This document shows positions 1-64,000 of a stretch of 64,000 nucleotides of DNA, one piece after another. The notes beneath the pieces were generated by a model. That model did not search any database and had not been told where the DNA came from. It saw only the letters and a list, made by a program, of their open reading frames with translations. Position 1 is the stretch's first letter, and the number at the start of each line of letters is the position of its first letter. The translations under genes were made by a program, and so were the position numbers. The stretch is from Crocinitomix sp. (GTDB lineage Bacteria; Bacteroidota; Bacteroidia; Flavobacteriales_D; Crocinitomicaceae), in assembly GCA_013138735.1 (NCBI GenBank), contig WTCE01000100.1, forward strand, positions 62,001 to 126,000, read 5' to 3'.

Positions 1-1069
1 TTTTTGTTGCTCCAACCAATAATTCAACTTTAACATCCATTTTTGAGAGCATTTCTGAAAGGGAAATAAAATGTTGATTGGCCAATATTGCTGTTGGTGC
101 CATTATACAAGCCTGGTAACCGTTTCCAACCGCAATAAGCATTACCATTAATGCTACAAGCGTTTTTCCACTTCCAACATCCCCTTGCAATAAACGATTC
201 ATATGTATTCCTGAACTAAGATCTTTCCTAATTTCTTTAATAACACGTTTTTGTGCCCCTGTCAATTCAAAGGGAATGTATTCGTCGAAAAAAGTGGTAA
301 ATGGATCGCCAATCTCCTCAAATCGGAAACCTTTTATTTTGCGTTGTGTAATTTGTTTTCGCACTAAAAGTTCCAACTGCAAATAAAATAACTCCTGAAA
401 TTTAAGTCTAAACTGGGCTTTTTTCGCGGCGTCATACGAAGGTGGTTGGTGAATGTCATAGATGGCCGTCTCTTTGCTGATTAAGCCTAAATCATTTCGG
501 ATCCAATCTGGTAAATCTTCGGTGATTTGGTTTCTAATAGCTGGCAATAATTCTTTTAATAGACGTTCAATTCCGCGCGTATTAAATCCAGCTTTTTGTA
601 ATTTTTCACCGCTATGGTAAACTGGCTGTAGTCCTTTTTGAAGTGGTCGGTCAGCAAAAATGAATTCAATTTCGGGGTGGGAAATATTATATTTTGAACC
701 GAACTGTTTGGCTTTGCCCCACACAATTAACTCCGTACCAATAATCAGTTTTGGTTTAATCCAATTAATTCCTTTAAACCAAACTAAATCAATGGTTCCA
801 GAGGCATCTCTAAACTTGGCTTCAAATCTTTTGCCGCGACCTGCGCCAATTTCTTTTCCCCCAATAATTTTTCCTTTTAACTGAACAGCTCCTGCAATTT
901 CAGGTATTTGAGAAATTAAATGAAACTCTGAACGGTCGATATATCTAAATGGAAAGAGAAATAATAAGTCGCCAAAAGTCTTAATGCCAGCCTCTTCACG
1001 CAAGACTGCACCTCTTTTTGGACCAACTCCTTTAAGATATTCAATAGGGGTAGATAAAAAACCCGGCAT
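1..1069 (-). CDS. recG: ATP-dependent DNA helicase RecG (partial, 3' end outside window)
   Basis: Reading the minus strand from the ATG at 1069 gives about 356 residues of RecG before the window edge. The protein starts MPGFLSTPIEYLKGVGP, the usual wedge-domain opening in which a helix-hairpin-helix-like KGVGPKR precedes the OB fold. The Walker A motif GDVGSGKT is encoded near 150-185, and MAPTAILANQH follows as motif Ia. RecG is a superfamily 2 helicase that remodels stalled forks and Holliday junctions. The rest of the helicase domain lies beyond position 1. The start is set by the conserved N-terminus; only about 50 bases separate it from the divergent cytochrome gene. Confidence 0.95.
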   Translation of the reverse strand, partial: MPGFLSTPIEYLKGVGPKRGAVLREEAGIKTFGDLLFLFPFRYIDRSEFHLISQIPEIAGAVQLKGKIIGGKEIGAGRGKRFEAKFRDASGTIDLVWFKGINWIKPKLIIGTELIVWGKAKQFGSKYNISHPEIEFIFADRPLQKGLQPVYHSGEKLQKAGFNTRGIERLLKELLPAIRNQITEDLPDWIRNDLGLISKETAIYDIHQPPSYDAAKKAQFRLKFQELFYLQLELLVRKQITQRKIKGFRFEEIGDPFTTFFDEYIPFELTGAQKRVIKEIRKDLSSGIHMNRLLQGDVGSGKTLVALMVMLIAVGNGYQACIMAPTAILANQHFISLSEMLSKMDVKVELLVGATK

Positions 1070-1119
1070 CAGTAAATCAAATAATTTTTAGTAAATTCCA
1101 ACAATAATTTTATTCTGAT

Positions 1120-2151
1120 ATGTTCAAAACCATCTTGCAATTTACGTTAATTTTTTTGATCGTCAGCATTGTTGTTGCCTTCAATAGCTCAGACAATCAC
1201 GTCAGTAAATATACACAAAGTACCCCAAATGCAATGCCTAAAACAGTGTCAGAGGCACTTGTGCAGATTGGCGCGGAAAAACCGAATCATTATATCGAAA
1301 AGATGGATGCGGATTCTGCCCGAATGGGAGAAGAGATAGTGAAATTCGGTAATTTATTGGACGAGTCAAACAAAAGGATCTCTAAATATTTCGTTTGTAC
1401 AGATTGTCATAATCTACAATTAGAATCTGCTAATCCAGCGGATGAATCACCAGAAGCAGTATTGGCATATGGAATGAAAAATGACGTTCCTTATTTACCG
1501 GCATCTACTTTTTATGGCATGTACAATAAAGAGCATTGGTACAATGATGATTATTTGAAAAAATACGGAGATTTAGTTTTACCTACAAGAGATACCCTTT
1601 ATAATGCCATTCAATTATGCGCCACACAATGTTCGCAAGGACGTGCAATGGAGCATTGGGAAGTGCGTGCAGTCTTACATTATTATAAATCAATTGAATT
1701 GAAAATTAGCGATCTTAAATTTGACGGAACTGAATTAATGAAATTCTCGAAACTGCTTTCTAAGGATAAAAAGGCAGCTTTAAAATTATTGAAAGAAAAA
1801 TATACACAGGTTAATCATGCCCATTTTGGTAATTCGGATATTCCAGTGATTGAAGGGTATGAACCGAATGCCGACAATGGCGAATATATTTTTAATAAAG
1901 GATGTTTACATTGCCATGACAAGGAAGCTGGTATTACAAATTTCGCAATGAGTAATGATAAATTAACCTTAGGATTTTTGTATCGCAAAAAAGATAAATA
2001 TAATAATCTTGCTATTCCGCACATTACACGTTATGGTACCTATGCCTTTAGTGGTAGAAAACAATATATGCCCAAGTATAGCTTTGAAAAAATGAGCAAA
2101 AAACAAATGTTAGATTTGCTTTATTATATAAAAGTGGGCAGTGGAAATTAA
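1120..2151 (+). CDS. c-type cytochrome with two CXXCH heme sites
   Basis: This 343-residue protein begins with a hydrophobic export signal (about residues 4-20). It has two canonical heme c motifs, CTDCH at residues 93-97 and CLHCH at 262-266. Between them is a Cys pair, CATQC (167-171), followed by SQGRAMEHWEVRAVLHYY. The C-terminal part looks like a second cytochrome c fold ending in a helix, LDLLYYIKVG. It should act outside the inner membrane as an electron carrier; the partner is unknown. It opens a run of four same-strand genes of which three carry heme motifs. I do not recognise a named family, and a diheme oxidase or peroxidase role is not shown. Confidence 0.8.
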   Translation: MFKTILQFTLIFLIVSIVVAFNSSDNHVSKYTQSTPNAMPKTVSEALVQIGAEKPNHYIEKMDADSARMGEEIVKFGNLLDESNKRISKYFVCTDCHNLQLESANPADESPEAVLAYGMKNDVPYLPASTFYGMYNKEHWYNDDYLKKYGDLVLPTRDTLYNAIQLCATQCSQGRAMEHWEVRAVLHYYKSIELKISDLKFDGTELMKFSKLLSKDKKAALKLLKEKYTQVNHAHFGNSDIPVIEGYEPNADNGEYIFNKGCLHCHDKEAGITNFAMSNDKLTLGFLYRKKDKYNNLAIPHITRYGTYAFSGRKQYMPKYSFEKMSKKQMLDLLYYIKVGSGN

Positions 2152-2205
2152 GAATACATTAACCAATGCTCAGGATTGAGCAATTTTGAACTAAACAAAC
2201 AATTA

Positions 2206-3069
2206 ATGAAACGAATTATTGGATTATTTGCTGCTTTGGCTGCCATAGGCAGTGGGGCTTACGCACAAGACGGCGCAGTGCTAGAATCTTTTTCTGGAAC
2301 GCGGGTACTTTCCAATCACTCTGTCGAGTTGCTGCCTAAACGCTCATTAGAGTTTATAGTGTCTCATAAATTTGGGGATGCTGCTGGTGCTGCTGGTGGA
2401 TTACAGAACTTCGGAGGTTTTGATAATTTGGCTGATGTAAGAATAGCTTTTGAGTATGGCGTATTAGATGATTTAGATATTGGAATTGGCCGTAACAAAG
2501 GAGTTGGGTTAATTACTGGCGTGCTTGACGGCTTTGCGAAATATAAAATATTGCAACAAAAAGAAAAAAGAATGCCTGTGAACTTAGTTTTTGTTAGTTC
2601 ACTAATTTTGCCATATAAAGCGGCAATTTCGGATCCTTCTTCTATTGCATCATATCCTAAATTTTTGAATCGTTTTACTTTTACTAACCAACTTTTGGTG
2701 TCGCGTAAATTTTCTGATCGTTTTGTGCTTCAGACCAATGTAGGGTATAATCACAGGAATTTTGTGGAGTATCAAGATGCAAACGGACTTATATTTGCTG
2801 GAGTTTCTGCAAGAACACGATTTACAAAAACAATAGGAATGTTGGTGGAATACAATCATGTATTCAATAGACCAGATGCCATTGCAGCTAATTTTCAAGA
2901 TCCTTTAAGCGTTGGAATTGAGATTTTAACAGGAGGCCACTCATTCGTCCTTGGTTTTTCAAATTCAAGAGCATTAAACGAAAATCTTTTTATACCGGGA
3001 ACCACTTCAAATTGGTTAGACGGACAATGGAGATTTGGATTCTCAATTAACAGAAGATTTAAATTATGA
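2206..3069 (+). CDS. DUF5777-like outer-membrane beta-barrel protein
   Basis: From the ATG at 2206 the product is 287 residues, with a clear signal peptide (MKRIIGLFAALAAIGSGAYA, then QDG). The mature part opens with VLESFSGTRVLSNHSVE and continues with alternating amphipathic strands ending in an aromatic-rich terminus (RFGFSINRRFKL), as expected of an outer-membrane barrel. The opening resembles the Bacteroidota family annotated DUF5777, which I recall being found beside cytochromes and YceI proteins. A longer reading frame begins at a TTG at 2176, but the signal peptide supports the ATG. The stop overlaps the next start (ATGA), indicating co-transcription and coupled translation with the heme lipoprotein. 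Confidence 0.72.
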   Translation: MKRIIGLFAALAAIGSGAYAQDGAVLESFSGTRVLSNHSVELLPKRSLEFIVSHKFGDAAGAAGGLQNFGGFDNLADVRIAFEYGVLDDLDIGIGRNKGVGLITGVLDGFAKYKILQQKEKRMPVNLVFVSSLILPYKAAISDPSSIASYPKFLNRFTFTNQLLVSRKFSDRFVLQTNVGYNHRNFVEYQDANGLIFAGVSARTRFTKTIGMLVEYNHVFNRPDAIAANFQDPLSVGIEILTGGHSFVLGFSNSRALNENLFIPGTTSNWLDGQWRFGFSINRRFKL

Positions 3070-3428
3070 TGCGACAGATATTAATTTTTGCTGGTGTAGT
3101 ATTGACGTTAACGGCTTGTTTAAAAGATAAATCAGTTGAACCAGTTATAGCGGGTCCCTGCGCCGATACCATTTATTTTAATGACGATTTATTGATTCCA
3201 ATATTTAATACTTCATGTAATACATCTGGCTGTCATAGCAGTGGAGATGCGGCAGCAGGTTATGTTTTAGAAGGATTTGATAATATTTCAGATAATTCAG
3301 ACGTACTTTTGAAAGTATTACAGCACGAAGCTAGTGTCACTCCAATGCCTCTTGGCGGAGATAAATTAGCAGACAGTTTAATCCAGAAATTTGATTGTTG
3401 GATTCAGCAAGGAAAATTGAATAATTAG
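3066..3428 (+). CDS. small lipoprotein with CX4CH heme-like motif
   Basis: The product is 120 residues (119 if the adjacent second ATG at 3069 is used). A lipobox LTAC puts the lipidated cysteine at residue 18. A CX4CH motif, CNTSGCH, lies at residues 51-57 after the phrase LLIPIFNTS, and a possible distal ligand occurs in TPMPLGG. Bacteroidota have many short proteins of the pattern IF..xC..xGCH that annotation pipelines call cytochrome c-like, although CX4CH is not the standard heme lyase site. It overlaps the barrel gene by 4 bases, so the two are almost certainly one operon. It is probably anchored in the outer membrane or periplasm; heme binding is inferred. Confidence 0.65.
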   Translation: MMRQILIFAGVVLTLTACLKDKSVEPVIAGPCADTIYFNDDLLIPIFNTSCNTSGCHSSGDAAAGYVLEGFDNISDNSDVLLKVLQHEASVTPMPLGGDKLADSLIQKFDCWIQQGKLNN

Positions 3429-3449
3429 AGTAGCGAATAAAAGACTTGT

Positions 3450-3482
3450 CTATTCCTCCTTTTTTAATGTACTATTCCTCCT
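3450..3482. repeat. 11-bp direct repeat, 22-bp period, upstream of the Reeler-like gene
   Basis: The word CTATTCCTCCT occurs exactly at 3450-3460 and again at 3472-3482. The 22-base offset places both copies on the same face of the helix, as in operators for dimeric regulators. It lies 60-92 bases before the start at 3542. No function is shown. Confidence 0.5.
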
Positions 3483-3541
3483 AGAGCATATAATGAATGT
3501 GTTTTTTGTTCTATATTGGTCATGAATCAAAAATTACTACC

Positions 3542-4390
3542 ATGAAGAAAAACTTATTTTTTATACTCCCAATAATCGGTATTGTTGGATTTTCCTTTTT
3601 TTACGAAGGAGATCATATCTCAACTTATCATAATGACGGCATAGAAGCGGTGAATTTCACTTCAGATCCTCCAACAGGTAAAACTGGTGCGCCTGGTGAA
3701 GGCAATTGTACAGACTGTCACAGTGGATCGACAATGTCTGGAGATGGTGTTGTGTTTTTTACTGTAGGTGGCGGACCCGGTTATATACCTGGTAGTACTT
3801 ATCCAATAACCGTATCTACAATTTCTGGAACAAAAAACGGTTTTGAAATGACCATTTTGGATGGAGACGATAACTTTCAGGGATCATTTACATCTGGAGA
3901 TAATTCGGGTGTGGCGACAGGTGGAGGAATTGATTATGTAAGACATTCTGCTTCCGACGGAGTTTTAAGTTGGACCTTTGATTGGACTGCTCCAGCTGCT
4001 GACGCCGGAGAGTTAACGGCCTATTATACGGTGAACATTTCAAATGACAACGGATCCTCTTCCGGGGATGAGATTTTTCTTGGAAATGAAAGCATCCCTT
4101 TGTTTGGAGTTGGAATTGAAGAGAATGAATTAGATGCGGCTTATAATATCTTCTATAACAGCCAAACGCGTGAATTGAATTTGAATTATTCTTTATTAAA
4201 AGAATCTAAAGTGGTTTTGAATATCCAAGATCTTTCAGGTAAATTAATTCAGTATTATGATTTTGGTTATCAAAATCAAGGAGACTATGCTGAAAAATTA
4301 ACTGTTACAAATGTTGACTCAGAAGGAATTTATCTTCTTTCTCTATTTATCAACAATCAAGTATTTAATAGAAAAGTATCGCTGAACTAA
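3542..4390 (+). CDS. Reeler-like (choice-of-anchor V type) secreted protein with CXXCH and type IX sorting tail
   Basis: The product is 282 residues from the ATG at 3542. An in-frame earlier start at 3497 would only prefix the signal peptide and is rejected. After a hydrophobic signal (MKKNLFFILPIIGIVGFSFF) comes PPTGKTGAPGEGNCTDCHSG, with CTDCH at residues 56-60. A Reelin-like beta domain follows, with GSTYPITVS, GFEMTILDG and TFDWTAPA, a pattern annotated choice-of-anchor V in bacteria. The last ~80 residues (LNYSLLKESKVVLNIQDLSGK ... IYLLSLFINNQVFNRKVSLN) fit a type A type IX sorting domain, so the protein is probably exported by the PorU/PorV system encoded in this window. It lies 113 bases downstream of the lipoprotein gene and may have its own promoter. 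Confidence 0.75.
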   Translation: MKKNLFFILPIIGIVGFSFFYEGDHISTYHNDGIEAVNFTSDPPTGKTGAPGEGNCTDCHSGSTMSGDGVVFFTVGGGPGYIPGSTYPITVSTISGTKNGFEMTILDGDDNFQGSFTSGDNSGVATGGGIDYVRHSASDGVLSWTFDWTAPAADAGELTAYYTVNISNDNGSSSGDEIFLGNESIPLFGVGIEENELDAAYNIFYNSQTRELNLNYSLLKESKVVLNIQDLSGKLIQYYDFGYQNQGDYAEKLTVTNVDSEGIYLLSLFINNQVFNRKVSLN

Positions 4391-4414
4391 AAATTAGTTG
4401 ATATCAGTAATGAT

Positions 4415-4447
4415 AAGAGGAGGTCTTTTAAAGGCTTCCTCTTTTTT
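4415..4447 (+). terminator. rho-independent terminator after the Reeler-like gene
   Basis: AAGAGGAGG pairs imperfectly with CTTCCTCTT around a short AT-rich loop, followed by a run of T. It lies 25 bases after the stop at 4390 and before the pgk promoter. Confidence 0.7.
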
Positions 4448-4494
4448 GTTAATTAAAAGAGTAGTTTCAGTTATTAAGACTTTAATTTTCGACT

Positions 4495-4502
4495 TATATT
4501 TG
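4495..4502 (+). promoter_or_regulatory. TAnnTTTG promoter -7 element for pgk
   Basis: TATATTTG matches the Bacteroidota -7 consensus TAnnTTTG and sits 17 bases before the pgk ATG, giving a very short leader. I see no clear TTG at the -33 position, so this is the -7 element only. Confidence 0.55.
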
Positions 4503-4519
4503 TCTTCTAATTAAAAGAT

Positions 4520-5716
4520 ATGAAAACAATCGCTACTTATAATTTTAATGGTAAAAGGGCACTTATTCGTGTTGACTTTAATGTGCCGTTGAATAAAGAG
4601 ACATTAGAAGTTACGGATGCTACAAGAATTAAAGCTGCCATTCCAACAATAAAAAAAGTGTTGAGTGACGGAGGTTCTGTGGTTTTGATGTCGCATTTAG
4701 GCCGCCCTAAAAATGTACCTGAACCAAGTTTTTCTTTGAAAAATATAATAAGTACTGTAGAAAAAGAATTGGGACAATCCATTTCTTTCGCATCAGATTG
4801 CATTGGTGCGCGTGCCTTTGAAAAGTCGGCAGCATTGCAACCGGGTGAAGTTCTTTTATTGGAAAATTTAAGGTTTCACCAACGTGAAAAAAAAGGTGGA
4901 GTTGATTTTGCTGAATTGCTTTCAAAGCATGGAGACGTTTATATTAATGACGCTTTCGGAACAGCACACCGTGCACATGCATCAACTACGGTGATCGCGC
5001 AATTTTTTCCAGAGCATAAAATGTTTGGCTATTTAATTGAAAAAGAAATTGAAAGTGTTGATAAAGTTTTAAACTCAACCCAAAAGCCACTCACTGCAAT
5101 TGTTGGAGGAGCCAAGGTCTCTTCTAAGATTACGATCATAACTAAACTATTAGATAAAGTAGACAGTTTAATTATTGGCGGAGGAATGGCCTATACCTTT
5201 GCAAAAGCAATGGGCGGTCATGTCGGCAATTCATTGATTGAGGATGACTATATTGAAACGGCCAATGAAATTATTGCGCAAGCCAAGGCTAAAAATGTAA
5301 CGTTGCTCATTCCAATTGACACCGTCGCGGCAGATGAATTTTCGGGCGAAGCAAATACACAAATTTGTGATACAAAAGCGATACCTGACGGTTGGATGGG
5401 GTTAGATATTGGAAACAAGGCTGTGGAAGCTTTTAAAGCCGAAATTTTAGCTTCTAAACTTATTTTGTGGAATGGACCAATGGGCGTTTTTGAAATGAGT
5501 AAATTTCAAAACGGCACAAAAGAAATAGCATTAGCAGTAGCTGAAGCAACCAAGAATGGAGCGTTTTCTTTAGTAGGTGGAGGCGATAGCGTTGCAGCGG
5601 TGAACAAGTTTGATTTAGGCAAAAGTGTGAGTCACGTCTCAACTGGAGGCGGAGCAATGTTGGAGTACTTAGAAGGGAAACAATTACCTGGGATTGCAGC
5701 AATTTTAAATGATTAA
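4520..5716 (+). CDS. pgk: phosphoglycerate kinase
   Basis: The 398-residue length is normal for the family. The enzyme transfers phosphate between 1,3-bisphosphoglycerate and ADP in glycolysis, in the cytosol. Seen in order: RVDFNVPLN near the N-terminus, the substrate-binding [33 protein letters not shown], the hinge region around [11 protein letters not shown], and the C-terminal nucleotide-binding [10 protein letters not shown] and [10 protein letters not shown] with GGGAMLE. It is followed 2 bases later by murF, so the two are probably co-transcribed. The start ATG lies 17 bases after a TAnnTTTG promoter. Confidence 0.98.
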
Positions 5717-5718
5717 GA

Positions 5719-7002
5719 ATGACCATTGAAACGTTATATCAACATTTTAGAGCAGGAACGGGAATTACAACAGATACTCGTAACTTAAAAAAGGGTGCTC
5801 TCTTTTTTGCTTTGAAAGGTGATAATTTTAATGGGAATAAATTTGCGGCTAAAGCCTTGCAAGAAGGTTGCGTTTTGGCAATTGTTGATGAGGAGACAGA
5901 TGGAATTGATGATCGAATAATTAAAGTGGATAGTGTATTGCTAACTTTGCAAGATTTGGCTAAGCATCACCGAAGGCAATTTAATATTCCTGTTTTGGGC
6001 ATCACCGGAAGCAATGGTAAAACCACTACAAAAGAGTTGGTTGGCGCTGTACTTTCTAAACAGTATAAAATACTCATGACGCAAGGCAATTTGAACAACC
6101 ATTTAGGTGTTCCTTTTACCTTACTCAATTTAGATGAAACGCACGAATTGGCGATTATTGAAATGGGCGCCAATAAACCAGGCGATATTAAAGAATTGGT
6201 GGAAATTGCAGAGCCGACTCATGGCATAATTACCAATGTTGGCGCCGCACATATCGAAGGTTTTGGATCTTTGCAAGGTGTGATTAAAACAAAAACAGAA
6301 ATGTATGATTTCATTTCTGCTAAAAATGGAACCTTATTCATTAATGTCGAGGATGATATTTTGATCGGGAAACTTCCTGTTGGAATTTCAATTTGCAGCT
6401 ATGGCGAACATCATGGTGATTATCAAGGGGAGTTAGTGAGTCAAAATCCATTCGTACAATTTTCATGGTTGACTGGTGGTTATCAATCAAAACCATTGAA
6501 TACGCAATTGGTGGGGAAATATAACTTTACTAATTTTTTATCGGCAATTGCCATTGGTGCCTACTTTAAAGTTGATGCGGATGACATTTGCGCAGCAATT
6601 GAAAATTATACACCTTCCAATAATCGGTCGCAAGTCACAAAAACGAAGCGAAATACGCTGATTGTGGATTGTTATAACGCTAACGCCACCAGTATGATGG
6701 CTGCCTTAGAAAGTTTTGTAGCAATGGAAGTCGAAAATAAGTTAGTGATTTTAGGAGACATGTTAGAGCTTGGAGGAATCTCCCTTGTTGAACACCAAAA
6801 AATTATTAATTTCGTTGAGCAGCATAATCTTAAAGGATTGTTGGTAGGCGAGGAGATGGAGAAAACTAAAACTAGTTTACCCAAATTTATTAATTGGAAC
6901 GCATTAGTGACGAATGGAAAATTAGAAGATTTGACGAACACGTTTGTGCTTCTAAAAGGTTCAAGAGGAATTCAGCTCGAAGAATTAATCTCTTATCTTT
7001 AA
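5719..7002 (+). CDS. murF: UDP-N-acetylmuramoyl-tripeptide--D-alanyl-D-alanine ligase
   Basis: MurF adds D-Ala-D-Ala to the UDP-MurNAc-tripeptide, the last cytosolic step of peptidoglycan precursor synthesis. This 427-residue protein shows the N-terminal substrate domain (GITTDTRNLKKGALFFALKG), the Mur ligase P-loop GITGSNGKTTTKE, the EMGANKPGDIKEL and ITNVGAAHIEGFGS motifs, and the C-terminal domain with DCYNANATSMMAAL and LGDMLELG. The D-Ala-D-Ala-specific GANKPGDI and NATSM motifs separate it from MurC, MurD and MurE. It begins 2 bases after pgk. No other cell-wall precursor gene is adjacent. Confidence 0.95.
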   Translation: MTIETLYQHFRAGTGITTDTRNLKKGALFFALKGDNFNGNKFAAKALQEGCVLAIVDEETDGIDDRIIKVDSVLLTLQDLAKHHRRQFNIPVLGITGSNGKTTTKELVGAVLSKQYKILMTQGNLNNHLGVPFTLLNLDETHELAIIEMGANKPGDIKELVEIAEPTHGIITNVGAAHIEGFGSLQGVIKTKTEMYDFISAKNGTLFINVEDDILIGKLPVGISICSYGEHHGDYQGELVSQNPFVQFSWLTGGYQSKPLNTQLVGKYNFTNFLSAIAIGAYFKVDADDICAAIENYTPSNNRSQVTKTKRNTLIVDCYNANATSMMAALESFVAMEVENKLVILGDMLELGGISLVEHQKIINFVEQHNLKGLLVGEEMEKTKTSLPKFINWNALVTNGKLEDLTNTFVLLKGSRGIQLEELISYL

Positions 7003-7034
7003 GTTTTATAGCGATATCGTTAATGCATAAACTG

Positions 7035-7934
7035 ATGAATTTAAACCGAATCAACAAACGTTCTTTATTACTTCTTTTTTGTTTTTTTGTAAATTCATTT
7101 GGCGCTCATGCGCAAACTACCGTAGTAGAGTTGTTGCCAGAAAGTGATACTTATAGCAGTATTAGCTCAATCCAACTTACTATCAAGAGACAATCGGTGG
7201 ACAGTATTCCACGTTTGAATTTTTGGGGTGGAGGTGCGCTTTTCACTACGAGTGGAATCACTTTCGGTGGAGCATCTTTTTTCATTCCTCGAAAGCTTTT
7301 GGTTAGCATAGATTTGGGTTGGGGTGCGAATCTAGATGCGACGATTTTTTTGAAGAGTAAGACAAAACCTATTGAGATTTTACAAAGTATTGCAGCTACA
7401 GCTACTCATGTTTACAAGACATCAATTCCATCTGCAAAATTAAAATCCATTGGGCTGAATATAGGGGGTGGAGGATCAACATTGGGCTCAAATTATTACT
7501 CAAAATATCCAAATAATTCCTTCGTTTCATTTGGGTTTAGCCGTATTTCTTCTAAACATGCCTATTGGGAAATTAATACAAATTATGGTCAACGTAAAGG
7601 GAGTTCTCTGTTTAGGGTCAATTTAAATGCGATCCATTTTTTTAATCACACTTTTTACCCTAGCGTTAATCAAACTATCGTCCCAAATGGAGATCCTTTA
7701 GCAGGAACGTCACAAGCATTCGATAGCTTTATTTCAGAGGATCAGTTTGCCGCTGATAATGCAGCATATCCGCTGAGATTCGGGGCGCAATTTTTTATAG
7801 ACGGTTATGCAACGATTTGGAGCAAAAGTGGGATTTTAGGCTTTCGATATAAATTTGGAATCGGATCACCACCCTCTCGTCGCTTGGGCGCACATATCAT
7901 TGGCGGTTTTGGGCTTAACTTTACCTTTATATAA
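7035..7934 (+). CDS. predicted outer-membrane protein, unknown function
   Basis: From the ATG at 7035 the product is 299 residues, with a signal peptide ending NSFGAHAQ. An ATG at 7023 is also possible. The long upstream extension (to 6894) overlaps murF and is rejected. The mature part is rich in Gly, Ser and aromatic residues in alternating patterns (LNIGGGGSTLGSNYYS, AQFFIDGYATIWSKSG) and ends with a beta signal-like HIIGGFGLNFTFI. These features fit an outer-membrane barrel. It starts about 30 bases after murF and may be read through from that operon. I do not recognise the family. Confidence 0.6.
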   Translation: MNLNRINKRSLLLLFCFFVNSFGAHAQTTVVELLPESDTYSSISSIQLTIKRQSVDSIPRLNFWGGGALFTTSGITFGGASFFIPRKLLVSIDLGWGANLDATIFLKSKTKPIEILQSIAATATHVYKTSIPSAKLKSIGLNIGGGGSTLGSNYYSKYPNNSFVSFGFSRISSKHAYWEINTNYGQRKGSSLFRVNLNAIHFFNHTFYPSVNQTIVPNGDPLAGTSQAFDSFISEDQFAADNAAYPLRFGAQFFIDGYATIWSKSGILGFRYKFGIGSPPSRRLGAHIIGGFGLNFTFI

Positions 7935-7975
7935 CAGGTGATCTTTTTCCTGTAAGTTTTTTTAATTGAAAAAAA

Positions 7976-8010
7976 AAAGAGACTTCGGCCTAAGGCGGAA
8001 AGTCTCTTTA
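7976..8010. terminator. bidirectional terminator between convergent genes
   Basis: AAAGAGACTT pairs with AAGTCTCTTT around a 14-base loop. A-runs flank it on the left and T-rich sequence on the right, so it can stop transcription from 7934 and from the acyl-CoA dehydrogenase gene ending at 8040. Confidence 0.85.
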
Positions 8011-8039
8011 AATATTATTAGTAAAAGTGACAATGTCAC

Positions 8040-9182
8040 CTAGTCTTTTAAAATTCCTCTTGAAATAATGATTTTTTGAATTTCAGAAGTTCCTTCATAA
8101 ATCTGTGTAATTTTTGCGTCACGCATCATTCTTTCAACTTCATATTCACGAACGTATCCGTAACCACCGTGAATTTGAACTGCCTCGGTAGTCACAAATT
8201 GCGCAATTTCAGAAGAATATAATTTCGCCATTGCAGCCTCGTCTGTATAATCTTCGCCTTGATCTTTTAAAGATGCAGCATTTAAGCACATCAATCGGGC
8301 AGCATGCACTTGTGTTGCCATATCGGCCAATTTAAAAGCAATAGCTTGATGCTTATAAATTTCTTTCCCAAAAGTTTTACGTTCTTTCGAATAAGCAATT
8401 GCTAATTCTAATGCGCCAGAAGCAATTCCCATAGCTTGAGAAGCAATTCCTATACGGCCGCCTCCTAATGTTTTCATGGCAAACTTAAATCCGAATCCTT
8501 CTTCCCCAATTCTATTCTCTTTAGGGATTTTTACATCATTGAAAATTAAGGTATGCGTATCAGAACCTCTAATCCCCATTTTATCCTCTTTCTTTCCAAC
8601 TATGAATCCATCCATTCCGCGTTCAACTATGACCGCGTTAATTCCTCTATGTCCTTTTTCTCTATCCGTTTGTGCAATTACGATATAAATAGATGCCGAA
8701 CTACCGTTAGTAATCCAGTTTTTCGTTCCGTTTAAGATATAATGATCGCCATTGTCAATTGCCATTGTCTGTTGAGACGTAGCATCTGATCCCGCTTCAG
8801 GTTCAGAAAGACAAAATGCACCAATTTTTTCACCTCGAGCAATCGGGGCTAAATATTTCATTTTTTGTTCTTCGCTTCCAAAAGTTTCTAAGCCCCAACA
8901 TACAAGTGAGTTGCAAACAGACATACAAACTGCCATAGATGCATCAACCTTTGAAATTTCTTCCATTGCTAATACGTATGAGACAGAATCCATTCCACCA
9001 CCATCATATTTAGGGTCAACCATCATTCCTAGAAATCCTAATTCACCTAATTGCTTAGCTTCTTCTACCGGAAATGTGGCATGAATATCTCTATCAATTA
9101 CTCCTGGTTTAAGCACGTTTTGTGCGAAATCTCTAGCAGCATCTCTAACCGCTAATTGTTCTTCCGTATAACTAAAATCCAT
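8040..9182 (-). CDS. acyl-CoA dehydrogenase
   Basis: This 380-residue flavoprotein is of the short/branched-chain acyl-CoA dehydrogenase type. It oxidises acyl-CoA to the 2-enoyl-CoA and passes electrons to ETF, in fatty-acid or branched amino-acid breakdown. Seen: an N-terminal helical domain, the flavin-contact motif FCLSEPEAGSDATS, WITNGSSASIYIV, the signature GGRIGIASQAMGIA, the QIHGGYGYVREYEVERMMRD motif, and IYEGTSEIQ with the likely catalytic Glu of this subfamily. The substrate cannot be told from the sequence. It is a single-gene unit, divergent from anmK and with a terminator downstream. Confidence 0.93.
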   Translation of the reverse strand: MDFSYTEEQLAVRDAARDFAQNVLKPGVIDRDIHATFPVEEAKQLGELGFLGMMVDPKYDGGGMDSVSYVLAMEEISKVDASMAVCMSVCNSLVCWGLETFGSEEQKMKYLAPIARGEKIGAFCLSEPEAGSDATSQQTMAIDNGDHYILNGTKNWITNGSSASIYIVIAQTDREKGHRGINAVIVERGMDGFIVGKKEDKMGIRGSDTHTLIFNDVKIPKENRIGEEGFGFKFAMKTLGGGRIGIASQAMGIASGALELAIAYSKERKTFGKEIYKHQAIAFKLADMATQVHAARLMCLNAASLKDQGEDYTDEAAMAKLYSSEIAQFVTTEAVQIHGGYGYVREYEVERMMRDAKITQIYEGTSEIQKIIISRGILKD

Positions 9183-9260
9183 TAACCTTAACTTTGAAAT
9201 AATTATTTATCTTGTTCAACAATTCAATCTTGGTCTAAAAAATCAAGTTGAAACTCGGTA

Positions 9261-9268
9261 CAAATTTA
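9261..9268 (-). promoter_or_regulatory. TAnnTTTG promoter -7 element for the acyl-CoA dehydrogenase
   Basis: On the minus strand this reads TAAATTTG. A TTG on that strand at 9286-9288 lies 17 bases upstream as a possible -33 element; it would overlap the anmK start codon. Confidence 0.5.
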
Positions 9269-9287
9269 GCAATAATTTAGCAATACA

Positions 9288-10382
9288 ATGGTGTCTTTTA
9301 AAAGTTTGAAAAAGGTGGGGGTTATTGGCTTAATGTCAGGTACTTCTCTAGATGGGTTGGACTTGTGCTTTGCAGAATTTGAGATTAAAAACAAGCAATG
9401 GACATTTGTGATCAAAGCGACAAAAGGCATTAGTTATTCAACTGGTTGGCGAAACCGTTTAAATCAAGCGTTTTTTACGAAAGAGGAAGACTTTAAGAAA
9501 TTGGAGACTGATTATGGAACATTTTTAGGAAGCGAAACTTCGATTTTCATGGATGAGCAAGGAATAAAGGATGAGGTTCACCTTGTTGCATCCCATGGGC
9601 ATACGGTATTTCATGAGCCCAGTAAAGGGATAACCGTGCAAATTGGTGACGGCGCACAAATTGCGAAACTCGCAAATAAACCAGTTATCAATAATTTTAG
9701 GATTAAAGATGTTCAGTTGGGTGGGCAAGGAGCGCCATTAGTTCCAGTAGGAGATGCTTTTCTTTTTTCAGAATATGACGCTTGCCTAAATTTAGGAGGC
9801 ATTGCAAATGTTAGTTATCAGCAAAAGAAACAACGTCTTGCATTTGATATTGCACCATGTAATTTGCCTTTGAATAAAATCATGCGCAACTTTTATCAAA
9901 AAGAATTTGATGAAAATGGTGATTTAGCACAATCAGGAGATTGCATTGAAGCACTTTTAAGTCAATTGGACCAATTGGCCTATTATAAATTGGAAGCTCC
10001 AAAATCTTTGGCTGTGGAATGGTTGAATAAACAATTTGATCCCATCCTGCAGCAATATATGAATGACGATTATGACTTGGCGGATGTTATGCATACAATT
10101 ATTCAACATGAAACAAAGCAGATTGCGCAAGTCCTAAATGCAAATAAAATTAAAACGGTACTAGTAACGGGAGGCGGCGCATATAATGGGTTTTTCATGG
10201 AAGAACTGATAAACAAGTCAAAAGCTCAAATCATAAAACCTACCAATCAAATTGTAGAATTTAAAGAAGCATTAATTTTTGCTTTCCTTGGATTGTTAAA
10301 CGTTCTTGGTGAGACAAACACCTTTAAATCGGTGACGGGCGCTACACATGATTCAATAGGTGGCTTTGTAACTTACCCTTAG
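9288..10382 (+). CDS. anmK: anhydro-N-acetylmuramic acid kinase
   Basis: AnmK phosphorylates and opens 1,6-anhydro-MurNAc released during cell-wall turnover, feeding recycling to GlcNAc-6-phosphate. The 364-residue product has the hallmark GLMSGTSLDGLDL near the N-terminus (ATP-binding ASKHA fold), ASHGHTVFHEP, VQIGDGAQIA, FRIKDVQLGGQGAPLVP with the conserved catalytic Asp region, and LNLGGIANVS. C-terminal VTGGGAYNGFFME is the second ATP-binding segment. The length is normal. No murQ is next to it. The start is the first ATG after the divergent promoter region. Confidence 0.96.
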   Translation: MVSFKSLKKVGVIGLMSGTSLDGLDLCFAEFEIKNKQWTFVIKATKGISYSTGWRNRLNQAFFTKEEDFKKLETDYGTFLGSETSIFMDEQGIKDEVHLVASHGHTVFHEPSKGITVQIGDGAQIAKLANKPVINNFRIKDVQLGGQGAPLVPVGDAFLFSEYDACLNLGGIANVSYQQKKQRLAFDIAPCNLPLNKIMRNFYQKEFDENGDLAQSGDCIEALLSQLDQLAYYKLEAPKSLAVEWLNKQFDPILQQYMNDDYDLADVMHTIIQHETKQIAQVLNANKIKTVLVTGGGAYNGFFMEELINKSKAQIIKPTNQIVEFKEALIFAFLGLLNVLGETNTFKSVTGATHDSIGGFVTYP

Positions 10383-10441
10383 AACGTTTATAACTCTACT
10401 AAATCTTTCCTTTAATCAAAACCCAAAGTGAAAATCTTTCT

Positions 10442-10449
10442 TAATTTTG
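10442..10449 (+). promoter_or_regulatory. TAnnTTTG promoter -7 element for the amino-acid dehydrogenase
   Basis: TAATTTTG fits TAnnTTTG and lies 22 bases before the ATG at 10472. No convincing TTG is seen at the -33 distance. Confidence 0.5.
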
Positions 10450-10471
10450 CGTTTTTAAAAAAATCTTTTTC

Positions 10472-11701
10472 ATGATTGAATTATTAGAGAAGTTTGAGAA
10501 TAAGCGACCAGAAATTGTCTTCGAATGGAAGGACGCTGAAACCGAAGCAGAAGGCTGGGTTGTAATTAATTCGTTAAGAGGTGGTGCCGCTGGCGGTGGA
10601 ACCAGAATGAGGAAAGGTTTAGATAAGCGTGAAGTGGAGTCTTTGGCTAAAACCATGGAAGTTAAATTTACTGTTGCTGGACCACAAATTGGTGGCGCCA
10701 AATCAGGAATTAATTTTGATCCATTAGATGCTCGAAAAGAAGGTGTTCTAAGACGTTGGTATGCAGCGGTAACTCCTTTGTTAAAGCACTACTACGGAAC
10801 TGGTGGAGATTTAAATGTTGACGAAATTCATGAAGTAATTCCAATTACTGAAGATTGTGGCGTTTGGCATCCGCAAGAAGGTGTGTTTAACGGACATTTT
10901 CAACCGCGCGAAGCTCAAAAAATTAACCGAATTGGTCAATTACGCCAAGGCGTTTTAAAAGTAATCGAGGATGAAAAATTCTCACCAAGTGTGAAACGTA
11001 AATACGTTATCGCTGATATGATTACTGGATATGGCGTTAGTGAGTCAATTTTTCATTACTATAATTTGTGGAATGAATCTTTAGCCGGAAAAAAAGTAAT
11101 TGTTCAAGGTTGGGGAAATGTTGGTTCAGCTGGAGCTTATTATTTAGCACAACATGGCGCCAAAATTGTTGGTATCATTGATCGTGTTGGAGGATTAATT
11201 AATGAAGACGGATTTTCATTAGAAGAGATTAGAGAACTATTCTTAAATAAAAACGGAAATCAATTGAATGCGCCAAACATGCTTTCGTATGATGAGGTGA
11301 ATGCAAAAATTTGGGATGTTCCTGCAGATGTTTTTATTCCTTGTGCAGGTTCACGAATGATTACGCAAGACCAAGTTGAGCGAATGATTCAAGGTGGTGT
11401 CAATGTTATTTCTGCTGGAGCGAATGTTCCATTTGCGGATAAAGAAATTTTCTTTGGACCAATTGCAGATTATACAGATGAAAAGATTTCTTTAATTCCA
11501 GATTTTATTTCCAATTGTGGAATGGCAAGAGTCTTTGCTTATTTAATGAGCAGTGATTTAGATGTATTAACCGATAAAAACATATTTGAAGACACTTCAA
11601 ATACAATTAAAGTGGCGCTAATAGCTGCTAATAAAGCTAACCCAAGTAAAGTAAATATTGCGAAAACTGCATTTGAAATTGCATTAAACAAATTAGTCTA
11701 A
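10472..11701 (+). CDS. Glu/Leu/Phe/Val-family amino-acid dehydrogenase
   Basis: This 409-residue NAD(P)-dependent oxidative deaminase belongs to the ELFV dehydrogenase family. The substrate domain holds GGAAGGGTRMRKG, and the catalytic-lysine region is QIGGAKSGINFDP. GGDLNVDEIHEV and VWHPQEGVFNGHF follow. The Rossmann domain starts with VIVQGWGNVGSAGAYYLA, with Asp in IIDRVGG as the cofactor ribose contact, and PCAGSRMITQD and ISAGANVPFAD lie toward the end. Leucine or phenylalanine use is as likely as glutamate, because the substrate-pocket residues cannot be assigned by eye. The gap to nhaD is only 3 bases, so these two are probably co-transcribed. Confidence 0.88.
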   Translation: MIELLEKFENKRPEIVFEWKDAETEAEGWVVINSLRGGAAGGGTRMRKGLDKREVESLAKTMEVKFTVAGPQIGGAKSGINFDPLDARKEGVLRRWYAAVTPLLKHYYGTGGDLNVDEIHEVIPITEDCGVWHPQEGVFNGHFQPREAQKINRIGQLRQGVLKVIEDEKFSPSVKRKYVIADMITGYGVSESIFHYYNLWNESLAGKKVIVQGWGNVGSAGAYYLAQHGAKIVGIIDRVGGLINEDGFSLEEIRELFLNKNGNQLNAPNMLSYDEVNAKIWDVPADVFIPCAGSRMITQDQVERMIQGGVNVISAGANVPFADKEIFFGPIADYTDEKISLIPDFISNCGMARVFAYLMSSDLDVLTDKNIFEDTSNTIKVALIAANKANPSKVNIAKTAFEIALNKLV

Positions 11702-11704
11702 GTT

Positions 11705-13195
11705 ATGGGAATAGAGTACTTAATGGTAATCATATTCATTGTTGGATATATAGCGATTGCCTTAGAACATAATATCAAAGTAGATAAAGCAGCTTCTGCC
11801 TTGGTCATTGGGATGGTTTGTTGGGGATTGTATGCCATCTGGCCATCTGAGCATTTGAAGGTAGATACAGAGCAATCAGTCAATCAGTTAATGAAGGATA
11901 AAGAGCTCCGGGAAAGGAATGAGACCTTTGTTGATTATTTGGAGCATGAAGAGGAGGAATACAGAGAAGAAGTGTTTAAACACCCAGAAGCGTATGAAGG
12001 AAGAGAACGAATTCCAGTAGAAGAAACTAAGGAATACGTGCAGCACTTTGTAAAACACGGCTTAACACATCATTTATACGACATTGCCGGAATTCTATTC
12101 TTCCTACTCGGTGCAATGACAATTGTGGAATTAATTGACGCCTATGATGGATTTTCCGTCATAACAGACAGGATTACTACCACCAATAAAGTCAAGCTAC
12201 TCTGGGTCATTTGTGTGCTCACGTTCTTTATGTCCGCCGCACTCGACAATTTAACCACCTCCATAGTTATGATCTCCGTAATAAGGAAATTGATTGACGA
12301 TAAAAAGGTGAAATGGCTCTTTGGCGGTTTTATAATTATTGCTGCAAATGCAGGTGGTGCATGGTCTCCAATTGGAGATGTTACCACAACAATGTTATGG
12401 AATAATGGTCAAATTCCTGATACAGGGGTGATTATTGTAAATCTGATTATACCGTCATTGGTTGCTATGTTGGTGCCACTTACTTTGGCCTCTTTCTTTG
12501 TGAAAGGAACGGTTAAGCGACCTGATAAAGTTATGTCTCTCGGACATGACAATGCTACCCCTGAAAAATGGGAGAAATCATTCGTCTTTGCCTTAGGACT
12601 TTGTGGATTGCTATTTGTTCCGGTATTCAAAACAGTTACGCATTTACCTCCATTTACTGGAATGATGCTGAGTTTAGGTATATTGTGGTTAATTACTGAG
12701 TTACTAATATCTAGAAAAGACAGCGCTAGTAAAAAAGGGTTAACAGTTGTTTCGGTACTTCAAAAAATTGATACAGCCAGTGTATTGTTCTTTTTAGGAA
12801 TATTAATGGCCGTAGCAGCATTGCAAGAAGTTGGGCACTTGGCACAAGTGGCACATTTCTTGGATAATACTTTTGATCAGAACATCTATTCAATTAATGT
12901 TTCAATTGGATTATTGTCAGCCATTGTGGATAACGTTCCACTAGTTGCGGCAGCACAAGGTATGTACCCTATAGATTCTACGGGTGATTTTGCTGCCAAT
13001 GGTATGTTCTGGCAGTTCTTAGCATATTGTGCTGGAACGGGAGGAAGTGCATTGATTATTGGTTCTGCAGCGGGTGTTGCAGTAATGGGATTAGAGAAAA
13101 TTAGCTTTGGTTGGTACATTAAAAAGATATCGCTTTACGCAATTGTTGGTTATTTTGCCGGAGCGGCAACTTACTACTTCATGTTTGCGGTGTAA
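11705..13195 (+). CDS. nhaD: NhaD-type Na+/H+ antiporter
   Basis: This 496-residue inner-membrane protein has about a dozen hydrophobic segments. Conserved NhaD/IT-superfamily motifs are visible: GILFFLLGAMTIVELIDAYDGF, SAALDNLTTSIVMISV, ANAGGAWSPIGDVTTTMLW, ASVLFFLGILMAVAALQEVGHL, and AIVDNVPLVAAAQGMY with the conserved Asp-Asn pair. It should exchange Na+ or Li+ for protons, which fits a marine or sodium-using cell. Residues about 50-118 form a long, strongly charged segment between the second and third hydrophobic segments (HEEEEYREEV and VEETKEYVQ lie in it), more than I expect for the family. It follows the dehydrogenase by 3 bases. Confidence 0.93.
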   Translation: MGIEYLMVIIFIVGYIAIALEHNIKVDKAASALVIGMVCWGLYAIWPSEHLKVDTEQSVNQLMKDKELRERNETFVDYLEHEEEEYREEVFKHPEAYEGRERIPVEETKEYVQHFVKHGLTHHLYDIAGILFFLLGAMTIVELIDAYDGFSVITDRITTTNKVKLLWVICVLTFFMSAALDNLTTSIVMISVIRKLIDDKKVKWLFGGFIIIAANAGGAWSPIGDVTTTMLWNNGQIPDTGVIIVNLIIPSLVAMLVPLTLASFFVKGTVKRPDKVMSLGHDNATPEKWEKSFVFALGLCGLLFVPVFKTVTHLPPFTGMMLSLGILWLITELLISRKDSASKKGLTVVSVLQKIDTASVLFFLGILMAVAALQEVGHLAQVAHFLDNTFDQNIYSINVSIGLLSAIVDNVPLVAAAQGMYPIDSTGDFAANGMFWQFLAYCAGTGGSALIIGSAAGVAVMGLEKISFGWYIKKISLYAIVGYFAGAATYYFMFAV

Positions 13196-13242
13196 CAAAA
13201 GATGAGATCACTCGTTAATATAATTATAAAAAGAAAGAGCAT

Positions 13243-13950
13243 ATGAGCGCATTAGCTTTATTACTTCAAACAACGAATTTAGCCGTTTCTGACAGCACGC
13301 AAGTAGCTGGCGGAATCACTGAAGGGACAAAGGATATTCCTGTATGGGAATTAGTGATGGATGGTGGATGGGCCATGATTCCATTAGCGATCTTATCCGT
13401 AATGACGATTTATATTTTCGTTGAACGACTATTGTCTATCAATAAATCTTTGAAAGATGAAAGAGATTTCATGGTTCAAGTAAAAAGTTATTTGATGGAT
13501 GGTAAGGTTGATGCTGCACGTGATTTATGTTCGCAAACAAACAATCCAGCAGCCAGAATGGTTGAAAAAGGGATTTCACGAATTGGTAAACCTATGCGTG
13601 ATATCGTTAGCTCAATTGAAAATGTAGGTAAACTAGAAATTTATCAATTAGAAAAAAGGTTGAGTTTCTTAGCTACTGCCGCAGGTGTTGCTCCAATGAT
13701 TGGTTTCTTGGGTACAACATTGGGGATGGTAAAAACATTCCATGCATTGAAGTTTGAAAAAACATTAGAAATTTCAACAATATCAGGAGGGATTATGGAA
13801 GCCATGGTGACTACGGTAGCTGGTTTAGTTGTGGGTATTATAGCTTATAGCGCATATAATTATTTGGTAGCGAAAGTGGACAAAGTAATCCACACAATGG
13901 AAGGCGCTTCAATCGAATTTTTAGATTTATTGAACGAACCGGGTAAATAG
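13243..13950 (+). CDS. exbB: MotA/TolQ/ExbB proton channel protein
   Basis: This 235-residue inner-membrane protein is the channel subunit that, with ExbD, feeds proton-motive force to TonB. Three hydrophobic segments are seen: MIPLAILSVMTIYIFVERLL, LATAAGVAPMIGFLGTTLGMV and VTTVAGLVVGIIAYSAYNYL. The GFLGTTLGMV motif with its polar channel residues, and GGIMEAMVTTVAGL, are typical. The N-terminus has a short hydrophobic extension (MSALALLLQTT) that may be a cleaved signal. It is first in a four-gene cluster exbB-exbD-tonB-folC with 15-20 base gaps or overlaps. Confidence 0.92.
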   Translation: MSALALLLQTTNLAVSDSTQVAGGITEGTKDIPVWELVMDGGWAMIPLAILSVMTIYIFVERLLSINKSLKDERDFMVQVKSYLMDGKVDAARDLCSQTNNPAARMVEKGISRIGKPMRDIVSSIENVGKLEIYQLEKRLSFLATAAGVAPMIGFLGTTLGMVKTFHALKFEKTLEISTISGGIMEAMVTTVAGLVVGIIAYSAYNYLVAKVDKVIHTMEGASIEFLDLLNEPGK

Positions 13951-13970
13951 TTGTACCGTAAATTAGAAAG

Positions 13971-14381
13971 ATGAATTTAGGAAGAAGAAATAGAGTAAAA
14001 GCTGAAGGGGGAATGTCCTCTATGACGGATCTTGTATTCTTAATGCTGATCTTTTTCATCATCATGAGTACAATGACTTCGCCAGGGATAGATGTGAATT
14101 TACCAAATTCGGATATTAAGGCACAAGGACCAGATCAACCTGAGGTGCATATTGGAATTACACCGGATAATAGGTACATGTTCCAAGAGGCACCAGATGT
14201 ACTTTATAATTATGAAGAGATAGAGCCTATGATCATTCAAAAAATGAATGAAGATTTAGCTGGGAATGATAAAATTAAAATATCAGGTGATCAAGATGCC
14301 GATTATCAATATGTATTTAAAATAATTGCTTTGGCAAAATCAAAAGAATGGAAACCAATTTTGGTATTCAAGAATAATTAA
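13971..14381 (+). CDS. exbD: ExbD/TolR-family biopolymer transport protein
   Basis: The product is 136 residues: a short cytosolic N-terminus (MNLGRRNRVKAEGGMSSM), then one transmembrane helix beginning TDLVFLMLIFFIIMSTM that carries the Asp used as proton carrier in ExbD/TolR, then a periplasmic domain. The C-terminal domain shows the family pattern IKISGDQDADYQYVFKII. It lies 20 bases after exbB and 15 bases before tonB. Many Bacteroidota clusters have two exbD genes; here there is one. Confidence 0.92.
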   Translation: MNLGRRNRVKAEGGMSSMTDLVFLMLIFFIIMSTMTSPGIDVNLPNSDIKAQGPDQPEVHIGITPDNRYMFQEAPDVLYNYEEIEPMIIQKMNEDLAGNDKIKISGDQDADYQYVFKIIALAKSKEWKPILVFKNN

Positions 14382-14396
14382 CGAAAGGGGAGCGGA

Positions 14397-15128
14397 ATGA
14401 AGGTAATAGACTATTTTAAACAAGAGGATCACCGTAAGGCACTATTTGCGTCTTTGATCTTTATGATGTTAATGGTACTGTTTTTTCTTTTGGTAAGCTT
14501 AGAAGAGCCTGATCCACCAATTGAGCCAGACGTTATTGAGATGGAATTACCAGAGGTAGAAATTGAACAAGGTTCAGAAGCTGCTGGTGGTAATGATAAT
14601 AGTGAAACAGCTGGAGATCCTAATCCAAATGATCAAGTTCAAGAGGCGACGCAAGATGTAGCGCAGCAAGAAGAGGAATCGACTTATGTTCCTAGTGGTA
14701 ATGGAAATTCGCAAAACGAAAATACAGCAGAAAGTGAGCCGCAACCAGATGAAACTTTCGGTTTCCCAGGAGGTGGCGCCGGAGATGGTGATGGAAACGG
14801 AACTGCTTTTGGTAATGGAGATGGAGTAGGCGGTAACGGAGACGGGAATACGGCAGGTGATGGCGCTTCTAATTCAGAGCGTAAAGTTACAACACGCCCC
14901 TCTTTTAACGCGAATGCACAAGAAGAAGGTATCGTAGCGCTAGATATTTGGGTTGACGCAAACGGAAATGTGATCAAAACACGCTTCAACGAATCTAAAT
15001 CAACAACTGGAAATCAATATTTAATTCGATTAGCAGAGAAAGCTGCTAAGACAATGAAATATAATAAAAAGCCAGGTGTAGCTTCTGAAAAAGTGGGGTA
15101 TAAAAGATTTGAGTTTATTAAATCATAA
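14397..15128 (+). CDS. tonB: energy transducer TonB with Gly/Asn/Asp-rich spacer
   Basis: This 243-residue protein has one N-terminal membrane helix (about residues 15-35), a short Pro/acidic patch (EEPDPPIEPDVIEMELPEVE), a long low-complexity region and a C-terminal TonB domain (about 165-243: SFNANAQEEGIVALDIWVD, VIKTRFNESKSTTGNQYL, YKRFEFIKS). It should energise outer-membrane TonB-dependent receptors using ExbB/ExbD. The spacer at about 121-158 is almost only Gly, Asn, Asp and Ala (GGGAGDGDGNGTAFGNGDG) instead of the usual Pro/Lys-rich rigid span. The stop overlaps the folC start by one base (TAATG). Confidence 0.85.
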   Translation: MKVIDYFKQEDHRKALFASLIFMMLMVLFFLLVSLEEPDPPIEPDVIEMELPEVEIEQGSEAAGGNDNSETAGDPNPNDQVQEATQDVAQQEEESTYVPSGNGNSQNENTAESEPQPDETFGFPGGGAGDGDGNGTAFGNGDGVGGNGDGNTAGDGASNSERKVTTRPSFNANAQEEGIVALDIWVDANGNVIKTRFNESKSTTGNQYLIRLAEKAAKTMKYNKKPGVASEKVGYKRFEFIKS

Positions 15129-16342
15129 TGAGGTATCAAGAAATAGTCGATTGGTTATTTCAACAAATTCCAAATTACCAGAGACAAGGCGGTTCGGCCT
15201 ATAAACCAGGCTTAGACGGGATTCATAATTTATTGGAGAAAACTGGGAATCCATTTCGAGAACTCAAAACAATACATGTTGCGGGAACGAATGGAAAAGG
15301 TTCGGTTTCACATATTTTATCAACCATTTTTCAAGCGCACGGTTATCAAGTAGGCTTATTTACGAGTCCGCATATTACAGATTTTCGCGAACGTATTAAA
15401 ATCAATGGTGAATTGATTGAAACTGATTTTGTGGAGGCCTATTTTAATCAAAATAAAACGATTATAGAAAAGTTAGACGCCTCGTTTTTTGAAATCACCA
15501 CTGCTTTGGCTTTTGCTGCCTTCTCTCATAAGAATTGCGACATCTGTATCATTGAAACTGGTTTGGGTGGGAGGTTGGATTCTACTAACGTTATAAAGCC
15601 CGAATTATCGATCATTACCAATATTGCTATGGACCATGTTTCCTTTTTGGGAGATACCCTAGAAAAAATTGCTGCGGAGAAAGCGGGAATAATAAAAGAA
15701 CACGTTCCTGTTGTGATTGGAGATTGTGATCCGGCCCTCTATCCTGTTTTTAAGCATGTAGCGTACACAAAATCAAGTCCAATAGTATTTGCGCATACGG
15801 TAACTATTCCTACGTATGCAACTGATTTATTAGGGAGCTTTCAGCAACGGAATATCCATACTGCAGTTGCAGGAGCAGAGCTGTTACGTGAAAAATGGTT
15901 GCTTAATGAGAAAACAACTTTAGAAAGCCTTAAAAATGTGATTGGACGTTCCAATTTTAAAGGACGAATGCAACAAATATCTGATCAGCCCAGAGTTATT
16001 CTTGATGCGGCACATAATCAGGAGGGCATTGAAGGTTTATTGCGAGAAGTGCAGACATTAGATTTTGAACACTTAAGAATCGTGTACGGAGCATCTAACG
16101 ACAAAGAATGGCAAACGATCTTAGCTCATTTTTCGAATAAGCACAGCTATTACTTTACAACGTTTGCTTCCAAAAGGGCAGTAAGCATTGCTGATTTTAA
16201 ATCAGAATTGAAAGATTCGGATTTAACTTATGAGCTGTTTAACAGTCCATTCGAGGCTCTAAACAAATGCAAATCAGACGCTCAAACCAAGGATCTGATT
16301 CTTGTTTGTGGCAGTTTCTATTTGATGGAAAAAATAATTTAA
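15128..16342 (+). CDS. folC: bifunctional folylpolyglutamate synthase/dihydrofolate synthase
   Basis: FolC joins glutamate to dihydropteroate and then extends the polyglutamate tail of folates. The 404-residue length is typical. Seen: IHVAGTNGKGSVSHILS (P-loop), GLFTSPHITDFRERIKING, CIIETGLGGRLDSTNVI, SIITNIAMDHVSFLGDTLEKIAAEKAGIIKE and, in the C-terminal half, NFKGRMQQI, ILDAAHNQEG and VCGSFYLMEKII. It is translationally coupled to tonB by a one-base overlap. A promoter for tRNA-Val follows about 20 bases after the stop. Confidence 0.96.
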   Translation: MRYQEIVDWLFQQIPNYQRQGGSAYKPGLDGIHNLLEKTGNPFRELKTIHVAGTNGKGSVSHILSTIFQAHGYQVGLFTSPHITDFRERIKINGELIETDFVEAYFNQNKTIIEKLDASFFEITTALAFAAFSHKNCDICIIETGLGGRLDSTNVIKPELSIITNIAMDHVSFLGDTLEKIAAEKAGIIKEHVPVVIGDCDPALYPVFKHVAYTKSSPIVFAHTVTIPTYATDLLGSFQQRNIHTAVAGAELLREKWLLNEKTTLESLKNVIGRSNFKGRMQQISDQPRVILDAAHNQEGIEGLLREVQTLDFEHLRIVYGASNDKEWQTILAHFSNKHSYYFTTFASKRAVSIADFKSELKDSDLTYELFNSPFEALNKCKSDAQTKDLILVCGSFYLMEKII

Positions 16343-16361
16343 TTTTTTTTGCAAAAAAGCA

Positions 16362-16391
16362 TTGTTTTGAAATAAATGCTACTTATATTTG
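16362..16391 (+). promoter_or_regulatory. promoter of the tRNA-Val gene
   Basis: TTG at 16362-16364 and TATATTTG at 16384-16391 are separated by 19 bases, a good match to the Bacteroidota TTG/TAnnTTTG promoter. The tRNA begins 44 bases after the -7 element. Confidence 0.75.
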
Positions 16392-16434
16392 CACCCGCAT
16401 TGTGGATGCAGAGGCATCCAAATTTAATGTTATC

Positions 16435-16509
16435 GGGCAATTAGCTCAGTTGGTTCAGAGCATCTGGTTTACACCCAGAGGGTCGGGGGTTCGAATCCCT
16501 CATTGCCCA
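16435..16509 (+). tRNA. tRNA-Val (anticodon TAC)
   Basis: A full cloverleaf can be drawn: acceptor GGGCAAT with ATTGCCC, D-arm AGCTC-AGTTGGTTCA-GAGC, anticodon stem TCTGG/CCAGA around loop TTTACAC with TAC at its centre, and T-arm with GGTTCGAATCC. The discriminator is A; CCA is not encoded. It reads GUA-family valine codons. Confidence 0.96.
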
Positions 16510-16517
16510 CGAAAAGG

Positions 16518-16547
16518 AAGCCAAGTGCAAAGCACTTGGCTTTTTTT
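16518..16547 (+). terminator. terminator after tRNA-Val
   Basis: AAGCCAAGTGC and GCACTTGGCTT form an 11-bp perfect stem with a 3-base loop (AAA), followed by seven T. It starts 9 bases after the tRNA. Confidence 0.92.
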
Positions 16548-16570
16548 ATGGATTCAATCGAAGTTCACTT

Positions 16571-16758
16571 CGAATTGAAAACAAAAAAAAGCCAAAATAA
16601 TTTCTGCAAGAAAATATTGGCTTCTATGCTTCAAAGTGAAACCCTTTTCAGGGATCGCGACCACAGGGAGCAATCCAAGATCGAATTGAAAACAAAACAA
16701 AGCCAAAATAATTTCTGCAAGAAGTTATTAGCTTCTATGCTTCAAAGTGAAGCCCTAT
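16571..16758. repeat. two copies of a ~77-bp repeat (111-bp period) in the 333-bp gap after tRNA-Val
   Basis: Copy 1 is 16571-16647 and copy 2 is 16682-16758. Both begin CGAATTGAAAACAAAA and share AAGCCAAAATAATTTCTGCA and CTTCTATGCTTCAAAGTGAA, with a handful of substitutions. Within each copy AGCCAA...TTGGCT (copy 1) or AGC...GCT (copy 2) brackets TTTCTGCAAGAA, so each could fold as a hairpin. The frames open across this stretch have no start or family features and I regard the region as noncoding. Nothing else is seen between 16759 and 16880. Confidence 0.75.
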
Positions 16759-16880
16759 CTTAGATCAACGAAATTAATCCAGTATAGGCTTCTACACAAA
16801 ACGCCTCTCTAAATGAAATTAAATATATGGTTTCTTATTCTGGCTCTTGCTACAAAGAAAACGTGACCTTTGGGCGGTTT

Positions 16881-17954
16881 TCAAAGCATTAAAAAACCGT
16901 TGGCATTTGCTTTCAATCGTTCAAGGTTTAAAACGCAAATGTCATAACCTTTTATGTCAATAATTCCTGCCTTTTTTAATTCTGACAATGCACGAATCAA
17001 GGATTCTTTGGCAGTTCCAACAATATTAGCTAAATCCTCACGAGAAATATTAATACAAGGTGTTTCACTATTTGTTTCGGGATCATTATTGATCAGACTA
17101 AGAATTGTCGAGGCCACTCGCTCTCCGACTGGTGAATAAGCCAATTGAAGTAGTCTGTTTTCCCTTTCCGCGACATTTCCTGAAAGCATTTTTATAAACT
17201 TTGCAGCAACTTCTTGATTCTTTTGTATTAATAATAAAAAATCATGCTTTGGAATAATTGCCACACGTGTATCTTTCATTGCAATAGCCGTGCTTTTGCA
17301 ATCATCTCCTTCTAAAATAGACATATATCCAAAATAATCACCTTTCGAATAAATTTGTGTAATGAAATGTTTTCCATGCGAATCAGTTTTTACACATTTC
17401 ACCTCTCCAGACATGACAAAATAAAGGTAGTTAGCATGATCATCTTCTCTATATATTTCCTCCTTTATTTCAAACGCCTTTTCTTTTCGATCTTTTGGTA
17501 GATTTTCCAATTCGCTAAGCCTCTTTGCTTCTTGAAGCAATGAATTTGAATGCTTCTCAACTTTATCAAGACCTTTATTTAATACGACTCTTCTTTTAAG
17601 TCGCGTTTCTATAACTTCAAATAAATCAGATTCGGCAAAAGGCTTGACAATATAATCATCCGCTCCAAGGTTCATGCCTTTCCTAAAGTCACTTTTCTCG
17701 CTTTTAGCAGTCAAAAAAACAAAAGGAATACATGCTGTTTTTGGATTTTTATTTAAAATACTCAACACTCCATATCCATCAAGATTTGGCATCATAATAT
17801 CACAAATGATTAAATCTGGATTTTCTGTTCTCGCCATTTCAATCCCCACTTTTCCGTTTTTAGCGATTAGCACTTCGTATTCTGCTAATTGCAATAATTC
17901 GGCTGTGTTTTCTCTTAGAAAGACATTATCTTCAATGATTAATATTTTTTTCAT
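16881..17954 (-). CDS. response regulator with fused cyclic-nucleotide-binding (CRP/FNR) and helix-turn-helix domains
   Basis: From the ATG at 17954 the product is 357 residues. Residues 1-125 are a receiver domain: acidic pair in IIEDN, phosphoacceptor Asp52 in IICDIMMP, Thr82 in FLTAKSE and Lys104 in YIVKPF. Residues about 150-265 are a cNMP-binding/effector domain (YFVMSGEVKCVKTD, YSKGDYFGYMSILEGDD, AIIPKHDFLLL). The C-terminus is a CRP-type winged helix (CINISREDLANIVGTAKESLIRALSELKKAGIIDI). The protein should couple phosphorylation to CRP-like DNA binding. No histidine kinase is adjacent. The effector domain lacks an obvious cysteine cluster, so an FNR iron-sulfur role is unlikely. The extension to 17993 lacks any conserved residues. 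Confidence 0.88.
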   Translation of the reverse strand: MKKILIIEDNVFLRENTAELLQLAEYEVLIAKNGKVGIEMARTENPDLIICDIMMPNLDGYGVLSILNKNPKTACIPFVFLTAKSEKSDFRKGMNLGADDYIVKPFAESDLFEVIETRLKRRVVLNKGLDKVEKHSNSLLQEAKRLSELENLPKDRKEKAFEIKEEIYREDDHANYLYFVMSGEVKCVKTDSHGKHFITQIYSKGDYFGYMSILEGDDCKSTAIAMKDTRVAIIPKHDFLLLIQKNQEVAAKFIKMLSGNVAERENRLLQLAYSPVGERVASTILSLINNDPETNSETPCINISREDLANIVGTAKESLIRALSELKKAGIIDIKGYDICVLNLERLKANANGFLML

Positions 17955-17990
17955 GGAACAATAATTAGATTCTGTCGCATTAATTGTAGT

Positions 17991-17998
17991 CAAACTTA
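17991..17998 (-). promoter_or_regulatory. TAnnTTTG promoter -7 element for the receiver-CRP gene
   Basis: The minus strand reads TAAGTTTG, 36 bases before the chosen ATG at 17954. This gives a short leader and supports that start over the one at 17993. No clear -33 TTG is present. Confidence 0.45.
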
Positions 17999-18372
17999 AA
18001 TATACATATTTTGCATGAATATCTTAAAAAATTAGAATCCCGATAAAATAGACCTATTATAAAAAAAGATGTTTTAAAAGCCTTGTTTATAGTGGGTTTG
18101 ATTGAAGGGTTTAACCTATTCTACTACATTATGATTATTGTCAATTTACTGAAAAGACCATAATTATAGAGGAGATGCTGCTTTTATGGTAAGAAGTTCT
18201 CTATTGCGAGGAAACCATTTAGTAATGATAATTAAGAAGTTATGAGTTTTTTTGATGGATATCATCATGAGACTTGAGCAATATCATCTTATAGCTTGAT
18301 GTGGGACATTGATTAACCCGTCTATCCTGAACAATTTTGTATTGTGGAGTCTAAGTAGGCTTCATATAATAA
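17999..18372. other. intergenic region between the divergent regulator and the adhesin operon
   Basis: About 370 AT-rich bases without a credible reading frame or strong hairpin. It must hold the promoter of the adhesin operon, but I cannot pick a convincing TTG/TAnnTTTG pair near 18373. No clear CRP/FNR-type palindrome was found by eye. Confidence 0.4.
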
Positions 18373-21300
18373 ATGTTTTCTTCTATGTATAAATTTTACG
18401 CACTAGTACTCGCTCTTTTATTTTTAAGTACCACTAATATAGTCGCAGCTCAGGCTCCAACTTGCGGAGAGGATGTGCCGTATTTCCCAGTTGATTTAAC
18501 TGGGTCGCCGGATAGTGTTTGGGTTTCGCCCTCGCATAGTAGATCAGATAATTGTTGTGGAACAACTTCGCCAGATAGATGTACTTCTTTTGAGATAATT
18601 CTAGATGCGAATGCAGCCATGATTAATTTTGAAATTGCTTCAGGTGCAATACCTCCTGGTTCTATGTTCTATCAAATTGATTGTGGTCCTGAAACTCCTG
18701 TTGGTGATGCAATTTGCCTTGAAGGCATTGGGCCACATCACTTAACATTTTGTAAGCCTGGTAACAATGAAAATTCATATCGAATAACTTCAATTCCTGA
18801 ACCAATTTTTCCAGATGATGACTCAACACGTATTGGATGTACACTTCCATTAGAGATACAAGGATTAGAAAGTATCACTATTAATTCAGTTTTTCCTGGA
18901 GCTCCGGGAGATTATAACAGCTTTTTAAGCTGTACTGATTGCGCTACACCTGGATTTGCTCCTGGTTTGGGAGCTCCAGCTTTTATTGATTATGAGATAT
19001 GCGGAACACCAATTGCCTCAATTTGTGGATATGTCTATGAATGCGCTACAGTAAGATTGTATGCATTTGCGGAATTGGATGGATCAGTTACACCTAATCC
19101 GGCTTCATTTTGTAGTGGCGGAACAGGTGTTCCTATGGTTGTTACAGGTATAGGTGGAGATACCGATTATTCTTTTGAATGGTTCAATAGTGCTGCCGTT
19201 AGTGTAGGTGTAGGGGCTGCTTATAATGCTACCTCAGAAGAAAATTTTACAGTAGAAATAAGTGATGGCTTAAACAGTGCAACTTGTCCTTCAAAATATA
19301 TAACGGTTCCAGTAACGGTAGGAACTCCTCCTGCAGTAGATGCTGGTCCACCTCAAGTGGTTTGCGCTAATGATCCTATAATTTATTTAGATGGTGCTGT
19401 TTCTGATGCAAGTGGTGGTGTTTGGACTGGAGGGGCAGGATCCTTCTTCCCTGACAATACTACATTATTTGCTTCTTATACACCATCTGCTGGTGAAATC
19501 ACTTCAGGTTCAGTGACGCTTACGTTGACCTCGGTTGGCGCTGGTGGGGGATGTTCTGAAGCATCAGGTATGATTACGATTACGTTTTCTGACACAATGG
19601 ATGTTGCCTTTACTACACCAACATTGTTGTGTAATAATTCAATAGGGGCTTTAACAGCAAATGTATCTAGCGGAATAGCTCCATACACGTTTTTATGGAA
19701 TACGGGTGAATCTACAAACTCAATACTTGCAACTGAAGGAGCATATTGGATTGATGTAACAGATGATGTTGGTTGTATTCACACGGAGGCTATTTTTATT
19801 TCTGCTCCAGCAGCTCTTGGTTTAACCCTTAGTAGTACAGACGTTACTATTGATGGCGGAAGTGATGGAACGGCAACTGCGGTTGTTTTTGGAGGAACAC
19901 CTTCATATTCTTATTTATGGAGTAATGGAGATGTGACACCTACAGCAACGGGCTTAAGTTATGGGATTGCAACTGTAACAATTACTGATGCTAATGGTTG
20001 TACAATTACAGAAAGTGTAGTTGTAAACGAACCACAATGCAGTAGTTTTAGTGTTTCTGCAATTTTCACGAATGTGTCTTGTTTTGGAGGTGATGATGGA
20101 ACTGCAACAGCCACAGCTAGTAGTGGATTCGCGCCTTATACTTATAGTTGGAATACAGATCCGGTAACGCTGGGTTCTATTGCAACAGGACTCTCTTCTG
20201 CAAGTTTCACTGTTACAGCTACTGATTTTAATGGCTGTGTTCGTTTAGAAACTGTTTCAATATCAGAGCCTTCTCAAATTACAAACGCTATGACTTGGAC
20301 AAATGTTCCTGTTATTGGCGAGAATACGGGTACAGCTACTGCAAATCCGTCAGGTGGAACACCTGGATATGCCTTTATCTGGTCACCAGGTGGCGAAATA
20401 ACTGCGCCAATAATCAGTCTGTTTGCAGGTACTTATTACGTTGATATTACAGATGCAAATCTGTGTACTATTTCTGATAGCGTTCTAATCACAGAACCAC
20501 CATGTAATAATTTCAATATTGGAATTGTCGGTATCAATGTGTTGTGTGCAGGAGATAGTAATGGCTCAGCAACAGTATATACCGCTCATGGAACTGCTCC
20601 TTATACGATTCTATGGAGTGATGGACAAACCACAGCAACCGCGACAGATTTAGCAGCTGGGTTTTATTCCGTAACGGTAACCGATTCTTCTAATTGTACG
20701 GTTTTTGATAACATTACAATTACAGAACCTACTCCTTTGAGTATTGGTTTAACACCAGGTGCAGTCAGTTGTTTTGGTGCGGGAGATGGGACTATAGATT
20801 TAGTAGTAACAGGAGGTGTTTATCCTTACATATTTTCATGGAGTACAGGTGGCCAAATAATTGGCGAGTCTGAAGATTTGGTAAATCTTGAACCAGGTAC
20901 ATATTCTATTATAGTTACAGATGCAAATGGCTGCGTTACTGAAAGTTCAGTAGGGATTACACAACCCGCACAGCTTGTAGCCACGTCTACTAAAATTAAT
21001 GCGAGCTGTAATGGTTTTTCTGATGGTTCAATTGATGCTGATGTAGTAGGTGGGACTCTACCATATATTTATGCATGGACAGGACCAGCTCTTTTTACGG
21101 CAGCAACAGAAGATATTACAGGATTAGAATCAGGACTTTATAGCTTCTTAGTAGCAGATGCAAACGGATGTACGCTGACAGCTCCTCACGAAGTATATAT
21201 CAATCAACCGGATTCTGTTATTATACATACTATAACTACTGAATGCCCCGTTCCCGGAGACTTATTTACTACCGTAACAGTGGATAGTATTACAGGAGGA

Positions 21301-24300
21301 TCCGAAACATTATATAATTTTTCATTTGATAATGGTGTAACTTATGAAGGGTTGGGTGTGTTAAGCGTTGACCTTCTTATAGGAGCAACATACTCCGTTG
21401 TTGCTGTTGATGATAATGGTTGCTCAACATTTGCTCCTCCCTTTAGTTTAACGATCGATCCTGCAGTTGTTATAGATGCTGTAACTTTTGATCCATGCAT
21501 AGCTGAGTTAGTAACAGATATTCCTGTAACAATAACCGTTTCCGGAGGTGATGGAGGTCCTTATGAAGTTTCTAGTGATAATGGACTTACTTTTAATGCG
21601 CCTGGAACAATGACTATAAACTTACCAATTGGTACTGTATACCATATTGTTGTTAGAGATACAAAAGGTTGTCTATCTACTGAATTTGAAATCACCCTTC
21701 CTGTTGAACTAATTGTGTCTGGAGAAATTCAGAGCGAAGTAGGTTGTCTTGGTGGATCAGACGGTAGTATTAGTCTCACTGTTACAGGTGGAGTTAGTCC
21801 ATACACATATAGTTGGACAGGACCTGACCTATTTACTTCAACATCAGAAGATATTTTTGGATTAATTGAAGGAACATACCTAGTTACAGTTACTGATGAT
21901 AGTAGTTGTACAGGAAGTACTTCTGTTTTGTTAACCACAATAGTTGATGAAACACTCCCGACAATAACTTGCCCTGGAGATGTAAGCTTAAACAATGACC
22001 CAGGTGTTTGTGGTGCAATTGTTACATATTCAACTCCAATAGGTAGTGATAATTGTCCGCTAGGTACAAATACTGTATTAACAGCCGGTTTGGCAAGCGG
22101 CGCATCTTTTCCTGTGGGAATAACTACTGTTACATATACGGTTACAGATAGTGCTGGCAACACAGCAAGCTGTAGTTTTGACGTAACAGTTGTTGATAAT
22201 GAAAACCCAACAATAATATGTCCAGCTGATATTGCAGCAGATAATGACCCTGGCGTTTGTGAAGCCGGTACAGTAGTACTTGGTGCACCAACTACAGCAG
22301 ACAATTGTGGCGTTGCATCTGTTACAAATGATGCGCCGGCTACATTCCCTGTTGGAACAACAACAGTAACATGGACAGTGACAGATGAGAATGGTAATAC
22401 AGCAAATTGTACACAGGATGTTGTTATTACTGATATTGAAGATCCGATAATAATATGTCCAGCTGATGTCGCTGTAGATAGTGATCCAGGAGTTTGTGAA
22501 GCGGGAGATGTGGCGCTAGGAACACCGACTACAGATGATAATTGTGGTGTAGCAACGGTAACGAATGATGCCCCTCTAGTTTATCCTATTGGTACTACAG
22601 TAGTAACATGGACGGTTACAGACGATAATGGTAACATTGCTATTTGTACACAGAACATTGTAGTTACTGACAATGAACTTCCTACAATGATTTACTGCCC
22701 TACAGATACTGCTACATGTTTTGCTGTTGTAAATTACGAAATGCCAATGGCGACAGACAACTGTGGAATAGCATCCATAGTACAAACGAGTGGTTTAGGA
22801 CCTGGAGCTACTTTCACCGTAGGAACAACAACAGAAGAGTACGAAATAACAGATGTTAATGGTAATATCACAATTTGCAGTTTCGATATTACGATACATT
22901 CTACACCAGTTGCTTCAACTACAGGAGAGGACGTGACATGTAATAGTTACGCTGATGGAGCAATTGACTTAACAGTAGCTGATGGTACAGCACCTTTTGA
23001 TTTCTCTTGGAGTTCAGGAGAAATTACTGAGGATTTAATTGATCTTGGTCCAGGAACTTATGATGTGACTATAACGGATGATAACGGCTGTATCGCAACT
23101 GCATCTTATACGATAGGTCAGCCTGATACAATTTCAATTATTGAAACACATATTAATGTATCATGTTATGGTTTTGATGATGGGTTAATCGATATTGTGG
23201 CAATGGGAGGGACAACGCCGTACTCATACTTATGGACTACAGGCGAAACATTGCCAAATATAGATACGTTAATCGCTGGCACTTATGATTTAACATTAAC
23301 TGACGCCAACGACTGTGTGTATGATTTGTCGGTAGAAATTACTGAACCAGATTCCCTTTATGCGAGTTCAACAACTATTGATGCCACTTGTTTGAGTGAA
23401 GATGGGGTTTTAGACCTGACAGTTTATGGAGGAGTGATCCCATATGACTACACATGGTCAAATGCGGATACAACGCAAGATTTAGATAGCATTCCTTCCG
23501 CAATGTATACGGTAATTATAGTTGATGCGAATGGGTGTGAGTTGATATATTCAGATAGTGTAGGCTTTACGAATCCGTTGGCGATCAATGCCAATATCAT
23601 AGACCCACTATGTTTTGGAGACACAACAGGTATCATTGAAGTAAGAATGATAGGTGCAGTTGCTCCGATTATATATAATTGGTCAACAGGAGATACTACT
23701 GCTACTTTGACAAATGTTACCGCAGGCGATTATACGCTTACAGTTACTGACAGCAATGGTTGTGAAATTAGTTCAACATATTCATTAATTGAACCAGACT
23801 CGCTTTATCTTGATTTATATAGTCCTGAGGATGAATTTGGATACAATATCACCACGTTTATGGGCGAGGACGGATGGATAGATTTAACGGTTTATGGTGG
23901 AGCACCAGATTATCTTTACCTATGGTCAGATGGTTCAACTTCTGAGGATATCGAAGACTTAACTGCGGGGCTTTATTCGGTTCTTGTTACAGATCTTAAT
24001 GGTTGTACCGTAACAGGAAGTATAGATTTGATTCAGCCACTTACGCTGGAAATGCCAACTGGATTTACTCCTAATGGTGATGGTTATAACGACTTCTTTG
24101 TAATTAACGGACTAGATATATTTCCGAATAATGAGATTGTAATTTATAGCCGTTGGGGAAATATAGTTTATTCGCAATCAGATTATGCGAACGAATGGTA
24201 CGGAAATAACAATGCAGGAAAAGAACTTCCAGATGGAACCTATTATGTGATTTTAACAATCGACGGATTGGACCCCATGACAGGTTATGTTGATCTTAGA

Positions 24301-24312
24301 AGAAAGAGGTAG
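18373..24312 (+). CDS. giant SprB-repeat/HYR surface adhesin with gliding-associated type B C-terminal domain
   Basis: This 1979-residue secreted protein starts with a signal peptide (ALVLALLFLSTTNIVAAQA); an ATG at 18385 is also possible. A Cys-rich unique region fills about 25-250. From about 408 to 1190 there are repeats of the SprB type, pattern CxGxxDGxxxxxxxGGxxPYxYxW followed by LxxGxYxVxVTDxxGC. About 13 such units are counted overall. Residues about 1192-1510 hold four HYR-like domains (PTITCPGDV, PVGTTTVTWTVTDENGN), then more SprB units to about 1885. The end (MPTGFTPNGDGYNDFF, IYSRWGNIVY, LPDGTYYVILTI) is the gliding-motility-associated CHU_C/type B sorting domain. It is presumably a cell-surface adhesin exported by type IX secretion with the SprF-like protein next door. 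Confidence 0.92.
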   Translation: MFSSMYKFYALVLALLFLSTTNIVAAQAPTCGEDVPYFPVDLTGSPDSVWVSPSHSRSDNCCGTTSPDRCTSFEIILDANAAMINFEIASGAIPPGSMFYQIDCGPETPVGDAICLEGIGPHHLTFCKPGNNENSYRITSIPEPIFPDDDSTRIGCTLPLEIQGLESITINSVFPGAPGDYNSFLSCTDCATPGFAPGLGAPAFIDYEICGTPIASICGYVYECATVRLYAFAELDGSVTPNPASFCSGGTGVPMVVTGIGGDTDYSFEWFNSAAVSVGVGAAYNATSEENFTVEISDGLNSATCPSKYITVPVTVGTPPAVDAGPPQVVCANDPIIYLDGAVSDASGGVWTGGAGSFFPDNTTLFASYTPSAGEITSGSVTLTLTSVGAGGGCSEASGMITITFSDTMDVAFTTPTLLCNNSIGALTANVSSGIAPYTFLWNTGESTNSILATEGAYWIDVTDDVGCIHTEAIFISAPAALGLTLSSTDVTIDGGSDGTATAVVFGGTPSYSYLWSNGDVTPTATGLSYGIATVTITDANGCTITESVVVNEPQCSSFSVSAIFTNVSCFGGDDGTATATASSGFAPYTYSWNTDPVTLGSIATGLSSASFTVTATDFNGCVRLETVSISEPSQITNAMTWTNVPVIGENTGTATANPSGGTPGYAFIWSPGGEITAPIISLFAGTYYVDITDANLCTISDSVLITEPPCNNFNIGIVGINVLCAGDSNGSATVYTAHGTAPYTILWSDGQTTATATDLAAGFYSVTVTDSSNCTVFDNITITEPTPLSIGLTPGAVSCFGAGDGTIDLVVTGGVYPYIFSWSTGGQIIGESEDLVNLEPGTYSIIVTDANGCVTESSVGITQPAQLVATSTKINASCNGFSDGSIDADVVGGTLPYIYAWTGPALFTAATEDITGLESGLYSFLVADANGCTLTAPHEVYINQPDSVIIHTITTECPVPGDLFTTVTVDSITGGSETLYNFSFDNGVTYEGLGVLSVDLLIGATYSVVAVDDNGCSTFAPPFSLTIDPAVVIDAVTFDPCIAELVTDIPVTITVSGGDGGPYEVSSDNGLTFNAPGTMTINLPIGTVYHIVVRDTKGCLSTEFEITLPVELIVSGEIQSEVGCLGGSDGSISLTVTGGVSPYTYSWTGPDLFTSTSEDIFGLIEGTYLVTVTDDSSCTGSTSVLLTTIVDETLPTITCPGDVSLNNDPGVCGAIVTYSTPIGSDNCPLGTNTVLTAGLASGASFPVGITTVTYTVTDSAGNTASCSFDVTVVDNENPTIICPADIAADNDPGVCEAGTVVLGAPTTADNCGVASVTNDAPATFPVGTTTVTWTVTDENGNTANCTQDVVITDIEDPIIICPADVAVDSDPGVCEAGDVALGTPTTDDNCGVATVTNDAPLVYPIGTTVVTWTVTDDNGNIAICTQNIVVTDNELPTMIYCPTDTATCFAVVNYEMPMATDNCGIASIVQTSGLGPGATFTVGTTTEEYEITDVNGNITICSFDITIHSTPVASTTGEDVTCNSYADGAIDLTVADGTAPFDFSWSSGEITEDLIDLGPGTYDVTITDDNGCIATASYTIGQPDTISIIETHINVSCYGFDDGLIDIVAMGGTTPYSYLWTTGETLPNIDTLIAGTYDLTLTDANDCVYDLSVEITEPDSLYASSTTIDATCLSEDGVLDLTVYGGVIPYDYTWSNADTTQDLDSIPSAMYTVIIVDANGCELIYSDSVGFTNPLAINANIIDPLCFGDTTGIIEVRMIGAVAPIIYNWSTGDTTATLTNVTAGDYTLTVTDSNGCEISSTYSLIEPDSLYLDLYSPEDEFGYNITTFMGEDGWIDLTVYGGAPDYLYLWSDGSTSEDIEDLTAGLYSVLVTDLNGCTVTGSIDLIQPLTLEMPTGFTPNGDGYNDFFVINGLDIFPNNEIVIYSRWGNIVYSQSDYANEWYGNNNAGKELPDGTYYVILTIDGLDPMTGYVDLRRKR

Positions 24313-24344
24313 AAAGAAGAAAGTAAGAGTTTAAAAAGATTATT

Positions 24345-25274
24345 ATGAAAAAATTAAATATAATTTTAATGCTAGTATTGCTGACTTCGGCCAATTTATT
24401 CGCGCAGCAAGAAGCAATGGTAAGTCAGTACATGTTTAACGGGCTATACATTAATCCTGCTTATGCAGGAAGTCAAGAGAACTTCTCCACGACAATGCTT
24501 TTTAGAAAGCAATGGGTGAGATTTGATGGAGCCCCATCTACATTTACCGCTTCTGTTGACGGTCCTTTAGCAAATAATAAAATGGGAATTGGCTTTACTT
24601 TTTCTCATGACCAAATTGGTGTTCAAAAACAAACTGATTTTGGGGCAAATTATTCTTACAACATAAAACTTGGGCAGGGTAAATTAGCCTTTGGGATAAG
24701 AGCTGGCCTTTCTACTTTTCGCGCTTCAGTTTCAGAATTAACTTACTGGGATTTAGACGATCCAATTTATTCGCCAGGTGATATTAAAGGCGTCACTGTT
24801 CCAAGGTTTGGATTTGGTATTTATTATTTCGTAAAAGATAAATGGTATGCAGGATTTTCAATTCCTACATTAATGGGGCATGAAAAAGGACTTGGGTTTT
24901 CAATGAATATTGATAAAAGCTCTTATTTGAGACGTCACTATATGTTAACGGGTGGTTACGTTTTTTCAGCTTCAGAAAATATTAAATTAAAACCATCAGT
25001 GTTGTTTAAATACATTCCTAGTGCTCCTTTTCAAGCTGACATCAACTTCAGTGTAATGTTCAAAGACATGATTTGCGCAGGCCTATCTTTTAGAACAGGT
25101 GATGCTCTTGTAGCCATGATTGAATACCAAGCTAGTAACAGTTTTAGAATTGGTTACGGATATGATATTACAGTTTCAAAACTCAGGAATTACTCAAGTG
25201 GTTCACACGAGATTATGATTGGATATGATTTCGGAAAAGAAAACACTGCTATCAAAACACCCAGATATTTTTAA
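24345..25274 (+). CDS. PorP/SprF-family type IX secretion membrane protein
   Basis: The 309-residue product has a signal peptide (MKKLNIILMLVLLTSANLFA, then QQ) and the family opening QEAMVSQYMFNGLYINPAYAGS. Typical motifs follow: FRKQWVRFDGAPSTFTASVDGP, MGIGFTFSHDQIGVQ, and the end RIGYGYDITVSKLRNYSSGSHEIMIGYDF. In Flavobacterium, SprF-type proteins are needed for secretion of adhesins with type B sorting domains. This copy sits 32 bases after such an adhesin, so it is the likely dedicated partner. It is an outer-membrane barrel. A second family member is encoded at 41600-42592. Confidence 0.93.
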   Translation: MKKLNIILMLVLLTSANLFAQQEAMVSQYMFNGLYINPAYAGSQENFSTTMLFRKQWVRFDGAPSTFTASVDGPLANNKMGIGFTFSHDQIGVQKQTDFGANYSYNIKLGQGKLAFGIRAGLSTFRASVSELTYWDLDDPIYSPGDIKGVTVPRFGFGIYYFVKDKWYAGFSIPTLMGHEKGLGFSMNIDKSSYLRRHYMLTGGYVFSASENIKLKPSVLFKYIPSAPFQADINFSVMFKDMICAGLSFRTGDALVAMIEYQASNSFRIGYGYDITVSKLRNYSSGSHEIMIGYDFGKENTAIKTPRYF

Positions 25275-25291
25275 TTCAATAAAATTTTACA

Positions 25292-27178
25292 ATGAAATTA
25301 ACTTACGGCTTACTATTCTATATTGCCACAATCCTTGTTTTATCTTCTTGTGGTGCAAATTATCATTTTAAAAAAGGAGATACGCATTACGATTATTTGC
25401 GCTATGCAGAGGCTATCGAGAGTTACGAAAAGGGTTTAAAAAACGATAGAGATCCTAGATATGTTGAGTATTTGGCAAATGCATATTTCTTCTCAAATAA
25501 AATAAACGCTGCAAAGCCTTTATATGAAGAACTCTTAAAGAGTAATAAAGGAAGTGTGACGGTTCATTTGAATTATGGACGAGTTCTAATGACTCAAGGG
25601 GACTATGATGAGGCTATTGTCCAGTTCAACGAGTTCTTGAAAGATCATCCAAATGATGTTGTGGCGGGAATGTTGGTAGCTTCTTGTTATTCAATTAACG
25701 AAAGGTTTAGTGATACTACTTTATATGAGATTTCGGAAATCCCATCTGGTGATTTTACTGGAGCCTTTAGTCCAACAGAGTACAGAGAAGGATTAGTGTT
25801 TTCTGCTGAAAAGGAAGTTTTTAAAGGGAACAAGCAAAATCCATGGACAGGGAATTCTTACCTAGATCTTTATTATATCGAAAAAGATCAGAACGGAAAC
25901 TGGCTATCACCTGAATTATTAAACGGGGATATTAACGGTCGTTTTCATGAAGGTCCAGCAACTTTCTCTACTGATGGAAGCACTGTATATTTTACGCGCA
26001 GTAACTATTACAAGAAAAAAATGCTAGAAAGTCAAGAAGATGAGAATAATTTAAAAATTTTCAAAGCAACTTTAGTTGAAGACAAATGGACAAATCTTGA
26101 AGAACTACCATTCAATAGTGATGACTATTCCTGTGGACACCCCACTTTATCTCGTGATGGAAATACGATTTATTTTGTTTCTGACAAACCGGGAGGATAT
26201 GGAAGTACAGATTTATATAAATCTACTTTGACGGATGGCGTTTGGGGAGAACCAGTTAATCTTGGTGAGGAGTTAAATACACCTGGTAATGAAATGTTCC
26301 CGTATATCCATACGGATGGAACCTTGTACTTTTCTTCAAATGCGCATAATTCAATGGGAGGGTTAGATGTATTTATCACTTACAATTACAATGATAGATG
26401 GATGAAGCCCGAAAATTTGAATTATCCATTAAATACAAATAAAGATGATTTTGGCTTTATCTTAAGTATGGATAATGTTACTGGGTTTGTTTCTTCTACA
26501 CGCACAAATGAGGATGAATTGTACAAATTCGAAAAGCATAAGCCCACATTTAATTTATACGGCTTTGCACATATGATTGGTACAGAAACACCAGTTGAAG
26601 GAGTACGTATTGAAATAACTAGAGCTAGCGATAACAAGGTAATAAGTATGGTTAGTGATGCTGATGGTAAATTCAGTTACAAGCTTGATACAGAAGAAAC
26701 TTATAATTTGTATTGCACAAAAATTGGATGTTTTGCTAGAACAGATGAAATTTCAACTGTTGATTTGAAGTATTCACAAGACTTTTATGCGAATTTTGAA
26801 GTAGAAGAAATTATTATTGACAAGCCAATAGTTTTAGAGAATATATACTACGACTTTGATGAATGGAGTATTCGTGAAGATGCCGCAATTGAGTTAAACA
26901 AACTAGTTAGGATCCTTAAAGACAACCCTAGTATTCATATTGAAATGGGATCTCATACTGATGCAAGAGGAACGGATAGTTATAATCTTGTTTTGTCCGA
27001 TAAAAGAGCAAAAGCTGCAGTTGAATATCTAATTAGTCAAGGAATCTCAGCTGATCGTTTAACCTGGAAAGGTTATGGTGAAACAGTTCCATTGAACGAT
27101 TGTATAAACGGTGTTGAATGTGAGGATGATGCACATCAGTTAAATCGAAGAACAGAATTCAAAGTAAAAAAGAAATAA
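25292..27178 (+). CDS. PorE-like OmpA-family lipoprotein (TPR, PD40, OmpA)
   Basis: This 628-residue lipoprotein (lipobox LSSC) has, in order: TPR-like helices at about 25-140 (RYAEAIESYEKGL, LAGYFFSNKINAA-type pairs), PD40/WD40-like strands at about 150-390 (GLVFSAEKEVF, GSTVYFTRSNYY, NTIYFVSDKPGGYGSTDLY, GTLYFSSNAHNSMGGLD), a small carboxypeptidase-regulatory-like domain at about 405-490, and an OmpA peptidoglycan-binding domain at about 510-628 (YYDFDEWSIREDA, GSHTDARGTDSYNLVLSDKRA, NRRTEFKV). The domain order is that of PorE of Porphyromonas, which tethers the type IX system to peptidoglycan. It follows the SprF-like gene by 17 bases and ends the operon at a strong terminator. Confidence 0.88.
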   Translation: MKLTYGLLFYIATILVLSSCGANYHFKKGDTHYDYLRYAEAIESYEKGLKNDRDPRYVEYLANAYFFSNKINAAKPLYEELLKSNKGSVTVHLNYGRVLMTQGDYDEAIVQFNEFLKDHPNDVVAGMLVASCYSINERFSDTTLYEISEIPSGDFTGAFSPTEYREGLVFSAEKEVFKGNKQNPWTGNSYLDLYYIEKDQNGNWLSPELLNGDINGRFHEGPATFSTDGSTVYFTRSNYYKKKMLESQEDENNLKIFKATLVEDKWTNLEELPFNSDDYSCGHPTLSRDGNTIYFVSDKPGGYGSTDLYKSTLTDGVWGEPVNLGEELNTPGNEMFPYIHTDGTLYFSSNAHNSMGGLDVFITYNYNDRWMKPENLNYPLNTNKDDFGFILSMDNVTGFVSSTRTNEDELYKFEKHKPTFNLYGFAHMIGTETPVEGVRIEITRASDNKVISMVSDADGKFSYKLDTEETYNLYCTKIGCFARTDEISTVDLKYSQDFYANFEVEEIIIDKPIVLENIYYDFDEWSIREDAAIELNKLVRILKDNPSIHIEMGSHTDARGTDSYNLVLSDKRAKAAVEYLISQGISADRLTWKGYGETVPLNDCINGVECEDDAHQLNRRTEFKVKKK

Positions 27179-27252
27179 GGTGTTAGTAAAGGCTCAGCTT
27201 AGAACGACCGACGAGCATAGAATCAAATCATCAGTCAAAATCATCCCCCATT

Positions 27253-27298
27253 AAATCAAAAAAAGTCAAGCATTAATATGCTTGACTTTTTTGATTTA
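27253..27298. terminator. bidirectional terminator after the adhesin operon
   Basis: AAATCAAAAAAAGTCAAGCAT pairs with ATGCTTGACTTTTTTGATTT around loop TAAT. A-tracts and T-tracts are built into the stem, so it can serve the plus-strand operon ending at 27178 and the minus-strand genes ending at 27316. Confidence 0.9.
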
Positions 27299-27315
27299 AA
27301 TTTTTGATGTTTTTT

Positions 27316-27513
27316 CTAATTTAATAGATGTAAATCCTGCTTAGCAGGATATAAATCCAATATTTGATCGCTGAATATGGGGTCAATTTTAACGGTTTTC
27401 ATCTCACTGAAGTCATAAATAGTTTCTACATAAAAACCATAAATCTCGTAAAGAGAGACTAGAAACTTCCGCTCACAAATTCTTCTTGTAAGAAATTGCC
27501 CATCTTTTTGCAT
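27316..27513 (-). CDS. small hypothetical protein
   Basis: A 65-residue frame from the ATG at 27513 begins MQKDGQFLTRRICERKFLVS and contains YEIYGFYVETIYDFSE. It lies 22 bases after the stop of the acyltransferase fusion gene on the same strand, with an A-rich leader like its neighbours, and ends before the terminator. A longer frame to 27570 would overlap the upstream gene. The alternating charged/aromatic composition is protein-like and recalls short uncharacterised Bacteroidota proteins, but I recognise no family. It may be a real cotranscribed small gene. Confidence 0.5.
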   Translation of the reverse strand: MQKDGQFLTRRICERKFLVSLYEIYGFYVETIYDFSEMKTVKIDPIFSDQILDLYPAKQDLHLLN

Positions 27514-27535
27514 TAGTTTAATTTTCGATCTGACA

Positions 27536-29989
27536 TTAAACAGGCAAAACTCCTCTATCGTTAGTACCATAATTTATAAGCTTTTTATCTTTTTGAGTTG
27601 AAATTGTATTAAGTGCTTCCATATTATAATTATCCTTGGCCTGAACATATGCGCAAGAACCTTTTATTTTAGCACCGAATTTTTTCTTCTCAATAATTGC
27701 TGAGAATCCTAACGGTACAATGCCATTTTTAAGTTCTTTCCCACGTTTTATTACCTGATACATTGCTTGTCTGTAAACATTGTACTCGTAATTTTTATCG
27801 TAATCAATTCCTACAATTAACCCGTTGTAAAGATTTTCAGTTTTGTATGCAAAAACAACGCCAACAGGTTCGTTCTTATCTGAATTCTTCAACGATAGAA
27901 CTATGAATTCCCAGTTTTCCGAGGTCACCATTTGTTTGAAAAATTTAAATGGAAGTTCGAAAGTGTTGAGGTCGAGGCTGTTTTGTTTTACATTCAAATA
28001 TAGTTGATAATAATTAAAAATTTCTAATTCGGTCGGTGTATTTACAATTGAAATGTTGAAATCGTCTTCAAATCGTCTAATGTTTTCTCTAAAATGTCTT
28101 TTAGATCGAGTTGATAAAGAGTTATAGAATTCTTCTTCTCCAGCCCAATTCCCTTCTTCTACAAACGCCGAATCAGGCATGCCAATTTTGAAAAAGCTGT
28201 TATCCATCATTAATCCATCCATTTCTCGATCGTCCGAATTTAAATCTCTGATTATAATATTACTGGCATCATACCTGTTTTGCAATTCTTCAAGTTTGTT
28301 CATGAGCATGATAATTGCTTTTTTCCAATCATCATTTTTCTTATTCAAATATAAATGATCCCCCTCGGTCATAGGTGAACCAACAGTAAGTGTCTTAGAA
28401 GTGAGATAAAATGGATCTGCTACCCTCCTTCTTTCAACTTCTGTGGAGATATAATTAGGCATTAACATGTCATCTTTTAATATTGCCAGCGTTGTGAATG
28501 TGGCTAGGACTATTTCGCCAGAATTATCCCTGACGACTATGTAATCAAATTCCCAGTTATCTTGTTTTTCCTTATTGCTTTTAAATGAGTTTTCTAATAT
28601 CTGTAGATATTCAGCGTCAAAAGCTCCTCGAGCTCCCAATAAATTGTTCCATTCTGTATGGTTAATTTCTGCGATTGACTTGAATATCGTTAAGTTTAGC
28701 GAGTCAAGCTTCTTTTCTGTAACTGGTTTTGTGAATTTTTGTTCAATTCTGAACGCTTTATAGATTTGTTCTATCGAATAATCAGCTTCTTCAATAACTA
28801 GTGGAAAATGTTTAGCCATAGATTCAACCATTTGTTCAATTTGTTCAAATGTGTGAAGCCTAGTAATCGTAAATCTAACCCCTGTATTTTTTATTGGCAC
28901 CGCTGGAAAGATTCCTAAATTAAGGTAGTGACCGTCTTTCATCATTTTTTCAATGAGATTATAACCAATTTTGGGCAAGCCCACTGCTATAAAGAAGATT
29001 GGTGATGTCTCTTCAGATAGGTTTGGCAATCCATGGCGCTTTAACGCAAGATTGGTATAACGAATATTTTCCTGTAAATCTTCTTGAAGTTCTGTAATTT
29101 GATCAGATAGATGGATGTTTGCTGAAGCAATTGCGGCTCCAAGCGCACTCGGTTGCATTGGTCCTGATGTGATTAACGATCCACCGCAGTTTCTAACTCG
29201 TTGGGCGACTTCTTTATTTGGGAATATTAGTGCGCCTCCACCGGTAGCAAATGCTTTAGCAAATGAAGTGGCAACGATCATTCTATCATGAATCTTTCGT
29301 CCGTTAAGAACAAAGCCTCTTCCGTTTTCACCAAAACAGCTCATGGCGTGTGCATCATCAACGTAAAAATTGAATTCTGGATACTTATCGAGTAATCTGT
29401 ATACTTCATCAATCGGCACCGTATCACCGAACATGGAATAAATTCCGTCGGCCATGTACCATATTTTGTCGTATTGCCCTTTTAACTCTAGGATTCTTTT
29501 TTCTAAAAGGTCCATTCTGTTATGTCTCACTAATTCAACATGGATTTTTTTAGCTTTTAATTGATTTGCAGCTGTTTGAACAGAGCTATGCACTTGATGA
29601 TCTAAAATAACTGCGTCATTTTGATTGATTAATACAGGTAGGGCAGCTTGGTGTCCTAAAGTTGTAGTAGCTGTTACAATAGTAGGACTTCCAAATATTT
29701 GACTTAATTTGTCCTCTAGTTCTACATAGAAAGCGGGAGACATATAAGCTCTAGATGATGAGAATTGAGTTCCATAGGCGTCTATAGCATCTTTTGCGCC
29801 ATTTCTTAGTGATTCGTTAAATTCTAAGCCTAAATAACTGCATGACCCAAAATTCACTAGTTTTTGCTGGTTTACGGTAATGATATTATTTTCTAATTTG
29901 GAGTCCTCGGTTGCTAAATGAATAATCCCTCGATCTTTGGCATGGTTGATAATTTGATCGACCGTTTCTATTGTTGATTTTTGACTCAT
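27536..29989 (-). CDS. fusion of PLP-dependent alpha-oxoamine synthase and FemAB/GNAT-like acyltransferase
   Basis: From the ATG at 29989 the product is 817 residues. Residues about 45-400 match the alpha-oxoamine synthase family (2-amino-3-ketobutyrate CoA ligase, BioF, serine palmitoyltransferase). Motifs: NFGSCSYLGLEF, LDHQVHSSVQ, the cofactor Asp in YVDDAHAMSCFGENGRG (Asp211/Asp212, His214), and the likely PLP lysine 245 in SFAKAFATGGGAL. Residues about 430-817 form an acyl-CoA N-acyltransferase-like half: HTEWNNLLGARGAFDAEYLQ, RSKRHFRENIRRFEDDF and GIVPLGFSAIIEKKKFGAK. The first half condenses an acyl-CoA with an amino acid; the second may N-acylate a product. The frame to 30055 adds only nonconserved residues. 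It is cytosolic or membrane-associated. The substrate is not known. Confidence 0.82.
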   Translation of the reverse strand: MSQKSTIETVDQIINHAKDRGIIHLATEDSKLENNIITVNQQKLVNFGSCSYLGLEFNESLRNGAKDAIDAYGTQFSSSRAYMSPAFYVELEDKLSQIFGSPTIVTATTTLGHQAALPVLINQNDAVILDHQVHSSVQTAANQLKAKKIHVELVRHNRMDLLEKRILELKGQYDKIWYMADGIYSMFGDTVPIDEVYRLLDKYPEFNFYVDDAHAMSCFGENGRGFVLNGRKIHDRMIVATSFAKAFATGGGALIFPNKEVAQRVRNCGGSLITSGPMQPSALGAAIASANIHLSDQITELQEDLQENIRYTNLALKRHGLPNLSEETSPIFFIAVGLPKIGYNLIEKMMKDGHYLNLGIFPAVPIKNTGVRFTITRLHTFEQIEQMVESMAKHFPLVIEEADYSIEQIYKAFRIEQKFTKPVTEKKLDSLNLTIFKSIAEINHTEWNNLLGARGAFDAEYLQILENSFKSNKEKQDNWEFDYIVVRDNSGEIVLATFTTLAILKDDMLMPNYISTEVERRRVADPFYLTSKTLTVGSPMTEGDHLYLNKKNDDWKKAIIMLMNKLEELQNRYDASNIIIRDLNSDDREMDGLMMDNSFFKIGMPDSAFVEEGNWAGEEEFYNSLSTRSKRHFRENIRRFEDDFNISIVNTPTELEIFNYYQLYLNVKQNSLDLNTFELPFKFFKQMVTSENWEFIVLSLKNSDKNEPVGVVFAYKTENLYNGLIVGIDYDKNYEYNVYRQAMYQVIKRGKELKNGIVPLGFSAIIEKKKFGAKIKGSCAYVQAKDNYNMEALNTISTQKDKKLINYGTNDRGVLPV

Positions 29990-30090
29990 TTGATAATTGG
30001 TTTTAGTTAGTTTGTAATTCTCTGTAAAATTCTTTGTAATTGCATATATATACAACCGATTAAAGACTTACTATTATTGATGATGCGTAA

Positions 30091-30120
30091 AAACACCTAG
30101 TATTAAAGACTTAGGTGTTT
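30091..30120. repeat. inverted repeat in the divergent intergenic region
   Basis: AAACACCTAGT and ACTTAGGTGTTT form an 8-bp stem plus two more pairs with one bulge around a short loop. There is no T-tract on either side strong enough to call a terminator. It may be an operator or the end of an unseen transcript. Confidence 0.5.
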
Positions 30121-30211
30121 AGTCTGAATTTGTATACGGTTTTTCTAAAAAAAGGATATTCAAGAAAACGTTTTCACTCTTTTTTTTTGTAATTTAGTTC
30201 AAAATTAGTTC

Positions 30212-30595
30212 ATGGAGGATTTTTCTTTTGAGTCGGAGTTTTATAATTTTAAGTACGAAAAGGGGATCTTTTTCGGTACTTACATTAGTGGTCCGATCAC
30301 TCTAGAAGTCGCTAAAAGTCTTGTTTCTGATCGATTAAGGCTAACTAATTCAAAGTCTGTTTTGATGCTCGTGACAGTGAAAGATCTTAAAGGTATGGAT
30401 AGAGAAGCTCGAAGTTATCTGTCTTCAGAGGAGGGGATTAAGGGAGTTAAGGCTGGCGCTATTGTCGTCAAATCTCCTTTCACTACTCACATGGCCAACT
30501 TTTTCATGAAAATATCATTCAATAAGTCAAAAATGCCTGCTAAAGTCTTTTCACATGAGGAAGAAGCGATTATCTGGCTAAGAAAATTTGAATAA
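30212..30595 (+). CDS. SpoIIAA/STAS-like small protein (DUF7793-type)
   Basis: The 127-residue protein has no signal or membrane segment. Features: an N-terminal strand pair (FESEFYNFKYEKGIFFGTYI), then a helix and strand (SKSVLMLVTVKDLKGMDREARSYLSSEEGIKGV), then AGAIVVKSPFTTHMANFFM and a C-terminal EEEAIIWLRKFE. This alpha/beta layout and the phrase DREARSYLSSEE are like Bacteroidota STAS/SpoIIAA-fold proteins often annotated DUF7793. Such proteins may regulate by protein-protein contacts; no partner is known here. The gene is divergent from the acyltransferase fusion and stands 300 bases before the histidine kinase. Confidence 0.6.
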   Translation: MEDFSFESEFYNFKYEKGIFFGTYISGPITLEVAKSLVSDRLRLTNSKSVLMLVTVKDLKGMDREARSYLSSEEGIKGVKAGAIVVKSPFTTHMANFFMKISFNKSKMPAKVFSHEEEAIIWLRKFE

Positions 30596-30756
30596 TCTAT
30601 TGTAAATTCGTCTAAAGACAGGTACATTGCGATTCTGAAAAATCACTGAAAATTTAACTTTAAAATTTTTTCTCAGCTAGACCCATTAAAATATTCTTTT
30701 GAGGGAAATAAAATTGCGTATCTTTATGGGTGAAGCTTTTTTCTTTCAGATAGAAT

Positions 30757-30764
30757 TAAATTTG
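30757..30764 (+). promoter_or_regulatory. possible TAnnTTTG promoter -7 element for the kinase-regulator pair
   Basis: TAAATTTG lies 131 bases before the kinase ATG at 30895. There is no clear -33 TTG at the right distance. The rest of the 300-base gap (30596-30894) shows nothing else I can support. Confidence 0.35.
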
Positions 30765-30894
30765 TTCTTTAAGGAAATTTTGTACTTCCACTACAATGGA
30801 TAATTAAAAACGGGAATAATTCCCCCAAACAACGCGCTAAAACGAGATTATTTTGTTTCTTTGTGAAACCCTACTCGTTAAAAGAAGATTTTCT

Positions 30895-32067
30895 ATGGAG
30901 AAATCGCAAATTGACGAAATAAGTGACCTTTTACTATCCTACTCTGCAGGAGACTACCACGTTAAGGGCGAAATTTCTGGAAATTTTGATGACATAGATA
31001 TGATAATTTCAGGCATTAATATGCTTGGAGAAGAGTTGCGTTCAACAAACGTGTCTAAAGAATACTTTAGTAGTATCTTTAATGCGGTTACCGATTTGGT
31101 AATGATTGCTGACGAAAATGGTTATTTGATTGATATTAATCAATCTGTATTGAGCTTATTAGGTTATAATGAGGAGGAGTTGTTGAAGAATTCATTTTTG
31201 AATTTACTAGCTGACCCCAAATCTTCACTTTTTAAGAAAGTAAAAAGAAACCTTAAAGGGAAGAATAAGAATTTCGTTGTTGAGTCAGAGTTGATAACGA
31301 AAAGTAAAAAAGTTGTTTTTGGATTGTTCACGTGCTCAAAGATATTTGACCGCAACGGAGAATTTAAAGGCTACTTGATAAGTGTTAAAGACATAACAGC
31401 ACAAAAAGAGAATGAAAAGTTGATTTTGAAAACGATCATATCAACGCAAGGAGCTGAGCAAAGGAGGGTGGCGGATGATTTGCATGATTCGCTTGGACAG
31501 GAATTGTCTATGGCGCAGTTGATGCTCTCGAACTTTAGTAGATTTGAAGTAGCGGATAAAGAGTATTACAACTTATTGGAACTATGTAATGAGATTTTAG
31601 AAAATTCAATTACGCATTTGCGCGAAATTTGCTTTGATTTAATGCCAAATGTATTGGTCAAAGGAGGTTTAGAACAAGCGGTTGAAACACTAGTTGGTAA
31701 ATTAGAAAGCGCAGATAAAATTGAAATAGATTTTGTTAGTACAGAAAATTTCCCTAGATTATTTTCTGAATTGGAGATTGTTATATATAGAATCATACAA
31801 GAATTTATAAATAACATGATTAAACATTCAACAGCTAATAAGTTGAATATTCACCTTATTGAGCATGATGATAAGGTGGAAATAACATTGTCTGAAAACG
31901 GCCAAGGTTTTGATTTGGTCAAATTAGAAAATGTTGGAGACAATAGAGGAATAAGTAATGTAAGAACAAAAGTATTAGCTTATAACGGCGAATATAAATT
32001 AAAAAGTGAACCCGGAAAAGGAACAGAACTCTGGGTAGAATTTCCCAAAAAAGAAAAAGATGAATAA
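30895..32067 (+). CDS. soluble PAS-domain sensor histidine kinase (HisKA_3 type)
   Basis: From the ATG at 30895 the product is 390 residues. A short N-terminal region precedes a PAS domain (about 58-170: FSSIFNAVTDLVMIADENGYLIDIN, LLGYNEEELL, FKGYLISVKDIT). The HisKA_3 dimerisation domain follows, with the phosphoacceptor His197 in RRVADDLHDSLGQELSMAQ. The ATPase domain (about 290-388) has its N box at YRIIQEFINNMIKHS, and a G1 box reading SENGQGF where most family members have DNGxGF. No membrane segment is present, so it senses a cytosolic signal. The stop overlaps the response regulator gene by 8 bases, making them a cognate NarX/NarL- or DegS/DegU-type pair. Confidence 0.9.
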   Translation: MEKSQIDEISDLLLSYSAGDYHVKGEISGNFDDIDMIISGINMLGEELRSTNVSKEYFSSIFNAVTDLVMIADENGYLIDINQSVLSLLGYNEEELLKNSFLNLLADPKSSLFKKVKRNLKGKNKNFVVESELITKSKKVVFGLFTCSKIFDRNGEFKGYLISVKDITAQKENEKLILKTIISTQGAEQRRVADDLHDSLGQELSMAQLMLSNFSRFEVADKEYYNLLELCNEILENSITHLREICFDLMPNVLVKGGLEQAVETLVGKLESADKIEIDFVSTENFPRLFSELEIVIYRIIQEFINNMIKHSTANKLNIHLIEHDDKVEITLSENGQGFDLVKLENVGDNRGISNVRTKVLAYNGEYKLKSEPGKGTELWVEFPKKEKDE

Positions 32068-32731
32068 AATTAAAATTTTAATTGCAGACGATCATAAACT
32101 GGTTCGAACTGGAATTAGGTATACCTTGAATGGGGGTGAAAATGCAAATTTCATTGACCGTATTGATGAGGTGATGAATGGTAAAGAGGCGGTCGAAAGA
32201 GCTAAAATTTTCACTTATGACATCATTTTGATGGATATTAATATGCCAGAAATGGATGGAATTAAGGCTACAGCTCAAATAATGAGAGAAAATTCGGATG
32301 CTAAAATTATTGCACTTTCAATGCATAGTGATGACTATGAGATTCGAAGTATGATTAAAGCTGGAGCAAAAGGTTATTTGCTTAAAAATACTGGTTCCGA
32401 AGTTCTAGCTGAAGCGATCAAAACGGTTTTGGATGGTGGGAAATATTATAGCAACGAAGTTGCCCTAAAATTAATGGAACCATATGCAGGAGATTTGTCA
32501 ACTGAAAAAAGAAGTTCGAGTAGAATTGACAAAAGAAAAATTTCATTGACCCGAAGAGAATTGGAAGTTTTAAGGATGATTGCTAATGAGTTGACGAACG
32601 AAGAGATTGCGAAAAAGTTTGAATTAAGTAAGCGAACAATTGATTCACACAGACAAAATATTTTAAGCAAACTCCAAGTTAAGAACACTGCTGGATTAAT
32701 CAAATATGCTATCCGCCTAGGACTAGTATAA
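32060..32731 (+). CDS. NarL/FixJ-family response regulator
   Basis: The 223-residue protein has a receiver domain at about 1-125 (ILIADDHKLVRTG, phosphoacceptor Asp59 in DIILMDINMPEMDG, Ser/Thr site in IIALSMHSDD, Lys in GAKGYLLKN) and a LuxR-type helix-turn-helix at about 155-223 (LTRRELEVLRMIANELTNEE, KRTIDSHRQNILSKL, GLIKYAIRLGLV). It is coupled by overlap to the PAS kinase. It is a likely transcriptional activator; targets cannot be inferred. Confidence 0.95.
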   Translation: MNKIKILIADDHKLVRTGIRYTLNGGENANFIDRIDEVMNGKEAVERAKIFTYDIILMDINMPEMDGIKATAQIMRENSDAKIIALSMHSDDYEIRSMIKAGAKGYLLKNTGSEVLAEAIKTVLDGGKYYSNEVALKLMEPYAGDLSTEKRSSSRIDKRKISLTRRELEVLRMIANELTNEEIAKKFELSKRTIDSHRQNILSKLQVKNTAGLIKYAIRLGLV

Positions 32732-32943
32732 ATGTTTTAACCAATAACTCTCAGTTATAACTTTGACCTAACGCAACCCCAAACAGTTAAACTTATAGGT
32801 CTTAACACTGGGTTTTAACCCGAATTTCACCGTTTTTATACTGTTTTTTATAAGATTTATTAAGTCTACTTTGTCAAACCATTTCTTAATGTGTGATAAG
32901 GACTAGTGCGAGGTGAAATGGATTTACACCGTAACCACGAATT

Positions 32944-33384
32944 TTGAAAAAAGCAATAGTCATTATCCAAACCGAAAATGGAGAACATAAATCTTCCATT
33001 ATTCGAACTATTAGCCAAATTCTTATTGGTCTAAATGAAAAGACAATCATAAATGTTGGAGAACTCGGCTTAAGCGAAAATATTGCTTCAATTGTCGAGA
33101 TAGATCATCTAAAAATTGGAATAGCAAGTCAGAATAATAACGCAGACGATTCCTTAAATATGCTGACACTTTTGAGCAATAAGAAATGTGATGTCATTCT
33201 TGGCGTAATTAAAAAGGCTCCTAAGAATTTTCAAGAAATTGAAGATTTCGGTAAAAATAATGATTTTCATGTCATTTCTCTTAAAAGCAATTGGTCAGAA
33301 AAATTAGAGGTAAATTATTTAACGGAAGAACAAGTAGCATTGATCCTGAAAGAAATAGAGCGCGTTAAAAATTGCGAAGATTAG
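32944..33384 (+). CDS. hypothetical protein with degenerate P-loop-like start, TTG start codon
   Basis: The 146-residue frame opens at a TTG; the only ATG choices are internal and an in-frame stop lies at 32932-32934. It starts KKAIVIIQTENGEHKSSIIRTISQILIG, an arrangement of strand, loop and helix like an NTPase P-loop but without GxxxxGK[ST]. The rest alternates strands and helices (KIGIASQNNNADDSLNMLTLL, CDVILGVIKK, FHVISLKSNW) and ends in a helix. It may descend from a small P-loop or ParA-like fold. Its last 4 bases overlap the convergent moaA end. The 212-base upstream gap shows only short dyads such as GGGTTTTAACCC. Function unknown. Confidence 0.6.
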   Translation: MKKAIVIIQTENGEHKSSIIRTISQILIGLNEKTIINVGELGLSENIASIVEIDHLKIGIASQNNNADDSLNMLTLLSNKKCDVILGVIKKAPKNFQEIEDFGKNNDFHVISLKSNWSEKLEVNYLTEEQVALILKEIERVKNCED

Positions 33385-34376
33385 CCACCTATTGTTGTCA
33401 TTGATCTGTTTTGACTAAATATTTCCTTTCCTGCTTCACTTTCAAAAGAATCTATCCCAGCTCTTTTCTCTTGCTTTTTTAGAATATTTTGTCGAATCAA
33501 AGGTGCTATTTCTTCGCCTTTACGCAGTGCTGATAGCAAATCTGTTTCTGTGGCTGAAAATAAACAGTTTTTTATTCGTCCATCAGCAGTTAAGCGAATC
33601 CTGTTGCAGGTATCACAAAAAGGATTAGTAATTGTGCTAATGATTCCAAAGTCGCCTTGATACCCTTTGATTCTAAAGTTTTTAGAAGTGCTATTTGGCT
33701 TGGCAGTTTCTGTTACTAGGTTTTCTTCACCAAAATGTTGGTTTACCTGAGCCATAATTGATTGATAAGAAACTGTAGTTGACCAATCCCATTCATTCCC
33801 GTTAAAAGGCATGAATTCAATAAAGCGAATGTTTATCTTTTGGTTTTTTGAGAGTTGAATGAAATCTATGATTTCAGCATCATTTACCCCCTTCATTAAA
33901 ACCACGTTTAACTTTACATCAAATCCTTCTTTCACCGCCAAGTTTATATTGGCCATTATTTTCTTAAAATCTTTCCGTCTTGAAATGGCATTAAAGCGCG
34001 CTTCATTTAATGAGTCTAAACTGATATTCAATTTTTGAACGTTTGCAGCTTTTAAGTCTGTGATAAATCGATCCAATAGAACGGCATTAGTCGTCAATGT
34101 TAATTCGACTGGAAGCGCGGATAATTCCTGTATAATTGAACTGAAATTCTTTTTTATTAATGGCTCCCCGCCGGTTAATCGAATTTTTTTTATACCCATG
34201 GAAACAAACAGCTTTGTTATATGAAGCAGTTCTTCTTGCGTCATAAACTCAGACTTATCACGCAGTTGGACACCTTCTTCAGGCATGCAATAAGTACAGC
34301 GCAAATTACACCGCTCAAGCAGTGAAATTCGCAAGTAGTCATGCGTTCGTCCAAATGTATCCTTGAGTTCTTCCAA
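33381..34376 (-). CDS. moaA: GTP 3',8-cyclase MoaA
   Basis: MoaA is the radical-SAM enzyme that starts molybdenum-cofactor synthesis by converting GTP to 3',8-cyclo-GTP. The 331-residue product shows the radical-SAM cluster CNLRCTYCMPEEG, the SAM-binding RLTGGEPLI, TLTTNAVLL, the C-terminal iron-sulfur motif FCDTCNRIRLTADGRIKNCLF, and the terminal Gly-Gly (TTIGG) needed for activity. No other moa or moe gene lies within this window, so the pathway must be completed elsewhere. A terminator lies between it and the upstream lipoprotein gene on the same strand. Confidence 0.97.
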   Translation of the reverse strand: MEELKDTFGRTHDYLRISLLERCNLRCTYCMPEEGVQLRDKSEFMTQEELLHITKLFVSMGIKKIRLTGGEPLIKKNFSSIIQELSALPVELTLTTNAVLLDRFITDLKAANVQKLNISLDSLNEARFNAISRRKDFKKIMANINLAVKEGFDVKLNVVLMKGVNDAEIIDFIQLSKNQKINIRFIEFMPFNGNEWDWSTTVSYQSIMAQVNQHFGEENLVTETAKPNSTSKNFRIKGYQGDFGIISTITNPFCDTCNRIRLTADGRIKNCLFSATETDLLSALRKGEEIAPLIRQNILKKQEKRAGIDSFESEAGKEIFSQNRSMTTIGG

Positions 34377-34391
34377 AGGTTTTAGGTTATA

Positions 34392-34438
34392 AAAAAAGCC
34401 TTCTCAGTAGAACTAAGAGGGCTTTTCATTTTTTTAAA
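34392..34438 (-). terminator. terminator between the lipoprotein gene and moaA
   Basis: AAAAAGCCTTCTCAG and CTAAGAGGGCTTTT form an imperfect stem, with A-run and T-run flanks on both sides. It ends the minus-strand pair 36694-34445 just before moaA begins. Confidence 0.75.
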
Positions 34439-34444
34439 CTTTTA

Positions 34445-34849
34445 TTAATCCGTAAGAATTTTATCAATAATAATTGGTATTGCTAATGTGCAATTTGAAG
34501 GTCTTCTTGAAAGTCGATATTCAATTTGAATAAGCTTACCATCTTCTTGGTATTCTACTGGCAATTTTAAAGGCTCATAGAAAGTCGTTGTTTCTGTTTC
34601 AGCATCTACCATCATTTGAATAATAAAACCACAACCATCTGCAGCTTTGTCTCGAATGACACCTCTTGTCATCAAAGCATCACCGTTTTGACTGTTAGTT
34701 GGATCACTTGTCTCGTCTTCTGTTTGATCGTTTTCGTCTGTTTCCACAGTAGTTGTACCAGTAGTTGTTCCTGTTGTACTTGCAGTCTTACCTGTTCCAC
34801 AACTCGCAACTATAAATAGCATACTTGCTAAAATAAAAATGTTCTTCAT
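34445..34849 (-). CDS. small lipoprotein of unknown function
   Basis: This 134-residue protein has a lipobox signal (FIVASCGTGK). A Thr/Gly/Asp/Glu-rich linker (about 18-58, e.g. TASTTGTTTGTTTVET, DENDQTEDETSD) is followed by a compact C-terminal domain: ADGCGFIIQMMVD, FYEPLKLPVEYQEDGK, IQIEYRLSRRPSNC. Short Bacteroidota lipoproteins with DGCGFxI and a terminal Cys are common, and the two cysteines could pair. Its ATG follows the stop of the secreted protein gene directly (TAAATG on the minus strand), so the two are translationally linked. Function not known. Confidence 0.7.
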   Translation of the reverse strand: MKNIFILASMLFIVASCGTGKTASTTGTTTGTTTVETDENDQTEDETSDPTNSQNGDALMTRGVIRDKAADGCGFIIQMMVDAETETTTFYEPLKLPVEYQEDGKLIQIEYRLSRRPSNCTLAIPIIIDKILTD

Positions 34850-36694
34850 TTACTTTCCGATATAAATTTTCTGACTCAAATTAGTCGTCTCACCGACAAG
34901 TGTTACAATAAAGATGCCACTTGCTGCTCCAGGAATTTGAATGATTTGTTCAGTTGAACCTGAGTTCAGTGGAGTTTGAAGTAAATGTCTTCCAGAAATA
35001 TCAACAACATTGACAGTTATCGCCTCTTGCGCTAAATCTTTCCAAGTTAATTTTAACTCATTTGCATTTGGCTGATAAGCATTGAAAATTGGAACTGCTT
35101 TATAATTTTCATCTGTTCCAGAAATGTGCCATGATGAGAAAGAGAAAATTCTTGTTTTACGTGATCCGCCAACTCCTAAATATTCTCCAGTAAACCAAAA
35201 CGTCATGTCATCTGTAGGATCCATAGACATTTGTGAGTAATCGCCAAAACGTCCTGCTGATGTTTGAGCGCCTTCTCCTTCAACTGCAATTAATTCTGGA
35301 ACCGTCATTTCATTTAAAGGATCATCCCAAAATCTACCTGTATATCTAATTCCAGGATAATCTTCTGATCCAGTATAACAATACGCCATTGCAATATTAC
35401 CTTGCGCATCCATTGATAAGTTTCCTAACCAACGACTAGCGTTTACATCTGGTGAATAAGTTCCTTGTTGGTGGATTGCCCAGTTTCCGTCATCATTATC
35501 TCTCAACTCATACCAACGTTGTCCAACTCGGTAAGTTCCTACACTTACGTTATGACATAAAACAAGCGTATTATAGCCATCAAATCGTCTGTATTGTGCT
35601 CTGTACATAAAAATACCTGGAATACCGTCTAAACGTTGATCAGTGTCTTTTTGAGTAATATTTTCTGTCCAACCACCTGATAAATTAGCATTAAACGATC
35701 CTGTATTTATTTCTTGATGCTCTGTTACAGAAGAACTTCCTGGACTGTCCCAATCAATTTCTGCTTTTAAAACTAAGATATGATCGGTTGCAACGCCAGG
35801 ATATCCGTTATCTTGTACTGCAAAAAAGTAACAAGGTTCGTCCATGTCTGGCTCCTCAGGTCCTTCAGCATAGGCAGGGGCAATACTGTTGAATAATTGA
35901 TAGACTGGAGGGAATGACATTTTAATTACACCCGCAGTTGGATCACCAACCAACATTTTTTCACGTTCAAAAGCTGAACAGTCAGCTGAAGCACTATTCG
36001 CACTCATGAAATATGCACTCGACCAAACCGAAAATTTCGGATAATCAGGAAATAAGGTATAGTCATATTCATAAGCATAATAAGCTCCTAATGGATCAGA
36101 AGTTTCAGAAACAGCAATTAAAAGTCCTGTTTCAGCTCCTCCTGGAGATCCATAAAATTGGCTAATAAACCAACGTTCTGCAAAACGATCGTACATAACG
36201 ATTGGATCACCTGAACCAGCTCTGTCCCATAAAGTGTTAAGTGAATAGGGTGGTGTTTCTGGATCAGCATCCTTCGTCCAAATTCTGTAAGTACTGTTTA
36301 CTGCCTGAACATAATAGTCTGGACCAACAGCTCCTGAGGGATCCGGTGGAAAAGCACCATATTGTCCATCAAAATTTTGAGCTACTCTGAAACCGCCCTC
36401 AGTGTTAGTTCCGTGAAAGTCTTGTAAGGCACCATCTGGTTCCATTACAGTACTCACTTCGCTTAAGTCAGCATGGCGCATTGGATTGATTGGCTTTGCA
36501 GCAGCTTCTAATGATAATGCATAATCATCAACTGGTTCAAGATATTCCATCATTTCACGTAATGGGGGAGTCTTTACAAAAGATTTGCACTGCTCAAAAG
36601 TTGTGCTTGTATTAATTGCGGACTCCGACTCTTCTTGTGCTGTAACAGTAATTGTCGCCAAACAAACTACAGCTGTTATAAGTATTTTCTTCAT
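34850..36694 (-). CDS. secreted protein with type IX (type A) sorting domain
   Basis: The product is 614 residues (616 from an alternative ATG at 36700). A signal peptide (MKKILITAVVCLATITVTAQ) is followed by a pro-like segment (EQCKSFVKTPPLREMMEYLEP), then a large domain with FDGQYGAFPPDPSGAVGPDYYVQAV-type opening, WFISQFYGSP, ASRWLGNLSMDAQGNIAMAYC and FGDYSQMSMDPTDDMTFWFTGEY. Such proteins are probably beta-propeller-like. The last ~75 residues (LTWKDLAQEAITVNVVDISGR, GIFIVTLVGE, QKIYIGK) form a type A sorting domain. It should be surface-exposed or released; enzymatic activity is not evident. Confidence 0.82.
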   Translation of the reverse strand: MKKILITAVVCLATITVTAQEESESAINTSTTFEQCKSFVKTPPLREMMEYLEPVDDYALSLEAAAKPINPMRHADLSEVSTVMEPDGALQDFHGTNTEGGFRVAQNFDGQYGAFPPDPSGAVGPDYYVQAVNSTYRIWTKDADPETPPYSLNTLWDRAGSGDPIVMYDRFAERWFISQFYGSPGGAETGLLIAVSETSDPLGAYYAYEYDYTLFPDYPKFSVWSSAYFMSANSASADCSAFEREKMLVGDPTAGVIKMSFPPVYQLFNSIAPAYAEGPEEPDMDEPCYFFAVQDNGYPGVATDHILVLKAEIDWDSPGSSSVTEHQEINTGSFNANLSGGWTENITQKDTDQRLDGIPGIFMYRAQYRRFDGYNTLVLCHNVSVGTYRVGQRWYELRDNDDGNWAIHQQGTYSPDVNASRWLGNLSMDAQGNIAMAYCYTGSEDYPGIRYTGRFWDDPLNEMTVPELIAVEGEGAQTSAGRFGDYSQMSMDPTDDMTFWFTGEYLGVGGSRKTRIFSFSSWHISGTDENYKAVPIFNAYQPNANELKLTWKDLAQEAITVNVVDISGRHLLQTPLNSGSTEQIIQIPGAASGIFIVTLVGETTNLSQKIYIGK

Positions 36695-36854
36695 GGTCAT
36701 ATTTCTATTCTTCTAATTTACGAAAAATAGAGGATAAAATCAGTCTTACTTAGCGCAAATATTGTAAGGCTACTAGCAAAGTTTAAAATAATCAAGCACA
36801 GGTTATAAATATTATTCAACGCAATGATTACCTTCGCCTAGTAGAACTGAAAAA

Positions 36855-37625
36855 ATGCCGCTATTTAAAAGAAACGTATTTGGACAATTAGTTTTTGTCA
36901 AGAAAATTATCATTCGGTTATTTGGGACAATTGCTTATGGTCGTTTTAATTGGGTTCATACCCCTAAAATTGAAGGTGCCGAGTTGTTTCAATACCTGCC
37001 TGATAAAAATGTTTTGATCGTATCAAACCATCAAACTTATTTTGCTGACGTCTCATTTTTCTTTCATGTTATCCATGCTGCAATTACAGGTCGCCCAAAT
37101 CGGATTAATTATCCGGGGTATCTAAAATGTAAAAAACACAATATTTATTATGTGGCGGCCGAGGAAACTATGAAGTCTGGGTTTTTACCAAAAATGTTGG
37201 CCTTATCAGGTGCTGTAACGGTAAATAGAACTTGGCGAGCAAATGGTGAAAATGTCAGGCGAACAGTAGATCGATCTGAGACCGATAATATTGACAAAGC
37301 ATTAAATGATGGCTGGGTAATTACTTTCCCTCAAGGCACAACAAAACCATACTCTCCTGGAAGAAAAGGAACAGCAATGCTTATAAAAAAGCATAAACCC
37401 GTTGTTGTACCCGTTGTGATTGATGGATTCAGAAGAGCATTTGATAAAAAGGGTTTGAAGAACAAAAAAAAGCGGACTGAACTAAAAATGACCGTGAAAC
37501 CGCCTTTAGAAATAGACTATTCAAAGACTGTAGAAGAGATTATGGCGCAGGTTATGGAAGCTATTGAGCAAACTCCAGATTTTAACTATTTTGAAAAGAT
37601 TAAAAAGCAGCCTATTGTGGAGTAG
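36855..37625 (+). CDS. PlsC-like lysophospholipid acyltransferase with HX5D motif
   Basis: This 256-residue protein has the PlsC layout: motif I NHQTYFAD, motif II-like SGAVTVNRT, motif III FPQGTTKPYSPG and motif IV VVPVVIDGFRRAF. The enzyme would transfer an acyl group to a lysophospholipid or similar acceptor at the inner membrane. Motif I has five residues between His and Asp, not four, and motif III has Gln where the standard FPEGT has Glu. The gene is a single unit between divergent and convergent neighbours and has a hairpin terminator after it. The acceptor could be something other than 1-acylglycerol phosphate. Confidence 0.8.
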   Translation: MPLFKRNVFGQLVFVKKIIIRLFGTIAYGRFNWVHTPKIEGAELFQYLPDKNVLIVSNHQTYFADVSFFFHVIHAAITGRPNRINYPGYLKCKKHNIYYVAAEETMKSGFLPKMLALSGAVTVNRTWRANGENVRRTVDRSETDNIDKALNDGWVITFPQGTTKPYSPGRKGTAMLIKKHKPVVVPVVIDGFRRAFDKKGLKNKKKRTELKMTVKPPLEIDYSKTVEEIMAQVMEAIEQTPDFNYFEKIKKQPIVE

Positions 37626-37637
37626 TGTATTGTTTTA

Positions 37638-37683
37638 AGTGTTATGTGTTAAAATTTTTTATTTGAACATAACACATAACACT
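37638..37683. terminator. bidirectional terminator between convergent genes
   Basis: AGTGTTATGTGTT pairs perfectly with AACACATAACACT (13 bp) around an AT-rich 20-base loop. The right arm overlaps the stop codon of the DUF4139 gene. Confidence 0.75.
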
Positions 37684-39385
37684 AAAGCCCCGCCAAGTTA
37701 ATTGGCTTTGTTTTCTCATACTTCACCGTATAAATGAGCTCATACTTATTTAATGCACCTGGTTTAATTTTATCTTTCCATGTTACAAAACCATTTATTT
37801 CATCTAATTTCCCACGGCTGATCGATTCAATTTCGATTTCAATTTCAGGGTTTCGAGATACGGGCACTTGATCTTCTACAATTAGTTCAATTGATGTTCG
37901 CGCAAGGTTTCGTACTTCTATTTGATAAGCGAATGTCTTTACAATTTTATCTCCAATAATTTTTTCCTTGGTTGCATTCTTTATCAATTGTCTTTTTACG
38001 GTAATATTAGTGGTTTTCCCCAAACTTAAATCCATTGTGTCTTTCATTGTGTTTGGATTGATGTAAGTGGCTCCTAAGTATGATCCATCATGAAAAATGG
38101 TGGCTTTTCCCGGAATCAAATTTAGTTTGTCAAGATCAGTAATCTGAGCAATTAAATAAACGCTTGGATCCAATTTAGGGACGGTATAGTAGAGGTAGTC
38201 TGTACTTAAAGAAGACGTTTTAACCAAAACCATGTTTTTTTGATTATCAGATTTGATAGTGTAGGGGAGGTCTATAGCATATTCAACTGAGACTAATTGT
38301 TCTACAGTTGTCACAAATTGATCTGCAGTTAAGGCCATACCCGACATGTCTTTATCTTCTTCAGCATATTCATCACTTCCGTTGTACAAAGACCCTGGAC
38401 TTGTTGCTTCTGTTGCTCTAATTGATTTTTTGGCGTCTCTATTGTATCCTTCGTAGTTTGCTGTGTAATAGTCCAAAAACCATGGGTTTAAGATTGGTTT
38501 TGTTTTATTGGCGTAAGGGTTATTGGTTGATAAATTTAAGCGAGTATTTTTCCAGTCAATACCTGTGTTTTGATAGACTTGAGCTTTATAGGTTAACTCT
38601 ATAGTTTTAGCACTGTTGCTGCTGCGTAAATCGTACAGTGGAATCCAACCTGCGTTTTGTACAAGGTATGTAACCTCTAACCGTCCACTTGCACCTTCAC
38701 TTGCTGATACTGTAACTATGATTTCGTGAATGGGTTCTGGATTTTGTGGGCCAACCAATTGGTTATTGCGGTTGTAGTTGTTTAACTCACCTAGTCTAAA
38801 ATTCATTCGATTTTGCTGTTTAGCAAGTAGTGTCTTTTCACGATTTAGTTGGAGTAGGTTCGCGTTAATACGATTCATTTCCTCATGATAAAACTTTAAG
38901 GCGTCTTTCAAAAGTGGAATTGAGTCGTTGACTTTTCCTTCCCCTTTGATCGTTCCATTGTTTTCAATAATACGTTTTTGACTGAGCAGTACATCCATCT
39001 TATTTTGAACTGCAGTTTGCTGGTAGGATAGGTCAAAGAGCGAATCTTGTAAATAGTAGATCTCCTTTTTAATTTTCGGCGGTATTTCATTCGATACCGG
39101 GTTTTGTTTGATTGGTTCAGGATAAATAATAGCGTGTTTCGAGTCTAGAATAACAACATTACCCGTTGCTTTTATTTGTAATGTATTCGCATCAATTTGT
39201 GCGCTTACGCCACTTATTTTTATTTCTGTTATCCCTTTTTTGACAGTATAATTTCCTTGTCTTTGAATTTGAGCGCCTTGTTGATAAACAACAACACTCT
39301 TGATTTTTGATTTCACTGTAAATTCTTCCGTTGCAAAAGAGTGAATACTGAATAAACAAGTGATAAGTATAAGAATTGATTTCAT
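37682..39385 (-). CDS. DUF4139 (mucoidy inhibitor MuiA-like) family protein
   Basis: The 567-residue protein has a signal peptide (MKSILILITCLFSIHSFA) and an N-terminal DUF4140-like part (IKSVVVYQQGAQIQRQG, ITEIKISGVSAQIDANTLQI). A coiled central helix follows (about 95-190, YHEEMNRINANLLQLNREKT). The C-terminal DUF4139 domain contains VTYLVQNAGWIPLYDLRS, TYKAQVYQNTGIDWKN, LSTNNPYANKTKPILNPW and FAYQIEVRNLARTSIEL. The family occurs widely in Bacteroidota with no settled function. The stop overlaps a shared terminator; no operon partner is evident. Confidence 0.88.
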   Translation of the reverse strand: MKSILILITCLFSIHSFATEEFTVKSKIKSVVVYQQGAQIQRQGNYTVKKGITEIKISGVSAQIDANTLQIKATGNVVILDSKHAIIYPEPIKQNPVSNEIPPKIKKEIYYLQDSLFDLSYQQTAVQNKMDVLLSQKRIIENNGTIKGEGKVNDSIPLLKDALKFYHEEMNRINANLLQLNREKTLLAKQQNRMNFRLGELNNYNRNNQLVGPQNPEPIHEIIVTVSASEGASGRLEVTYLVQNAGWIPLYDLRSSNSAKTIELTYKAQVYQNTGIDWKNTRLNLSTNNPYANKTKPILNPWFLDYYTANYEGYNRDAKKSIRATEATSPGSLYNGSDEYAEEDKDMSGMALTADQFVTTVEQLVSVEYAIDLPYTIKSDNQKNMVLVKTSSLSTDYLYYTVPKLDPSVYLIAQITDLDKLNLIPGKATIFHDGSYLGATYINPNTMKDTMDLSLGKTTNITVKRQLIKNATKEKIIGDKIVKTFAYQIEVRNLARTSIELIVEDQVPVSRNPEIEIEIESISRGKLDEINGFVTWKDKIKPGALNKYELIYTVKYEKTKPINLAGL

Positions 39386-39437
39386 GTGAAAGTTTTAATT
39401 TTTTTTAGCCTGTACAGGTAACTTTCACATTGGTTCA

Positions 39438-39473
39438 AAAAAAAAGCCCAGACAATAAATGTCTAGGCTTTTT
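39438..39473 (-). terminator. terminator after gldJ
   Basis: AAAAAGCC-AGAC and GTCT-GGCTTTTT form a stem with one C/A mismatch and a 7-base loop, with A-run and T-run flanks. It lies between gldJ (stop near 39491) and the DUF4139 gene. Confidence 0.8.
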
Positions 39474-39490
39474 AGCTAATGTTTTGTTGT

Positions 39491-41518
39491 CTATCTGTAT
39501 CGACCTAAGCCTCTTGGGCTTCCCATTCGATCCATAGCACATCTGAAACCAATTGTAGCTGATGATAATTCTTCATCTAAAAATCGTCTGTTCGATCCTA
39601 CAATCCAGTAAGCTCTATCTCTCCAAGAACCTCCTTTATACACACGTGCATTGTCAGAGATTAATGTTGTTGGCCAACTTGTTCTGTCGTTTGGTTTAAT
39701 ACCACCACCAGTTAAGTTATACTCTTCATGATCGTTTTGATACATTACTAAAGACTGATCTCTAACGCCATTGTTAATTTCTAATCTTCTTTGATCATCT
39801 CCAAATTTGGTTGAAGATTCGAAGTCACCATCTAGTTCATCTCTATAATCAGAGTTTCTATAGTTTCTACGGTCAATGTTTTCTTCCGCAACTACTGTTC
39901 TCCATTTCAATCGACCAGGTGTGTTTACAATGTATTCAGAAATACCTTGTCTTAAGATTGGAATAATTTCTAAAGGATATTCATTTCCAATTCCATCAGA
40001 TCGGATAAATCGTGGATCAACTCCGTCAAATAAACCATCAAAAATGTTTGTTTGAATAGTTTCAGAAGCTTCCATATAGAATTCATTATCAGACATTGTA
40101 ATTGCTTGATCAATAACTCTGTTTAATTCATCCAATAAAAGTAATTCCATTGAATCCTTTTCTTTGTTTCTAGACAAATAAACTTGTTCAGGTGGGTTGT
40201 TATAGTAATCAATGTCATTTCTTGATTTAACGTTTGACGACATACCACCGAACATAATAGATGTTGAATCTGTGTTGTCTGGAATATGCTCTTGAGCAGA
40301 AATTCTTTGATATCTCTTACTTTCAAACTCGTGTAAGTACTCTTTAATTCCGTGCGGATCATAAATGATCTGAGTTGTTTTCTCATCAATCACACCATCA
40401 TTACCTAATACTTTTGTTTTGAATACATTTCCTCTAAACGGACGGAACTCATCAAAATCCTCATGCGATAAAGGTCTATAAACATCCATTACCCATTCCG
40501 AAACATTTCCAGCCATATGGTAAAGACCATAATCATTTGGCCAATATGAATCAACAGGAGCAGTAATATCAGCAGCATCATTTAATGCACCAGCAGCACC
40601 CATATAATCTCCACGTCCTCTTACAAAGTTCGCACGGATATCTCCTTGAAATTCTTTGTCATCTTGACGTACCCAGTGACCTGTCCAAGGATAAGTTCTT
40701 CTGTTTTCAACAACTCCTGGATCTTCAGGGTTTGTCATACTTCCAATTAAACCGTAATATGCAAATTCCCATTCGGCTTCAGTCGGTAAGCGGTAGCGTG
40801 GTAAAAGAATACCATCTTCCATTCTTACAATACGTTGTCCTAGATCTTTACGTTTTCCACTCCAACCTTGCTTAGGATCTAAATCTCTCAAATATTGTTC
40901 CTCTTGCGGGTGATATTGATTAGCTAAATAAGCATCTGTTGTAAACGGCTCACCAGATTGGTCTGGATTTAACGTTAGTACACCCTCACGAATTAGGATA
41001 AACTCATTTACACGATCAGTTCTCCACTTACAAAAATCATTTGCTTGTGCCCAACTAACACCAACTACAGGGTAGTTTTGGTAAGACGGGTGACGCAAGT
41101 AATATTCTACGTAAGGTTCGTTATAAGCCATTGGAGATCTCCAACAAAGCGTATCCGGTAATGCATTTTTATGAATCATTGGATATTCTTCATAAGTACG
41201 CTTAATCCAATATAAATACTCTAACCAGTTAAAGTTAGTTACCTCAAATTGGTCAATATAGAAAGAAGAAACAGTTACACGTCTTGGAATATTATTCCAT
41301 TCGTAAGTTACATCCTGTTCAGTTCTACCCATTGTAAACGTTCCACCTTCAACCAAAATTAAACCTGGACCAGTTTCTTGATCAAAATAAGGCACCTTTT
41401 GGAATCCACCATTTGCCGGATTATTGTACTCCCAGCCTGTTGTATTCGATCTTTCACGAGCACAAGATAGTGCAGCAGCGCAAGCCAACAGAACTATTAA
41501 AAGTTTATTCACCTTCAT
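39491..41518 (-). CDS. gldJ: gliding motility lipoprotein GldJ
   Basis: From the ATG at 41518 the product is 675 residues, with lipobox LSCARE. It contains a formylglycine-generating-enzyme/SUMF1-like fold: PGLILVEGGTFTMGRTEQDV, VSSFYIDQFEVTNFNWLEYLYW, YPVVGVSWAQANDFCKWRTDRVNE, LPTEAEWEFAYYG, YHMAGNVSEWVMDVYRP and, late, VYKGGSWRDRAYW with IGFRCAMDRMG. The N-terminal RSNTTGWEYNNPANGGF is typical of GldJ, not GldK. GldJ stabilises GldK and is required for gliding and type IX secretion. The protein is somewhat longer than the Flavobacterium homologue as I recall it. A PorP/SprF paralogue lies 81 bases upstream and porU/porV are divergent beyond, as in known gldJ loci. Confidence 0.93.
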   Translation of the reverse strand: MKVNKLLIVLLACAAALSCARERSNTTGWEYNNPANGGFQKVPYFDQETGPGLILVEGGTFTMGRTEQDVTYEWNNIPRRVTVSSFYIDQFEVTNFNWLEYLYWIKRTYEEYPMIHKNALPDTLCWRSPMAYNEPYVEYYLRHPSYQNYPVVGVSWAQANDFCKWRTDRVNEFILIREGVLTLNPDQSGEPFTTDAYLANQYHPQEEQYLRDLDPKQGWSGKRKDLGQRIVRMEDGILLPRYRLPTEAEWEFAYYGLIGSMTNPEDPGVVENRRTYPWTGHWVRQDDKEFQGDIRANFVRGRGDYMGAAGALNDAADITAPVDSYWPNDYGLYHMAGNVSEWVMDVYRPLSHEDFDEFRPFRGNVFKTKVLGNDGVIDEKTTQIIYDPHGIKEYLHEFESKRYQRISAQEHIPDNTDSTSIMFGGMSSNVKSRNDIDYYNNPPEQVYLSRNKEKDSMELLLLDELNRVIDQAITMSDNEFYMEASETIQTNIFDGLFDGVDPRFIRSDGIGNEYPLEIIPILRQGISEYIVNTPGRLKWRTVVAEENIDRRNYRNSDYRDELDGDFESSTKFGDDQRRLEINNGVRDQSLVMYQNDHEEYNLTGGGIKPNDRTSWPTTLISDNARVYKGGSWRDRAYWIVGSNRRFLDEELSSATIGFRCAMDRMGSPRGLGRYR

Positions 41519-41599
41519 GTTATATGATTTAATTCGTGTATTCATTTTTTTAATCCTTTATGCTATAACAAAACCCAAAACAATGGTTACAATCTTTTT

Positions 41600-42592
41600 T
41601 TAGAAAGACGGACATGATATTGTTCTAAAGCGTTTTGGTTTGTCTTTACAACTAAAATTGAAGCCTAATGACAGTTCGTGAGAACCCCCAGAGGCGTTAG
41701 TTAATGGCGATATTGTTATATCATAACTGTATCCAAATCTAAATGACCCGGCGTCAATTCCAATTGATAAAATAAATGCGTCTCTTGCTCTCCACCATGC
41801 TCCAGCAGTAAATGCTCCATATTTAATATAAGTACCTACATTTAATTGCATGAACCCATCTTGATAGGTATAGATAACGTTTGGCGAGATAGAAGTAACA
41901 TTTGAGTACTGCGATCCTTTTCCAAATTCAATGTTTGCTCCAATATGTCCCGTAAAACGCATTGGTAAATTACTTTGCCCATCAGGGTTCAGAATTAAAC
42001 TTTCTTCTGGAGTATTTAAATGCTTAGCTGCAAATCCGAAATAGAAGTTTTCTGAATATCCGACAAATCCAGCAGAAAGATCAAAAAACCCTTTGGTTCC
42101 CCAATTGCCACCATCTCCCCAGAAATTACCACGTGGTAAATCTCCCGTTTGATAAATAAAACCTCTTCTAGGATCAATTTGATCACCAAATGTCAATTTA
42201 CTCCAATTTAAAAATTTCTGATTCCATCCAGCCTGTGCTCCAAAAAGCATAGTGAATTTACGAGAAACTTGTAAGTGGTAAGAATAAGCCAAATTAACAG
42301 TAGTCCAGTTTAACGTGTTCTTCCCAGCCATGTCATTGGTTACCATTAATGCTACTCCACCTTGCAAAACATTCACAAATTGATCGTAAGAAACACTATT
42401 GGTAACAAATGCTCCGGAAATAGACGGCCACTGGTTACGGTAGTTTAGATTTAATCTAGGACATCCATGTGTCCCTGCCATAGCCGGATTTAAATAAATC
42501 GGGTTAGCATAAAATTGTGTAAATTCGGGATCCTGCGAAAACGACGTAGCGTTAACGCATATTAAAAGAAACCCAATTATAATTTTTTTCAT
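41600..42592 (-). CDS. PorP/SprF-family type IX secretion membrane protein
   Basis: The 330-residue barrel protein has a signal peptide (MKKIIIGFLLICVNATSFS) and the family opening QDPEFTQFYANPIYLNPAMAGT. Further motifs: LNLNYRNQWPSISGAFVTNSVS, GGVALMVTNDMAGKNTLN and the closing FRFGYSYDITISPLTNASGGSHELSLGF. It differs from the copy at 24345-25274 and is not next to an adhesin gene. It lies between gldJ and porU, so it may serve the core secretion machinery or many clients. A Cys pair near the end (SCKDKPKRFRTISC) is unusual beside its paralogue. Confidence 0.9.
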   Translation of the reverse strand: MKKIIIGFLLICVNATSFSQDPEFTQFYANPIYLNPAMAGTHGCPRLNLNYRNQWPSISGAFVTNSVSYDQFVNVLQGGVALMVTNDMAGKNTLNWTTVNLAYSYHLQVSRKFTMLFGAQAGWNQKFLNWSKLTFGDQIDPRRGFIYQTGDLPRGNFWGDGGNWGTKGFFDLSAGFVGYSENFYFGFAAKHLNTPEESLILNPDGQSNLPMRFTGHIGANIEFGKGSQYSNVTSISPNVIYTYQDGFMQLNVGTYIKYGAFTAGAWWRARDAFILSIGIDAGSFRFGYSYDITISPLTNASGGSHELSLGFNFSCKDKPKRFRTISCPSF

Positions 42593-42772
42593 GTCAAATA
42601 TGGCTTTTGTGATCCATAATCACTTCAACTCAGACTTACGATACGACTTCATGCAAATAAAGGTTACATATATCGAAATCTTTCGCAAGATTTGCAATAA
42701 TAATTAATTTAGTTCGTTTTTAAAACAAAATTGGCATCACATTTTAGAAATATAACGCTTGCAACTCTCAAA

Positions 42773-45700
42773 ATGAAAAATATAATTCTCTTTATTACGC
42801 TCTTTTGTTCCAGTTTTGGCTGGTCGCAAACATTCAACTTTACCTTTGAAACCCAATGGGTCGCTCATGAAAACCGTTGCATCCCCTGTGACTATAATGA
42901 GGTAAATGGTGAAGTAATCTCAACAATTACGAAACAAATAAAAGTTCGTGGTAATTATGAGTTCACATATAATATTGAAAATGTTAAATATGAAACGGTT
43001 GAGCTCCCTTCATTTTACGATAAAAATGTATTACCGTCTGAAGCGGACTTGAGTGTAACTTTTGGAGAATCGCGCCAAGAGAATTTTATTACCTTAGTTT
43101 ATAATCCAATCGTTAATCGAAACGGGAAAATAGAAATGTTAAAGGAGATAGAGATTTCTGTTAGTGGTGCTCCAAATTTTGAGAGTCAGAATAGAGATTT
43201 TGATTTTGCATCTGTTTCTGTCCTTGCTTCTGGTGATTGGTATAAAATTGGTGTCTCATCTGATGGTGTCCATAAGATTGATTATAGTGATTTGGCTGAC
43301 ATGGGAGTTGCAGTTGGTTCATTGAATCCAAATGCAATTAATGTTTATGGAAATCAAATTGCTGAATTGCCCCATACGAACTGGGCAGCTCGTCCTGATG
43401 ATTTGCTGAAAAATTCAATTGAAGTTGTTGGTGATGGAGATGGATCGTTTGATACAGAGGACTATGCCTTGTTTTATGCAAAAGGTCCTGAAAAACTAAT
43501 CATTAATTCATCTGATTTCTATCCAAGAAAAAATAAGATTGATTCTTTGAACTATTATTTTATTCATATTGATAACGCAGACATCCCTAAAAGGATTGGA
43601 ACAGTTAATAATTCGGCAGACCCGGTGAATGATGAAGTGACTTCTTATAACTCATACGCCTTGCATGAAAATAACAATGTAAACCTATTAAAATCTGGAG
43701 ACGGATGGTATGGCGAACACTTTGAGGGCTCAAGCTTAACGAGCAGCTTTTCAATTAACGCAGAAAATAGAGTTCTTTCGGAGCCCATTTTTTTAGAGAC
43801 GAAGTTTGTCTGTAAAAGTAAATCGGGGAGTTCGGGTTTAATTGTGAACGTGAATGGCGCAGAAGTGGACAATATAGCGGCAGGAAATGTTTCTGGAAGT
43901 TATACCGTGGCAACGAATGAAGGAAATTCAGTTGATTTTAATTCTGGAACCGAAAATATTAATGTTGATTTAACTTTTTATAGAACATCCGCCTCAGCCG
44001 AAGCTTGGCTCGATTATATGGAGTTTAATTACATTAAAAAATTACAAATGGGTGTTAATCAATTATTGATTCGAGATTTACGTAATGTAGGTTCTGGAGT
44101 TGTAAAGCGATATAACATGGCAGGTTCAAATGCAAGTACGAACGTTTGGGAAATTACGGATGGGATAAACGCTAAAAAAGTAAATGGAAATTTAAGTGGT
44201 TCTAACTATACGTATATTATGGATGCAGATACTTTACGGTCATTTGTTGCATTCAATGTTGCGCAAACTAAAAGTGTAATTATCACGGGCAATTATTTAG
44301 GTAAAATAGCTAATCAAAACTTACATGGTTTACCTCAGGCAGATTATGTAATTGTTTCGCATGAATCATTGCGTTCACAGGCAGACAGATTAGCGAATTT
44401 ACACCGAGCAAATGGCTTGTCTGTTCATGTAGTTGATATTCAAACAATTTATAATGAATTTAGCAGTGGGGTTTCAGATCCTGTGGCAGTAAGATGGTTT
44501 GCGAAAATGTTTTACGATCGCGTAGCAGTTGATCCCGATAATACCTTAAAATATCTTTGTCTTTTCGGAGATGGTACTTATGACCCACTTAACCGAATTG
44601 CTAATAATAACTACCTCTTACCAACCTATAATAGTCCAGAGTCTGGTCCTGTAGATTATATTTCTTCATTCACAGCTGATGATTTCTTTGGTTTGTTAGA
44701 TGATCTTGAATCTATGTCGGCAACAGATATGTTGGATATTGGTATTGGAAGAATTCCAGTGTCGGATCTAGAGAAGGCCGAACAAGTGGTTGATAAAATT
44801 CAACATTATATGAATTATGGATCAACATTATATAGCAATACTTCAGGTATCCAATGCGATTCAGATGGCTATGCTTCTACATTTGGAGATTGGCGAAATA
44901 GAATTGTGCTAATGGCAGATGACGAAAATAACGGTCAGTTTGTTTCAGATTGCGAGTCATTGAGCGATACAACGTTTAAATATCATCCAGAAATTAATGT
45001 GGTAAAGATATATTTAGATGCCTATAAACAAACAGTTACTTCTGGTGGGCAAAGATATCCTGATGTTGAAGAAGCCATAAATCAAAACATGAATAAAGGC
45101 GCTTTAGTCTTTAATTATGTTGGGCATGGAGGAGAAACAGGACTTTCGCTAGAACGTGTTGTATCTATTCCAATGATTCAAAATTGGTCTAACATTAACA
45201 ATATGCCAATCTTTATCTCAGCAACCTGTGAGTTTAGCCGTTTTGATGATCCTGGGCGAGTGTCTGCTGGTGAAACTACTTTAACGACACCTTATGGCGG
45301 TGCTGTTGGATTGCTGACAACAACTCGCTTGGTGTACATTACCGTGAACACTATTTTAGTGCAAAATTTATATACGGAATTATTCAGTGAAGAAGATGGG
45401 GAGCCATTAGGTTTAGGAGAAATCATTCGTCGCACAAAAAATTTAACACTAGGTAGTAATAATATGCGGAATTTCACTTTACTAGGAGATCCTGCATTAA
45501 AACTAGGTAAAGCCGGCCCACGAATTATGACGGATGAAATTAATGGGGTGGATGTTTCAATGGTGACCGATACCTTAAAAGCACTTTCTAAAATTACGGT
45601 AACAGGTCATGTTGAAAATGATGCTGGAACTTTATTGAGTGGTTATAATGGACTAGTTTATCCTACAGTATTTGATAAACGCAAAACACGCTATACGCTT

Positions 45701-46594
45701 GGGCAGGATATTACATCACCCGTTAAGCCGTTTGATACTCAAAATAATATTATCTATAAAGGTAAGTCAACGGTCAAAGATGGAATCTTTACATTTTCAT
45801 TCGTAGTGCCAAAAGATATTGACTATACATTCGGTAAAGGAAAAATTAGTTATTACGGTAATACCAATGATGCGCAATATTATGGTTTCGATTCATCCAT
45901 AGTTGTGGGCGGTGTAAATCCAGATGGAATTTCAGATGACATTGGCCCAGAGATTGAACTGTTTATGAATGACGAAAATTTTGTAAGTGGTGGATTGACG
46001 GATACCAAGCCGCTATTCTTAGCCAGCATTAATGATGAAAATGGAATTAATACCACAGGAAATGGAATTGGGCATAACATCACATTAATTATTGATGGGA
46101 ATACGGCCGCGCCAATCGTGTTGAATAATTTTTATGAAGCAGATTTGGACACTTATCAAAGTGGTAAGGTATCGTATCGACTTTCTGATTTGGAAGAAGG
46201 TCCACATCAAATAGTTTTCAAAGTATGGGACGTGAATAATAATTCTTCCGAAGCTGTTTTAGACTTCATTGTCGTGCAGGAAGAAGAGATTGGGATCTCA
46301 CATTTGTTGAATTATCCAAATCCTTTCACCACAAATACCGACTTTTATTTTGAGCACAATCAAGTATGTAACTCATTAGATGTGAAGATAGAAGTGTTTA
46401 CAGTTTCAGGGAAACTGGTGAAAACAATTATTGAAACGGTGCATACAGCAGGCTTCCGAAGTGACGGGATTAATTGGGATGGAAGAGATGATTATGGAGA
46501 TAAAATTGGGCGTGGCGTTTATGTTTACAGGCTTTCAATTGAAACCGAACAAGGCAATAAAGCAGAGAAAATTGAAAAACTTGTCATTCTCTAA
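42773..46594 (+). CDS. porU: type IX secretion system sortase PorU
   Basis: From the ATG at 42773 the product is 1273 residues. A signal peptide (MKNIILFITLFCSSFGWS) precedes a long N-terminal region. The gingipain-like C25 peptidase domain carries His785 in VFNYVGHGGETG and the nucleophile Cys819 in FISATCEFSRFDDP. LLGDPALKLG follows, and the C-terminus has an Ig-like/sorting-type domain (LLNYPNPFTTNTDFYF, RGVYVYRLSIET). PorU cleaves C-terminal sorting signals of type IX clients at the cell surface and attaches them to lipid. The TTG-started extension to 42731 is not needed. porV follows; gldJ and a PorP/SprF paralogue are divergent. Confidence 0.95.
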   Translation: MKNIILFITLFCSSFGWSQTFNFTFETQWVAHENRCIPCDYNEVNGEVISTITKQIKVRGNYEFTYNIENVKYETVELPSFYDKNVLPSEADLSVTFGESRQENFITLVYNPIVNRNGKIEMLKEIEISVSGAPNFESQNRDFDFASVSVLASGDWYKIGVSSDGVHKIDYSDLADMGVAVGSLNPNAINVYGNQIAELPHTNWAARPDDLLKNSIEVVGDGDGSFDTEDYALFYAKGPEKLIINSSDFYPRKNKIDSLNYYFIHIDNADIPKRIGTVNNSADPVNDEVTSYNSYALHENNNVNLLKSGDGWYGEHFEGSSLTSSFSINAENRVLSEPIFLETKFVCKSKSGSSGLIVNVNGAEVDNIAAGNVSGSYTVATNEGNSVDFNSGTENINVDLTFYRTSASAEAWLDYMEFNYIKKLQMGVNQLLIRDLRNVGSGVVKRYNMAGSNASTNVWEITDGINAKKVNGNLSGSNYTYIMDADTLRSFVAFNVAQTKSVIITGNYLGKIANQNLHGLPQADYVIVSHESLRSQADRLANLHRANGLSVHVVDIQTIYNEFSSGVSDPVAVRWFAKMFYDRVAVDPDNTLKYLCLFGDGTYDPLNRIANNNYLLPTYNSPESGPVDYISSFTADDFFGLLDDLESMSATDMLDIGIGRIPVSDLEKAEQVVDKIQHYMNYGSTLYSNTSGIQCDSDGYASTFGDWRNRIVLMADDENNGQFVSDCESLSDTTFKYHPEINVVKIYLDAYKQTVTSGGQRYPDVEEAINQNMNKGALVFNYVGHGGETGLSLERVVSIPMIQNWSNINNMPIFISATCEFSRFDDPGRVSAGETTLTTPYGGAVGLLTTTRLVYITVNTILVQNLYTELFSEEDGEPLGLGEIIRRTKNLTLGSNNMRNFTLLGDPALKLGKAGPRIMTDEINGVDVSMVTDTLKALSKITVTGHVENDAGTLLSGYNGLVYPTVFDKRKTRYTLGQDITSPVKPFDTQNNIIYKGKSTVKDGIFTFSFVVPKDIDYTFGKGKISYYGNTNDAQYYGFDSSIVVGGVNPDGISDDIGPEIELFMNDENFVSGGLTDTKPLFLASINDENGINTTGNGIGHNITLIIDGNTAAPIVLNNFYEADLDTYQSGKVSYRLSDLEEGPHQIVFKVWDVNNNSSEAVLDFIVVQEEEIGISHLLNYPNPFTTNTDFYFEHNQVCNSLDVKIEVFTVSGKLVKTIIETVHTAGFRSDGINWDGRDDYGDKIGRGVYVYRLSIETEQGNKAEKIEKLVIL

Positions 46595-46662
46595 ACAAGT
46601 GAGGATTATATTAAATTGAACATAAATTTTTGCACTCTTACAATAAACTTTTGATTAATACG

Positions 46663-46670
46663 TATATTTG
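46663..46670 (+). promoter_or_regulatory. TAnnTTTG promoter -7 element for porV
   Basis: TATATTTG lies 107 bases before the porV ATG, predicting a leader of about 100 bases that includes the hairpin and short frame described separately. No clear -33 TTG is seen. Confidence 0.5.
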
Positions 46671-46703
46671 AATCAAGTTTAGAGTTAAAGCGAGTTTTGT
46701 CTA

Positions 46704-46777
46704 CATTACTTTTAGGCAATAAAAGCGCAAAAGTAATGATGAAACAAAGAATTGACTTTAAAAAACAGCTTAGATAA
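46704..46777 (+). promoter_or_regulatory. porV leader: hairpin plus 13-codon upstream frame
   Basis: CATTACTTTT (46704-46713) and AAAAGTAATG (46729-46738) form a perfect 10-bp stem with a 15-base loop and no T-tract, so it is not a terminator. The 3' arm contains the first ATG of a short frame (46736-46777, MMKQRIDFKKQLR) whose TAA directly precedes the porV ATG and is in the same frame. This could be a translational control element; it may also be chance. Confidence 0.5.
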
Positions 46778-48004
46778 ATGAAAAAAAGTATTGCTTATAT
46801 CGCAACAGTATTCTTTACAATTTCCGGATTTTCGCAAACTGTATCGAAAGATGAAACGGAATTTACAATTCAGTTGAATACTATTACAACTGCAGTTCCA
46901 TTTTTAATAATAGCGCCCGACTCTAGAGCAAGTGCTATGGGAGACGCTGGTGCTGCGACATCTCCAGGGCCAAATTCTTTTCATTGGAATACGTCTAAAT
47001 TGGCTTTTTCAAAAGAAAAATCTGAATTTGGAGTATCTTATTCTCCATGGTTAAAACAATTGGTTGATGATATTCATTTATCTTATTTAAGTGGATATAC
47101 TAAGGTTGGTAAAAATCACACTTTTGGAGGTTCAATGCGTTATTTCTCTTTAGGTAATATCACCTTTACAGATGATCAAGGGAATTTAATTCGTGAGTTT
47201 AGTCCGAATGAATTTGAATTATTAGGTGGATATGCGTTTAAATTATCTGATAGAAGTGCAATTGGTTTCAATGGTAAATTTGTTTATTCAAATTTAACTG
47301 GAGGGATCAATGCCGGAACTACAGCTACTAAACCTGGTTTAGCTGGTGCGGTTGATTTATCTTACTCTTACTTTAATGAAGATATTGATTTAGGTGGAAG
47401 AGATGCAACATTGTCTTTCGGGACTAGTATTTCAAATATTGGAAATAAAATGGCTTATACAGTTGAAGCTGATCGTGATTTCTTACCTACGAATCTTCGT
47501 TTAGGTACTGCTTTGAACGTTAAGTTTGATGATTATAACTCTTTAACCACAACAGTTGATTTTAATAAATTATTGGTGCCTACTTTGCCCGTTAGAAATG
47601 GAGATGGCGTTATTCTTTCTGGGAAAGACAATGATGTTGGTACAACAGGTGGTATGATTCAATCTTTTTATGATGCACCAGGAAATGTTGTTGTGGCAGA
47701 AGACGGAACAGCAATTATTGAAAAAGGAAGTAGATTCAAAGAAGAGCTTAATGAAATTAACATTGGTGGTGGTTTAGAATATTGGTATAGCGACGTATTA
47801 GCGATTCGCGGTGGATACTTCTATGAACACAGAGCAAAAGGTGATCGTAAATACTTCACGTTTGGTGCAGGAATTTACTACAGTGTATTTGGTATTGATG
47901 TATCTTATTTAGCTGCGCTAAAAAGAACCAATCCATTAGCTAACACGGTTCGTTTTTCACTTAAATTCAAATTCGGTAACAACAAAATTGCGAGTGCCGA
48001 GTAA
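46778..48004 (+). CDS. porV: type IX secretion outer-membrane shuttle protein PorV
   Basis: The 408-residue FadL-like barrel protein has a signal peptide (MKKSIAYIATVFFTISGFS) and the PorV opening LNTITTAVPFLIIAPDSRASAMGDAGAATSPG. Also seen are WNTSKLAFSKEKSEFGVSYSPW, NLTGGINAGTTATKPGLAGA, FYDAPGNVVVAEDGT and the barrel end ANTVRFSLKFKFG. PorV binds folded clients at the translocon and carries them to PorU. It follows porU by 183 bases and has its own promoter and leader. Its 3' end overlaps ispF. Confidence 0.93.
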   Translation: MKKSIAYIATVFFTISGFSQTVSKDETEFTIQLNTITTAVPFLIIAPDSRASAMGDAGAATSPGPNSFHWNTSKLAFSKEKSEFGVSYSPWLKQLVDDIHLSYLSGYTKVGKNHTFGGSMRYFSLGNITFTDDQGNLIREFSPNEFELLGGYAFKLSDRSAIGFNGKFVYSNLTGGINAGTTATKPGLAGAVDLSYSYFNEDIDLGGRDATLSFGTSISNIGNKMAYTVEADRDFLPTNLRLGTALNVKFDDYNSLTTTVDFNKLLVPTLPVRNGDGVILSGKDNDVGTTGGMIQSFYDAPGNVVVAEDGTAIIEKGSRFKEELNEINIGGGLEYWYSDVLAIRGGYFYEHRAKGDRKYFTFGAGIYYSVFGIDVSYLAALKRTNPLANTVRFSLKFKFGNNKIASAE

Positions 48005-48491
48005 TTCATTGCCTATTTTTAGAATCGGTTCAGGGGTTGATATTCATCAATTAACTGAAGGCCGCAAATTAATCATTGGCGGTGTACATATCGCGTCTCC
48101 ATTCGGAGCGCTTGGACATTCAGATGCTGACGTATTATTACATGCCATTTGTGATGCTTTATTAGGTGCAGCAAATTTACGAGACATAGGTTTTCATTTT
48201 CCTGATACTGACCCGCGATATAAAGATGCGGATAGTAAATTGCTTTTAAAAGATACCTTTTCCTTAATTCAAGAAAAGGGATATGCATTAGGAAATATGG
48301 ATTGTACCGTTTTATTGGAGAATCCAAAAGTGAATCCGCACATTCTAGCTATGCAAAAAATTATAGCCGAAATTGTTGACGCAACAGTTGATCAAATTTC
48401 AATCAAAGCCACGCGTGGTGAGAAAATGGGATTCATTGGCGAAGGGTTAGGGATTCAGGCCTTTGCAACCGTTTTGATTTATAAAATCTAA
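47994..48491 (+). CDS. ispF: 2-C-methyl-D-erythritol 2,4-cyclodiphosphate synthase
   Basis: IspF makes the cyclic diphosphate in the MEP route to isoprenoids. The zinc ligands and signature are present: GSGVDIHQL, HIASPFGALGHSDADVLLHAICDALLGAA, DIGFHFPDTDP, NMDCTVLLENPKV and the C-terminal IKATRGEKMGFIGEGLGIQAFA. No ATG is available at the N-terminus; TTG 47988, GTG 47994 and TTG 48009 are all in frame. I chose the GTG because it leaves a normal short N-terminus (about 165 residues). It overlaps porV by 11 bases, so translation is probably coupled. The sequence is complete. Confidence 0.95.
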   Translation: MPSNSLPIFRIGSGVDIHQLTEGRKLIIGGVHIASPFGALGHSDADVLLHAICDALLGAANLRDIGFHFPDTDPRYKDADSKLLLKDTFSLIQEKGYALGNMDCTVLLENPKVNPHILAMQKIIAEIVDATVDQISIKATRGEKMGFIGEGLGIQAFATVLIYKI

Positions 48492-48560
48492 AGTAACTTC
48501 CTCTAGTTTAATGCAATAATTACAAGTGTTTTGAGTTTACCATAACGTAACTCAACCATT

Positions 48561-49757
48561 ATGAAATTTAGTCTATTATTCCTTTTAAGTAGTTCCGTTG
48601 TATTCAACTCGTCCGCTCAAATTAGTTCCGGAGGAACTGCGTTTACAACGCAATTAAATACAATCACAACAGCCGTTCCATTCGTGCTCATTTCACCAGA
48701 TGCTAGATCAAGCGGAATGGGAGATGTTGGAGCAGCAACTGATCCAGATGCCTATTCAATCCATTGGAATACGTCAAAATTGGCCTTTTCTGAAAAGAGA
48801 ACGGAAATTGGGGTTTCCTATTCACCTTGGTTACGCAATCTTATAAAGGATGTTCATTATACACATGCCAGCGGATATACTAAATTGGGAAATCGGCATA
48901 CGGTTGGAGCATCAATGACCTATTTTTCGTTAGGGTTAATCACCTTTACAGGTTTTCAAGGAAATTTAATTCGTGAATTTAATCCTAACGAGTATGAATT
49001 TGTTGGGGCGTATGCGCTTAGATTATCAAAACGAAGTGCAATCGGAGTTAACTTAAAATATATCTACTCAAATTTAACAGGTGGAATAAATGCAGGTTCT
49101 GTTCAAACGAAACCAGGTCTAGCAATGGCGAGTGACATTTCCTATTCATACTTTAATAAAGATCTTTCATTAGGGACATGGCCTGCACAATGGTCATTTG
49201 GAGTCAACATCTCTAACTTTGGTAATAAAATGGCATACACGGTTGAATCCGCCCGCGATTTTATTCCCGCAAATCTAAAAATAGGATCTAGCTTTATCGT
49301 CAACATCAACAAAAAACATAGCATTACGGCTGCCTTAGATGTCAATAAATTATTAGTGCCAACATTACCTGCGCGTGATTGGGGTGGGAATATTGTTTCC
49401 GGATTGGATAATAATGTGGGCGCGCTTGTTGGTATAGTTCAGTCTTTTTATGATGCGCCTGGAAATGTAATTATTAGCAATACTGGAGTTGTTACCGTTG
49501 AAAAAAATAGTAGACTCAAAGAAGAGTTAAATGAAATTAATATTGGTGGTGGATTTGAGTATCAATATAAAGGAATGTACGTGCTGCGTACGGGCTATTT
49601 TTATGAGCATAAAAGTAAAGGTGCAAGGCAATATTTAGCAACAGGTTTAGGGTATTTTAATGGAAAGTTTGGGGCCGATTTTTCTTATTTGCTTACTATG
49701 AAAAAGAATAATCCTTTAGCCAATACCATGCGCTTTTCTCTCAATTTTGCCATTTGA
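48561..49757 (+). CDS. second PorV-like outer-membrane protein (tandem paralogue)
   Basis: The 398-residue protein closely parallels the PorV at 46778-48004: LNTITTAVPFVLISPDARSSGMGDVGAATDP, WNTSKLAFSEKRTEIGVSYSPW, SNLTGGINAGSVQTKPGLAMA and the ending ANTMRFSLNFAI. It has a signal peptide ending NSSAQ. It is a FadL-like outer-membrane barrel and may be a second type IX shuttle or a specialised form. It lies 69 bases after ispF, with a 7-bp bulged dyad (GAGTTTAC/GTAACTC) just before its start. Only 4 bases separate its stop from that of the convergent pbpC. Confidence 0.88.
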   Translation: MKFSLLFLLSSSVVFNSSAQISSGGTAFTTQLNTITTAVPFVLISPDARSSGMGDVGAATDPDAYSIHWNTSKLAFSEKRTEIGVSYSPWLRNLIKDVHYTHASGYTKLGNRHTVGASMTYFSLGLITFTGFQGNLIREFNPNEYEFVGAYALRLSKRSAIGVNLKYIYSNLTGGINAGSVQTKPGLAMASDISYSYFNKDLSLGTWPAQWSFGVNISNFGNKMAYTVESARDFIPANLKIGSSFIVNINKKHSITAALDVNKLLVPTLPARDWGGNIVSGLDNNVGALVGIVQSFYDAPGNVIISNTGVVTVEKNSRLKEELNEINIGGGFEYQYKGMYVLRTGYFYEHKSKGARQYLATGLGYFNGKFGADFSYLLTMKKNNPLANTMRFSLNFAI

Positions 49758-49761
49758 TTCA

Positions 49762-52134
49762 TTAGCCGTCACCACTAACAGTTACTTCAAAAAGTACCAT
49801 TTCACTATTTCCTTTTTCGTCTATAATCGTTAAACGGTGTTTCCCGGTGGCTGGCATATATTTCATCTGATGAATCCCTTTAGTCGTTCCTATAAATGAA
49901 TCATCTAAATGCCAATAAAGGTTGATTTTTTCATTAATATGCGTCGCCTCAAAAAAGATGGCCTCATTCACCTCTTCAAAGTTCAGCGGAATAAAAATTT
50001 GACTGTTAGATTTTGGGTAGATCACCGCCAATTCCTTTTGACCAACTGTGTTCACACATCCTTCCATATAAGCAGGTGGTTTTCTATAATTGGGATCATG
50101 GTTTTTATAAAAGTATTCTGCAACAGCTGGTAAGGTAAACCAGGATTCTTTTTTAGCTAAAGCCATATTATAGCAAGAGGAGTTAACCTGGTAAGTACTT
50201 GAACTATCCAAAAATAGGAATTGATGATAGTGACAAGGGGGGGTGTTTAATGCCTTTTTTGGAATATACTTTTCTTGCGTCTGTTCGCATGCATCACTAG
50301 CGCGATAGCCTGATTTGCTGCAGATTTCAACCAATTGCATGTCATCAAACGGTTGGTAAAACCAATCTGATTGAGGGAGTGCAGAAAAAACATCAAAAAG
50401 AATAGGGGCAGCAGTTTCGCGTCCAATCAAACCTGGTCGACCTTCTCCGTCAGCATTTCCCACCCAAACGCCAACTACATATTTAGAATTGGTTCCGACA
50501 GCCCATGCGTCTCTAAAACCAAAACTTGTACCTGTTTTCCAAGCTATTTGTTGCGAAGTTTCAAATAGTTCCCAATTAATATCATCTTCAGGGCGTTGTA
50601 CTTCTCGCATGGCTTGGAAAGTGAACCAACTTGTGGCTGCACTAAATACGGGCCGCTCTTCTATGTACTCCTCCTCGGCTAATAAATAGCTGGTGCGTTT
50701 GTTTACACCGGTTCCGTAGTTCGGATAACGATTAAGACTTCTTGCCATCAAGCCATAAGCAGATACCAAATCCCATAAGTTCGTTTCGGCACCACCCAAT
50801 ATTAATGAAAGACCATAATGCTGTGGGGTGTTTTTAATGGTTGTAAAACCTAATTTTTGTAGCGAGTAATGAAATTTTTCAACGCCAAACTTTGTGAGTA
50901 AGCGTACCATTGGCACATTTAATGAACGGGATAAAGCGTCATCAATTTTAACAATACCGTCGTATTTTAAATTGTAGTTTTTGGGCGAATAGCCAGACAT
51001 TATAGTTGGAATGTCTTGCACTACCATTTCAGGAGTTACACTGCCGTTTTCTAGCATTGATGCGTAAAGGAAAGGCTTTATAATGCTGCCTGTACTTCTA
51101 GGCGCCATAATTATATCCACGTCACTGCTATGTTCAGCCTCAACATTCGGCACATTTCCTGTATAGGCAATCACTTTTCCAGTTTCAACTTCCATTACGA
51201 GCACAGCAGCATTGTGTATTTCATTTTCGCGCAGTTTTTCATGGTGAAATTGGACAATACTATTCGTGCGCTCCTGAATGGAAATGTCTATAGAGGTTTG
51301 AACAACTTGGCCTTTTAACCCATCTTTTATAACGCGTGTTAATAAGTGAGGCGCAATTCTTGGAATGGGATGCGGTTTTTCTGGAAGCTCTTCCAATTTT
51401 GATAAAACCCATGTGGTTGAATCTATTTCGTCCACCTCATAAAGGCGATCCAATAAGCGGTTTCGCTTTGCAATTAGTAAATCTCTATTTTTACCGGGAT
51501 GCATCAATGAAGGTGCATTGGGTAGCACAGCCAAAGTCGCCGTTTCTGCCCACGATAATTGATCGGCAGGTCTTGCAAAATAGCGCCAAGCTGCTGCGTC
51601 TAAGCCAACAACGTTTCCGCCCATTGGCGCGTTTGAAGCGTATAAAGCTAATATTTCACTCTTATCATAACGCCACTCTGCTCGTGTGGCCATAAAAATC
51701 TCTACTACTTTTTGCCAAATTGTCCGCGATTGCCCTTTTCTACTCATGCGCATTAATTGCATGGTAATGGTGCTTCCGCCGCTTACTTTTTCTCCAGATG
51801 ACATGTTTTGGTATACCGCTCTAGCCAATCCTTTTATACTTACACCCCAATGTGATTGGAAGCTGCGGTCTTCAAATTGAATAATTGCTTTTTCAAATTT
51901 TTCAGGTACTGTTGGATTGTATGGAAAGCGCCATTGCCCATCTGCGGCTATTGAGGCAGCTAATAAATTACCTTCTTTATCTAAAAGCACAGTGCTAGTT
52001 GGGTCGTCAAATAGTGTTTTGGGCAGACAAAAAAACCAGATAAAAAAGACGGTTAGCGTTAATGCAGACAATATGTATTTATACCGCTTTATAAAGCGTA
52101 AAAACCATTTTCCTATTTTTTTTATTCGTTTCAA
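49762..52134 (-). CDS. pbpC: penicillin-binding protein 1C
   Basis: This 790-residue bifunctional peptidoglycan synthase has an N-terminal membrane anchor (ILSALTLTVFFIWFF). The glycosyltransferase domain has QFEDRSFQSHWGVSIKGLARA and GGSTITMQLMRMS. The transpeptidase domain has the active serine in RSTGSIIKPFLYA, SxN in SRSLNVP and KTGTS in WKTGTSFGFRDAW. The C-terminal BiPBP_C-like domain (about 690-790, INLYWHLDDSFIGTTKGIHQM) marks PBP1C. It polymerises and crosslinks cell wall in the periplasm. PBP1C genes often sit beside an alpha-2-macroglobulin gene, which is absent here. Confidence 0.95.
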   Translation of the reverse strand: MKRIKKIGKWFLRFIKRYKYILSALTLTVFFIWFFCLPKTLFDDPTSTVLLDKEGNLLAASIAADGQWRFPYNPTVPEKFEKAIIQFEDRSFQSHWGVSIKGLARAVYQNMSSGEKVSGGSTITMQLMRMSRKGQSRTIWQKVVEIFMATRAEWRYDKSEILALYASNAPMGGNVVGLDAAAWRYFARPADQLSWAETATLAVLPNAPSLMHPGKNRDLLIAKRNRLLDRLYEVDEIDSTTWVLSKLEELPEKPHPIPRIAPHLLTRVIKDGLKGQVVQTSIDISIQERTNSIVQFHHEKLRENEIHNAAVLVMEVETGKVIAYTGNVPNVEAEHSSDVDIIMAPRSTGSIIKPFLYASMLENGSVTPEMVVQDIPTIMSGYSPKNYNLKYDGIVKIDDALSRSLNVPMVRLLTKFGVEKFHYSLQKLGFTTIKNTPQHYGLSLILGGAETNLWDLVSAYGLMARSLNRYPNYGTGVNKRTSYLLAEEEYIEERPVFSAATSWFTFQAMREVQRPEDDINWELFETSQQIAWKTGTSFGFRDAWAVGTNSKYVVGVWVGNADGEGRPGLIGRETAAPILFDVFSALPQSDWFYQPFDDMQLVEICSKSGYRASDACEQTQEKYIPKKALNTPPCHYHQFLFLDSSSTYQVNSSCYNMALAKKESWFTLPAVAEYFYKNHDPNYRKPPAYMEGCVNTVGQKELAVIYPKSNSQIFIPLNFEEVNEAIFFEATHINEKINLYWHLDDSFIGTTKGIHQMKYMPATGKHRLTIIDEKGNSEMVLFEVTVSGDG

Positions 52135-52283
52135 ATCTTATCTTTATACAAGTTTGATGTTCTTCTGTGTGAAGTACTCAAAGCATCATTTGGTTGTTAT
52201 TTAATTCCGAATGGAATAGCTAAACTAATTAAATTTATTTCAATAATAAAACGACTTTTATTATACGCTTTGCCTTAGCATTT

Positions 52284-55200
52284 ATGCGACAATTTACTCG
52301 TAAAATCGGTTTGTTCAGTCTTGTTTTTAGCATTATAGCTATTCTTGGCGGAGCTGCGTTCGGTCAAGCCTATAATTTTGATTATTTATCGATTCAAAAA
52401 GGTTTGCCACAATCACAGGCTTTTTGTATCATGTTTGATTCAGATCAATATGCTTGGATCGGTACGCAAGGCGGAGGGTTATGTCGTTATGATGGTGAGA
52501 ATTACACCTATTATACAAAGAACGATTCTCTCATTTCGAATCGAATTTATAAAACTAAGGAGTTAGATGGTAGCATTTGGGTAGGGCAAAAAGGAGGAGT
52601 GACGCAATTGAATTTAAATGGCGAATTTCAAACCAATTACCGACTAAATAGTAATTCGGTTATTATTCGAGACATAATCTTTTATAAAGGAGAATATCTT
52701 TTCGCTTCTAATAATGGTGTTTATCAGCTCTCAAATAATGAATTGGAAATTGTGACAGACAATCCTACAATTTTAGGAACCAATATTCATAATTTTTTTC
52801 TAACCAATCAAGATGATCTTTGGCTTTGCACAGATGTCGGTTTATTAAGTTTTGATGATGTTTTCGGTAAATTATCCAAAGCAAAAGGTTTAAGTGCACC
52901 ACATGTTGAATGCGCCGTTGAATTTAAAGATGAATGGGTAATAGGGACCTATGAAGGAGGCTTGAATTTTTACAATAAATCGAGTATCTACCGCAAAGAG
53001 CAATTCGAGGAGCTAGATGATAAAATTATTTTGAGTCTTTTTGTTTCCGGAGAAAATGAATTGTGGATTGGAACTATGAATAATGGTGTTTATGTCTACA
53101 ATGCAAAAGATGGTGTTCTACGAAATTTCAGAACCAGCAATGGTTTATCAGGGAACCATATTAAAACCATAGTTGCCGATTATTGGGACAATATTTGGAT
53201 TGGAACAAGTGGAGGAGGGGTTTCAGTATTTCAAAACAGTCCTTTCATTAAATACAATAGTGCTTCTGGCTTAAACGGAGATTATGTATTCTCTGTATTA
53301 AATGATTCGCGTGAAAACCTATGGTTGGGAACAGAGGGCATGGGCGTTATGCGAATTAATGATACGTCAAAAGTGTTGTTTGATGAAGAGTCTGGTTTTT
53401 ATTCTGAAAAAGTCAAAAGCATTTATGAAGATTCGAAAGGATACGTTTGGTTTGGTACAGAAGGAAAAGGTGTGGGAGTATATAATCCTTATGACGCCAA
53501 GGATACCATTTATTCATTTTACAACTCAAGCGGATTAAAAGGGAATTGGGTAAAGTGTTTTACAGAAGATCCTGTAACGAGTAAAGTATATATAGGAACA
53601 AGCGACGGTGGGATTTATTATGTCAAAAGAGGGAGCGGAGCAAACCCTGTCAATTCATTTAAGCGAATAGAAACTGAGTATGGAGAAGTGCCAAACCATA
53701 TTACAGCTTTGCATTATATAAACGGGCGATTGTGGTTTGCAAATGATAACGGTAAATACGGTTTTATACAAAACGGTCAAATCACATTATTTAACGAAGC
53801 AAACAAAAGTTTTCGAAATATTGTTGTCCATAATAATACCGTTTGGATTGGATCAAAGGATAATGGGATCATGCGCCTAGAAATGATTCAAGATTCAATT
53901 CAAAACAAAGAGTGGATGAATTCAGGCACAAATTCTGGTTTCCAGTCAAACAATATTTATCAATTAATCTATCACAATAGCCAGTTATGGATAGGAACTG
54001 AAAAAGGCCTAGATCGATTAGATTTAGATTCCAATATGCGCCTTGCAAGTTTTGAACATTTTGGTTACGAAGAAGGGTTTGAGGGAGTAGAAACCAATAT
54101 TAACGCTGGAAATGTTGATCAAGATGGTAATTTATGGTTCGGAACTGTAGATGGTCTGTACGTTTATAAAGGTCGTGATCCCAATCAATCGCAAAGAAAA
54201 CCACCAGTACTTAAATTGAATGATTTCCAAATCGTATTTGAATCAATTGAAAATACCAATTATGCAAATGCTTTTCAAGATGGTAAAATCACCTCAGAAT
54301 TAATCCTGCCTTACGATCAAAATCACATCAGCTTTCAGTTTAACGCGATACATTATTCATATGCCAAGAATATAAGGTACAGATGGAAGTTAGATGGCAT
54401 TGATTCAGACTGGACACCAAGCACAACAATTAACGTAGCAACCTATCCAAATTTATTACCTGGCGAATACCTCTTCAATGTTCAAACCGCTATTGATGAA
54501 AATTGGGAGCAAGAACCAATTCAAATTGCTTTCTCAATTGATCAGCCTTATTGGGAGAAATTTTGGTTCAAGTTCGCTTATTATAGTTTGGGAATAATTT
54601 TGCTAATCGTTATTGTTTTGCTCATTTTAGCAAGGCAAAGGCGAAAGAGTAAGGCACTCAATGAAAAATTAAAGCTAGAAAAAAACTTGTTAGAGTTGGA
54701 GCAAAAAGCCTTGCGCTTACAAATGAATCCACATTTCATTTTTAACGTGTTGAACTCAATTCACAACCTAATTATTTTGAATGATTCTGATAAAGCCCGT
54801 TATGCATTGTCAAAATTTTCAAAACTCATGCGCCAAGTTTTAGAAAACTCACGTGAGAAATTTATTTCCATTGATGATGAAGTTGAAACCTTGCAAAATT
54901 ATGTGCAATTAGAACGTCTAACAGCAAATGCGAATATTGATTTGGATTTTGAATTTGCAGAGGATATGGATACCGCTGAGGAAATTTTACCGCCCTTGAT
55001 GATTCAGCCCTTTGTTGAAAACGCAATTGTTCATGGTTTAAAAGGAGTTGATCGCAAAGGTGAAATTCGAGTTTCTTTTAAATGGATAGGAGATAATGTA
55101 TTAGAATGTGCAATTGCTGACAACGGCATAGGGCGTAAAAAAGCAAATGAAATCAAAGCACAGCAGGCGGCTTATCATAAATCTACAGCACTACAAGTAG

Positions 55201-55322
55201 CGCAAGAAAGGTTAGCGAATTTAAATCAAGAAACAACCTTCGTCCCATTCGAAATTTTAGATCTTAAAGATCCAAAAGGCCAACCCGCCGGTACTAAAGT
55301 TATCATTAGAATTTTGGTTTAA
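52284..55322 (+). CDS. large sensor histidine kinase (Reg_prop propeller, Y_Y_Y, LytS-type kinase)
   Basis: The product is 1012 residues. A signal peptide (GLFSLVFSIIAILGGAAFG) is followed by a periplasmic two-component-regulator propeller with repeated WIGTxxGGxxxY motifs (AWIGTQGGGLCRYDG, LWIGTMNNGVYVYN, NIWIGTSGGGVSVF, LWFGTVDGLYVY) to about 630. A Y_Y_Y domain lies at about 690-750 (YRWKLDGIDSDWTPS, LLPGEYLFNVQT), one membrane helix at about 765-785, then a coiled-coil and a LytS/YehU-type kinase with His817 in LQMNPHFIFNVLNSIHN. The ATPase box is in VENAIVHGLKG and IADNGIGRKKA. No LytTR response regulator is adjacent, so its partner must be elsewhere. Divergent from pbpC. Confidence 0.9.
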   Translation: MRQFTRKIGLFSLVFSIIAILGGAAFGQAYNFDYLSIQKGLPQSQAFCIMFDSDQYAWIGTQGGGLCRYDGENYTYYTKNDSLISNRIYKTKELDGSIWVGQKGGVTQLNLNGEFQTNYRLNSNSVIIRDIIFYKGEYLFASNNGVYQLSNNELEIVTDNPTILGTNIHNFFLTNQDDLWLCTDVGLLSFDDVFGKLSKAKGLSAPHVECAVEFKDEWVIGTYEGGLNFYNKSSIYRKEQFEELDDKIILSLFVSGENELWIGTMNNGVYVYNAKDGVLRNFRTSNGLSGNHIKTIVADYWDNIWIGTSGGGVSVFQNSPFIKYNSASGLNGDYVFSVLNDSRENLWLGTEGMGVMRINDTSKVLFDEESGFYSEKVKSIYEDSKGYVWFGTEGKGVGVYNPYDAKDTIYSFYNSSGLKGNWVKCFTEDPVTSKVYIGTSDGGIYYVKRGSGANPVNSFKRIETEYGEVPNHITALHYINGRLWFANDNGKYGFIQNGQITLFNEANKSFRNIVVHNNTVWIGSKDNGIMRLEMIQDSIQNKEWMNSGTNSGFQSNNIYQLIYHNSQLWIGTEKGLDRLDLDSNMRLASFEHFGYEEGFEGVETNINAGNVDQDGNLWFGTVDGLYVYKGRDPNQSQRKPPVLKLNDFQIVFESIENTNYANAFQDGKITSELILPYDQNHISFQFNAIHYSYAKNIRYRWKLDGIDSDWTPSTTINVATYPNLLPGEYLFNVQTAIDENWEQEPIQIAFSIDQPYWEKFWFKFAYYSLGIILLIVIVLLILARQRRKSKALNEKLKLEKNLLELEQKALRLQMNPHFIFNVLNSIHNLIILNDSDKARYALSKFSKLMRQVLENSREKFISIDDEVETLQNYVQLERLTANANIDLDFEFAEDMDTAEEILPPLMIQPFVENAIVHGLKGVDRKGEIRVSFKWIGDNVLECAIADNGIGRKKANEIKAQQAAYHKSTALQVAQERLANLNQETTFVPFEILDLKDPKGQPAGTKVIIRILV

Positions 55323-55503
55323 ATTGTTCTAAAGAATGATCTTTCCTCAAAATCAGTAGGTTTCTCCATCTCAAAAGACCCGTTTTCCCCATGGATGGGT
55401 AGTTATGTTTTTCTATACGGAAATTAGTACTAACAATTATGAGTAATTGCTGGTCGTCTCCGAAAAACCTGAAGAGAGTAGGAAAAATTTAATACATATT
55501 ATT

Positions 55504-55878
55504 ATGAAAAAGTGCCTTTTATTATTTACACTAATGTTTTGTATGACATTTGGTTATGCACAAACAGATAAGTTGACTGTTCGAAATACTACAAGTCAAC
55601 CAGTAGTTGTTAGAGCATTTGCGGCGAATCCCGGTTGTTCTCCACAAGTGTCATCTTCTTCAGGAGCAATAACTATTGCACCAGGAACGGTCGCTACATT
55701 TGCTTTACCAATCAGTCCAGCTACTGAATGGAGTTCTATCAGAGTTACACCTGCTCCAGGAATGTTGGGAGTTGCGGGTACATTCGTTAGTGGATGTGTT
55801 GTAGGATGTGGATCGAGTACAGTTGGTCCTTTAAGTGCGACATGGCTTTCTTGCACAGAAGTTGGATTAACTTTGTAA
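55504..55878 (+). CDS. small secreted protein, unknown function
   Basis: From the ATG at 55504 the product is 124 residues, with signal peptide MKKCLLLFTLMFCMTFGYAQ. The mature chain of about 104 residues starts TDKLTVRNTTSQPVVVRAF and has four cysteines (in NPGC, VSGC, VGC and LSC), Thr/Ser/Gly-rich strands (IAPGTVATFALPISP) and no sorting domain. Two disulfides are plausible. An upstream in-frame start at 55447 would bury the signal peptide and is rejected. It follows the large sensor kinase by 181 bases on the same strand. I recognise no family. Confidence 0.65.
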   Translation: MKKCLLLFTLMFCMTFGYAQTDKLTVRNTTSQPVVVRAFAANPGCSPQVSSSSGAITIAPGTVATFALPISPATEWSSIRVTPAPGMLGVAGTFVSGCVVGCGSSTVGPLSATWLSCTEVGLTL

Positions 55879-55947
55879 ATAAGAGTGCGCTTGTAGCCTT
55901 AATGGATGTGTGTAATTTTTAAAGCTGCTAAGACACTTTAGGTTTGG

Positions 55948-55984
55948 TTCGAAATGATTTCTTAATATTCGCAATCATTTCGAA
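55948..55984 (+). terminator. hairpin after the small secreted protein gene
   Basis: TTCGAAATGATT pairs perfectly with AATCATTTCGAA (12 bp) around a 13-base loop. The following sequence is only weakly T-rich, so termination is probable but not certain. Confidence 0.5.
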
Positions 55985-56087
55985 TCAGATCTTATTTAGA
56001 TTTCCTTATTCAGCCTAACATCTAAAACAAAGTCATTACGCTGTCAATTGATAAAAAGATATTAGACCGCTTCGCTATTAGATTTAG

Positions 56088-56535
56088 CATTAAAGCATCA
56101 AAACTCCCGTCAAATCGTATTGAAAATTGAAACGCCCACGTCATCTCGCCATTAAAGCATTCAAGCATTAAATCATTGAAAACTCCCGTCAAATCGTATT
56201 GAAAATTGCACATTGAAAATTGAAACGCCCACGTCATATCGCCATTAAAGCATTAAAGCCCCCGTCAAATCGTATTGAACATTGAACATTGATCATTGTA
56301 CATTGAAACGCCCCGGTCATCTCGCCATTAAAGTATTCCAACATTAAATCATTGAAAACTCCCGTCAAATCGTATTGAAAATTGCACATTGAAAATTGAA
56401 ACACCCACGTTAAATCGCCATCAAATCATCAAAAGAATCAAATAATCAGATCATCAACCCCTCGGTCAAACCGCCAAATCGCCATCAAAAATATCAAATA
56501 ATCAGATCATCAACTCCTCCGTCAAACCATCAAAC
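56088..56535. repeat. degenerate tandem repeat tract in the 659-base gap before the helicase gene
   Basis: CCCGTCAAATCGTATTGAA recurs at about 56106, 56185, 56261 and 56361, joined by variable strings of ATTGAAAATTGAAAC, CATTAAAGCATT and CCACGTCATCTCGCC. From about 56400 the text decays to ATCAAATCATCAAA and CCGTCAAACC units. Periods are about 78, 78 and 98 bases. No coding frame is credible. The part from 55985 to 56087 holds nothing I can identify. Confidence 0.8.
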
Positions 56536-56537
56536 CA

Positions 56538-58817
56538 TCAATCTACAACTTCTAACTTGGCAAACTTCAACAACAATTGCTTATTGCCCGCTTTCGGAAA
56601 AAATACGGTGGCCTTTGTGGGAGGTGTTCCTTCCAGTCCTACTACTTTGCCCTTTCCAAACCTTTCGTGAACAACATTGTATCCTACCTTTAAATCTAGT
56701 TCCTGGGCAATAGTTCCTTTGGCCGGTTTTTTAGGTTTAGCTTCGTTTACAGGAGTCAACTTTCTGCGGTTTGAGAATAAGGGTTCTTTGTTGCCCAGTT
56801 TTCGCTCCATATTAACTTGGTTCATTGAACGACCACCACCCATGCTATTCGAGCGCGGTTGATTAATCATCTCTAAATGATCGGGATCAATTTCATCAAT
56901 AAAGCGACTTGGTTCACTTGTAACAATATTACCCCATCTAAAACGGCTAGAGGCGTATGATAAAGTAGCCATTTTTTCAGCTCTTGTCAAAGCCACGTAA
57001 AATAAGCGGCGCTCTTCTTCTAATTCGGATCTTGAGTTTAATGCTAGCTGTGAAGGGAATAGGTTTTCTTCTAAGCCTACAATATATACGTAGGGGAATT
57101 CAAGTCCTTTCGAGGCGTGAATCGTCATTAACGTAATTTTGTCCTTATCTTCTTCTTTGTCTTGATCAGCATCTGTAAGTAAGGCAACGTCAACCATGAA
57201 ATCGCTCAAATAAGCCGTTTCACCTTCGCTAATCGTTTGCGTAAACTCCTTAATTCCTGAAAGCAAGGCCTGAATGTTTTCATGACGAGAAACACCTTCG
57301 GGTGATTTATCGTCATACAAATCTTTTAAAATCCCTGAGCTTTTTGCTATATTCTCGGCTAAGGAATAAGCATCTACTTTTTCGAGTTGAACAGCATAAC
57401 TATTTATGGATGTTACAAAGGCATTAAGCTTTGTCATTGCTCCAGTTGGTATTCCTGCAGGATATTTTTGTGGGTGAGAAATAACTTCCCATAAGCTAAC
57501 ATCATGTTGCGAGGCAGTAATTATGATTTTTTCAATCGTAGTTTTCCCAATCCCTCTTTTCGGATAATTAATTACCCGTTTTAAGGCTTCTTCATCCGAA
57601 TTGTTGGCTGTTAATCTAAAATAGGCCAGCAAATCTTTAATCTCTTTGCGCTGATAGAAGGACTGTCCTCCGTAAATCTTATACGGCAAATTAAGTTTCC
57701 GCAATGATTCCTCAAATGAACGCGATTGTGCATTCGTTCTATAAAGAATAGCAAAGTCAGAATTTGAAGCACCTTCATGATTCTTGGTTTCAAAAATCAT
57801 ATGACTGATCGACTTCCCTTCTTCATTATCCGTTAACGAACGCAATACCTTTATTTTGTTTCCGTCCGAATTGTCGGTCCAAACTGTTTTTTGAATTTGA
57901 TCTTTATTTTTAGCGATAACACTATTCGCCGCGTTTACAATTGTTTTAGTACTTCTATAGTTTTGTTCAAGCTTAAAAACCTTGTGGTCTTTATAATCAT
58001 TTTTAAAATTGAGGATGTTTTCGATATTCGCTCCACGGAAAGAGTATATACTTTGAGCATCATCTCCAACAACACATATATTAGTATAGGCAGCTGCCAA
58101 TTTTTTTACAATTAAATACTGCGAGTAATTCGTATCCTGGTACTCATCCACTAAAACATATTTGAATTTATGCTGGTAGTAATGCAAAACATCCGCATGG
58201 TCTCTTAATAATACATTCGTCTTATATAATAAGTCATCAAAATCCATAGCACCTGCCATAAAACAACGCTTTTCGTAAGCCCGATAAATTTCAAACAAAC
58301 GCGGTTTTCCACTCATTCTGTCTTCCGCAACCACATCCGAATTGGCTTCGTATGCTGCCGCAGATATTAAATTGTTCTTTGCAGAAGATATTCGGCTCAG
58401 TATTAAGTTAGCCTTATAAGTTTTATCATCTAAACGTAATTCCCTTACAATTGCCCTTATTAGGCTGCGCGAATCTTGCGTATCATAAATCGTGAAATTG
58501 GATGGATAGCCCAATTTGTCGGAATGATGACGTAAAATTCGAGCAAATACGGAGTGAAATGTACCCATGGATATATTCTTTGCTTCAGAACCACCAATGA
58601 TCTGCGCAATTCTTTCTTTCATTTCCTTAGCAGCCTTATTCGTAAATGTTAAAGCCAAAATATTGAACGGATCAACCCCGTTCTTTATCATATGCGCAAT
58701 TCGGTAAGTTAAAACTCTTGTTTTGCCCGATCCTGCTCCCGCAATAACCATAGTTGCACCCTCGGTACTCAAAACGGCTGCTTTTTGCTCCGGGTTTAAT
58801 GATTCTAAATAATCCAT
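56538..58817 (-). CDS. UvrD/PcrA/Rep-type ATP-dependent DNA helicase
   Basis: This 759-residue superfamily 1A helicase has LNPEQKAAVLSTEGATMVIAGAGSGKTRVLTYRIA (Q motif and Walker A), LTFTNKAAKEMKERI, DFDDLLYKT, LVDEYQDTNYSQY, VVGDDAQSIYSFRGANIENIL, LEQNYRSTKTIV, ILYRTNAQSR, LMTIHASKGLEFPYVYIVGLEE and LFYVALTRAEKMATLSYA. A C-terminal module GYNVVHERFGKGKVVGLEG is common in PcrA/UvrD of this phylum. It unwinds DNA in repair and replication restart. PcrA versus UvrD cannot be told by eye. It is a single gene; the repeat tract lies just after its stop. Confidence 0.95.
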   Translation of the reverse strand: MDYLESLNPEQKAAVLSTEGATMVIAGAGSGKTRVLTYRIAHMIKNGVDPFNILALTFTNKAAKEMKERIAQIIGGSEAKNISMGTFHSVFARILRHHSDKLGYPSNFTIYDTQDSRSLIRAIVRELRLDDKTYKANLILSRISSAKNNLISAAAYEANSDVVAEDRMSGKPRLFEIYRAYEKRCFMAGAMDFDDLLYKTNVLLRDHADVLHYYQHKFKYVLVDEYQDTNYSQYLIVKKLAAAYTNICVVGDDAQSIYSFRGANIENILNFKNDYKDHKVFKLEQNYRSTKTIVNAANSVIAKNKDQIQKTVWTDNSDGNKIKVLRSLTDNEEGKSISHMIFETKNHEGASNSDFAILYRTNAQSRSFEESLRKLNLPYKIYGGQSFYQRKEIKDLLAYFRLTANNSDEEALKRVINYPKRGIGKTTIEKIIITASQHDVSLWEVISHPQKYPAGIPTGAMTKLNAFVTSINSYAVQLEKVDAYSLAENIAKSSGILKDLYDDKSPEGVSRHENIQALLSGIKEFTQTISEGETAYLSDFMVDVALLTDADQDKEEDKDKITLMTIHASKGLEFPYVYIVGLEENLFPSQLALNSRSELEEERRLFYVALTRAEKMATLSYASSRFRWGNIVTSEPSRFIDEIDPDHLEMINQPRSNSMGGGRSMNQVNMERKLGNKEPLFSNRRKLTPVNEAKPKKPAKGTIAQELDLKVGYNVVHERFGKGKVVGLEGTPPTKATVFFPKAGNKQLLLKFAKLEVVD

Positions 58818-58982
58818 AGAACAAAAATAGAGATTATATAAGCACGGTTTAAACTCTGAAAAGGATATTTTTCCGAAATTAAAAAAAGGCTGAAAATCAA
58901 CGAGTTAAATACGGGGTGAAATTGGGTCGAATAGATTTTCAACATCATTTTGTGAAAAATGTCAAAAATACTTTAACAAAAG

Positions 58983-59012
58983 TTGTTTAATAAAAAAAAC
59001 TTAATACCTTTG
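58983..59012 (+). promoter_or_regulatory. promoter of the str/S10 ribosomal operon
   Basis: TTG at 58983-58985 and TACCTTTG at 59005-59012 are 19 bases apart, a good TTG/TAnnTTTG promoter. It leaves a leader of about 65 bases before rpsL. Confidence 0.8.
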
Positions 59013-59083
59013 CACTCCGAATTTTGACGAATTTGGGCGCATTATATTGTGAAATAAATAGATAAAAACAACAACAAGGTACT

Positions 59084-59458
59084 ATGCCAACTATACAACA
59101 ATTAATTAGAAAAGGTAGAGTAGCTCAGGTAAAGACAAGCAAGTCAGCAGCACTTGATTCTTGCCCGCAGCGAAGAGGAGTTTGTGTAAGAGTTTACACA
59201 ACTACGCCTAAGAAACCAAACTCAGCTATGAGAAAAGTAGCAAGAGTAAGACTTACCAACGGTAAAGAGGTGAATGCCTATATCGGAGGAGAAGGCCATA
59301 ACTTACAAGAACACTCGATTGTGTTAGTAAGAGGTGGAAGAGTCAAAGATTTACCAGGAGTTCGTTACCACATTGTACGTGGAGCTTTAGATACTGCTGG
59401 TGTTGAAGGAAGACTACAAAGAAGATCAAAATACGGTGCTAAACGTCCTAAGAAATAA
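59084..59458 (+). CDS. rpsL: 30S ribosomal protein S12
   Basis: The 124-residue length is typical. Hallmarks: [34 protein letters not shown] (the Lys-Pro-Asn-Ser segment around the streptomycin site is normal), [20 protein letters not shown] and [17 protein letters not shown]12 sits in the decoding centre. First gene of the operon, 7 bases before rpsG. Confidence 0.99.
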
Positions 59459-59465
59459 GTGAATC

Positions 59466-59939
59466 ATGAGAAGAAGACAAGCAAAAAAACACGTTATACT
59501 ACCTGATCCTAAGTTTAAGGACATTTTAGTAACTAAGTTCGTTAATAACCTAATGATTCACGGGAAGAAATCAGTTTCTTTCAAGATTTTTTATGATGCT
59601 ATGGATATCATAGCTGAAAAAAATGAAGAAGAAAACCCCGTTGACGTTTGGAAAAAAGCATTAACAAATATCACTCCTAATGTAGAAGTGAGATCAAGAA
59701 GAGTTGGTGGAGCTACGTTCCAAATCCCAACTCCTGTTCGTGATAACAGAAAACAATCTTTGGCTATGAAATGGTTAATTGGTTTTTCAAGAAAGAGAAA
59801 CGAAAAGACTATGGCTCAAAAGTTAGCTTTTGAAGTTATGGCAGCCGCTAAAGAAGAAGGTGCAGCTTACAAGAAAAAGGAAGATATGCACAGAATGGCA
59901 GAGGCAAATAAAGCATTCTCACATTTTAACAGGTTTTAA
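59466..59939 (+). CDS. rpsG: 30S ribosomal protein S7
   Basis: The 157-residue protein starts [17 protein letters not shown] and contains [43 protein letters not shown] and [23 protein letters not shown]. It organises the 16S 3' domain and contacts E-site tRNA. The frame ends 2 bases before fusA, so translation is likely coupled. Confidence 0.99.
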
Positions 59940-59941
59940 TC

Positions 59942-62080
59942 ATGGCTAAGAAGAGAGATTTAGCATACACTAGAAATATTGGGATTATGGCCCATGTTGA
60001 TGCTGGTAAAACAACAACGACTGAGCGTATCCTTTACTATACAGGAGTAAGTCATAAAATTGGTGAAGTACATGATGGTGCTGCAACAATGGATTGGATG
60101 GAACAAGAGCAAGAAAGAGGTATTACAATTACTTCTGCTGCTACAACCTGTTTCTGGCAGTACCCAACTATTCAAGGTGAACCGGTTGATGCTACTAGAG
60201 ATTATAGAATTAATATTATTGACACACCTGGTCACGTTGATTTTACTGTAGAGGTAGAACGTTCATTGCGTGTATTGGATGGAGCTGTTGCATTAATTTG
60301 TGCTGCTTCAGGTGTTGAGCCTCAGTCTGAAACTGTTTGGAGACAAGCGGATAAGTATGGTGTTCCAAGAATTTGTTTTGTAAACAAAATGGACCGTGCT
60401 GGAGCTGACTTTATGAAGTGTGTTACTGAAGTGCGCGAGCGTTTAGGTGGTAACCCTTTACCATTGCAGATTCCTATCGGAGCTGAAGATGAATTCAAAG
60501 GAGTAGTTGATTTGATCACTATGAAAGGAATTATCTGGGATGAGGAAAACATGGGGAGTACTTATAAAGAAGTAGAAATCCCTGAAGACCTTTTGGAAGA
60601 AGCACAAGAGTGGAGAGATAAATTAATTGAAGCAGTAGCTGAATCTGATGAAGCTTTAATGGAGAAATTCTTTGAAGATTCTGATTCAATTACAAAAGAA
60701 GAAATGTTTGCTGCGATTCGTAAATCGACAATAAGCATGGCTATTCAACCAATCATGTGTGGTTCTGCCTTTAAAAATAAAGGTGTTCAAACTATGTTGG
60801 ATGCAGTTATGGCATTCTTACCTTCTCCTTATGATAAAGGAGCTGTTACAGGAATTGATCCTAAAACTGACAAGGAAACTTCAAGAGAACCAAGTATTGA
60901 TGAGCCTACGGCTGCATTAGCATTTAAAATTGCTACGGATCCATTTGTTGGAAGACTTTGTTTCTTCAGAATGTATTCTGGTAAAATTGATTCTGGATCA
61001 TATATTCACAATACAAGAACTGACAAGAAGGAACGTATTTCACGTATCTTCCAAATGCACTCTAACAAACAGCAAGCAATCGATATGATTGAAGCTGGTG
61101 ATATTGGAGCTGGTGTTGGATTTAAAGATATCCGTACAGGTGATACATTATGTGATCCTGCACATCAAATTGTTTTGGAATCTATGGATTTCCCAGATCC
61201 AGTTATTGGTATTGCTATTGAGCCTAAGACTCAAGCAGATGTTGATAAATTAGGGATGGGATTAAATAAGTTATCTGAAGAAGATCCTACATTTAAAATT
61301 ACAACAAACGAAGATTCTGGTCAAACTGTAATCTCAGGAATGGGAGAGCTTCACCTAGAGGTGTTAGTTGATCGTTTGAAAAGAGAATTCGGTGTTGAGG
61401 TTAATGAAGGTGCTCCTCAAGTAGCTTACAAAGAGAAAATTAATGCAACTGTTGATCACAGAGAAGTTTATAAGAAACAATCAGGTGGTCGTGGTAAATT
61501 TGCTGACATTAGCATTATCATTTCTCCACAAGACGACGCTGAGAAAGATGGTCTTGAATTCATAAACAAAATTAAAGGTGGTAACATTCCTAGAGAATTT
61601 ATCCCTTCAATTGAAAAAGGATTCAAAGATTCAATGAAAAACGGTGTTTTAGCTGGATTCCCGATTGATACGCTTAAAGTTGAATTATTAGATGGTTCAT
61701 ACCATGATGTAGATTCAGATGCATTGTCTTTCGAGATTTGTGCGAAGATGGCTTATAGAAATGGATTGAAAAATGCATCTCCTGAGTTATTAGAGCCAAT
61801 CATGAAAATTGAGGTGGTAACACCTGAAGCGAACATGGGTGATATTGTTGGAGATTTAAATAAGCGTAGAGGTCAGATCAACGGAATGGACGATCGATCA
61901 GGAGCGAAAATCATCAAAGCTGATGTTCCACTTTCAGAAATGTTTGGATATGTAACTACATTGAGAACTTTGTCTTCAGGTAGAGCAACATCAACAATGG
62001 AGTTTTCGCATTACGCAACGACTCCAAAGAATATTGCTGAAGGAGTAATTAAGAAAGTTAAAGGTAAAGTTGAAGCATAA
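59942..62080 (+). CDS. fusA: elongation factor G
   Basis: EF-G drives tRNA-mRNA translocation by GTP hydrolysis. The 712-residue product has the G1 loop [24 protein letters not shown], the switch region [18 protein letters not shown]3 [22 protein letters not shown] and G4 [10 protein letters not shown]. Domain IV-V motifs include [10 protein letters not shown] and [21 protein letters not shown]. The length fits the main translocase. It is followed directly by rpsJ; no tuf intervenes. Confidence 0.99.
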
Positions 62081-62095
62081 TAAAGAGCCAGAAAA

Positions 62096-62401
62096 ATGAG
62101 CCAAAAAATTAGAATAAAATTAAAATCTTACGATCACAACTTAGTTGACAAGTCAGCTGAAAAGATTGTAAAGGCGGTTAAAGCAACTGGCGCTGTAGTA
62201 AGCGGACCAATTCCTTTACCGACACATAAAAGAATTTACACGGTGTTAAAATCACCACACGTAAATAAAAAGGCAAGAGAACAATTTCAATTGTCAGCTT
62301 ATAAAAGATTGATCGACATTTATAGTTCATCATCTAAAACAGTTGACGCTTTGATGAAATTAGAATTGCCAAGTGGAGTTAACGTTGAAATTAAAGTTTA
62401 A
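62096..62401 (+). CDS. rpsJ: 30S ribosomal protein S10
   Basis: The 101-residue protein begins [20 protein letters not shown] and has [30 protein letters not shown] and [16 protein letters not shown]. It is a standard S10/NusE and part of the antitermination complex. It begins 16 bases after fusA and opens the S10 gene order. Confidence 0.99.
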
Positions 62402-62418
62402 CAAGTAATAAATTAAGT

Positions 62419-63033
62419 ATGCCAGGGATTATTGGAAAGAAAATCGGAATGACTAGCATCTACAGTGCCGAGGGCAAGGCAACGCCATGCACAGTGTTAG
62501 AAGCTGGTCCTTGTGTTGTAACGCAAGTGAAAACCGAAAAAAAAGACGGCTATAATGCTGTTCAACTAGCGTTTGGAGAAAAACGTGAGAAGAATACATC
62601 AGCCGGTCTTCAAGGACATTTCAAAAAAGCTAAAACTACGCCAAAGTCAAAATTGGCTGAGTTTGATGGTTTTGAAGATTTGAACTTAGGAGATGTTGTC
62701 GGTGTTGACATTTTTGAAGAAAACACTTTTGTTGATGTAGTTGGTACATCAAAAGGTAAAGGTTTTCAAGGGGTTGTAAAACGACACGGGTTCGCCGGTG
62801 TTGGACAAGCAACTCACGGTCAACATAACAGATTAAGAGCGCCAGGATCAATTGGTGCAGCTTCTTATCCTGCGAGAGTATTCAAAGGAATGAGAATGGC
62901 AGGTCAAATGGGTAACGTTCGCGTAACTCAGCCAAACTTGCAAATATTAAAAGTATTAACTGATAAGAATTTGATTATAGTAAAAGGATCCGTTCCTGGT
63001 GCTAAAGGTTCTTACGTATTAATTGAGAAATAA
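62419..63033 (+). CDS. rplC: 50S ribosomal protein L3
   Basis: The 204-residue protein begins [20 protein letters not shown] and has the L3 signature [23 protein letters not shown], with [30 protein letters not shown] after it. It is an early-assembly large-subunit protein near the peptidyl-transferase centre. It lies 18 bases after rpsJ and its stop is one base before the rplD ATG. Confidence 0.98.
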
Positions 63034-63034
63034 G

Positions 63035-63661
63035 ATGGATATTAAAGTTGTAGACACAAAAGGTAAGGAAACTGCCGCAAAGGTTACGCTTGCAGATTCT
63101 ATCTATGGTATCGAGCCAAATGATCATGCAATTTACTTGGACGTAAAGCACTATTTAGCTGCACAAAGACAAGGAACGCACAAATCAAAAGAAAGAGCTG
63201 ATATCGCAGGATCAACGCGTAAGATCAAAAAGCAAAAAGGAACAGGTACTGCACGTGCAGGAAGCATTAAATCACCAGTTTTTAGAGGTGGTGGTCGTGT
63301 ATTCGGACCGAGACCAAGAAGTTACGATTTCAAATTAAATGTGAAATTGAAGCGCTTGGCTAGAAAGTCTGCCTTGACTTATAAAGCACAAGAAAACAAC
63401 ATTATCGTTGTAAACAACATGGACCTTGGTGATGTGAAAACTAAAAATTTCATGAACATCATGGCTGACATGAACATTGCATATGAGAAAGTATTGTTTG
63501 TATTGCCGGAAGACAATAAAAACGCATACCTATCAGCTCGTAATATTCAAGGTGCAAATGTTGTTACAGCAGATAGCCTTAACACATACGAAATATTGAA
63601 TGCCAATAAAGTAGTGATTGTTGAAGGTGCTGTTGCAAAAATTGAAACCATACTAAATTAA
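63035..63661 (+). CDS. rplD: 50S ribosomal protein L4
   Basis: From the ATG at 63035 the product is 208 residues. An in-frame start at 63023 would overlap rplC and is not needed. It starts MDIKVVDTKGKETAAKV and contains AAQRQGTHKSKERADIAGSTRKIKKQKGTGTARAGSIKSP, the internal loop that reaches the exit tunnel, then GGGRVFGPRPRSYDFKLNVK. In some bacteria L4 also represses the S10 operon; nothing here shows whether it does so in this organism. Confidence 0.97.
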   Translation: MDIKVVDTKGKETAAKVTLADSIYGIEPNDHAIYLDVKHYLAAQRQGTHKSKERADIAGSTRKIKKQKGTGTARAGSIKSPVFRGGGRVFGPRPRSYDFKLNVKLKRLARKSALTYKAQENNIIVVNNMDLGDVKTKNFMNIMADMNIAYEKVLFVLPEDNKNAYLSARNIQGANVVTADSLNTYEILNANKVVIVEGAVAKIETILN

Positions 63662-63672
63662 TAGCAGAAGAG

Positions 63673-63969
63673 ATGAACAGTATGATAAAAAAGCCTTTGC
63701 TAACAGAGAAAGCAACGTTGGATAGTGAACTAAACAACAGATATACTTTCGTAGTTGACAGAAGAGCAAACAAATTGGAAATTAAAGACGCTATTGAGAA
63801 AATTTATGGTGTCACAGTAGAAAACGTTCGTACCATGACTTATGGTGGAGGTAAACCTAAGAGAAAATATACTTCAAGAGGTGTTGCTGAACAAACTAAA
63901 CCGATCTGGAAAAAGGCGGTAGTTTCAGTAGCAGCAGGAGAGAATATTGACTTGTACAAAGACATTTAA
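63673..63969 (+). CDS. rplW: 50S ribosomal protein L23
   Basis: The 98-residue protein has IKKPLLTEKATLDSELNNRYTFVVDRRANKLEIKDAIEKIYGVTVENVRTM and a basic GGGKPKRKYTSRGV loop, the L23 pattern. Starts at 63673 or 63682 are both possible; the upstream one gives the more usual length. L23 sits at the exit tunnel and docks the trigger factor. It is 4 bases before rplB. Confidence 0.96.
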   Translation: MNSMIKKPLLTEKATLDSELNNRYTFVVDRRANKLEIKDAIEKIYGVTVENVRTMTYGGGKPKRKYTSRGVAEQTKPIWKKAVVSVAAGENIDLYKDI

Positions 63970-63973
63970 GAAA

Positions 63974-64000
63974 ATGGGAGTTAGAAAATTAAAGCCGATT
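63974..64000 (+). CDS. rplB: 50S ribosomal protein L2, first nine codons
   Basis: The frame ATG GGA GTT AGA AAA TTA AAG CCG ATT gives MGVRKLKPI, the usual L2 N-terminus in Bacteroidota, in the expected position after rplW. The gene runs off the window. Confidence 0.85.

Follow-up and report, generated by a model that had tools for sequence, protein, structure and literature searches.

A fused alpha-oxoamine synthase/FemABX-like double-GNAT protein of a Crocinitomix-like bacterium and its DUF7793 and two-component neighbours

Alpha-oxoamine synthases (AOSs) start the synthesis of sphingolipids, sulfonolipids, haem and biotin, and make the quorum-sensing signals of the CqsA and LqsA systems. 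What, then, is the role of an AOS fused to a second, acyltransferase-like half? The question is raised by a gene in a 64,000-nucleotide stretch of DNA (hereafter the window) from a Crocinitomix-like member of the Flavobacteriales. The original prediction was a one-protein sphingolipid or sulfonolipid enzyme, possibly connected with gliding. The features of the window on which the argument turns are the following.

27536..29989, minus strand: fused AOS/FemAB-like double-GNAT protein, 817 residues (open reading frame, Pfam, homologs)
28790..29989, minus strand: AOS half, about residues 1-400 (PLP Lys245; Cys50 and Gly276 at the positions of SulA Asn53 and Lys281)
27539..28717, minus strand: predicted FemABX-type double-GNAT half, about residues 425-817 (predicted structure, and Pfam in relatives)
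27316..27570, minus strand: small open reading frame of 84 residues that overlaps the fused gene at its 3' end (five relatives have a similar frame)
30212..30595, plus strand: DUF7793 (PF25056) protein with a predicted STAS fold, 127 residues (Pfam, model, conserved neighbourhood)
30853..32067, plus strand: soluble histidine kinase, PAS - HisKA_3 - HATPase_c (Pfam)
32060..32731, plus strand: LuxR-type response regulator (Pfam), overlapping the kinase gene by 8 bases

The predicted fusion of an AOS to a second half is borne out: positions 27536-29989 hold one intact, stop-free frame of 817 residues on the minus strand. The mechanical open reading frame begins at a TTG 22 codons upstream of the ATG; the homolog of Crocinitomix algicola, the nearest named relative by this protein (73% identity), begins at the same ATG as the 817-residue form. 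Among 200 genomes of the family, 31 encode fused homologs, spread over 10 of 24 genera and numbering as many as three paralogs in a single genome; a few other genera of Flavobacteriia have them too. The gene is therefore neither a chance nor an assembly join. The fusion is probably already annotated in RefSeq, under the label 'bifunctional aminotransferase class I/II-fold PLP-dependent enzyme/GNAT family N-acetyltransferase'. A limited literature search, covering few subscription papers, found no functional study of it, no paper on DUF7793 or PRK07505, and no description of a module of fused synthase, DUF7793 and kinase. The 84-residue frame at the 3' end of the gene gave no match in a Pfam search, and its membership of the fused-gene module is uncertain.

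The N-terminal half is the complete PLP domain that had been predicted. PF00155, a class I/II PLP domain of the AOS kind, covers residues 43-389 (E 1.4e-23), and the PLP lysine K245 is invariant, together with H134, D211, H214 and R372, in 16 of 16 diverse homologs; the protein has the fold-type I architecture with the PLP Lys, Asp, His and C-terminal Arg of the AOS superfamily. In Alistipes SulA, Lys281 sets the enzyme apart from serine palmitoyltransferase (SPT), while Asn53, His140, Lys251 and Arg376 are common to both (PMC9304779). Alignment of the fused homologs with 7u7h, 28eh, 8guh and others puts Gly276 of the window protein at the Lys281 position and Cys50 at the conserved Asn53 position. 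The other aligned fused proteins have G, T, H or A at the former site, never Lys, and Cys, Tyr or Thr at the latter, never Asn, while the Asn of the N-x-YLGL motif is present in the SPT, SulA, KBL and BioF rows. Loss of the Asn and variability of its site suggest that the homologs use substrates other than serine and cysteate, and perhaps not all the same ones. In a maximum-likelihood tree, whose root serves for drawing only, the AOS halves of the fused proteins cluster as a single group (98/100), and the SPT, SulA, KBL and BioF rows are separated (98/100) from a set comprising the fused clade, Alb29 (8XHA) and rhizobial plasmid AOSs, the last two also without the conserved Asn. The SulA clade (100/100) contains no fused protein. 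Rows from E. coli plasmids form long branches in this tree, and one that came with the plasmid AOSs, Ecoli_L108b, has a very long branch and no AOS motifs and is to be disregarded.

Could the fused protein nonetheless be an SPT- or capnine-type enzyme that makes the sphingolipids or sulfonolipids of gliding cells, joined to its own N-acyltransferase? SPT_CFB is its second-best NCBIfam model and SPT its best PDB match; the second half lies within the FemAB_like/PF13480 superfamily, and acylation straight after condensation is the order proposed for bacteria. However, the SPT_CFB score is 180 bits for a cut-off of 640, and the other curated SPT models also stay below theirs (164/500 and 121/670); with the conserved Asn replaced by Cys50, assignment as an SPT was rejected. 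The genome encodes a dedicated SulA/CFAT elsewhere (G000:C4:28865-30136, locus L100), which has the Lys281 and Asn53 equivalents, matches 7u7h and 28eh (E ~1e-170) and is 87% identical to a relative's. The fused protein, outside the SulA clade and with no Lys281 equivalent, was likewise rejected as a SulA/CFAT. Nor is it a KBL (TIGR01822, 124 bits, cut-off 493) or a BioF (TIGR00858, 147 bits, cut-off 426), and a KBL above cut-off (L044) and a BioF-like AOS are encoded separately in the same genome. Its occurrence in just 31 of the 200 family genomes also speaks against a role in these lipids. The suggested link to gliding fails on neighbourhood: here a T9SS-type cluster at 18373-27178 sits between folC and the fused gene, whereas in two relatives (L032, L054) the cluster is absent from that place and folC adjoins the fused gene, and the gliding/T9SS genes of the left flank (PorP/SprF, OmpA-like) are thus not neighbours there. 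Active-site residues, tree position and the separate SulA together lead me to reject the sulfonolipid/sphingolipid role as very improbable. An AOS gene near gliding genes is not to be read as a sulfonolipid gene if a canonical SulA is found elsewhere in the genome. The cluster itself comprises a 1979-residue repeat-rich protein, PorP/SprF and an OmpA/PD40/TPR protein. Further along the window, tandem PorV-type genes (46778-48004 and 48561-49757), both above the cut-off of the PorV model, lie downstream of a PorU sortase gene (42731-46594).

The FemAB/GNAT fold foreseen for the second half holds, with Z of about 22-23 to FemX in the predicted structure and with family matches among its relatives. 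PF13480 covers residues 630-752 of the fused protein (E 4e-4, slightly below cut-off) and matches 23 of 27 relatives (best 1.1e-11). PF04339 (FemAB_like) matches 10 of the 27 at E <= 1 (best 2.9e-8); its gathering threshold is 27 bits, and it scores 19.2 with the C-terminal half of the fused protein and 32.6 with the paralog G000:C135. PF04339 also has a member in the genome used as a control, that of Caulobacter, which is known to make ceramides. A sequence search of the PDB with the GNAT half returned no convincing homolog. The AlphaFold model, from a 27-sequence alignment (mean pLDDT 86), is a FemABX-type tandem GNAT (Foldseek E 4e-11). It aligns with FemX (6snr; Z 23.2, rmsd 4.4 A, 304 residues), Sba18 (9wqy; Z 23.0, 2.6 A, 271 residues) and FemA (1lrz; Z 22.4, 4.8 A, 298 residues); Z spans 21-23 for the streptothricin peptide synthases Sba18 and Sbb17, FemX and FemA, and is about 17.5 for MprF and about 17 for N-myristoyltransferases. 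As modelled, the second half is a FemABX-type double GNAT, a fold that does not discriminate between an acyl thioester and a charged tRNA as donor; aminoacyl-tRNA-dependent enzymes use the FemAB fold at least as often as acyl-thioester ones. Among standalone GNAT relatives (L124-L132), no shared neighbour accounts for the second half; one of them (L125) has an acyl-CoA thioesterase gene next downstream.

The explanation that I favour, and to which I give about an even chance, is a bifunctional synthase that makes and then acylates an alpha-amino ketone, in a module with DUF7793 and a kinase/regulator. The PLP half would take an amino acid into an external aldimine and condense it with an acyl thioester, with loss of CO2, to give an alpha-amino ketone. 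The FemAB-like half would then acylate (or aminoacylate) the freed amine, the intermediate being passed on within one polypeptide. The product may be a ceramide-like or lipopeptide-like amino ketone, as distinct from capnine or a sulfonolipid and from the products of KBL and BioF. Condensation followed by N-acylation, the order originally predicted, is chemically sensible: for bacterial ceramide synthesis it is proposed that the acyltransferase works directly after the AOS step, on the keto intermediate and before reduction (PMC9304779, PMC11087976), so that an AOS-acyltransferase fusion needs no intervening reductase. For the fused protein itself I infer both reactions, with their substrates and order, as well as the connection of product to kinase.

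The DUF7793 gene and the fused gene are divergent, with 222 bp between them, where a search for Bacteroidota promoter motifs found just one lone -7-like element, on the minus strand. Its product scores 106 bits with PF25056 and 28 bits with PF11964 (SpoIIAA-like, cut-off 25). The model (pLDDT 91) aligns with the STAS protein 4xs5 (Z 12.1, 2.3 A, 108 residues) and with the SpoIIAA-like 2q3l (Z 11.4, 3.0 A, 111 residues), and the predicted fold is that of a STAS protein. In the family, a DUF7793 gene lies within 265 bp of 35 of the 42 places where a fused gene is found, 22 times divergent and 13 times directly downstream; of the seven places with none nearby, four adjoin contig ends and one is a fragment. 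Eight genomes, this one counted, carry the fused gene in an evenly drawn sample of 345 from the phylum, and all ten fused genes have DUF7793 beside them, though DUF7793 is found in only 19 of the 345. The sample includes a fused gene split by a frameshift (G113) and a genome with the AOS half alone (G095); a match in G125 was rejected as a BioF. DUF7793 has wider uses, since synthase-less copies in this genome, which carries eleven DUF7793 genes (e.g. L070-L076), adjoin unrelated genes: those examined lie beside S9 peptidase, DUF1501 and NlpC/P60 genes. A role in anti-phage defence was considered and rejected, as a PADLOC search gave no match for the synthase or DUF7793; weak CARF3 matches of the response regulator in PADLOC are confined to its HTH region.

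The kinase encoded next to DUF7793 has no predicted transmembrane segment (its listed start is a TTG, with an ATG 14 codons inside); being cytoplasmic, it would sense an internal cue. Seven genera from two families retain the block of synthase, DUF7793, kinase and regulator, with outer flanks that vary. With home-made HMMs, of which that for kinases was built partly from these same kinases, a kinase or receiver gene was found within 3.5 kb at 20 of 32 synthase loci, a count that overstates independent events since the loci are related by descent. The same distance held none at 12 comparison loci (0/5 for SulA, KBL or BioF and 0/7 for standalone GNATs) and one at 5 of 18 DUF7793 loci without synthase; at four of these five, the kinase gene is overlapped by DUF7793 or is at most 0.5 kb away. 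Synthase-less DUF7793 genes overlap or abut kinase genes at L082, L085 and L086, and at L084 the distance is 0.4 kb. Kinase types vary, which argues for a repeated association of synthase and kinase: elsewhere the regulator is a hybrid kinase (Flavobacterium) or a different HATPase protein (paralog 2). Most loci without a kinase have AraC, LuxR-type or RteC regulators, and near the synthase at L039 and L056 no regulator is recognisable. At L098 (7651-10573) a standalone AOS of the fused clade has no DUF7793 nearby, but a polytopic sensor histidine kinase is encoded 170 bp downstream of it, which is the layout of CqsA/CqsS. The tie to STAS and kinase genes suggests that the enzyme works within a regulated or signalling unit, and since the synthase belongs to the module, synthesis would be either its output or the source of the sensed molecule. 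These neighbours hint at a link of the fused gene to signalling or to a regulated product, and not to a gliding sulfonolipid. A 146-residue protein (32944-33384), whose gene separates that of the response regulator from a moaA-like gene, has no Pfam match and is kept in three relatives.

The fused family is conserved but patchy in Bacteroidota, with gain, loss and decay. This genome holds three diverged paralogs, with halves 51/33% and 45/38% identical to the window protein. Decayed or frame-shifted copies adjoin intact DUF7793 genes at L088, L089 and L097, the first two loci retaining only a remnant of the fused gene; the synthase can therefore disappear while its partner persists. At L093, L094 and L096, RteC genes, which are known from conjugative elements, directly adjoin the fused gene, so that horizontal spread is possible. 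PLSDB contained no fusion on plasmids, only standalone AOSs of 25-31% identity. One of these, on the conjugative E. coli plasmid pAMA1416 (54437-55666, L108), overlaps an MFS transporter gene, and related AOS genes are also found on Klebsiella plasmids. A PHROGs search, bearing on a phage origin of the fused gene, gave no match.

The explanation by a regulated bifunctional synthase has two narrower forms, which differ in the use made of the product. It is possible, if somewhat short of an even chance, that the product is an inducible specialised lipid or natural product, membrane-acting or antibiotic-like, that the two-component and STAS genes simply switch the synthase on, and that the FemAB half uses aminoacyl-tRNA. 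Such a role agrees with the nearest folds, among them FemX and the streptothricin peptide synthases, which depend on aminoacyl-tRNA, with the divergent arrangement of synthase and regulator genes, and with the AraC regulators that replace kinases at other loci. Alb29, an AOS of the albogrisin pathway that uses L-glutamate (PMC11906848), also falls outside the SPT/SulA/KBL/BioF group. Set against these points, no transporter or tailoring enzyme is a conserved neighbour of the fused gene. The product might instead be an autoinducer, a signal that diffuses or stays in the membrane and that DUF7793 and the kinase perceive in the manner of CqsA/CqsS and LqsA/LqsS, which I consider rather doubtful. 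An AOS-type synthase gene adjoining that of its cognate kinase is the hallmark of those systems (PMC3376566), and the recurrence of kinase/regulator neighbours of several kinds, the standalone AOS of L098 directly followed by its polytopic kinase and the variation at residue 50, as might be expected of makers of signal variants, would all fit. However, the fused protein matches the CqsA/LqsA model NF005526 weakly (70 bits, cut-off 428), the window kinase lacks a transmembrane sensor, and CqsA and LqsA have no GNAT half. An unlikely but more specific proposal is a new cell-to-cell or self-sensing system of Bacteroidota, in which the fused protein would make a fatty N-acyl amino ketone, the DUF7793 protein would bind it as STAS-fold carrier or sensor and feed the soluble kinase, and the paralogs of one genome would make and sense different molecules. 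More generally, a Bacteroidota AOS-acyltransferase fusion accompanied by a STAS protein and kinases would open up an unexplored source of lipid-like molecules and might, within that phylum, serve a signalling system based on an AOS.

How does the bifunctional synthase and its locus compare with known systems? PRK07505/NF005697 is the best NCBIfam model for the fused protein, at 254 bits, below the cut-off of 342. Alb29 and the rhizobial plasmid AOSs, which are PRK07505/NF005697-like, have the AOS fold with Cys or Tyr for the Asn and fall on the same side of the tree as the fused proteins, but they have no GNAT half, and no DUF7793 is annotated beside those examined. SulA/CFAT and bacterial SPT share with the fused protein the AOS fold, the PLP Lys, the stacking His and the carboxylate-binding Arg, whereas the fused protein has neither the Asn53 equivalent found in both nor SulA's Lys281 and belongs to a separate clade. 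Bacterial ceramide synthase (bCerS/CerS), a GNAT/FemAB-type acyltransferase, acts directly after an AOS, as the GNAT half is proposed to do, and PF04339 has its Caulobacter member; unlike the fused protein, however, it is standalone. FemX/FemA and Sba18/Sbb17 have the double-GNAT fold (Z 21-23) at 9-13% identity to the GNAT half, and act on cell-wall precursors or an antibiotic. Finally, although the CqsA/CqsS and LqsA/LqsS systems have a membrane-spanning sensor and neither fusion nor STAS partner, and although the fused protein scores far from the CqsA model, they resemble the fused locus in placing an AOS-type synthase gene beside a sensor kinase and a regulator.
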